This document shows, in pieces, positions 1 to 34,311 of a stretch of 34,311 nucleotides of DNA. Below the pieces are notes generated by a model, which saw only the letters and a program-made list of their open reading frames with translations, was not told the origin of the DNA and did not search any database. The stretch spans positions 1 through 34,311 of the IMG/VR virus record IMGVR_UViG_3300042563_000455; one strand, given 5' to 3'. Origin of the DNA: a virus. Each line of letters opens with the position of its first letter. The first letter of the stretch is position 1. The position numbers were made by a program, and so were the translations under genes.

Positions 1-3000
1 ACATCATCATTTAAGCATGTAGCTGATATTATTGAAAATGGTGTTGCATTTGTACCGGATTCATTGGCAAGAAACTATAATTACGGATTTGAATTATCTA
101 CACCAACTTTATTACATATAAGTTCTAAAGAGCAGACAATTGGTACGGGTTCATATAATTTATCAACTGAAATTACGAATGTAAGTTCTTCTTATGGTAA
201 TGTTGTAAATGTTGTTAAAAATGGTTTGAGTGTATTACCTACATTAGTAACAAATACATCATCATCTTTAAAAGTAACAAACGTAAATCCTATAAGACAA
301 GCAACATCAGCATCATCTTTTGATACTAATAAGATTTCAAGTGGATTTGATTTGATATTAAGTGTAATTGAAAATGGAACATCGGTTCTACCAACAATTA
401 TATCAAACACATCAGCAAGTATTAAAGTAACTAACACCCCACAATTAATAAGTGGAAGTGCTGCTGGAAGATTGCAAGGTAAATTAATATCAGCATCTTT
501 ATCTTTGGTAATTGATGTGTTATTAAGTAATGGTACAAGTTCAATTGGACTTAAACAATCAACATTCCCAATAGCAAATTCAAATGCAAAAATAAACTCA
601 GCATATAATCTATTAGTGAGTAACTCTAAATTTATAGTTGATGAAACTATTGCTTATATGAGTTCTTCTTGGAGTGGATTTGAATATACACAAAGTAAAT
701 GTGAAAGAGATTTGACAGGAATCCTTAGTGGTTCTGCATTTGACCTTTTATATGGTGGTAACTCTGCATCTTTGTTTAATGGTAAGTTCTATTTTGATTT
801 CCCATCTCAAGCTACTGGTTCTCAATTAGACCAAACAATTACGGCAATCAAATACGCAAGTGGATTGGCTGAAAAGGTTGTATTGAATACTCCGTTTACA
901 CATATATCTGCATCAATTAACCAACCAACATCAGCATCTTGGAATTCATTAAGAAATAATAAAGGATTTATACAAAGTGAATCAATTGCATATCTATCTT
1001 CTTCTTGGAGTAATTTTGATTATAACGAAACTACTTGTAAGAGAGATATTGGATACGTTATAGATGCAGTAGCAACTGATTTATTATATGGTGGAAATGA
1101 GAGAAGTGTTGTAGCAGGTAGATACTATTATGATTATCCATCTCAAGCTACAAACGCACAATTAGAACCAACATTGACTGGTATAAGATACGCTAAAGGA
1201 ACAGCTATGAATGTAGTTGTTAATAAGCAGGTATTTACAGCATCTTTGGAAGCTCAATACGCATACGATTTAATAAAAGCTAACAAAGTATTCATACAAA
1301 GTGAAAGTATTGCATTTGTAAATGTTAAATACCCTAACTTAGATTATAGTGAAAGTAAATGTTATAGAGATTTAGGATATATCATTGATGGAGTAGCAAC
1401 TGATTTACTTTATGGTGGTAATGAAAGAAGTAGAAAGAACGCAGATTACTATTATGAGTTCCCATCTCAAGCTAATGGGTCTGGTTCGCAAGTTGTGGAA
1501 ACGGTAGAGGCAATTAAGTACGCAGCTAGAATAACAACGGCATCTATTAGTAGTACATTAATACCAACACCACAAACTATACCTAATACGTTAGCAAATA
1601 TTAAAGTAACAAACGCTAATCAATATATTTCAGCATCATCGGCAACTTCTACTGAAGCAACAATACTATCAGCATCAATTGCTATCGTAACTAACATAGT
1701 TGCTAACGGAACTGGTTCAGCAATAGTATCCGCATCATTAAGTTTACCAACTTCATCTTATACAACGCCGGTAAGTAATGATAATAGATGGATTGCATAC
1801 GGAATACTAAAAAATAATATTTCATTTATACAGGATGAAACTATCGCATATCTATCATCATCTTGGTCAACTGCATCTTATGATGAAAGTAAGTGTAGAC
1901 GTGATGTGGGATTGATTATAAGTGGAGCAGCTGAAGATTTAATATTTAACTCAAATTCAGCATCATTATTTAATGGTATATTCTATTATCAATATCCATC
2001 ACAGGCGCAAGGAGCACAATTGAATCAAACGCTTGATGGAATAAACTACGCAAGTAAGTTAGCACAAAAGGTAATTCAAAACGTAACTTATGTAACGGCA
2101 TCAGCAATTGTATCGGCATCATACGCATTGATTAGAAAGAATAGAGAATTTATACAAAATGAAACTATTGCGTATCTATCTTCTTCTTGGAGTACCGCAT
2201 CTTACATTGAATCAACTTGTAAGAGAGATGTTGGTCATATTATAGATGCAGTTTCTACGGATTTACTATACGGTGGAAACGAAAGAAGTACAAACGCTGG
2301 GGTGTTCTATTACTTATATCCATCACAAGCGCAAGGTGCACAATTACAACCAACATTGACAGGTGTTAATTACGCAGGACAACTTTCTAAAAATGTTGCG
2401 GCATCATTAACATTTGTGACAGCATCACAATTAGTATCAGCATCGGTTAATTTATTAAGAAAAAATAGAGAGTTTATACAAAATGAAACCTTAGCTTACT
2501 TAACTGCTAGTTGGAGTACATTTGAGTATGATAAAGATAAGTGTAAGAGAGATACTGGTTATATATTAGATGGTGTTACTACCGATTTATTATATGGTGG
2601 TAATGAAAGAGGTGTATTGAATGGTAAATTCTATTACGAATATCCATCGTTGGCAATCGTTGAAGGTGATGGTGATGGTGTTGGACAATTAGGACAAACA
2701 ATTGATGGTATAAACTACGCAGGTAGAATAGCACAAAAGATTGCACAAAATATACAATTCGTAACTGCATCATTACAAGCATCGGCATCATTTGATTTAT
2801 TAAGAAAGAATAAAGCATTTGTGGCAGAGGAAACTATTGCTTATGTAAGTTCTTCTTGGAGTGGTGTATATTATAACGAAGCAACTTGTAAGAGAGATGT
2901 AGGATACCTAATAGATGCAGCAGCAACGGATGTATTATATGGTGGACAAGAAAGAAGTGTGATAGCAGGACAGTATTATTACTTATATCCTTCTAACGCA

Positions 3001-4089
3001 ATCAATAAAGGTGTACCATCTACTCAAAATCAATTAGACCCAACCCTTACTGGTATCAGATATGCTGGAAAGACAGCTAAAAAAGTAATAACTAATCCAA
3101 CTTATTTAGTACCATCTGCATCTCTATTAACAACAGCAAAATTGTTGACAGATAATAAAGAATTGATACAAAAAGAAACTATACTATTCTTATCTTCATC
3201 TTGGAGTAATTTGAAATACAATGAAGTAAGTTGTAGTAGAGATTTAGGATTTATCATAGATGCAATCAGAACTGACTTAGTTTATGGTGGTAATGAAAGA
3301 AGTATTGAAGCTGGTTCATATTATTATAAATTCCCATCAGTAGCAATATTAGATAGTTATGGTGATAATAATGGACAAAAGAAGCAAACGATAGATGGCA
3401 TAAACTTCGCAAGAGGAATATCTGAAAAAATTGTAGCAAATACTCTATTAACTTACTTAGCACCATCTACTAAGAGAAGACAAGCAGCTGAAAGATTGAA
3501 ATCTGGTAAAGATGAATTGAAACAAAGAGCAATTGGATATACAAATGGAGCTTTTCCATATTTAGTATATAATGAGGCAAGTTGTTCACGTGATACAGGA
3601 TTTATTGTAGATGCAGCTGTAACGGATTTATTGTATGGTGGAAATGAAAGAGGAATCAGAGCAGCATCTTCATATTATGATGGTCAGTACGGAAGTGCAA
3701 TAGCTGTGACTAGAGACCAATTATTAGAAACATTGGAAACAAATCGTTATCTAAGAACTAGAGCAGAGTTTATAGCAGCTGGGGCACCATTAGAATCATT
3801 TGGTTCTTTGATTGTAGCAACTGGTATTGACTACTCTTATAATGGTAGTGGTGTGACATTCAAAGCACTTCCTCCAAATCAGGGTGGTAGTGGTGTGGCT
3901 GACCCAATATACGAAATTACCGAATTGGGTGGAGGTAGAATCTTCTTCACATCTGGTAATCAGGATGGTGACTTTAGAATTGGTACGGGATTAAGTATTA
4001 ATCAGGCAACTGGTACTCTTGTGGGTAGAACATTTAGTAAATCTCTATTCTCATTAGTAACTCCGTTCTCATTGGCACTACAAATATAA
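1..4089 (+). CDS. Repeat-rich virion structural protein, 5' end cut by the window
   Basis: The frame is open from base 1, so the gene begins upstream; the TTG at 64 is not a credible start. About 1362 residues are visible. Residues 1-200 hold short units ending in a VLPTxxxNTSxSxKVTN-like motif. Nine copies of a ~110-residue repeat follow (about residues 208-1257). Each carries an F-x-x-x-E-T/S-I-A-Y helix, a single Cys in a C-x-R-D motif, a D-L-L-Y-G-G-N motif and an aromatic YYY/PSQA strand. The C-terminal ~100 residues include ALPPNQGGSGV, ELGGGR and FRIGTGLSINQATGTL, which I recognise from structural proteins of marine T4-like phages. It is probably a long virion appendage or tail-fibre component. 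Exact role and attachment site are unknown. The gene ends with TAA 24 bases before the next start. Family resemblance is fairly sure; function is inferred. Confidence 0.8.
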   Translation, partial: TSSFKHVADIIENGVAFVPDSLARNYNYGFELSTPTLLHISSKEQTIGTGSYNLSTEITNVSSSYGNVVNVVKNGLSVLPTLVTNTSSSLKVTNVNPIRQATSASSFDTNKISSGFDLILSVIENGTSVLPTIISNTSASIKVTNTPQLISGSAAGRLQGKLISASLSLVIDVLLSNGTSSIGLKQSTFPIANSNAKINSAYNLLVSNSKFIVDETIAYMSSSWSGFEYTQSKCERDLTGILSGSAFDLLYGGNSASLFNGKFYFDFPSQATGSQLDQTITAIKYASGLAEKVVLNTPFTHISASINQPTSASWNSLRNNKGFIQSESIAYLSSSWSNFDYNETTCKRDIGYVIDAVATDLLYGGNERSVVAGRYYYDYPSQATNAQLEPTLTGIRYAKGTAMNVVVNKQVFTASLEAQYAYDLIKANKVFIQSESIAFVNVKYPNLDYSESKCYRDLGYIIDGVATDLLYGGNERSRKNADYYYEFPSQANGSGSQVVETVEAIKYAARITTASISSTLIPTPQTIPNTLANIKVTNANQYISASSATSTEATILSASIAIVTNIVANGTGSAIVSASLSLPTSSYTTPVSNDNRWIAYGILKNNISFIQDETIAYLSSSWSTASYDESKCRRDVGLIISGAAEDLIFNSNSASLFNGIFYYQYPSQAQGAQLNQTLDGINYASKLAQKVIQNVTYVTASAIVSASYALIRKNREFIQNETIAYLSSSWSTASYIESTCKRDVGHIIDAVSTDLLYGGNERSTNAGVFYYLYPSQAQGAQLQPTLTGVNYAGQLSKNVAASLTFVTASQLVSASVNLLRKNREFIQNETLAYLTASWSTFEYDKDKCKRDTGYILDGVTTDLLYGGNERGVLNGKFYYEYPSLAIVEGDGDGVGQLGQTIDGINYAGRIAQKIAQNIQFVTASLQASASFDLLRKNKAFVAEETIAYVSSSWSGVYYNEATCKRDVGYLIDAAATDVLYGGQERSVIAGQYYYLYPSNAINKGVPSTQNQLDPTLTGIRYAGKTAKKVITNPTYLVPSASLLTTAKLLTDNKELIQKETILFLSSSWSNLKYNEVSCSRDLGFIIDAIRTDLVYGGNERSIEAGSYYYKFPSVAILDSYGDNNGQKKQTIDGINFARGISEKIVANTLLTYLAPSTKRRQAAERLKSGKDELKQRAIGYTNGAFPYLVYNEASCSRDTGFIVDAAVTDLLYGGNERGIRAASSYYDGQYGSAIAVTRDQLLETLETNRYLRTRAEFIAAGAPLESFGSLIVATGIDYSYNGSGVTFKALPPNQGGSGVADPIYEITELGGGRIFFTSGNQDGDFRIGTGLSINQATGTLVGRTFSKSLFSLVTPFSLALQI
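622..3770 (+). repeat. Nine tandem ~110-residue coding repeats (CxRD/DLLYGGN type)
   Basis: In-frame copies begin near 622, 958, 1282, 1816, 2140, 2464, 2809, 3154 and 3505. Spacing is 324-351 bases except 534 between copies 3 and 4, where an extra unit ending in KVTN is inserted. Each copy has one Cys followed by x-R-D, then DLLYGGN or a close variant. Copy 4 is degenerate there (DLIFNSN). Copies 1 and 4 share the ASLFNG variant after this motif, while most others have ERS, suggesting two repeat lineages. Copies differ at DNA level, so the array is not a recent expansion. Confidence 0.85.
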
Positions 4090-4113
4090 AAAAGAAAATA
4101 AAAAAATAAAAAA

Positions 4114-5031
4114 ATGGCAGAAGTTTTTGTACCCTTAAATCGGTTTCAGTCAGTAGTAACAGGATTGACTGGAGAGCCCGATGAAATTTATACAACACCG
4201 GCAGGTGTGTCATCTATTGTGTTATCTTGTCAAATTACAAATAATAGTTTGGTAACACAACCCGTAACTATATTTGTAACATCAAATAAAGAAATACCTG
4301 TACCTGAATTTGGAAATGTATATAGTGGTAGTTCATTTATAAGTTCTTCTGTAAATTTATTAAATTTTAGTGGCAGTTTTGCTAGTGCATCTTTATTATT
4401 AAATGCAAATAGACAATTTTTAAGAAAAGAAATTGCAGCATATACACAAAACCAAAATAGTTTATCAGAAACTCCATTTACTTTTATATCATCTTATTTT
4501 GAACAAAATACTTTGGATGATGTGGATGCAATAAAATATGATATCGTTAATAACACAACAATTAGAACAAATAAAGCAGCAAAAGCATACTTTGATAAAA
4601 ATGGTGTATCTTTAATTGATTCAACTGAATATTCTGCATCTATATTTGCTTTAGATTATTTAAAAGTATTATCAAATCAAATTATAAAAAACGAATCTGT
4701 AACTGGTTCTGCACTTTCACCATTATTATTTCAAAGTGGAGTTACTCAATCTGTATTGACATCATTTAATAACGGAACAAACGCTGGAGTTTCTGCATCT
4801 ATATATGTTGTAAATTCTTTGGTAGATGTAATTAAAAAAACAATTGAAGCTCCTGTATTTATTGAACAGGAAGCTGTAAGATTAGTGACTAACGTAACAA
4901 TACCACCAGCTGATTCACTTTCACCGGTGGTTTCTGGTAAATTAGTATTGGAAGAAACTTATGGATTTATTGTTTCTGGTTCAACTCAATTGACTGTGGT
5001 TCTTTCTTTGTTAGAAAGTGCAAATGAATAA
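4114..5031 (+). CDS. Small structural protein with an apparent inserted repeat domain
   Basis: A 305-residue protein of unknown function, preceded only by an A-rich stretch and no Shine-Dalgarno. Residues ~1-65 (TTPAGVSSIVLSCQITN) and ~255-305 (GKLVLEETYGFIVSGS, TVVLSLLE) together resemble the whole 110-residue protein encoded at 16910-17242. The ~190 residues between include LLNANRQFLRKEIAAYTQNQ, which resembles the opening helix of the repeats in the upstream gene. I infer a compact beta fold split by an inserted helical module, probably a virion or fibre-associated protein. It lies between two fibre-like genes, which supports a structural role. No catalytic motif, signal peptide or membrane segment is seen. 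Coding status is firm, the split-fold reading is moderate, and the exact role is unknown. Confidence 0.75.
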   Translation: MAEVFVPLNRFQSVVTGLTGEPDEIYTTPAGVSSIVLSCQITNNSLVTQPVTIFVTSNKEIPVPEFGNVYSGSSFISSSVNLLNFSGSFASASLLLNANRQFLRKEIAAYTQNQNSLSETPFTFISSYFEQNTLDDVDAIKYDIVNNTTIRTNKAAKAYFDKNGVSLIDSTEYSASIFALDYLKVLSNQIIKNESVTGSALSPLLFQSGVTQSVLTSFNNGTNAGVSASIYVVNSLVDVIKKTIEAPVFIEQEAVRLVTNVTIPPADSLSPVVSGKLVLEETYGFIVSGSTQLTVVLSLLESANE

Positions 5032-5098
5032 CAATAATATCATTGATTGATATTTATAAGGGATTCTCTATATTTATAACAAAGCTGGAAAGTAACGC
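5032..5098 (+). promoter_or_regulatory. Intergenic gap with two TATTTATA elements 20 bases apart
   Basis: TATTTATA occurs at 5051-5058 and again at 5071-5078, a 20-base centre-to-centre spacing, 48 and 28 bases upstream of the fibre start at 5099. The same octamer sits in most other larger gaps of the window, so I read it as a phage late promoter element, doubled here before the longest gene. A weak 7-bp AT-rich hairpin (5036-5054) overlaps the first copy and has no clear U-run. Confidence 0.5.
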
Positions 5099-8000
5099 AT
5101 GGCAATAAGTAATCTATTAACGGGCAGGGTAAGGGTTGTAAGCCCGAAAAATGTAACATCTGACAGGTATCAATTCTTGGATTTATCTCAAGCAGAGCCG
5201 AATTTGGGTGTTCCTAGCTTTTCTGCATCATTATTAACGAATCCTGCTATTGTAGTTTCGGATAGTGAAGGTAATAGAGGATTTGCAAGAACAATTAGTT
5301 TAGACCAAATTTCAGGTTCTTTTTCTGGTTCATTTCAAGGGGATGGTAGTAACTTAACAAATCTACCTGCAGCAATTAGAATAGCTAGTGGTTCAGCAAC
5401 TGCATCTTTTATAGGAGGCAATTTAGTTGTAAATACAAATACAACAGTTCAAGGAAATTTAATTGTAAGAGATTCTATATTTGCAGAACAATTAGTAGTA
5501 TCTTATATTTCATCATCTGTAATATATTCATCGGGTTCAAATAAGTTTGGAGATGATATATTAGATATACAACAAATAACTGGTTCACTTAATATTAGTG
5601 GTAGTGTTATAATAACTGGTTCTCTTAAAGCCCAAGAAATAACAGGTTCTGTATCTGGTGCATTTACTGGAGATGGTGCTGGATTGTTTAACATTCCTCG
5701 TTCTGCATTTAGTGGTGATTCATTTAGAATAGCTAGTGGTAGTGTAACTGCTTCCGTAGACCCTACATATGGATTTAAAGTTGAATCGGCATTAAGTGGT
5801 TCTGAATTTACTGGTAGTGTGGATATTAGTGGTAGTATATCAGCATCGTTATTTATTGGAGATGGTAGAGGATTATTTAATTTACCAGCTTTAACAGCAA
5901 CATTAATAGCAAGTGGTTCTGCAACTGCATCTATCGCACCAAACACTGGATTGGTTGTAAATACATTCTCAACATTCCAATTTCCAGTATCCGCATCAAT
6001 GTTTAGTGGTAGTGGTAAGGGATTATTTGATATTCCACAATCAGCTTTAGCAGAGGATGCAACTTTAATAGCAAGTGGTAGTGTAACGGCATCGGTATCA
6101 CCTAATTTTGGATTTAGAGTAGAATCTGCTACGGTTGGTTCTCAGATAACTGGTAGCATGTTTGTTACTGGTAATATTCAATTGGGTGTTGGTGGTGTTT
6201 ATTCTGGTAGTGGTGCAAGATTATTCGATATACCACGTTCAGCATTAACTCCGGATGCATTGGTAGCAACATTAATAGCAAGTGGTAGTGTAACGGCATC
6301 AACATCTCCGGATTTTGGATTTAAAGTAATATCTGCACAAAGTGGTTCTAGTTTTACTGGTAGTTTATTTGTAAGTGGTGGAATTGAAATTAATTCTGGT
6401 TCATCTTACTCTGGTAGTGGTGCTAGATTATTTGATATTCCAGTAAGAGCATTAAGAGATTTAGACTTATCTAAGATTTCAAGCGGTTCGGCAACGGCAT
6501 CAATTTCTCCTGATAAAGGATTGGTGGTAAATACATTCTCTACATTTAGTGGAAGTATGCTTATTTCAGCATCTAAGCAATATTTTCCATCCGAATCTAT
6601 ACAAACTGTATTTAACGTAACTAATAATGATAATTTAAATTATAATTTTACTGGGGCAGCTATTGGTTCGAATCCAACATTAACATTAGTAAGAGGTATA
6701 ACTTATATTTTTAATTTAAATGTAAGCGGACATCCTTTTCAAATAAAAACAATTAATACAACCGGAACAAACGATTTATATAATACGGGTGTAACGAATA
6801 ATGGAGGTCAAGTTGGTACTTTAATATTTGCAGTACCATCAAATGCACCTGATAGACTTTATTATATTTGTCAATTCCATGCATCTATGGCTGGTACTAT
6901 TAATATAGTAGATGGATTATTGCAAAAAGGTGATGGTGTTACCATAACAGGAAGTTTGGATGTTAGTGATATTATTAGAGCTAGAGAATTTACTGGCTCA
7001 TTTAGTGGTTCGTTTTTCCAAGGTGATGGTGGGGGATTATTTAATATTCCAAGAGCAGCATTTACTGGAGATTCTCCTAGAATAGCAAGTGGTTCTGTAA
7101 CGGCTTCTGTAAGTCCTGATGATGGGTTTTTAGTAAAATCAGTTGAAAGTGGTTCAACTTTTAGTGGGTCTGTTGATATTAGTGGTTCTTTAATTATATT
7201 TGGAAATTTAATTGGACAAGAAATTAGTGGTTCAAGCTTTAGTGGTTCATTTCAAGGAGATGGTAGTAGATTAACAAATATAAACGTACCACCTCAAGTT
7301 GCAACAAAGATAGTATCTGGTTCGGTAACAGCTTCTGTAAGTCCTGATTCTGGATTCGTAGTAGTATCTTCTGATAAAGGTTCTCAATTTACTGGTAGTA
7401 TATTTTTAAGTGGTAGTATATTTGGAAATTCAAGTATAGAAATATCCAGTGGTTCGTTTAGCGGTAGTGGTGCTAGATTATTTGATATACCAAGAGCAGC
7501 TTTAACGCCAGATGCTTTATTATCTACTGAAATAAAAAGTGGTAGTGTAACGGCATCGGTTAGTCCTGAATTTGGATTTAAAGTATTATCTGCGGAAAGT
7601 GGTTCTCAATTTACTGGTAGTTTATTTGTTAGTGGTAATATATCATTAGCAAGTGGTTCATCTTATTCTGGTAGTGGTAAAAATTTATTTGATATCCCAC
7701 TATCAGCATTGGCAAACTTAGACCTTTCTAAAATTTTCTCTGGTTCGGCAACTGCATCAATTTCTCCTGATAGAGGATTTGAGGTATTCGCTTCAGTATC
7801 AAACTTTTCTGGTTCAGTATCAGCATCCGTATTTAGTGGTAGTGGTAAAGGATTAACAGATATTCCATTTTCAGCGTTATCAGAAGAATTAAAAAGAATT
7901 GCTAGTGGAAGTGTAACTGCATCGGTTTCTCCTGATGATGGATTTAGAGTAATATCAGCTGAAAGTGGTTCTCAATTTACAGGTTCTTTATTTGTAACTG

Positions 8001-11000
8001 GTGGATACATTAGAGTTGAGACTGGCTCATTTTTCTCTGGTTCTGGTGCTGGATTAAAAGATATTCCTAGAAACGCATTGACCGAAGATGCTTTAATATC
8101 TACCGAAATTAAAAGTGGTAGTGTAACTGCATCTGTTTCTCCTGATTTTGGATTTAGAGTAATATCAGCTGAAAGTGGTTCGCAATTTACTGGTAGTTTA
8201 TTTGTAACTGGTGGATATATTAGAGTTGAGACTGGTTCTTTCTTTAGTGGTAGTGGTGCTGGATTATCTGATATTCCTGAATCTGCATTATCATTTAAAA
8301 TTAATAGAATTGCAAGTGGTTCGGTAACTGCATCAATTTCGCCTGATTATGGGCTTAGAGTAAATACATTTTCTACAATTAGTGGAAGTTTTATAGTATC
8401 ATCTTCTGCAAGAGAATTAGCATATTCTGATATAGATACTGTATTTAACGTAACCAATGCTGGAAGTAGTGCATATAATATAAGTAATAGATTAGTAAGT
8501 GGTTCAAACCCAACTTTAACTTTAGTTAGAAATGTAAATTATACATTTAATGTAAATGCTAGTGGGCATCCATTTTGGATTAAAGATACAAATAGTACAG
8601 GTACTGCAAACTCATATGATACTTGGGTAACTAATAATGGTGATGATGTTGGTGTTATAACATTTTTAGTTTCAGGAAGTGCACCGAATACACTTTATTA
8701 TAATTGTCAATTACATGGTTCAATGGCCGGCACTATTAATGTAGTAGATGCATTATATGTTCCAGCAGAAATAAAATTAATTGGAGATACAAAAGTAATT
8801 GGTGTAGTAACTGCTTCTGTATTTAGTGGTAGTGGTAAAGGATTATTTGATATTCCTTTCTCAAATATTACTGGTGATGCAGTACGAATAGCAACTGGTA
8901 GTATAACAGCATCGGTATCACCACAAAAAGGATTTTTTGTTGAATCAGTTGAAAGTGGTTCATCTTTTAGTGGAAGTATTTTAATTGATTCATCTTCTTT
9001 TATTTATTCAGAAGGTACTTATTTACGAAATATTCCTCGTTCTGCATTAACTGAAGATGCATTAGCTTCATCTGAAATTAAATCAGGTTCAGTAACAGCA
9101 TCGGTATCTCCTGTATTTGGATTTATAGTAAAAACACCATTTACTTCATCAGTAAGTGAAAGTTTCTTTGTTACACAAATAGCATCTCAATTTACGGGTT
9201 CAATATCCGTATCTGGTAGTTTATTTGTAAATGATACAAGCGGAGGACTATTTATAGATTCATCATCATTTATATTTGCTGATGGAACATATCTTAGAAA
9301 TATTCCTCGTTCTGCATTAACTGAAGATGCACTATTATCATCGTTTATTGTATCTGGTTCAGTAACGGCATCTGTAAGTCCTGATTTTGGATTTAAAGTA
9401 ATAGCAACTAATATATTTAGTGGTTCTGAGTTTGGTTCTCAATTTACTGGAAGTGTTGATGTAAGTGGAAGTGTTAGAGCATTTAGATTTATAGGAGATG
9501 GTTCTCAAATTACAAATGTACAAGCGGCAGCATCACCTTTAATAGCAAGTGGTTCTGCAACGGCTTCGGTAGCTAGTGGTGATACTTTTGTAGTTACAAC
9601 CGGTGCAACTGGTTCTGGCTTAAATTATCAAATTGGTACTCGTATAACTGGTAGTGTTGATGTTAGTGGTAGTTTAAAAGCTCAATTTATATTAGGTGAT
9701 GGTAGATTTATAACAAACGTACAAGCGGCAGCTGCACCATTCATTGGTAGTGGTTCTGCAACTGCATCGGTTCAAAGTGGTGATTCCTTTGTAGTAACAA
9801 CTGGAGCAACTGGTTCGGCCATTGGTTCTAGATTTACGGGTTCAATTGACGTAAGTGGTAGTGTTAGAGCATTTTCATTCATTGGAGATGGTTCTCAATT
9901 AACGAATGTACAAGCATCTGCAGCTCCATTAATAGCAAGTGGTTCTGCAACGGCATCCGTTCAAAGTGGAATACAATTTGTAGTAACAACGAATGGTGTA
10001 TTCTCAAGTGTAGGTTCTAATTCTGGTTCTTATTATGGTTCTATATTCACTGGTTCGGTAAGTATTAGTGGTTCGATATCATCATCTCGTTTTGAAGGTG
10101 ATGGTGGTGGATTGTTTAATATCCCAGCATCGGCATTAGAAGATTTACAATTAAGTATAATTCAATCTGGTTCTGGTAGAGCAATTGTAGACCCAGAAAA
10201 ATTAGATGTAAACGTACCTATAACAGCTGCATTATTTATTGGTGATGGTGGTGGATTATTTAACATTCCGGCAAACGCATTACAAGACCTTAAATTAGAT
10301 AGAGTTATATCTGGTTCGGTTGAAGGTGTGATATCTCCAAATAAAGGATTTGAAGTAAATACATCTGTAAGAATATTCTCTGGTTCACTAACTGTGAGTG
10401 GTTCGGTATTTGTTAGTGGTGGAAATGTAATAGCAGCATCTGGTTCTTCATTTATTGGAGATGGTAGTGGATTAAGAAATATCAATATCGCTAATTTAGC
10501 ATTTGAAACTTCTCTATTACAATCTGGTTCTGTAACTGCACAAATCTCTCCAAATTTAGGATTAGTTGTAAATACATCAGCATCTATACAAGGTGATTTG
10601 AATGTATTGAATAAAATATTAGTAAATAATATTACGGCAAGTAATGTTATTAAATCTCAATTATTTACCGGTTCATTCTTAGGTACATATAATTTCCAAG
10701 GAGTTGGGGCTACGGCTAGTGCAGAATATGATATTTTAAGATTCAATCCAACACAAGGATATTTCATACCTCAGCCGGAAACATCATTAACTGAAACAGT
10801 AGCATTTAATAATGTAAGTAATTTAACTATTGTACACAATTTGGGTATAAAATATCCAATGGTTCAGGTGTACGCTACTGGTTCTGAAGACCAAATTTTA
10901 CCTGGAACAATAAAATCAATTGATGATGATACTATACAAATTGTATTTAGTGGATTAACATCTGGACATGTTGTAATTGGTAGTGGTGGTTCTTTAATAA

Positions 11001-14000
11001 ATGGAACTATTAATGGAGATAGGGTATTTGGTGAAGTTTATTCGGCATCTTATGCTAGGAGAGCAGCTTTAGCAGACGCTGTAACTGGATTTGATTCGGC
11101 ATCGTTGGTAGCATTATCAGCATCGTTATCAAATGCAAACGCTTATGTAAGAAATGACCAAACAGCTTCAATGGCTGTTTTAAATTCTAAATTTGCAGAA
11201 ACTGCATCATATGTAGCTGATTTAAGTAATCTTAATTTAACTGATTATGTAAGAAATAGTAGAACATCTTCAATGACTGTTGGTACTGCTTCTTTAGCAA
11301 TTACCGCATCATATGCATTATTTGCACAAAATGCATCAAACGTTGATACGGCTAACTTTATACAAAATTTCCAAACCGCATCAATGAGAGTTGGTACGGC
11401 TTCATTGGCAATATTTGCATTTACCGCATCATACGCTTTAAATGCAGCTGGAAGTGATACTTCATCGTTCTTACAAATTAATACTGACCAAACTTTTAGA
11501 GCATCTTTAGTAGTTAGTGCTAGTTTGGGTGTGAGTGGTAGTGTATTTTTTGGAAATTTACCATCTGCATCATATGAGCAAGTAGTAATATGGGATACAG
11601 TAACAAAAAAATTAGGATATAGAAATATAGCAGCAGCTGTGGGTTCATCTGGTACATCAGGAACTTCTGGTATAAGTGGAACGGATGGTACATCAGGAAC
11701 TTCTGGTACAAGTGGTACAAGCGGTACTTCTGGGACTTCTGGAACATCTGGAGTAGATGGTACATCAGGAACTTCTGGTACATCAGGAACTTCTGGTACA
11801 TCAGGAACTTCTGGAACTTCTGGATTAGATGGTACATCAGGAACTTCTGGTACATCAGGAACATCAGGAACTTCTGGTACATCAGGAACATCAGGAACTT
11901 CTGGAACTTCTGGAACTTCTGGAACATCGGGAACTTCTGGAACATCTGGAACATCGGGAACTTCTGGAACATCTGGGACATCGGGAACTTCTGGAACATC
12001 AGGCACAAGCGGAACATCTGGAACATCAGGCACAAGCGGAACATCAGGAACTTCTGGAACTTCTGGAACATCAGGAACATCAGGAACAAGCGGTACAAAT
12101 GGAACTGCAGGAAGTGGTGGTTCATCAGGAACTTCTGGAACATCAGGAACTTCTGGAACATCAGGAACTTCTGGAACATCGGGAACAAGCGGTACAAATG
12201 GTTCTGCTGGTACAGCAGGTACTTCTGGTACATCGGGTACTTCAGGAACTTCTGGTTCTAATGGTAGTAGTGGTACTTCGGGAACTTCTGGTACATCGGG
12301 AACTTCTGGTACATCGGGAACTTCTGGTAGTGGTGGTGATAGTGGTAGTAGTGGAACATCTGGTAGTGGTGGTTCTTCTGGTACATCTGGAACAAGTGGT
12401 ACATCTGGTTCAACTGGTTCAGATGGTACATCAGGAACTTCTGGTACATCCGGCTCAGCTGGACAAGATGGTACATCGGGAACTTCTGGTTCATCAGGAA
12501 CTTCTGGTTCAACTGGTTCGGCTGGAACTTCAGGTACATCGGGAACTTCTGGAACTTCTGGAACATCAGGAACTTCTGGTTCGGATGGTACATCAGGTTC
12601 ATCTGGTACAAGCGGTACATCGGGAACTTCTGGAACAAGCGGTACATCTGGTACAAGTGGTAGTGACGGTTCATCTGGTACAAGTGGTACTAGTGGTAGT
12701 AGTGGTACTTCGGGAACTTCGGGAACTTCTGGTACATCGGGAACATCGGGCACAAGTGGTAGTGATGGTTCATCTGGTACAAGCGGTACATCAGGAACTT
12801 CTGGTACAAGCGGCGTTGGTACTGATGGTACATCTGGTACATCAGGAACTTCTGGAGAAAGTGGTTCATCTGGAACTTCAGGCACATCTGGTACAAGTGG
12901 CACAAATGGTAGTGCTGGTTCAAGTGGTACAAGTGGTGTTGGTACTGATGGTACATCAGGAACTTCAGGAACTTCTGGAGAAAGTGGTTCATCAGGAACT
13001 TCTGGAGCAAGTGGTACATCGGGAACTTCAGGTACAAATGGTTCAGCTGGTACATCCGGTACAAATGGTTCAGATGGAACTTCTGGAACATCAGGAACTT
13101 CTGGTAGTGATGGAACAAGCGGTACAAGCGGCACAAGTGGTAGTGATGGAACTTCTGGAACATCTGGAAGTGGTGGTACAAGTGGTACATCAGGAACATC
13201 TGGATTAGATGGAACTTTCTTTGGTAGTAGTGGTACTTCTGGTACAAGCGGTACAAGTGGCACATCAGGAACTTCAGGAACTTCTGGAGAAAATGGTTCA
13301 TCAGGAACTTCTGGTTTAAACGGAACATTCTTTGGTAGTAGTGGTACAAGCGGCGTAAGTGGTTCTGATGGTACATCGGGAACATCAGGAACTTCTGGAG
13401 AAAATGGCTCATCGGGAACTTCTGGAGAAAATGGTTCTTCTGGAACTTCTGGATTAAATGGTACATTCTTTGGTAGTAGCGGTACTTCTGGAACATCGGG
13501 AGAAAGTGGAAGTAGTGGAACGAGTGGAATAAATGGTACGGATGGTACTAGCGGAACTTCAGGAACTTCTGGATTAAACGGAACTTTCTTTGGTTCTTCA
13601 GGAACTTCTGGTATAAATGGTACTGATGGTACGTCTGGTACAAGTGGTACAAGTGGTACATCGGGAATAAATGGTACTGATGGTACTTCAGGAACTTCTG
13701 GATTGAATGGTACAATGTTTGGAAGTAGTGGTACTTCTGGAATAAGTGGTACTTCAGGTACTTCTGGAGAAAGTGGTTCTTCTGGAACTTCTGGAACTTC
13801 AGGAACTTCTGGTTTAAATGGTACAATGTTTGGAAGTAGTGGAACATCTGGTTTTGATGGTACTTCTGGTACAAGCGGAGCTGGTACATCTGGAACTTCT
13901 GGAGAAAGTGGTTCATCGGGAACTTCTGGTTTAAATGGTACAATGTTTGGAAGTAGTGGTACTTCTGGAGAAAGTGGTTCATCGGGAACTTCTGGTTTAA

Positions 14001-15208
14001 ATGGCACGGATGGTTCATCAGGAACTTCTGGTACATCGGGAACATCAGGAACTTCTGGATTAAATGGAACTTTCTTTGGAAGTAGTGGTACAAGTGGTAC
14101 TTCAGGAGTAAGTGGAAGTAGTGGTACTTCTGGAACTTCTGGAACTTCTGGTTCGGCTGGAACTTCTGGTTTAAATGGTACAATGTTTGGAAGTAGTGGT
14201 ACTTCTGGAACATCGGGTACTTCCGGAGTAAGTGGTACATCGGGCACATCTGGTATTTCTGGGACAGCAGGAACTTCTGGATTGAATGGTACTATGTTTG
14301 GTAGTAGTGGTACAAGCGGCACATCAGGAACTTCTGGAGTATCTGGTTCTGCTGGTACATCGGGAACTTCAGGTACATCAGGAACTTCTGGATTAAATGG
14401 TACAATGTTCGGTTCATCAGGAACTTCTGGAATAAGTGGTACGGCTGGAACATCGGGAACGTCTGGATTAGGAACTTCTGGAACTTCTGGTACATCAGGA
14501 ACTTCTGGTGTTAATGGTACATTCTTTGGTAGCAGTGGTACGAGTGGTATTAATGGTGAAACTGGCGCTTCCGGTTCTTCTGGTACATCAGGTACAAACG
14601 CTCCGGGATTTTCATCTGGTACTTCTGGTAGTGGTGGTGCAAATGGTACTTCTGGATTAAATGGTACATTCTTTGGTTCATCTGGGACTAGTGGTGCAAA
14701 TGGTACATCGGGTACTAATTCACCGGCATTTTCATCTGGAACTTCTGGTACAAATGGATTTTCTTTGGTTGGAACAACCAATGATGGATTATTAACTTAC
14801 ACAAATGCACCCGTTGGTGCAACTGTTGAAAGTAATATAACATTTGATGGTACGAATTTAGCAGTAGTAGGTAACGTAATATCAACAACATATAGAGAAA
14901 CATTTAATGATTTAGGAACTGGTGGAAGTGCAACATTGGATTTATCAACAGCAAACAACTTTAGAAGACAATTTAACGGAACTGCAACAATAACAATAAC
15001 AAACGCACCTAATTCTCCAATTGGATTTGGATTTACATTAGTAACCGTAAATGCCGGAGCATATGCAATTACTTGGCCTGCTAGTGTTGATTGGGTTGGT
15101 GGAAGTGCGCCAATACTTACTTCTTCTGGAACTGATGTTTTAGTATTCTACACTTATAATGGTGGAACATCTTACTATGGATTTGTAACAGGTAAAAACT
15201 TAAGTTAA
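5099..15208 (+). CDS. Giant tail fibre with cupredoxin domains and Gly-Thr-Ser shaft
   Basis: A 3369-residue virion fibre. The N-terminus (LLTGRVRVVSPKNVTSDRYQ, then LDLSQAEPNLGVP) matches fibre or structural proteins I know from marine phages. Residues ~90-2130 contain about 22 copies of a short beta unit centred on SGSVTASVSP, alternating with FTGS and GDGxGLFNIP motifs. Two cupredoxin-like domains interrupt these (~500-607 and ~1111-1218), each with a His...Cys-x2-His-x2-Met ligand set. A HNLGIKYPMVQVY domain lies near 1900. Residues ~2182-3220 are Gly-X-Y triplets, mostly Gly-Thr-Ser, with 13 xNGTFFGSS/NGTMFGSS-type blocks. The last ~140 residues (AYAITWPASVDW, GTDVLVFYTYNGGTSYYGF) form a recognised phage fibre C-terminal tip. 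It probably makes a very long trimeric fibre on the virion surface. It is almost three times the size of T4 gp34. No chaperone or protease domain is present at its end, unlike the fibre at 17259. Confidence 0.85.
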   Translation: MAISNLLTGRVRVVSPKNVTSDRYQFLDLSQAEPNLGVPSFSASLLTNPAIVVSDSEGNRGFARTISLDQISGSFSGSFQGDGSNLTNLPAAIRIASGSATASFIGGNLVVNTNTTVQGNLIVRDSIFAEQLVVSYISSSVIYSSGSNKFGDDILDIQQITGSLNISGSVIITGSLKAQEITGSVSGAFTGDGAGLFNIPRSAFSGDSFRIASGSVTASVDPTYGFKVESALSGSEFTGSVDISGSISASLFIGDGRGLFNLPALTATLIASGSATASIAPNTGLVVNTFSTFQFPVSASMFSGSGKGLFDIPQSALAEDATLIASGSVTASVSPNFGFRVESATVGSQITGSMFVTGNIQLGVGGVYSGSGARLFDIPRSALTPDALVATLIASGSVTASTSPDFGFKVISAQSGSSFTGSLFVSGGIEINSGSSYSGSGARLFDIPVRALRDLDLSKISSGSATASISPDKGLVVNTFSTFSGSMLISASKQYFPSESIQTVFNVTNNDNLNYNFTGAAIGSNPTLTLVRGITYIFNLNVSGHPFQIKTINTTGTNDLYNTGVTNNGGQVGTLIFAVPSNAPDRLYYICQFHASMAGTINIVDGLLQKGDGVTITGSLDVSDIIRAREFTGSFSGSFFQGDGGGLFNIPRAAFTGDSPRIASGSVTASVSPDDGFLVKSVESGSTFSGSVDISGSLIIFGNLIGQEISGSSFSGSFQGDGSRLTNINVPPQVATKIVSGSVTASVSPDSGFVVVSSDKGSQFTGSIFLSGSIFGNSSIEISSGSFSGSGARLFDIPRAALTPDALLSTEIKSGSVTASVSPEFGFKVLSAESGSQFTGSLFVSGNISLASGSSYSGSGKNLFDIPLSALANLDLSKIFSGSATASISPDRGFEVFASVSNFSGSVSASVFSGSGKGLTDIPFSALSEELKRIASGSVTASVSPDDGFRVISAESGSQFTGSLFVTGGYIRVETGSFFSGSGAGLKDIPRNALTEDALISTEIKSGSVTASVSPDFGFRVISAESGSQFTGSLFVTGGYIRVETGSFFSGSGAGLSDIPESALSFKINRIASGSVTASISPDYGLRVNTFSTISGSFIVSSSARELAYSDIDTVFNVTNAGSSAYNISNRLVSGSNPTLTLVRNVNYTFNVNASGHPFWIKDTNSTGTANSYDTWVTNNGDDVGVITFLVSGSAPNTLYYNCQLHGSMAGTINVVDALYVPAEIKLIGDTKVIGVVTASVFSGSGKGLFDIPFSNITGDAVRIATGSITASVSPQKGFFVESVESGSSFSGSILIDSSSFIYSEGTYLRNIPRSALTEDALASSEIKSGSVTASVSPVFGFIVKTPFTSSVSESFFVTQIASQFTGSISVSGSLFVNDTSGGLFIDSSSFIFADGTYLRNIPRSALTEDALLSSFIVSGSVTASVSPDFGFKVIATNIFSGSEFGSQFTGSVDVSGSVRAFRFIGDGSQITNVQAAASPLIASGSATASVASGDTFVVTTGATGSGLNYQIGTRITGSVDVSGSLKAQFILGDGRFITNVQAAAAPFIGSGSATASVQSGDSFVVTTGATGSAIGSRFTGSIDVSGSVRAFSFIGDGSQLTNVQASAAPLIASGSATASVQSGIQFVVTTNGVFSSVGSNSGSYYGSIFTGSVSISGSISSSRFEGDGGGLFNIPASALEDLQLSIIQSGSGRAIVDPEKLDVNVPITAALFIGDGGGLFNIPANALQDLKLDRVISGSVEGVISPNKGFEVNTSVRIFSGSLTVSGSVFVSGGNVIAASGSSFIGDGSGLRNINIANLAFETSLLQSGSVTAQISPNLGLVVNTSASIQGDLNVLNKILVNNITASNVIKSQLFTGSFLGTYNFQGVGATASAEYDILRFNPTQGYFIPQPETSLTETVAFNNVSNLTIVHNLGIKYPMVQVYATGSEDQILPGTIKSIDDDTIQIVFSGLTSGHVVIGSGGSLINGTINGDRVFGEVYSASYARRAALADAVTGFDSASLVALSASLSNANAYVRNDQTASMAVLNSKFAETASYVADLSNLNLTDYVRNSRTSSMTVGTASLAITASYALFAQNASNVDTANFIQNFQTASMRVGTASLAIFAFTASYALNAAGSDTSSFLQINTDQTFRASLVVSASLGVSGSVFFGNLPSASYEQVVIWDTVTKKLGYRNIAAAVGSSGTSGTSGISGTDGTSGTSGTSGTSGTSGTSGTSGVDGTSGTSGTSGTSGTSGTSGTSGLDGTSGTSGTSGTSGTSGTSGTSGTSGTSGTSGTSGTSGTSGTSGTSGTSGTSGTSGTSGTSGTSGTSGTSGTSGTSGTSGTSGTSGTSGTNGTAGSGGSSGTSGTSGTSGTSGTSGTSGTSGTNGSAGTAGTSGTSGTSGTSGSNGSSGTSGTSGTSGTSGTSGTSGSGGDSGSSGTSGSGGSSGTSGTSGTSGSTGSDGTSGTSGTSGSAGQDGTSGTSGSSGTSGSTGSAGTSGTSGTSGTSGTSGTSGSDGTSGSSGTSGTSGTSGTSGTSGTSGSDGSSGTSGTSGSSGTSGTSGTSGTSGTSGTSGSDGSSGTSGTSGTSGTSGVGTDGTSGTSGTSGESGSSGTSGTSGTSGTNGSAGSSGTSGVGTDGTSGTSGTSGESGSSGTSGASGTSGTSGTNGSAGTSGTNGSDGTSGTSGTSGSDGTSGTSGTSGSDGTSGTSGSGGTSGTSGTSGLDGTFFGSSGTSGTSGTSGTSGTSGTSGENGSSGTSGLNGTFFGSSGTSGVSGSDGTSGTSGTSGENGSSGTSGENGSSGTSGLNGTFFGSSGTSGTSGESGSSGTSGINGTDGTSGTSGTSGLNGTFFGSSGTSGINGTDGTSGTSGTSGTSGINGTDGTSGTSGLNGTMFGSSGTSGISGTSGTSGESGSSGTSGTSGTSGLNGTMFGSSGTSGFDGTSGTSGAGTSGTSGESGSSGTSGLNGTMFGSSGTSGESGSSGTSGLNGTDGSSGTSGTSGTSGTSGLNGTFFGSSGTSGTSGVSGSSGTSGTSGTSGSAGTSGLNGTMFGSSGTSGTSGTSGVSGTSGTSGISGTAGTSGLNGTMFGSSGTSGTSGTSGVSGSAGTSGTSGTSGTSGLNGTMFGSSGTSGISGTAGTSGTSGLGTSGTSGTSGTSGVNGTFFGSSGTSGINGETGASGSSGTSGTNAPGFSSGTSGSGGANGTSGLNGTFFGSSGTSGANGTSGTNSPAFSSGTSGTNGFSLVGTTNDGLLTYTNAPVGATVESNITFDGTNLAVVGNVISTTYRETFNDLGTGGSATLDLSTANNFRRQFNGTATITITNAPNSPIGFGFTLVTVNAGAYAITWPASVDWVGGSAPILTSSGTDVLVFYTYNGGTSYYGFVTGKNLS
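6599..6919 (+). other. Cupredoxin-like domain 1 with full type 1 copper ligand set
   Basis: Residues ~500-607 of the giant fibre. Motifs are PTLTLVRGITYIFNLN, SGHPFQIK, a VTNNGG turn and LYYICQFHASMAGTI. The candidate ligands are His545, Cys591, His594 and Met597. The C-x2-H-x2-M loop matches the amicyanin-type spacing of blue copper proteins. Metal binding is inferred from these residues; the fold assignment is by motif only. Confidence 0.65.
8432..8752 (+). other. Cupredoxin-like domain 2 with full type 1 copper ligand set
   Basis: Residues ~1111-1218 of the same fibre. It shares PTLTLVRNVNYTFNVN, SGHPFWIK, WVTNNGDD and LYYNCQLHGSMAGTI with domain 1. Candidate ligands are His1157, Cys1203, His1206 and Met1209. 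The His-to-Cys distance is 46 residues in both domains, while the rest of the sequence has diverged. This implies duplication with retention of the site. Confidence 0.65.
11641..14757 (+). repeat. Gly-Thr-Ser triplet array (9/18-bp coding repeats)
   Basis: About 3.1 kb of 9-bp GGN-ACN-TCN/AGY codon triplets, often paired into an 18-bp unit that alternates codons. Three perfect 18-bp copies lie at about 11759-11812. From 13201 onward the array is punctuated by 13 blocks encoding NGTFFGSS or NGTMFGSS (one with L-D, one with V-N in front). The protein is proline-poor, unlike animal collagen; a collagen-like trimer or a polyglycine-II bundle are both possible. The same array recurs at 17886-19310. 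Confidence 0.9.
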
Positions 15209-15219
15209 TAATTATAGTT

Positions 15220-16122
15220 ATGGGAATATTTAGAAGACTAGTAGAATCAGAAACATCGGCAGTTTTTCCGTTTGTATTTAGAATAACAACGACTACGGCT
15301 AATACTGTATTTACAACTCCTTTAGTAGATTATGGTGGTTTAACTCCTAATTTAACGATTAGCTGGGGAGATTCTACATCATCACCACTAATAACATCAT
15401 CAAATTCAGTAGATAGAATACATACCTTTGTAACAGCCGGAACTTATACAATTACTATAAATGGATTTATGCCAGGTTTTCGTGTCGATAATAATGCTGG
15501 TATTAGAACTCTTGTTACGGAATTAGTACAATGGGGAATTGTTGGATTAAGAACTATAAATTTTTATGGATGTACTAATTTGACAGCAATACCTGGAAGT
15601 GCTTCATTGAGTGGTGTGGGTGGGTATACTGGTTTAGCAGAGGTAGTTTCTTTTGCCTCTTTTATGAGAGGTACTAGAATAACAGCAATTCCTGAGGATG
15701 TATTTGATTATTCACCAAACGCAACAACATTTACGGATAGTTTTTCTGGTATAACAACTATAACAACCGTACCAACTGGATTATTTGATAATGTAACTTT
15801 AGCAACAACATTTGCATCTTGCTTTTTTGCTTGTACTGGATTAACATCAGTACCTTCTACATTATTTGATACTAATACTTTAGTAGTAAACTTTTCATCA
15901 ACTTTTAGAAATTGTAGAGCATTAACAAATGTATTACAATTTACATTTAATACAAACGTAACTATTTTTAATAATATTTATAATATGAGTTCAACTGTAA
16001 ATTCATTAACGGGAACTGCACCTGAATTGTGGTTAAGAACTCCAACTCCATCTGGAACTGATGCATTCAACAATTGTACTGGTTTATCAAATTTTGCATC
16101 AATACCTGTAAACTTTAAATAA
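15220..16122 (+). CDS. PKD-like plus BspA-type leucine-rich repeat protein, candidate adhesin
   Basis: A 300-residue protein. Residues ~20-85 show PKD-like features: LTISWGDSTSS followed by HTFVTAGTYTITING. From ~110 to the C-terminus there are repeats of about 24 residues of the form T-x-IP-x-x-x-FD...F-x-x-x-F-x-x-C/G-x-x-L (IPEDVFD, VPTGLFD, VPSTLFD), as in the BspA/DUF285 surface-protein family. No signal peptide is seen, which fits a virion protein rather than a secreted bacterial one. It starts 11 bases after the giant fibre and is followed one base later by a fibre-assembly chaperone, so I infer a receptor-binding or fibre-tip adhesin. The DUF285-like region could have been captured from a host. 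An accessory decoration protein is the alternative. The family call is moderate and the role is inferred. Confidence 0.7.
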   Translation: MGIFRRLVESETSAVFPFVFRITTTTANTVFTTPLVDYGGLTPNLTISWGDSTSSPLITSSNSVDRIHTFVTAGTYTITINGFMPGFRVDNNAGIRTLVTELVQWGIVGLRTINFYGCTNLTAIPGSASLSGVGGYTGLAEVVSFASFMRGTRITAIPEDVFDYSPNATTFTDSFSGITTITTVPTGLFDNVTLATTFASCFFACTGLTSVPSTLFDTNTLVVNFSSTFRNCRALTNVLQFTFNTNVTIFNNIYNMSSTVNSLTGTAPELWLRTPTPSGTDAFNNCTGLSNFASIPVNFK

Positions 16123-16123
16123 T

Positions 16124-16567
16124 ATGTATTTACGAATTATAGATGAAACAATAAACTATCCTTATAGTATTCCTCAATTAAGAGCAGCATTTCCAAATGT
16201 AAGCTTACCTAGCGAATTAACTGATACATCATTGATAGAGTGGGATATGTATGTAGTTACTCCAACTCCAATGCCAACCGATTACACAAAAAATATCACC
16301 GAAGGAACGCCTGTTTTAACTGATGGTGTATATTATCAAAATTGGATTCAAACGAATGCATCTCAAACTGAAATAGATTATAGATTAGAAAATCAATGGT
16401 TTATTGTTAGAGAAACTCGAAATGAATTATTGGTAGAGTGTGATTGGACACAATTAGCAGATGTATCAGCTGAAACAAAAGCAATTTGGTCTGAATACAG
16501 ACAATCTTTAAGAGATATTACATCTCAACCCAATCCATTTAGTATAACTTGGCCTGTGAAACCTTAA
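16124..16567 (+). CDS. Tail fibre assembly chaperone-like protein
   Basis: A 147-residue protein. The C-terminal third, RNELLVECDWTQLADVSAET then WSEYRQSLRDI...FSITWPVKP, matches the pattern of phage tail-fibre assembly/chaperone proteins (PF16778-like: RN-LL--DWTQL-D, W--YRQ-LRDI, WP--P). The N-terminal half (YPYSIPQLRAAFPNVSLPSE) resembles the variable partner region found in marine phage members. Such proteins help fold or trimerise fibres and are usually absent from the virion. It starts one base after the stop of the leucine-rich repeat gene, so translation is probably coupled and that product or the preceding fibre is the likely client. Family confidence is fairly good; the client is inferred from position only. 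Confidence 0.72.
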   Translation: MYLRIIDETINYPYSIPQLRAAFPNVSLPSELTDTSLIEWDMYVVTPTPMPTDYTKNITEGTPVLTDGVYYQNWIQTNASQTEIDYRLENQWFIVRETRNELLVECDWTQLADVSAETKAIWSEYRQSLRDITSQPNPFSITWPVKP

Positions 16568-16576
16568 AAGGAAAAT

Positions 16577-16590
16577 TATTTATATTTATA
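16577..16590 (+). promoter_or_regulatory. Overlapping TATTTATA elements before 16619
   Basis: TATTTATA occurs at 16577-16584 and overlaps a second copy at 16583-16590, 42 and 36 bases upstream of the ATG at 16619. This is the same intergenic octamer as elsewhere in the window. It is read as a probable late promoter for the unit covering the two small proteins and the second giant fibre. The rest of the 51-base gap is AT-rich without a ribosome-binding site. Confidence 0.45.
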
Positions 16591-16618
16591 CACATAACAC
16601 AAAAGTATATAGATATAG

Positions 16619-16897
16619 ATGGTAATACATAGTCCAATATTTTCAGGTTCAATTATTCAAGCTTCAAATGCATACGCAAATTTAAGCGGTTCATTTACTG
16701 GTTCATTTACTGGTTCATTTAAAGGAACTATTGATGTATCTCAAGCATCTTTTGATTTTCTTAATATAAATCAAAGATTATCTGTTACTGGTTCTCAAAT
16801 AATTACTGGTTCTATTAGATTAACACAAGGTGGTTATTTAGTAGATGGTGTGGACGTATTAGATTCGGCAATAGCCTTTGCAATAGCATTAGGATAA
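16619..16897 (+). CDS. Small fibre-like structural protein
   Basis: A 92-residue protein with the same short beta vocabulary as the giant fibres: LSGSFTGSFTGSFKGTIDVS, then SVTGSQIITGSIRLTQGG. It ends in a hydrophobic DSAIAFAIALG tail. There is no shaft, no chaperone domain and no catalytic motif. It may be a minimal fibre subunit, a connector or a cap that pairs with fibre N-terminal repeats. The ATG has no Shine-Dalgarno but lies just downstream of doubled TATTTATA elements. It ends 12 bases before the next gene. Sequence kinship to the fibres is visible; function is unknown. Confidence 0.65.
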   Translation: MVIHSPIFSGSIIQASNAYANLSGSFTGSFTGSFKGTIDVSQASFDFLNINQRLSVTGSQIITGSIRLTQGGYLVDGVDVLDSAIAFAIALG

Positions 16898-16909
16898 AAA
16901 TAAAACAAA

Positions 16910-17242
16910 ATGGCAAATACATTTAAAAATAGTATAACAAGTTCAATCGGAATAACAGGCGTAAAAGTATATGAAGCTCCGGCAGGAACAGCAGCAACTG
17001 TAATTGGTGTCAATGTAGCAAATACATCAACTCAAAATATTTCTGTAAGTGTAATGCTTAGAGATAATGGTGGAAACAAATGCGTATTTTTGGTAAAGAA
17101 TGCTTTAATTGTACAAGGTAGTTCAAATGTTATGGTAGGTGGAGACCAAAAAGTTGTATTAGAAGCAACAGACTTTATTTCAGTTACATCATCGTTAGCA
17201 GCTTCGGCAGATGTAATTGTTTCAGTATTAGAATTGACATAA
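16910..17242 (+). CDS. Small phage structural protein (110-residue beta fold)
   Basis: A 110-residue protein that begins ITGVKVYEAPAGTAATVIGV, followed by NVANTSTQNISVSVM, and ends VGGDQKVVLEATDFISVTSS with an ADVIVSVLELT tail. This resembles small structural proteins seen next to fibre genes in marine T4-like phages. Predicted mostly beta, no membrane segment, no catalytic motif. Its two halves resemble the N- and C-terminal parts of the 305-residue protein at 4114, suggesting a shared fold. It lies between the small fibre-like protein and the second giant fibre. A virion decoration or fibre-connector role is an inference from context. Confidence 0.65.
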   Translation: MANTFKNSITSSIGITGVKVYEAPAGTAATVIGVNVANTSTQNISVSVMLRDNGGNKCVFLVKNALIVQGSSNVMVGGDQKVVLEATDFISVTSSLAASADVIVSVLELT

Positions 17243-17258
17243 TAAAAAGATATATTAA

Positions 17259-20200
17259 ATGGCGTTTAACGGTAATAATCCAAATGGTTTAAATCAGACT
17301 AGTGTAAATAGTGTATCACTTTTTGTAAGTGGTTCTCCTATTTTAAATGCCTCATCTGAATCTGTTAATATTGTAGGAAATTTTAGTTCTTCTGCAGTAC
17401 AAACAAATGTAATTGGAGTAATTGGTACATCACCACTTCAAATAAAAGCAAATACCCAAATTAGTGGCTCTTTTAATATTTCATCATCAATATCAGCATC
17501 TTTGTTTAGAGGAGATGGTAGTGGATTGTTTAATATATCAGCTACATCAATTGGTGATTTGGATAGATTAAAATCAGGTTCAGCAACGGCAATAATTTCT
17601 CCAAATAAAGGTTTAGTAGTTAATACTGATTTAACAGTAGCTGGTACAATAAATGCAACTGAATTAAAAGTAACTTACATTTCATCATCAATAATATACG
17701 CAAGTGGTTCATCAAAATTTGGTGATGCTCAAACTGATAAGCAAGAATTTACTGGAAGTGTTGGTATTACTGGTTCATTAACATTTGGTGTTGGCTCTTT
17801 ACCGCAAGATGGTAGTACAAATGAAGTTTTAGTTTATAATACAACAACTGGTAGGGTTGGTGTAAAAACAGCAGCAGCAACATCAGGAACATCTGGTACT
17901 TCTGGAACATCGGGAACATCAGGAACATCTGGTTCATCTGGTACATCGGGTTCATCAGGAACTTCTGGTTCTCAGGGTTCGTCTGGAACTTCTGGAACAT
18001 CAGGAACTTCTGGAACATCAGGAACTTCTGGTTCAACTGGTTCGGCTGGCACATCAGGAACTTCTGGAACATCAGGAACTTCTGGAACATCAGGAACTTC
18101 TGGTACAAGCGGTAGTAGTGGTACAAGTGGTACATCGGGAACTTCTGGAACATCAGGCTCAACAGGTAGTAGTGGTACAACGGGTTCGGCAGGAACTTCT
18201 GGAACATCAGGAACTTCTGGAACATCAGGAACTTCTGGTACAAGCGGTACATCTGGACTAAGTGGTAGTAGTGGAACAAGCGGTACGAGTGGTTCATCGG
18301 GAATAAGTGGTACAAATGGTACGGGTGGTACAACTGGTACAGCTGGTACATCGGGAACCTCTGGAAGAAGTGGTAGTAGTGGTACTTCGGGAACTTCTGG
18401 AACTGCAGGAAGTGGTGGTATAACTGGTGGTGGCGGTTCAAATGGAACATCAGGAACTTCTGGTAGTAGTGGGACAAGCGGTACAAGTGGAACGAATGGA
18501 ACGGCTGGTAGTGGAGGTTCATCGGGAACTTCAGGTATAACTGGAGCCGGTGGAGGAAGTGGTTCATCGGGAACTTCGGGAACAAGTGGAAGTAGAGGTA
18601 CATCAGGAACTTCTGGTTCATCAGGAACTTCTGGTTCATCTGGAACTTCTGGAATAAGTGGTAGTGGGGGTTCATCGGGAACTTCAGGAACTTCGGGAAC
18701 AAGTGGAAGTAGAGGTACATCAGGAACTTCTGGAGCACAAGGTTCATCGGGTTCAGCAGGAACATCAGGAACATCAGGAACTTCTGGAGCACAAGGTTCA
18801 TCGGGTTCAGCAGGAACATCAGGAACTTCTGGTACATCTGGAATTTCAGGTTCGGCAGGTACATCGGGAACATCTGGAACTTCTGGAGCACAAGGTTCTT
18901 CTGGTTCAGCAGGAACATCTGGAACTTCTGGAGCACAAGGTTCTTCTGGTTCAGCAGGAACTTCTGGTACAAGTGGTAGTAGAGGCACTTCAGGAACTTC
19001 TGGTATAAGTGGTAGTAGTGGGACTAGTGGTAGTAGTGGGGTGAGTGGTTCGGCTGGAACTTCAGGAACTTCTGGTACAAGTGGTTCGGCTGGAACTTCT
19101 GGTACAAGTGGTAGTAGAGGTACTTCAGGAACTTCTGGTACAAGTGGCTCATCGGGAACTTCTGGAGTAAGTGGTTCTGCTGGTACAAGCGGTAGTAGTG
19201 GTACTTCTGGTTCTTCTGGAACTTCTGGAAGTAGTGGTACTTCTGGTTCTTCTGGAACTTCTGGAAGTAGTGGAACATCAGGTACGCGTGGTACATCTGG
19301 TACATCTGGATTATTAGCATTAACTGGTACAACTGATAATGGTGTAATCACACTAAATGGTTCAGCTCCTAACGGAACTGTTGAAGCAAATTTAAGATTC
19401 GATGGTACTACATTAGCAGTAACTGGTAACGCTACAATTAGTGGTGACCTTACTGTAAGTGGTACAACAACATATATTAATACAACAACTCTTAACGTAG
19501 GTGATAATATCCTTACACTTAACGCAGATATTGGAGCATCAACTGCACCAACTGAAAATGCAGGTATAGAAGTTAAGAGAGGTAATGCAGCAACGAAAGC
19601 ATTTTATTGGGAAGAAGCAAATGATAGATGGTATGCCGAAGATGGTCTTTATGTAGCAGGTAATGTAGTTCTTAGTGGAACTGTTGATAGTGGACAAGGA
19701 GCAACTGAAGTTCATTTAATGAACCAAAATGTTCGTACAACTGATTCACCATCATTCAATAGAATAACATCAACTGTAGCAACTGGTACATCACCATTAG
19801 CAGTATCATCTACAACTTTAGTTAGTAACTTAAACTCTGATTATTTAGGTGGACAACAAAATTCATCATTCTTTAGAAATTTAAGTGGAGGTACTGGTAC
19901 TAGTATTGATACTTATGTTGATAATGGATTTAGAACCTTAAGTTATACAGGATATAGTTCTGGATTGTGGTCTACTAATATGGGTGGTTCTACTGGAACA
20001 GTTCAAATGGAGTTTGAATATAATACTCCTGTTAGAGGATTCAAAATAAGAAATAGAACGGATAATACATCTTGGTCATCGGTTGGATGGGTAACTATGA
20101 CAACTGCAAATCAAGGACATATTGCTGGAACAATTTGGCATAGTGCAAATGATGGAACTGGTACTGGATTGGATGCGGATTTATGGGATGGTTACCAATT

Positions 20201-23200
20201 CTCAGATTATTTAAACCAACCGGTTAGAACAACTGATAACGTAACACATAATAGACTAACATTAGGAGTTGCAACTGGTACATCTCCATTGGTAGTTTCA
20301 TCAACTACATTAGTATCAAGCCTCAATTCAGATTTATTGGATGGGCAAGAAGGTACTTATTATGACCAAAGACAATATACAAGAGCAGATAACTATTTAG
20401 GTGGTTATTATGTGAGTGGTGGTAGTGAAAAACCAAACAACGCTATATTTGGAGCTGGTAAGTTTAAGGTAGCAATGTTATCCAGTGGTAATTTAGGATT
20501 TAGTGGTCCTTGGAGTGATGTGTTATGGACAAGTACATATAGTGGTGGTGATGTTAAGAGTAGTTTCGCTATTGTAAGTGACAAATACTCAGAAAATGTT
20601 TTCTTCGCAAAACAAGCATTTGATTCGGCAAATTGGGGAAGTGGTAGATTAGTTCTTACTGATTTCAATTCTCCATATGCATATTATATGAATCAGTATG
20701 TTCGTACAACCGATTCTCCTACTTTTAATGATTTAACAGTAACAGGTAGAGCTGTAATTGGTGGTAACTTTAGTAATCAGGCATATAGTTCAGTAGGTTC
20801 TACTAGATTACATTTTGGTGGTGGTGATAGTGATGCAAATAGTAATTACTACATTGGTACTAATATAGAAAATTTTGGAGGTTCATATACCAAATTAGAT
20901 TTAAGATGGCACACTGGTATTCGTATGGGTGCACAACCTGGATATGGTGGAGTTCGTTTCTATAATAATGAAGATTTAGATGCAGTTATTTTATCAGTTG
21001 GTACTAGTGATGCAAACGTTAAAGTAACAAATAGTTTAATAGCTGGAAGTACTGGTACTCCTCAAGCTACTATACAAGCCGTTGGTAATTTAAGATGGTC
21101 TTCTGGTGGTAACTCATATTACACTTATAGTGATATGGATAGTGGCGGTCTTTATATTGAGACTGTTGATAATGGCACCAGCCGTGCAAAAATGAGATTC
21201 CAAACTAGACCATCAAACTCTGGAGCATATACAACATATCAAATTGATGCTAATAACAACGCTCATTATTGGAGTATTAATGGAACAAATTATTTAACAT
21301 TAGATACTGGTAATTTGAATGTAAACAATGCCGGTTTAATTGTAAATGGTTTAGCAAGATTCAATAGTAGTGGCGCTCCGTTTATGAGATGGCATAATAC
21401 ATCTGCATCTGGATATATGTTATTGGGAATGTATGATGATAATAGTACTCAAAGAGTTTGGTTTGGTATGGGTGGTAGAACACAATCTTTTGGTTCTTAT
21501 GCAGCATATTCTACTGATGGATTATCTATGAATTTAGATGGAGCTGGGGCAATTAATATATCAAATAGAGGTTCATCAAAAAGAATCAATTTAAATACTG
21601 GTACTGAAGGTGCATCGAATTTTACTACATTAAGAATGGTAAATCAGGAAGTATATGTAACGCCTGATTCGGTAAATGGTAATTTACGTTCACCACTATA
21701 TTATGTTTCGGATGATACAACTTATTTATGGAATAGTAATAGAATAGTAGTAAACCAAGTAACATTCCCTTATAGAGAATGGGATTATAGTTGGGGAGCT
21801 CATGGTACTGGTAGTGGTACTCAATCAATGTCCTTTAGAATGTGGGATAGTTACACTCAAAGTGGAGCACCTTCATCTTATGGTACATTAATTGAATATT
21901 ATGGATTAGGTGGGCATCAACATGACCAATACTATTTCTATCAGGGTGAAATTCTTCATAGATACGGATGGTATGGTACTACGAACTGGCAAAGTGGGTG
22001 GAGAGCAATGTTGCATGCTGGAAACTATTCTGGATACGCAATTCCTATTAGTGGTGGTATAAATATGACTGGTTCTTATGGTTTAAATGACCAAAGATTA
22101 TATCTAAGAACTAACGGAGATACCAATCACTTTATATGGAATGCGGATGATGATTGGGAAGAAATGAGATACTATTTTGGAACTGGATTTAGAGTTCAAA
22201 GTAGTAATGGTGTAACATCGGCAACATTTACAAATAGTGGTATTAACGCCGTTAATATGACCATTGGTGGCGCACAAGTTTGGTATAATAGTGGTGGTTG
22301 GTTAGGTGATTTAGCATCTTATGGATTTACTAGAGCTTGGGGACATGCTATGTCTGGGGGTTCTGAATTTGTAATCCTATATAAAGGTGGACAAGGATAT
22401 ACATTAGTTGATGGCTCTTATTACGCTTACGAAGCAGGTGGATTCTATTCATCAAATAACTCAGCAGGAAACACATTATTAGGATTTAATGCAGATAGTA
22501 CATCTTCTGTTAGATTTAATTCGGCAGTTAGAATTGGTACAAACAATAACCTTTACTTAGATTACAACTACGGACAATCTGTTGTAGGTGTTTATACATC
22601 TACTAGATATCAGGGTGTATTCGCAATGGGTGATTCATATAAATTAGCAATTGATGGTTCATCTCCTGGTTCTTTATATGGTTTAGCTTGGTCACATCCA
22701 AACGCTGGAGGACAAGCTGGATTCTTAAATGACCACGGATTATTGGTAATGAACTATGGTACTACATTCGCAGCAATTTCTTCTAGAATTTGGGCAAGAG
22801 ACCAAATGAACGCACCAATCTATTACGATAGAGATACTGGTTACTATTTTGATGGTAACGGAAATACTAACTGGCAAGGTTTGACCGATTATGGTAAAAT
22901 GAGAATTGGACAGACTGCAAAAGGTAACTTCCGTAGAAATGATTATACTGGGGATTCTAACTATTGGGTAGGTTCAATGGGTTGGGGTACAACTGACCTT
23001 ATTTCAGTATTTACTTGGGGTAGTGGATTCTTTGATACGTGGAGTAACCCAGCTAACCAACCCGCTGGTACATCTCACTGGACTGGAGTTCAGGCACTTC
23101 ACTATGTAAGTTCATATAATAGTGGATATGGGTGGCAATTAGTTGGTGGACCTATTGAAGGTGCATGGTGGACATCTTATTGGAGTTCAAAGCGTGCTTG

Positions 23201-24626
23201 GTATAAGTTAGCAATGTACGGATTGAATGAAGTTGGTGTTGGTTCACTATATTCTACAATTATGTACGATGCCAATGACACATCTCGATATGTAGACCCT
23301 AATGGATATAGTTATTTTACAAACACTGGTTTAGTATTAGAAGTTGTAAAACTTGGAACAGGTCCTAATAGTAGAGCATTTATGGCAGCAAACAACCAGG
23401 GTGATAACTCTTGGGGTATTGTTGGTGAATTTAGAGTAAATGGTGGACCTGGAGGTGATAGACCTTCTATCTTATTCTCAAGCGGATTTAATAGTAATAC
23501 ATGGTCTTGTGGATATGGATATGCAGATGATTCTTATTTTAGAATCAACCACGACCACGGCCATAGAAACCAAAGTTGGGGTACTACTGATTTCTATATA
23601 GATAGGGGTGGTAACTCATATTCAAATGGTAGTTCTAGAGCACCTATATTCTATGACCAAAACAATACAGGATATTATACTGACCCTACTGGATATTCTC
23701 AAATGAGTTCTGGTGAATTCAATAACTATATGAGAGCAGCTCGTATTGATTTTATTGGTACGGGTGGTAACTCTGGACAAGGTACAAATGCATACTCTAT
23801 CTTCCAAGAAGGTGGTGGATGGGGTTATCCTTATCCGGATTTAAGAATTGCATACCATACTGGTATTAAATTGGGAGGAAATGCTGGTTCTTATGAAGGA
23901 ACTAGAGTTTATTCTGATTACGATATGAGTGATTTGTGTATCCAATTGGCAGGTTCATCAAACTATTCATTTAAGTATAAGTGGATGTGGACAAATGATA
24001 CTGGATATTACGCCAGTCAAAACGGAGCTCACTGGTATCCAAACAACATCACATATGGTGCTTGGAGAATGAATGGTAATAGAAATGGATGGTATGGACA
24101 CGTAATCGATTCAGCATATTTACCTCACTATATGTGGGAGAGTGGTAATGGTGGTTGTTATTTACAAGACGCTGGAAGATGGGTATGGTATCATTCATTG
24201 GGAAATAACTGTACGGGATTTTGTACATCTTCAACATCTGGAGCATATGGTATATATGTAGCTAAAGGTATTTATTCTGAAGGTAATATAGTAGCTTATT
24301 CTGATAGACGAGCAAAAGAAAATATTATAACTGTTGATAATGCTTTAGATAAAGTATCACAAATGAGAGGTGTATTTTATAGTAGAATTAATGATGAAAC
24401 CAAAAAAAGAAATATAGGGGTAATTGCACAAGAAGTAGAAAAAATATTACCTGAGGTAGTAACATACGCAGCTGATGTGGATGAGTATGGTGTTTCATAT
24501 GGTAATTTTGCTGGTTTATTTATTGAAGCAATAAAAGAACAAAATGAAATTATAAAAAAACAATCAGCTGAAATTAAAGAATTGAAAGAAATTTTAAATA
24601 ATTTAATACTTAATATTAAAGGATAA
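17259..24626 (+). CDS. Second giant tail fibre with S74 intramolecular chaperone
   Basis: A 2455-residue fibre. Residues ~1-205 carry the short beta repeats shared with the 3369-residue fibre (FRGDGSGLFNIS, SGSATAIISPNKG). Residues ~210-684 are Gly-Thr-Ser triplets. A beta segment (LRFDGTTLAVTGNATISGDL, TTTLNVGDNILTLN) follows. Three NQxVRTTDSPTF-type units lie near 820, 985 and 1142, and three YYDxxxTGYYxDPxG-type units near 1853, 2003 and 2128. A Trp/Gly-rich region around 1910-1970 may bind receptor. The last 108 residues are a peptidase S74 chaperone (YSDRRAKENI...GVIAQEVEKILPEVV...YGNFAGLFIEAIKEQNEI) ending in a coiled coil. Ser2348 and Lys2353 form the expected Ser-Lys dyad, so self-cleavage before Ser2348 after trimerisation is likely. 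This is probably a long receptor-binding fibre. Identity as an S74-terminated fibre is strong; receptor and attachment point are unknown. Confidence 0.9.
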   Translation: MAFNGNNPNGLNQTSVNSVSLFVSGSPILNASSESVNIVGNFSSSAVQTNVIGVIGTSPLQIKANTQISGSFNISSSISASLFRGDGSGLFNISATSIGDLDRLKSGSATAIISPNKGLVVNTDLTVAGTINATELKVTYISSSIIYASGSSKFGDAQTDKQEFTGSVGITGSLTFGVGSLPQDGSTNEVLVYNTTTGRVGVKTAAATSGTSGTSGTSGTSGTSGSSGTSGSSGTSGSQGSSGTSGTSGTSGTSGTSGSTGSAGTSGTSGTSGTSGTSGTSGTSGSSGTSGTSGTSGTSGSTGSSGTTGSAGTSGTSGTSGTSGTSGTSGTSGLSGSSGTSGTSGSSGISGTNGTGGTTGTAGTSGTSGRSGSSGTSGTSGTAGSGGITGGGGSNGTSGTSGSSGTSGTSGTNGTAGSGGSSGTSGITGAGGGSGSSGTSGTSGSRGTSGTSGSSGTSGSSGTSGISGSGGSSGTSGTSGTSGSRGTSGTSGAQGSSGSAGTSGTSGTSGAQGSSGSAGTSGTSGTSGISGSAGTSGTSGTSGAQGSSGSAGTSGTSGAQGSSGSAGTSGTSGSRGTSGTSGISGSSGTSGSSGVSGSAGTSGTSGTSGSAGTSGTSGSRGTSGTSGTSGSSGTSGVSGSAGTSGSSGTSGSSGTSGSSGTSGSSGTSGSSGTSGTRGTSGTSGLLALTGTTDNGVITLNGSAPNGTVEANLRFDGTTLAVTGNATISGDLTVSGTTTYINTTTLNVGDNILTLNADIGASTAPTENAGIEVKRGNAATKAFYWEEANDRWYAEDGLYVAGNVVLSGTVDSGQGATEVHLMNQNVRTTDSPSFNRITSTVATGTSPLAVSSTTLVSNLNSDYLGGQQNSSFFRNLSGGTGTSIDTYVDNGFRTLSYTGYSSGLWSTNMGGSTGTVQMEFEYNTPVRGFKIRNRTDNTSWSSVGWVTMTTANQGHIAGTIWHSANDGTGTGLDADLWDGYQFSDYLNQPVRTTDNVTHNRLTLGVATGTSPLVVSSTTLVSSLNSDLLDGQEGTYYDQRQYTRADNYLGGYYVSGGSEKPNNAIFGAGKFKVAMLSSGNLGFSGPWSDVLWTSTYSGGDVKSSFAIVSDKYSENVFFAKQAFDSANWGSGRLVLTDFNSPYAYYMNQYVRTTDSPTFNDLTVTGRAVIGGNFSNQAYSSVGSTRLHFGGGDSDANSNYYIGTNIENFGGSYTKLDLRWHTGIRMGAQPGYGGVRFYNNEDLDAVILSVGTSDANVKVTNSLIAGSTGTPQATIQAVGNLRWSSGGNSYYTYSDMDSGGLYIETVDNGTSRAKMRFQTRPSNSGAYTTYQIDANNNAHYWSINGTNYLTLDTGNLNVNNAGLIVNGLARFNSSGAPFMRWHNTSASGYMLLGMYDDNSTQRVWFGMGGRTQSFGSYAAYSTDGLSMNLDGAGAINISNRGSSKRINLNTGTEGASNFTTLRMVNQEVYVTPDSVNGNLRSPLYYVSDDTTYLWNSNRIVVNQVTFPYREWDYSWGAHGTGSGTQSMSFRMWDSYTQSGAPSSYGTLIEYYGLGGHQHDQYYFYQGEILHRYGWYGTTNWQSGWRAMLHAGNYSGYAIPISGGINMTGSYGLNDQRLYLRTNGDTNHFIWNADDDWEEMRYYFGTGFRVQSSNGVTSATFTNSGINAVNMTIGGAQVWYNSGGWLGDLASYGFTRAWGHAMSGGSEFVILYKGGQGYTLVDGSYYAYEAGGFYSSNNSAGNTLLGFNADSTSSVRFNSAVRIGTNNNLYLDYNYGQSVVGVYTSTRYQGVFAMGDSYKLAIDGSSPGSLYGLAWSHPNAGGQAGFLNDHGLLVMNYGTTFAAISSRIWARDQMNAPIYYDRDTGYYFDGNGNTNWQGLTDYGKMRIGQTAKGNFRRNDYTGDSNYWVGSMGWGTTDLISVFTWGSGFFDTWSNPANQPAGTSHWTGVQALHYVSSYNSGYGWQLVGGPIEGAWWTSYWSSKRAWYKLAMYGLNEVGVGSLYSTIMYDANDTSRYVDPNGYSYFTNTGLVLEVVKLGTGPNSRAFMAANNQGDNSWGIVGEFRVNGGPGGDRPSILFSSGFNSNTWSCGYGYADDSYFRINHDHGHRNQSWGTTDFYIDRGGNSYSNGSSRAPIFYDQNNTGYYTDPTGYSQMSSGEFNNYMRAARIDFIGTGGNSGQGTNAYSIFQEGGGWGYPYPDLRIAYHTGIKLGGNAGSYEGTRVYSDYDMSDLCIQLAGSSNYSFKYKWMWTNDTGYYASQNGAHWYPNNITYGAWRMNGNRNGWYGHVIDSAYLPHYMWESGNGGCYLQDAGRWVWYHSLGNNCTGFCTSSTSGAYGIYVAKGIYSEGNIVAYSDRRAKENIITVDNALDKVSQMRGVFYSRINDETKKRNIGVIAQEVEKILPEVVTYAADVDEYGVSYGNFAGLFIEAIKEQNEIIKKQSAEIKELKEILNNLILNIKG
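17886..19310 (+). repeat. Second Gly-Thr-Ser triplet array
   Basis: About 1.4 kb of 9-bp codon triplets encoding Gly-Thr-Ser and variants (GSS, GAQ, GSA, GSR, GVS). It shares the GGA-ACT-TCT and GGT-ACA-AGT codon blocks of the array at 11641-14757, but lacks the GTFFG/GTMFG blocks. It includes repeated GAQGSSGSAGTSG units between about 18735 and 18960. The shared blocks could allow recombination between the two fibre genes. Confidence 0.88.
24300..24626 (+). other. Peptidase S74 intramolecular chaperone domain
   Basis: Residues 2348-2455 of the second fibre. The SDxRxKxNI signature is intact (Ser2348, Lys2353), followed by VGVIAQEVE-type and FIEAIKEQ motifs and a C-terminal coiled coil. Known members trimerise the fibre, then cut themselves off just before the Ser. 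Release of about 12 kDa is expected here. Confidence 0.88.
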
Positions 24627-24630
24627 TAAT

Positions 24631-25062
24631 ATGGCACTAATTAGAGATTACGAATTACCAGGAACTGGATTGACTGTACCAAATGCATATCACGTTGTTA
24701 CAAATATAAAAGTTGAAAAAAGAATGGCAGATTTCAAGCCACCTGTTGACCTATCTAGACCCGATGGTTTAACGCCAATGAATAGAAGCGCAGGTACGGA
24801 AGTATATTGGTCTGCTGGATATACTGGAGAAGTGGCAGTAACTATTTGGGTAAATAAAGCTGCAAGGGATGCCAATGCAAACCCAATTGGATTTATAGGA
24901 ACTAACCCATCTGATAATAAACATGGTGTTAGTATTGGTACTGCTGGTATGGACCATAAGTGCGTATTTTTTATAGACCAATCATCACCATTGGACCATA
25001 TGGCACAAGCATATAGACATTTATTAACTACCGATTATTATAGTGGTTCATTGGAAGTTTAA
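24631..25062 (+). CDS. Conserved small phage protein of unknown function
   Basis: A 143-residue protein beginning MALIRDYELPGTGLTVPNAY and containing AYHVVTNIKVEKR, a pattern I have met in phage structural neighbourhoods without a known function. The rest is mixed alpha/beta with MDHKCVFFIDQSS near the C-terminus; no membrane or catalytic motif stands out. An AGGA about 7 bases upstream of the ATG lies inside the end of the S74 fibre gene, only 4 bases separate the two genes, and translation is probably coupled. Being just ahead of the sheath unit, it could be a fibre or baseplate accessory. The gene itself is firm; its role is not known. Confidence 0.6.
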   Translation: MALIRDYELPGTGLTVPNAYHVVTNIKVEKRMADFKPPVDLSRPDGLTPMNRSAGTEVYWSAGYTGEVAVTIWVNKAARDANANPIGFIGTNPSDNKHGVSIGTAGMDHKCVFFIDQSSPLDHMAQAYRHLLTTDYYSGSLEV

Positions 25063-25070
25063 AATCAATA

Positions 25071-25078
25071 TATTTATA
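25071..25078 (+). promoter_or_regulatory. TATTTATA element before 25098
   Basis: The octamer lies 27 bases upstream of the ATG at 25098 in a 35-base gap. It is one of the recurrent intergenic TATTTATA elements and is a candidate late promoter for the small EF-loop protein. Confidence 0.45.
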
Positions 25079-25097
25079 TAATATAAAATAAAAAATT

Positions 25098-25499
25098 ATG
25101 GCATTAACATACGAATGGAAATTAATAGGACTTAAAAAGCAAAACACAGAAAATTTATCTGATGTAATTGTTGGTACTAATTGGAGATTAACAGGTACCG
25201 ATGAAGATGGTAATAGTGGTATATTCAATGGAGCAACTCCTTTTCAAATACAAGACCTTAACGGTGATGGTTTTGTAGATTATAGAGATTTGACAGAAGA
25301 ATTAGTATTGGGTTGGATACAAAACCATGTAAGTGGTTCATCTCCATCAAACTATATGACTCATATAAATCAACAAATACAAAAACAAATTGATACTGTA
25401 AAATTTGCAACAATAGATGTAAATGAAATTGATTTACCTTGGTCACCAACATCTGGCAGTGCTACACCAACTCCACCAGAGGTTGCACCAACAACTTAA
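25098..25499 (+). CDS. Small conserved phage protein with EF-hand/dockerin-like loop
   Basis: A 133-residue protein. MALTYEWKLIGLKKQN, then TNWRLTGTDEDGNSGIFNGA and LVLGWIQNHV, resemble a small protein common in marine T4-like phages (DUF7936-like, from memory). Its inner segment DLNGDGFVDYRDL has Asp at EF-loop positions 1, 5, 9 and 12, Asn at 3 and Gly at 6, as in calcium-binding EF-hand/dockerin loops. A second loop of a full EF pair is not obvious. The C-terminus is Pro/Thr-rich (TPTPPEVAPTT) and probably flexible. It lies immediately before the sheath unit. Calcium binding is inferred from ligand spacing; the virion role is unknown. Confidence 0.65.
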   Translation: MALTYEWKLIGLKKQNTENLSDVIVGTNWRLTGTDEDGNSGIFNGATPFQIQDLNGDGFVDYRDLTEELVLGWIQNHVSGSSPSNYMTHINQQIQKQIDTVKFATIDVNEIDLPWSPTSGSATPTPPEVAPTT

Positions 25500-25525
25500 T
25501 AATATTTAAAGATTTTTATTGTAAT

Positions 25526-25569
25526 ATGTTCAAAGCACTTATTTATAAACAAATTTGTGTTTTGAACAT
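25526..25569 (+). other. 13-bp hairpin ahead of the sheath promoter
   Basis: Arms at 25526-25538 (ATGTTCAAAGCAC) and 25557-25569 (GTGTTTTGAACAT) pair over 13 bp with one G-U wobble. The 18-base loop contains TATTTATA at 25540-25547. It is followed by a T-rich stretch (25569-25576, TTTTCTTT with interruptions). It may be a terminator separating the previous unit from the sheath, or an operator-like inverted repeat. The U-run is poorer than in the terminator at 28570. It sits in a 145-base gap (25500-25644) that contains no credible gene. Confidence 0.4.
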
Positions 25570-25577
25570 TTTCTTTA

Positions 25578-25585
25578 TATTTATA
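25578..25585 (+). promoter_or_regulatory. TATTTATA element before the tail sheath gene
   Basis: The octamer lies 67 bases upstream of the sheath ATG at 25645, directly after the hairpin at 25526-25569. The longer distance gives the sheath mRNA a leader of perhaps 50 bases. A GGAG at 25634-25637 with a 7-base spacer then forms the best Shine-Dalgarno in the window, consistent with a need for high sheath output. Confidence 0.5.
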
Positions 25586-25644
25586 TAGGTAATTACATAG
25601 GATTTTCTTAATTACAAACTTAAAATACAAATTGGAGAAATAAA

Positions 25645-28011
25645 ATGGCAGAAAGAATCGTATCACCGGGAGTTTTCACAAGAGAAAATGACCTTTCATT
25701 CTTAGCACAAGGTGTAGGAGAAATCGGAGCAGCATTTATAGGACCTTTTAAGCAAGGACCTGCATTCGTACCTACAATTGTGAGAACCCAATCAGAGTTC
25801 GAAGATATCTTCGGTACTCCTGATGGAACTTATTATACTGAATATGCAGTACAAAACTATTTAAGAGAAGCTGGACAAGCAACAATCGTAAGAGTTGCTG
25901 GTATTGGTGGATATCAACAATTAGCACCTTTAGGTATCTTAGCATCTGGTTCTACTAATGGAGTAGGACAAAAATTTGTTGGGGTACTTTATTCAACTAA
26001 TTTTGGTGATGAAAAAGTAGGTTTTACAAATGCATCAACTAATATCACAAGTAGTGCAGAAGGCGAGGGTAGTTTCGTAATTTCTGGACTAATTAGTTCA
26101 GGTTCTGGCGCAGCTAACATATCAGCATCTATATTAAGTACAGCTACTAATGATTTAGCAGACGTATTTGGTGAATCTGCATTTGGTGCTAAAGCAGCAT
26201 ACGCTTATAATTTCTTTGAAAACGTTGCATTATCCTACACTGGTTCTGGTGCTAATGGTACTAATAAAACTGTAATTAGTGAGGTAACATTACCAACTCA
26301 AACTTATGGTGATGCACAAGAAGCTGAAACTCCAATTGTTCAATCTCAATTAATTAGTGGTGAAAGATATAACCTATTCCAATTTAAAACTATTGGACAT
26401 GGTACATTATACAATACTAAATTTAAAGTTGGTATTTCTAATGTAAAAGCAGCTGGTGAAGATGGTTCGACTGATTATTCAACATTTACTGTAACAATTC
26501 GTTCATATAGTGATACTGATAAGAGAAAGAGTGTTGTTGAAACATTTAACAATGTAAACTTAGACCCTGCTTCTCCAAACTATATTGCTAGAAGAATTGG
26601 TGATAGATATTTCACAATTGATTCTAATGGTAAAATTACTGAATATGGTGATTATACATCAAAATCAAAATATGTAAGAGTAGTAGTTCAGGATGCAAAC
26701 GCTAATATTTTAGGACCTGGTTCTTATCCAATATCAGCAGCACCATTTGGACATGAAGCATATACAAATCCAATCAAAACAAATTCTACAACAGAAGATG
26801 GATGGGTGCCTGCAGTAACTTATCAAACTGGTTCAGCAAATAACACATCATCATCTCCAATTTATTATAGTGGATTTGATTTTGAAACATCTGGTGTATC
26901 AATGGATAATAAACAATATTTGAAACCAATTCCTGTTGGAGCTAAATCTGGAGCAAACGTAGCATTCGCATTTGATTCTCAATTGAATTATGTAATGACT
27001 GGTTCAGCATCAACTGATATGGTTAAGAGACAATTTGTATTAGGATTCCAATTTGGATTTGATGGTACTAACCCAACTGTAAAGATAGCTAAGGCTGGCG
27101 ATACTGATTGGGGTAATGCAAATCAGCAAGGTTTTAATTGCGCAACTTCAACATCATCTGGTTCAGTAGCATATACAAAAGCAATCAACGCTGTATCTAA
27201 TCCTGATGAGTATGATATCAATATGGTAGTAACTCCTGGTATTGTAAGACAATTACATCCGGCTATTACTTCTAAAGTAATTGATATGGTTGAAGAAAGA
27301 CAAGATTGTTTCTACATCGCTGATTTCAACGATTACGATGATACAATTACTGAAGCAACTGAGCAAGCAAATTCAGTAGATTCAAACTATGTAGCAACTT
27401 ACTATCCTTGGGTTAAAACAATCGATAGTAACACAAATAAATTAACTTCAGTTCCACCATCAGTATTGATGCCGGCTGTATTCGCTTCTAATGATAGATT
27501 AGCAGCTGAATGGTTCGCACCTGCTGGTTTGAATAGAGGTGGTATCACTGGAGCAGTTAGTGTATTAAATAGATTAACGCACGCTGAAAGAGATACTCTT
27601 TATGAGAACAAAGTAAACCCAATCGCAGCATTCCCTGGACAAGGTATTGTAGCATTCGGACAGAAGACATTGCAAGATAAGGCATCTGCTTTAGATAGAA
27701 TCAATGTTAGAAGATTACTTATCACTCTTAAGAAGTTTATCGCTTCAACATCTCGTTTCTTAGTGTTCGAACAAAATACATCTACGACTAGAAATAGATT
27801 CTTAAATACTGTTAATCCTTATTTAGAGTCTGTACAACAAAGACAAGGTCTTTATACATTCAAAGTTGTAATGGATGAAACTAACAACACACCGGATGTG
27901 ATTGATAGAAACATATTAGCAGGACAAATTTTCTTACAACCGGCTAAGACAGCGGAATTTATCGTAATAGATTTCAACATCTTACCAACTGGAGCAAGTT
28001 TCACAGCATAA
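25645..28011 (+). CDS. Contractile tail sheath protein (T4 gp18-like)
   Basis: A 788-residue sheath subunit; it polymerises around the tube and contracts to drive it through the host envelope. The N-terminus (RIVSPGVFTRENDLSF, then GAAFIGPFKQGPAF and YAVQNYLREAGQATIVRVAG) is the classic gp18/sheath start. The C-terminal domain from ~520 (EYDINMVVTPGI, LMPAVFASNDRLAAEWFAPA, NRLTHAERDTLYENKVNPIA, RRLLITLKKFI, TAEFIVIDFNILPTG) holds the conserved sheath core (PF04984/PF17482-type). At 788 residues it is ~130 longer than T4 gp18 (659). The extra length appears to lie in the middle, the part that protrudes outward in T4. It has a strong Shine-Dalgarno and is followed by the tube gene after 51 bases. 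Identification is firm. Confidence 0.96.
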   Translation: MAERIVSPGVFTRENDLSFLAQGVGEIGAAFIGPFKQGPAFVPTIVRTQSEFEDIFGTPDGTYYTEYAVQNYLREAGQATIVRVAGIGGYQQLAPLGILASGSTNGVGQKFVGVLYSTNFGDEKVGFTNASTNITSSAEGEGSFVISGLISSGSGAANISASILSTATNDLADVFGESAFGAKAAYAYNFFENVALSYTGSGANGTNKTVISEVTLPTQTYGDAQEAETPIVQSQLISGERYNLFQFKTIGHGTLYNTKFKVGISNVKAAGEDGSTDYSTFTVTIRSYSDTDKRKSVVETFNNVNLDPASPNYIARRIGDRYFTIDSNGKITEYGDYTSKSKYVRVVVQDANANILGPGSYPISAAPFGHEAYTNPIKTNSTTEDGWVPAVTYQTGSANNTSSSPIYYSGFDFETSGVSMDNKQYLKPIPVGAKSGANVAFAFDSQLNYVMTGSASTDMVKRQFVLGFQFGFDGTNPTVKIAKAGDTDWGNANQQGFNCATSTSSGSVAYTKAINAVSNPDEYDINMVVTPGIVRQLHPAITSKVIDMVEERQDCFYIADFNDYDDTITEATEQANSVDSNYVATYYPWVKTIDSNTNKLTSVPPSVLMPAVFASNDRLAAEWFAPAGLNRGGITGAVSVLNRLTHAERDTLYENKVNPIAAFPGQGIVAFGQKTLQDKASALDRINVRRLLITLKKFIASTSRFLVFEQNTSTTRNRFLNTVNPYLESVQQRQGLYTFKVVMDETNNTPDVIDRNILAGQIFLQPAKTAEFIVIDFNILPTGASFTA

Positions 28012-28032
28012 TACGAAAATAAAGGAATTAGA

Positions 28033-28040
28033 TATTTATT
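28033..28040 (+). promoter_or_regulatory. TATTTATT element before the tail tube gene
   Basis: A one-mismatch version of the recurrent octamer, 30 bases upstream of the tube ATG at 28063. The tube gene also has AGGA at 28053-28056 with a 6-base spacer. It may give the tube its own transcript in addition to read-through from the sheath. Confidence 0.35.
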
Positions 28041-28062
28041 AATATAATAAAAAGGAATAAAA

Positions 28063-28551
28063 ATGGCAGAAATATTAGAGTTTGATAAGATGTTCTATAC
28101 GAACTTCGAACCGAAGATGAAAAATAGATATGTGATGGAGATTGAAAACATCCCTTCATATCTTGTAAAGGCAGCAAATAGACCCACAATTCAATTTGAA
28201 ACAATTACTTTAGACCATATCAACGTAAAGAGAAAGTTAAAAGGTAAAGGTGAGTGGCAAGATGTAAGTATCACTTTGTATGACCCAATTGTACCTTCGG
28301 CAGCACAAGCGGTAATGGATTGGGTTCGTTTAGGACATGAATCAATTACTGGTAGAGATGGATACGCTGATTTCTATAAAAAAGATATCACTTTCTATAT
28401 GTTGGGACCTGTTGGTGATAAGATTGAACAATGGACTTTAAAAGGTGCATTTATTTCTCAGGCTAACTTTGGTGATTTATCGTTTGATTCTAATGAACCT
28501 GCAACAATAGAATTAACATTAGCTTACGATTACGCAATCTTAGAATTCTAA
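28063..28551 (+). CDS. Tail tube protein (T4 gp19-like)
   Basis: A 162-residue protein, close to T4 gp19 (163 residues). It forms the rigid inner tube through which DNA passes. Recognisable features are a KMFYTNFEPKMKNRYVMEI start, NRPTIQFETITLDHINVKRK, WQDVSITLYDPIVPSAAQAV and a C-terminal NEPATIELTLAYDYAILEF, the usual gp19 pattern. It directly follows the sheath, as in most contractile phages, and is followed by a strong terminator at 28570-28598. An AGGA ribosome-binding site precedes the ATG. Identification is firm. Confidence 0.95.
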   Translation: MAEILEFDKMFYTNFEPKMKNRYVMEIENIPSYLVKAANRPTIQFETITLDHINVKRKLKGKGEWQDVSITLYDPIVPSAAQAVMDWVRLGHESITGRDGYADFYKKDITFYMLGPVGDKIEQWTLKGAFISQANFGDLSFDSNEPATIELTLAYDYAILEF

Positions 28552-28569
28552 TCAAAAGTATATAAAATT

Positions 28570-28598
28570 AAGGGGATATCAAAAGTATCCCCTTTTTT
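28570..28598 (+). terminator. Intrinsic terminator after the tail tube gene
   Basis: A perfect 9-bp stem (AAGGGGATA at 28570-28578, TATCCCCTT at 28586-28594) with a 7-base loop, ending in an uninterrupted T run to 28598. It lies 18 bases after the tube stop. It should end the sheath-tube transcript and keep those abundant products apart from the low-copy tail-assembly genes downstream. Confidence 0.92.
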
Positions 28599-28625
28599 GT
28601 GCTTTCTAATTTTTTAAAAAGTATG

Positions 28626-28633
28626 TATTTATA
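28626..28633 (+). promoter_or_regulatory. TATTTATA element before the baseplate chaperone gene
   Basis: The octamer lies 35 bases upstream of the ATG at 28661 and 27 bases after the terminator. A terminator followed by this element is what a fresh transcription unit should look like, which supports a promoter role. No good Shine-Dalgarno is seen (AAGTAAAGTT precedes ATG). Confidence 0.5.
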
Positions 28634-28660
28634 TATACAAACTTAAAACAAAGTAAAGTT

Positions 28661-29425
28661 ATGAACGAAAGAGAATATGATTTTCCAACCGAAGTGTTGG
28701 ATTTACCATCTCAAGGTAAATTGTATCCAAAGGATAATCCGTTATCATCTGGTAGAATCACAATTAAATGTATGACTGCAAAGGAAGAAGATATCCTTTC
28801 CAATCAAAATCTTATTAAAAAAGGTGTTGTTTTGGATAAATTGTTTGAATCAATTATAGTTGATAATGGTGTAAATTCAAAAGATATTTTAATTGGTGAT
28901 AAAAACGCAATTTTATTAGCAACTAGATTATTAGGATATGGTCCTGATTATAATTTTAAATTTTATTCAAATGTTACTGGCGATGTAATATCAACAACTA
29001 TTGATTTGGCAAAAATCCAAACAAAAGAAGTAGATATGTCAGTATTCAATAATAAAAACGAATTTGATTATACAACACCATTTGGTAAAACAAAATTAAC
29101 ATTCAAATTATTAACTCATGGTGACGAAATTGCTATTGAGAAAGATATTGAAGGAATGCAAAAAATAAATAAAGAGTTTTCTGGTGAAATTACTACTAGA
29201 TTACGTTATATGATTAAAAGTGTAGAAGGTGATACATCTTTAGGTGCAATTACAAAGTATTTAAATAATATGTTAGCTAGAGATAGTAAAGCATTCAGAG
29301 AATATGTTAAAACTATATCTCCTGATGTTGATATGTCATTTACATATACCCACAGAGATGGAGAAAAGGAGGTAAGTCCGATTCCAATGGGCGTAGGGTT
29401 TTTTTGGCCTAGCTCAGAATCATAG
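28661..29425 (+). CDS. Baseplate/tail assembly chaperone-like protein (PF12322, gp26/gp51 type)
   Basis: A 254-residue protein. The start (YDFPTEVLDLPSQGKLYPKD, then ITIKCMTAKEEDILSNQNLI) and a LLATRLLGYGPDYNFKF segment match the T4 baseplate protein family (gp26/gp51-like), also called a tail assembly chaperone in relatives. It is needed for building the baseplate or tail and is usually not abundant in virions. It occupies the slot between tail tube and tape measure, where tail chaperone pairs sit in many phages. It ends with FFWPSSES-stop, and a second open frame continues from 29397 with what looks like the missing C-terminal part of this family (see 29433-29624). A run of seven T lies at 29399-29405. 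The family call is good. Whether the product stops here or continues by frameshift is open. Confidence 0.85.
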   Translation: MNEREYDFPTEVLDLPSQGKLYPKDNPLSSGRITIKCMTAKEEDILSNQNLIKKGVVLDKLFESIIVDNGVNSKDILIGDKNAILLATRLLGYGPDYNFKFYSNVTGDVISTTIDLAKIQTKEVDMSVFNNKNEFDYTTPFGKTKLTFKLLTHGDEIAIEKDIEGMQKINKEFSGEITTRLRYMIKSVEGDTSLGAITKYLNNMLARDSKAFREYVKTISPDVDMSFTYTHRDGEKEVSPIPMGVGFFWPSSES

Positions 29426-29432
29426 TGTTCAA
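29396..29432 (+). other. Candidate programmed frameshift zone (+1 or -2)
   Basis: Codons GGG TTT TTT TGG (29396-29407) sit just before the chaperone stop TAG at 29423-29425. The next frame, +1 relative to the chaperone, is open from 29397 and runs to 29624 without a stop. A switch could occur at the T7 run, or at TCA|TAG by skipping T29423, which would preserve FFWPSSES. Independent initiation at 29433 is the alternative. I see no SD-like stimulatory element. Confidence 0.45.
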
Positions 29433-29624
29433 ATGCATTCGCAGATATTTGATATGGTAAATTATGGAAACGGATTTACTATGATGGAAATCTATAAAAT
29501 GCCAACATATCTTCGAAACTTCTACTATAATAAATTGGTTGATTCAAAAACCAAAGAAAACGAACAAATACAAGCAGCCAATACAAAGGCTGGGAAATCA
29601 TCCAAAGTTAGGATTAAACGGTAA
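29433..29624 (+). CDS. Chaperone C-terminal continuation or small separate tail protein
   Basis: As an ATG-initiated frame this is 63 residues: MHSQIFDMVNYGNGFTMMEI, then YKMPTYLRNFYYNKLVD and a Lys-rich tail. The MPxYLRxFYYxKL pattern is what I expect at the C-terminus of tail-assembly chaperones of this group, directly after an FFWP motif. It is +1 to the preceding frame and open back to 29397. There is no convincing ribosome-binding site before 29433, only 7 bases after the upstream stop. I infer either a frameshift-made fusion, giving a short and a long chaperone as in many phages, or a coupled separate protein. A sequencing error in the T7 run is possible but less likely because FFWP is in the expected frame. 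Reading-frame existence is firm; expression mode is uncertain. Confidence 0.6.
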   Translation: MHSQIFDMVNYGNGFTMMEIYKMPTYLRNFYYNKLVDSKTKENEQIQAANTKAGKSSKVRIKR

Positions 29625-29648
29625 TTTACTGGGTAATCCTAACTTTTT
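29604..29648 (+). terminator. Intrinsic terminator overlapping the end of the chaperone frame
   Basis: A 13-bp perfect stem, AAAGTTAGGATTA at 29604-29616 and TAATCCTAACTTT at 29634-29646, with a 17-base loop and a T run to 29648. The left arm is coding sequence and the TAA of the 63-residue frame lies in the loop. The AAA...TTT ends mean it could stop RNA polymerase from either side. It should separate the chaperone transcript from the tape measure unit. Confidence 0.85.
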
Positions 29649-29659
29649 GTTTTATACGA

Positions 29660-29667
29660 TATTTATA
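29660..29667 (+). promoter_or_regulatory. TATTTATA element before 29689
   Basis: The octamer lies 29 bases upstream of the ATG at 29689, just after the terminator ending at 29648. It repeats the terminator-then-octamer arrangement seen at 28570-28633, so it probably starts the transcript for the small protein, tape measure, cap protein and gp53-like gene. Confidence 0.5.
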
Positions 29668-29688
29668 GTAGTATAAACCCAATATTCA

Positions 29689-29925
29689 ATGAAAAAATAT
29701 AAAATATCTAAATCAAATCTAAAAGAGCTGTTTGGATGGTTCGGTAAAAAGAATGTGCCAAATAAATTACAAACTATAATAGATAATGACCCGGTTTTAC
29801 AACAATTGAAAGCAGATGTTAATAAAATAAACAACAAATACGCTGATGATATTGAAAAAATGAAAAAAGAAGAACCTGAATATTATAATATGTTAGTTAA
29901 AGCTGGCATTTTGGGTAAAGATTAA
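29689..29925 (+). CDS. Small charged protein of unknown function before the tape measure
   Basis: A 78-residue protein, MKKYKISKSNLKELFGWFGK onward, Lys-rich and probably helical in the middle (LKADVNKINNKYADDIEKMK, suggestive of a short coiled coil). No membrane or catalytic motif is visible. I do not recognise a family. It starts after a TATTTATA element and stops 10 bases before the tape measure gene, so it is probably co-transcribed with it and may assist tail assembly. The role is only a positional inference. Confidence 0.55.
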   Translation: MKKYKISKSNLKELFGWFGKKNVPNKLQTIIDNDPVLQQLKADVNKINNKYADDIEKMKKEEPEYYNMLVKAGILGKD

Positions 29926-29935
29926 TTAATAAGTA

Positions 29936-32308
29936 ATGGCATTATCCAACGAACAATTACAACAAAGGGCTGACCTATTAGAAGAAATTGCTGAAATTGA
30001 AGCTAGGTTAGCTGTTACCAATGAAGCATTGGCAACGGCAACTGGTGCGCAACGAAGACAATTAGAACAAATAAGAGATTCCGAAAAGGAAACACTTGGA
30101 TACAGAAGAGCTTCAGTAGCTCCATTAAATGAGCAAGTTGCTGCAGAAGAGAGAGCAGAAAGAGCAGCTAGAGAAAGAGCAAAAGCTTATAGAGATTCTG
30201 CGAAATCAATGGCTAGATTGGCGCCTGATGTAAAAAAGATGCTAAAAGATTCTGTTACTGGTAATAGTTTAGTTGCTGCATCTAGTAGAAAGATAGTAGA
30301 ATTAAAAGCACAAGAATTAAGTTTAAGTGATGATGAATTAGAGGCAGCTCAAGAAAAAAGAGCAATTTTAGAAAATTTACAATCATCATTAATAACTCAA
30401 GCAAAAGCAACTGCATCTGCTGAAAGAAGTGCTAAAGGAATGACAGATTCTGCGCAAAGAAGATTAGAATTTCAAACATCAATAACGGATTTAAGTGAAG
30501 ATGAAAGAAAAATTGCTGAGGACTTATTTGAACAAAATGAACTATTAATTAAGCAAGAGGCTAGACTAAATGAATTAAAGGAAGCTCAAGATGGAATAAT
30601 TGGTGCACTACCGGCTGGATTGCAAAGTATCATTGGGGTAGCTAAAAAGTTAAAGATGGCTTTAGCGGCTGGTTTCGGCCCTATATTTATAATAGGAGCT
30701 ATATTGGCATTGGCAATTAAATCATTCGTTGATTTGGATGATGCAGCTGCAGATTTTAGAAAAGAAACTGGATTATTAAATTCGCAAATGGAGGGAATAA
30801 AATCCCAAGCAGTACAAATCAGTACGGAGTTTGCAAATATTGGATTAGAAAGTGCAGATGTCTTAAAAACCATATCATCTTTAAAAAGTGAATTTAGTGA
30901 TTCGGTTGAGTTTTCAAAAGAAACAGTAGCTGCACTAAGTGTAATGAATAAAAACTTTGGAATAGCAGCTGAATCATCAGCTAAAGTACAAGGTATATTT
31001 GAAAGTGTTGGTGGGTTGAGTGCAGAAACAGCAGCTAATGTTCAAATGCAGGCAGCTAATATGGCTAAATTAGCCGGAGTAGCTCCCGATAAAGTATTTA
31101 AAGATATTGCAGAAAATGCAGAAGCAGCATCAACGTTTTTTAAAGGAGATTTAAGTGCATTAACAAAGAATGCAGTTCAAGCCCGTAGAATGGGTACTTC
31201 TTTAAAAGAGCAAGTATCATTAGCAGAAAAATTATTAGATTTTGAAAGTGGTATAGAAGAAGAATTAGTAGCAGCAACTTTTGTTGGTGGACAATTTAAT
31301 TTGAGTAGAGCTAGAGCATTAGCAATGGAAGGTAAACTTCAAGAAGCAAATGAAGAAACTCTTTCTCAAATTCAAAGAAGTGGTGATTTCCGAAAGAAAG
31401 ATTACTTCACCCAACAGCAATTAGCCAAAGCAGCTGGAATGACCGTTGAAGAAATTAATAAACAACTTAGTACTCAAGATAAATTAAATAGTCTATCAGC
31501 AGAACAAAAGAAAGCTGCCGAAGATGCGATTAGTAAGGGATTGGATATAACAAACATTGGGGCAGACCAATTAGCACAAGAAACTGATAAATTTGCTAAA
31601 CAACAAGAACAGCAAAAGCAAGTTGAAAAAATAACAAACGCGTTTATGGGTATGGCAACTGTGATAGGAAATACATTGATGCCTTTAATTGAAGGTATTG
31701 GTATTGCATTGATGCCAATTCAAATGATAGTTGAATTAATACAATATGTATTTGGTGGTATTGGTGACTCTATTAGTAACATGATAGGTCCTTTGGGAAC
31801 TGTTGGTAAAGTTTTAAAGGGACTTGCTGGTTTGGCAGTTGTTTACGCAGCTTATAGCGCATTCCAAGGAATTATGGCAATGAGTTTGGGATTTGGATTA
31901 CCATTAGCAATAGCAGCTTCGGCAGCAATATTATCGGCAGGATTTGCTACATTATCAAAAGTTGGTGATATGAATTCACCGGCAGATGGCAAAACTCAAG
32001 TATCTACAAAAGAAGGTGGATTATTTCAATTATCTCCAAACGATGATATAGTTGCTGGGCCTGGTATATCAAATGCTTTAGCAAACGGAGGAACTCAACA
32101 AACGGGAACAACTCAACAATCGGCAACACCTCAAATGAATTTAGCAATTTTATCTGCACCATTAAATGCTATGATAGCTGAAATAAAAGGATTAAGAGCA
32201 GATATGGCTGCCGGTAAAATATCGGTACATATGGATGGAGCAAAAGTTACAGCAGGAGTATCAAATCAGGTTAATAAGAGTACACGAAATAACTTTGCAA
32301 TAGCATAA
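29936..32308 (+). CDS. Tail tape measure protein
   Basis: A 790-residue protein that sets tail length and occupies the tube lumen before DNA ejection. Residues ~1-235 are long charged helices with coiled-coil character. A hydrophobic segment lies at ~240-265 (AAGFGPIFIIGAILALAIKS). Helical repeats follow (~270-560), then a long hydrophobic zone at ~567-680 (ATVIGNTLMPLIEGIGIALM, GLAGLAVVYAAYSAF). The C-terminus has VSTKEGGLFQLSPNDDIVAG, a motif I recognise at the end of phage tape measures, then KISVHMDGAKVTAGV. If mostly alpha-helical at about 0.15 nm per residue, the tail would be near 120 nm; T4 gp29 (590 residues) gives about 100 nm. It lies after the chaperones and before the cap-like gene, the usual order. 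A tape measure role is well supported. Confidence 0.9.
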   Translation: MALSNEQLQQRADLLEEIAEIEARLAVTNEALATATGAQRRQLEQIRDSEKETLGYRRASVAPLNEQVAAEERAERAARERAKAYRDSAKSMARLAPDVKKMLKDSVTGNSLVAASSRKIVELKAQELSLSDDELEAAQEKRAILENLQSSLITQAKATASAERSAKGMTDSAQRRLEFQTSITDLSEDERKIAEDLFEQNELLIKQEARLNELKEAQDGIIGALPAGLQSIIGVAKKLKMALAAGFGPIFIIGAILALAIKSFVDLDDAAADFRKETGLLNSQMEGIKSQAVQISTEFANIGLESADVLKTISSLKSEFSDSVEFSKETVAALSVMNKNFGIAAESSAKVQGIFESVGGLSAETAANVQMQAANMAKLAGVAPDKVFKDIAENAEAASTFFKGDLSALTKNAVQARRMGTSLKEQVSLAEKLLDFESGIEEELVAATFVGGQFNLSRARALAMEGKLQEANEETLSQIQRSGDFRKKDYFTQQQLAKAAGMTVEEINKQLSTQDKLNSLSAEQKKAAEDAISKGLDITNIGADQLAQETDKFAKQQEQQKQVEKITNAFMGMATVIGNTLMPLIEGIGIALMPIQMIVELIQYVFGGIGDSISNMIGPLGTVGKVLKGLAGLAVVYAAYSAFQGIMAMSLGFGLPLAIAASAAILSAGFATLSKVGDMNSPADGKTQVSTKEGGLFQLSPNDDIVAGPGISNALANGGTQQTGTTQQSATPQMNLAILSAPLNAMIAEIKGLRADMAAGKISVHMDGAKVTAGVSNQVNKSTRNNFAIA

Positions 32309-32319
32309 AATATAAGTAA

Positions 32320-34149
32320 ATGCCAACGATAGAAGAATTATTTAAAAGTAAAAAATTAGTTAGTGGGCAAACTGCTGAACAACAATATGATATTCGTAAT
32401 ACTGCTGATTTGCGAAGAAATCCATATAATGTTTTAATGACACCATCTTTTAGAATTGCTGAAATTGGTAGAAGAAATTTATCACTTCGAACAAGAGAAA
32501 GAAGATTAGAAGAAGAAGTAACTGGATTACGCATATTATCAAAAACAACAAGTCCTATTTTATATGGAACTGATATAATCAAATTCACTACAAAGACTAG
32601 AGGTATTGTAGATGATATGAAAGGTGGTGCTGGTGGTGTTACTAATGGTGGTATATTAGGTACATTTTTAAATAAAGCAGAGAATTTAGGAAAAAATGTA
32701 TTATCAAAACTAGGTATTAAATTACCTGAACAACTTATACCAAGTAGAATTGTATTAGATAAAGATTTTACAAGAGAAGGTGGTGAATATAACACCATGA
32801 TTACTCTAAGAAATTTAAAATTACAATCTGGTGGTAATTTACTTGGTAATCTTATTAAAAATAATTTATCAGGAAGACCAAATCCAAACCAAATACTTGG
32901 TTCAGCTTTAGAATTAGGTAAAAAGAAATTAAACAATTTATTATTAGGTTCTCCATCTCAAGCAGCAGTTAATTTTGCAAAAGCCGGTGGTGTTCTATAT
33001 GATAGTCTAGCTCCATATGGTAAAGTAATGACTGATACCACAATCGGTTTATTATCAAAATATACGGAATATGAAGTAGATATATTTAATACACCATTAC
33101 CAATAACAAATTATATAGCAGTACCAAATGTAATAAAAACACCAAAAACAAAATTTAGTAGAAATGAAATACAACGTAATAATAGTATTGAAAGAGTTAG
33201 AGCGATGTTTACAACATCAGATTACTTAAATAAACAGGTTTCATATCCATCAGCAACTGGGTTAAAAAATGATTTAATCAAAGATACGGAAAAGCAATTA
33301 GATGATTATGATTTTGTAACTTTAAAATTTTGGTCTGTGCATAAAAAGGCAGCAGTAAACTTTAGAGCAACTATAAGTGGATTAAGTGAAACATTATCAC
33401 CTAGTTGGGATACTAATAAATTTATTGGAAATCCATTTAATTTTTATACATATAATGGTGTTGAACGAAGTATAACTTTTAATTTTAAAGTATATTCCTT
33501 ATCATATGATGAACATGTAGCAGCTTGGCAAAGATTAAATTTTTTAACAAGTCTTACTTATCCACAAGGGTATTCACAAAACTCAGTATATGCACCTTTT
33601 ATTAAATTTACATTAGGAGATATGTTTAGAAATAAAGAAGCATATATAGATTCATTAACATATACAATTGATGATAATTCACCTTGGGATATTGGTCTTG
33701 ATACTGAAACTAAAAATTGGAAATTGCCAAAAATTGTAAATGTTGATATTACGCTTAAATTAGTAGAAACAATTGGAAGTACATATCAAAAAAGATTATA
33801 TGGATATGGTGATGTTCCTGCTAATGTTTCAATTAAGCAAGATAGTAACAAAGAATTAAATGCGGATGGTTCTCCTAAAAAGAAAGAAGATGGCACTCAG
33901 ACTGATGTAAAACAGGATTCAAATACAAAAAATCCATCCGAAGAAAAACCAAAAGAAAAAATAGGTCCACATGGTATATTTGTAGAAAAATACAAAGATT
34001 TCAATATATACAAAAAATCAAAACCACCAAATTTTGTATATATTACAAGAGATGGAGAGCAACCACTTCATGCAGGACCCGAAGGTAGGGCAGAGATAGA
34101 GTTACTTAACTTTGAAAGAAGATGGATTGATAATTTTATTGGAAAATAA
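32320..34149 (+). CDS. Baseplate tube-initiator/cap-like protein (gp48/gp54-type, tentative)
   Basis: A 609-residue protein following the tape measure. Residues ~328-485 (FVTLKFWSVHKKAAVNFRAT, SPSWDTNKFIGNPFNFYTYN, VERSITFNFKVYSLS, FIKFTLGDMFRNKEAYIDSL, SLTYTIDDNSPWDIG) look like a tube-like beta domain of the kind found in T4 gp48/gp54, which sit between baseplate hub and tail tube. Residues ~505-555 are a very charged Lys/Asp/Glu/Ser linker. The final ~55 residues (GIFVEKYKDFNIYKKSKPPN then RRWIDNFIGK) form a separate small domain. The N-terminal ~300 residues are mostly unrecognised. T4 places gp48 and gp54 right after its tape measure gp29, which agrees with the order here. Tube-junction function is an inference; a virion baseplate role is likely. 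Confidence 0.7.
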   Translation: MPTIEELFKSKKLVSGQTAEQQYDIRNTADLRRNPYNVLMTPSFRIAEIGRRNLSLRTRERRLEEEVTGLRILSKTTSPILYGTDIIKFTTKTRGIVDDMKGGAGGVTNGGILGTFLNKAENLGKNVLSKLGIKLPEQLIPSRIVLDKDFTREGGEYNTMITLRNLKLQSGGNLLGNLIKNNLSGRPNPNQILGSALELGKKKLNNLLLGSPSQAAVNFAKAGGVLYDSLAPYGKVMTDTTIGLLSKYTEYEVDIFNTPLPITNYIAVPNVIKTPKTKFSRNEIQRNNSIERVRAMFTTSDYLNKQVSYPSATGLKNDLIKDTEKQLDDYDFVTLKFWSVHKKAAVNFRATISGLSETLSPSWDTNKFIGNPFNFYTYNGVERSITFNFKVYSLSYDEHVAAWQRLNFLTSLTYPQGYSQNSVYAPFIKFTLGDMFRNKEAYIDSLTYTIDDNSPWDIGLDTETKNWKLPKIVNVDITLKLVETIGSTYQKRLYGYGDVPANVSIKQDSNKELNADGSPKKKEDGTQTDVKQDSNTKNPSEEKPKEKIGPHGIFVEKYKDFNIYKKSKPPNFVYITRDGEQPLHAGPEGRAEIELLNFERRWIDNFIGK

Positions 34150-34184
34150 ACCAATCTAAAAGATATAACAATTGTAAATAAAAT

Positions 34185-34311
34185 ATGCAAAGTAGATACA
34201 AAAATAGTAGATTCAAAAAAACAATAGATGGTAGGGAAGTACTACAATCTAAAATATATCCTAATATCGCAAAAACGGATGATGATATATATGTTGCAAC
34301 TGAAACTGGTG
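34185..34311 (+). CDS. Baseplate wedge gp53-like protein, 3' end cut by the window
   Basis: Only 42 codons are visible: MQSRYKNSRFKKTIDGREVL then KIYPNIAKTDDDIYVATETG. The pattern of RY-N at the start, a short G-R-x-V turn, P-x-I and D-D-x-Y-V-x-x-x-x-G matches the beginning of T4 gp53-like wedge/LysM-like baseplate proteins, which normally continue with GDRLD and a FYGD-like motif. The gene starts 35 bases after the cap-like gene and no octamer precedes it. The call rests on a short stretch, so it is tentative. Confidence 0.55.
   Translation, partial: MQSRYKNSRFKKTIDGREVLQSKIYPNIAKTDDDIYVATETG

Follow-up and report, generated by a model that had tools for sequence, protein, structure and literature searches.

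Type 1 cupredoxins, including rusticyanin, AcoP, plastocyanin, amicyanin and the first domain of Hyphomicrobium nitrite reductase, have a common fold, carry their ligands in the order His, Cys, His, Met (HCHM) and place the Cys at a strand that leads into the ligand loop. Type 1 sites are electron-transfer centres; the loop of amicyanin has the spacing C-x2-H-x2-M, and in plastocyanin, azurin and amicyanin the ligand His is followed by Asn. The C-terminal ~110 residues of the cyanophage gp9-type connector (phrog_677; T4-GC 398) are a domain of the kind described below, with the same ligands, and gp9 is a joint in the T4 baseplate. A metal in phage fibres, with a proposed role in host contact, is described for iron in the available text of PMC11705849, where HxH motifs form an octahedral iron site in fibres of the T4 gp37 type and in Alteromonas phage R22Y. 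We found no published account of such copper-site cupredoxin domains in phage fibres in the literature. As far as their available sections go, PMC4535781 (host halocyanins), PMC9605863 (Borgs), PMC10436341 (petE as a metabolic gene) and PMC10792529 are unrelated to them, and PMC8115048, which treats viral NirK, names gp9 merely as a marker.

The window, the whole 34,311-nt stretch of DNA from an aquatic phage that was analysed, encodes a contractile tail and a long tail fibre in which two cupredoxin domains are predicted, both within the first 40% of the protein (Table 1). The collagen-like part of the fibre matches the PHROG tail fibre families phrog_5073, phrog_6320 and phrog_1806. The nearest annotated relatives of the sheath gene are in Microcystis phage Mel-JY01 (46.5% over 99%) and Flavobacterium phages (48.9% over 59%). 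Both ligand sets pointed out in the initial annotation, H545/C591/H594/M597 and H1157/C1203/H1206/M1209, are present in the fibre translation, and the His-to-Cys distance is indeed equal, 46 residues in each. Its statement that most other positions diverge was wrong, the two domains being 59% identical in protein sequence. The two ligand Cys are the only Cys of the fibre, and the ligand His make up four of its six His (545, 594, 1157, 1206, 1913 and 1957). From fibre composition C-x2-H-x2-M is expected 1.7e-5 times; its two occurrences are far beyond chance. Because there are only six His in the whole fibre, a second copper cluster is absent and a multicopper oxidase was rejected. Plastocyanin as a host-derived metabolic gene was likewise set aside for the window, where the domain lies inside the fibre ORF.

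Table 1. Positions in the window of the fibre, its predicted domains and ligand codons, and neighbouring tail genes.
Feature	Position	Strand	Basis
Tail fibre ORF, 3369 aa, bearing both domains	5099..15208	+	PHROG tail fibre families, Pfam Collagen
Predicted cupredoxin domain 1 (fibre residues 505-606)	6611..6916	+	Model of 6599-6931, phrog_677, PDB fold matches
His545 codon, first ligand	6731..6733	+	Model residue 45, loop preceding model strand 47-50
Cys591 codon, ligand	6869..6871	+	Model residue 91, end of model strand 86-91
His594 codon, second His ligand	6878..6880	+	Model residue 94, loop
Met597 codon, axial ligand position	6887..6889	+	Model residue 97, directly ahead of model strand 98-104
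Predicted cupredoxin domain 2 (fibre residues 1116-1218)	8444..8752	+	59% identity to domain 1, phrog_677
His1157 codon, domain 2	8567..8569	+	Sequence
Cys1203 codon, domain 2	8705..8707	+	Sequence
His1206 codon, domain 2	8714..8716	+	Sequence
Met1209 codon, domain 2	8723..8725	+	Sequence
Collagen-like Gly-Thr-Ser repeats, same fibre	11642..14717	+	Pfam Collagen
Tail sheath gene (contractile tail)	25645..28011	+	Context
Tail tube gene	28063..28551	+	Context
T4-type baseplate gene	28661..29425	+	PF12322, 24.6 bits vs cut-off 24.5 (at limit); phrog_150 baseplate hub, E 5.2e-6

Domain 1 almost certainly adopts the cupredoxin fold, judging from its AlphaFold2 model, which has eight strands and a pLDDT of 95.1. 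The best Foldseek match in the PDB is AcoP (7z3g, E 7.2e-5), and the 50 PDB rows listed by Foldseek are all cupredoxin-fold proteins, by name or by family membership. In VIA-align the model superimposes on nitrite reductase 2dv6_A with Z 10.6 (rmsd 2.7 over 95 residues) and on rusticyanin 2cal with Z 10.2 (rmsd 2.3 over 94 residues), at identities of 25% or less in the rows compared; the initial annotation had named a model lacking this fold as evidence against its proposal, and domain 1 passes that test. The modelled domain is a beta-sandwich with the ligands in the order His, Cys, His, Met; Cys terminates a strand, and His and Met lie in the next loop, which is the topology of a type 1 copper site. 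The amicyanin-type spacing also stands, since it recurs in the C-terminal part of the solved copper nitrite reductases 9cck and 6hbe, whose aligned loops read CTLHPWM and CSIHPYM. Type 1 or multicopper proteins account for 18 of the 21 PDB matches of profile A5 and 19 of the 23 of profile A2, while profile A3 alone gave 8 weak matches, 3 of them copper proteins. Pfam placed neither domain in a copper-protein family at cut-off, and gave only PF25489 (At5g54830-like; E 0.0069, 16.8 bits vs a cut-off of 27) for domain 1 and a weak COX3 row (E 0.12) for domain 2. The window domains differ from the known proteins in their low identity, in their placement inside a phage fibre, in that copper is predicted, and in having Pro after the ligand His, a position that is Asn in plastocyanin, azurin and amicyanin.

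Relatives of the domain occur in 273 of 50,697 phage records, 267 of which are cyanophages by name; among the matches listed, 37 of 60 phage records are annotated as gp9-type baseplate-fibre proteins. Isolates with the domain include P-SSM2, S-SM1, syn9 and S-ShM2. The C-terminal part of phrog_677 matches domain 1 with E 1.5e-27, and phrog_677 matches domain 2 with E 2.6e-24. The domain is all that connector and fibre have in common: the match covers profile positions 299-411 of 412, and whole-length gp9, including its N-terminal part, was not found in the window fibre. The family, comprising cyanophage gp9-type proteins, other fibres, one stand-alone ORF and two bacterial ORFs, is thus wider than the fibre domains studied here.

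The two bacterial ORFs, L246 (149 aa, Bdellovibrionales MAG) and L247 (517 aa, Flavobacterium MAG), share the domain and all four ligands. L246 shows 59% identity to domain 1 of the window, 58% to domain 2 and 56% to L247, and is found in the only genome, of 58 in its class, with a domain match. Unlike the window fibre, both resemble secreted lipoproteins when judged by eye, so the fold may also be present on cell envelopes. This favours the idea, another role for the same copper module, that copper-loaded fibres dock on a copper-uptake or cuproprotein receptor of the host. An iron version has been put forward for phage tails of the T4 type (PMC11705849, in its available text), but the window fibre has none of the HxH motifs seen with iron: no two of its six His are two apart, and the four ligands instead fall in one domain. 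We regard such a Trojan horse as improbable.

Because the patterns of the first viral scan contained ligand residues, which biases it, two further scans were run, one with a query taken from between the ligands (ligand-blind) and one with gp9 residues 1-300. HCHM was carried by 69 of 71 unique domains in the biased first set (best 80 of 588), by 54 of 75 in the ligand-blind set (best 80 of 417) and by 51 of 52 in the gp9-query set (best 80 of 546), the 52nd belonging to another ORF in which His is one residue off in the alignment, as judged by eye. Full domains in the phage records fetched had HCHM in 17 of 18 cases. Matches not spanning all four ligand columns (6/83, 19/107, 0/132 and 1/19) are excluded from these counts. 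Of the 80 gp9 loci (best 80 of 546), motif strings missed 9 and 4 loci were truncated; the 67 complete loci give 46 unique tails, in each of which the motif is seen by eye. A recount with a ligand-masked profile gave a full domain in 76 of 80.

The connectors invite a redox reading of the same copper module, in which cycling between Cu(I) and Cu(II) at the host surface changes the fibre or the gp9-type baseplate-fibre joint and helps to trigger attachment or contraction. The electron-transfer function of type 1 sites, the position of the domain at the C-terminus of a baseplate joint and the near-uniform HCHM of the gp9-query set all favour it. We know of no electron partner for the phage domain, however; ligand-less domains persist in proteins matching virion structural families, and the window domains lie away from any known joint. 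A redox device seems improbable.

Conservation alone is not the argument for a site. Among 75 non-redundant relatives other columns are more conserved than those of the ligands, the first His, Cys, second His and Met ranking 34, 33, 38 and 11 of 96. His, Cys and His stand out by changing together. In alignment A3, which combines the loci of the first two scans (best 80 of 588 and best 80 of 417) and omits three of 76 non-redundant rows (L006, a copy of domain 1, L083 and L085), the pairs H1-H2, C-H2 and H1-C rank 1, 3 and 4 of 3570 column pairs for covariation. On a tree inferred after removal of the ligand columns (97 columns; 18 of 72 inner branches starred), losses fall on the same branches in 5/5 cases for C-H2, 4/5 for H1-H2 and 4/5 for H1-C, ranks 1-3 of 2415 pairs. 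Parsimony maps Cys with 7 changes, 5 losses and two regains. The starred branches by themselves force just one change of the HCHM label, and an independent-pairs sign test is underpowered, with 1-3 pairs on supported branches. A recent duplication in which inertia preserved the ligands was discarded as the chief explanation: domain 2 clusters with six domains from other contigs, all HCHM (100/96 support), and not with domain 1, and intact domains reach down to 28% identity. The earlier proposal that the ligand set is under selection is therefore supported for the set as a unit, in line with the blind-set count. Free loss of ligands by homologues had been named as evidence to the contrary; the losses are coordinated, but with 21 of 75 unique blind-set domains (best 80 of 417) lacking the full set they are not rare, so the metal appears dispensable in some tails.

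The exceptions to the ligand set being kept as a unit are FCQM, YCQM and HSDM. Eight unique blind-set domains have Cys without either His (7 FCQM, 1 YCQM; best 80 of 417), L114 is HSDM with the first His retained, and S-B43, outside the A3 set, has a sampled domain without His, Cys and His (FAVM); L164 (FSQM) is a further natural domain missing these three. Nine of the 15 A3 rows without the full set fall in one clade. Thirteen of these 15 rows retain the axial Met, which therefore tells little about metal. With a single Cys per domain inter-subunit disulfides are conceivable, and some relatives have Cys but neither His; zinc binding would be another use of the residues, type 1 sites being able to bind other metals in vitro. 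A disulfide would not call for both His, however, and pattern and fold match copper sites, so that another use of these residues is highly improbable.

A domain of L123 that lacks both His and keeps Cys (FCQM) is also modelled as a cupredoxin (pLDDT 96; Z 10.4 and rmsd 1.9 over 90 against rusticyanin). Such domains stay in proteins matching virion structural families, five of which were scanned. Together with the modest rank of the ligands in conservation, these observations would suit a plain adhesion or spacer module, metal-free, whose ligand residues are kept for packing. Residues distant in sequence are nonetheless lost on the same branches, the ligands co-occur in 60 intact A3 domains down to 28% pairwise identity, and a range of residues (Q, F, Y, S, L, V, D) takes their place, with no single packing substitute. 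A metal-free module is accordingly rather improbable. Given joint loss and the L123 model, the site behaves as a unit under selection that is dispensable for the fold; the set has very probably been selected as a metal site.

Based on sequence and models, the site is most simply read as a type 1 copper site, and each window domain is probably a cupredoxin with that site intact, serving as a copper-binding module of the virion. It is likewise likely that copper is the metal and is present in virions. The initial annotation proposed stability, receptor contact or redox sensing at the host surface as the purpose of the copper, each of which is a candidate role. The cupredoxin would be a globular module within the fibre, which is long, presumably trimeric and part of a contractile-tailed phage. 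We infer that folding of the fibre takes place in the host cytoplasm before any metal is bound and that the site takes up copper when lysis frees the virion; bound copper might then pin the ligand-bearing loops and stiffen one end of the module, giving the fibre a possible contact or joint surface. We tentatively favour this loop-clamping contact role, at somewhat less than even odds, rather than redox or copper delivery. A broader proposition is that contractile-tailed aquatic phages, many sequenced cyanophages included, bear sets of type 1 copper centres both in their fibres and at baseplate-fibre joints, that these centres load with copper when the host lyses, and that their copper or redox state is exploited in host contact or triggering; we hold it to be doubtful. 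Such particles would be the first cuproprotein virions known, and copper in water would have phages as a carrier.

Four proteins carry a ligand-less domain beside an intact one and thus offer natural built-in controls. Should the sites hold copper, phages of a widespread marine and freshwater class would be copper proteins, and a second metal would join the debate on iron in phage tails. Uptake of metal by virions once lysis has occurred would then be suggested, and a cyanophage gp9-type domain annotated solely as a tail connector would gain a testable role.

The 3369-residue fibre is built of Gly/Ser-rich repeated modules, two globular inserts (domains 1 and 2) and a long collagen-like region. 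The initial annotation assigned type 1 copper ligands (H1, C, H2 and M) to both inserts, and reading the fibre sequence confirmed their positions as well as the equal His-to-Cys distance, which is 46 residues in each. The fibre's only two cysteines and 4 of its 6 histidines fall within these domains, and 1.7e-5 C-x2-H-x2-M motifs would be expected in the fibre from composition alone. The accompanying statement that most other positions diverge is incorrect, since the two domains are 59% identical. The window also encodes sheath, tube and a T4-type baseplate, which makes this a contractile-tailed phage; the 34,311-base record is likely a fragment. The antisense frame is most likely a by-product of repeat composition, and the 790-aa and 609-aa ORFs gave no PHROG match at E 0.001.

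Positions of features in the window and in loci from the viral and bacterial scans (L-numbers)
Feature	Position	Strand	Description
Fibre ORF	5099-15208	+	open reading frame, 3369 residues
Globular insert 1 (domain 1)	fibre residues 505-606		ligands H545/C591/H594/M597
Globular insert 2 (domain 2)	fibre residues 1116-1218		ligands H1157/C1203/H1206/M1209
Antisense open frame	11245-14781	-	1178 aa, over Gly-Thr-Ser repeats
Second collagen-like fibre	17259-24626	+	2455 aa
Large ORF	29936-32308	+	790 aa, near baseplate gene
Large ORF	32320-34149	+	609 aa, near baseplate gene
PetE ORF of S-SCSM2R	L083:3794-4300		168 aa, directly after S8 peptidase gene
Domain in Bdellovibrionales MAG	L246:4878-5180		all four ligands
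Domain in Flavobacterium MAG	L247:4872-5180		all four ligands
Member of ~1290-aa family	L123:2275-6132

From an alignment of 75 rows, comprising both domains of the window together with viral relatives, AlphaFold2 modelled domain 1 with eight strands (pLDDT 95.1); matches to cupredoxin-fold proteins in Foldseek and VIA-align support the proposed cupredoxin fold for this domain. His545 lies in the loop preceding model strand 47-50, Cys591 is the last residue of strand 86-91, with His594 and Met597 both in the loop before strand 98-104. This arrangement is that of type 1 copper sites, where Cys ends a strand and His and Met follow in the next loop. AcoP was the best of the 50 Foldseek PDB matches listed, all of which are cupredoxin-fold proteins by name or by membership of that fold. 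VIA-align gave Z 10.6 for Hyphomicrobium nitrite reductase (2dv6, residues 25-137) and Z 10.2 for rusticyanin. A sequence profile searched against the PDB returned copper proteins in 18 of 21 matches (best E 0.0028), but a profile dominated by viral fibre domains in only 3 of 8. Giant-virus 'beta-sandwich proteins' in BFVD (Pithovirus LCPAC302 and LCPAC304, Marseillevirus LCMAC201 and LCMAC202) also match the model, at E 6e-8 to 2e-6.

Searching 50,697 phage records with tblastn gave 273 matching domain 1, 267 of them named as Synechococcus, Prochlorococcus or cyanophage, and 337 matching domain 2, 331 of them so named. Annotation as a protein of the type of gp9, the cyanophage baseplate-fibre connector, accounts for 37 of the 60 domain 1 matches listed, and the domain's PHROGs match is the C-terminal part of the gp9 family, phrog_677; this family is absent from the 24 PHROG matches listed for the second collagen-like fibre. 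Other fibres also carry the domain, as does P-SCSP2, an Autographiviridae genome. In S-H9-1 (L266) it ends a subtilisin-like protease gene, and in BFVD the cyanophage entries A0A0E3F583 and V5URI3, named subtilisin-like or S8/S53 peptidase, carry or match it. In S-SCSM2R it lies in a stand-alone ORF, a virion-type cupredoxin preceded by an N-terminus that is fibre-like by eye, and this is probably a structural protein rather than a plastocyanin metabolic gene. The name PetE given to this ORF suggests that automated pipelines may label the domain already. Five loci came out of a narrow scan across bacterial and archaeal genomes: by eye, two lipoprotein-like ORFs and, in MAGs, three genes resembling those of fibres or gp9; for one carrier, 58 genomes of its class were scanned and only that carrier matched. 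The L246 and L247 ORFs are possible cellular sources or recipients of the phage domain.

Cupredoxins are well-known proteins. We found no account of one in a phage tail protein in the literature covered, which leaves out most subscription journals and preprints. Iron in phage fibres has been published (PMC11705849), and PMC3037559 names plastocyanin only as a metabolic gene, with no mention of gp9.

Because the search patterns of our first viral scan (best 80 of 588 matches) held ligand residues, two ligand-blind samplings were made. With the stretch between the ligands as query (best 80 of 417 matches), 54 of 75 unique domains covering all four columns had His, Cys, His and Met (HCHM). A query of gp9 residues 1-300 (best 80 of 546) gave 51 HCHM among 52 unique domains; the odd one out, TCHM in a different ORF of L211, shows its His one position later when judged by eye. 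Among 19 fetched phage records, 18 held a full domain, 17 of them HCHM. A non-redundant 75-domain alignment contained 60 HCHM domains, and none of the other 15 lacked just one ligand: 12 are without His, Cys and His together (two also without Met), 2 retain Cys without either His, and 1 retains the first His but lacks both Cys and the second His. S-B43, outside this alignment and off the tree, reads FAVM, again missing all three. In four loci (L027, L080, L114, L134) a domain that has lost the site shares its open frame with an intact one. When 3570 pairs of variable columns were ranked by covariation, ligand pairs came 1st, 3rd and 4th. On a weakly resolved tree, computed with the ligand columns removed, five branches lose both C and H2, and four of these also lose H1, placing ligand pairs 1-3 of 2415 for shared loss branches; a single clade supplies 9 of the 15 non-HCHM domains, Cys needs two apparent regains, and a sign test had no power.

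One protein family, ~1290 aa long in its complete members (L123, L093, L096, L107, L116, L122, L126, L132, L136, L139, L142, L143, L145, L146, L158, L160, L161, L164) has a cupredoxin domain lacking both His and in many also Cys, flanked by partial further copies; it is probably a natural branch without copper. The L123 protein, the only member scanned, matches virion structural family phrog_10938. Its domain, with Cys and no His, is still modelled as a cupredoxin, so the predicted fold does not need the His pair.

Selection on the ligand set, as first proposed, is supported with qualifications: His, Cys and His are mostly retained or lost jointly, and, where retained, the ligands are mostly kept as a set, but the full set is missing from 21 of the 75 domains in the first blind sampling. 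A packing role for these residues without metal is less likely, because they are lost jointly. Copper binding is the favoured reading, since few alternatives fit both the ligands and the fold. Since host cytoplasm has almost no free copper, the metal would be loaded after lysis. Redox triggering or docking on a copper receptor may be the function; we tentatively favour a rigid contact or joint module that copper would clamp.
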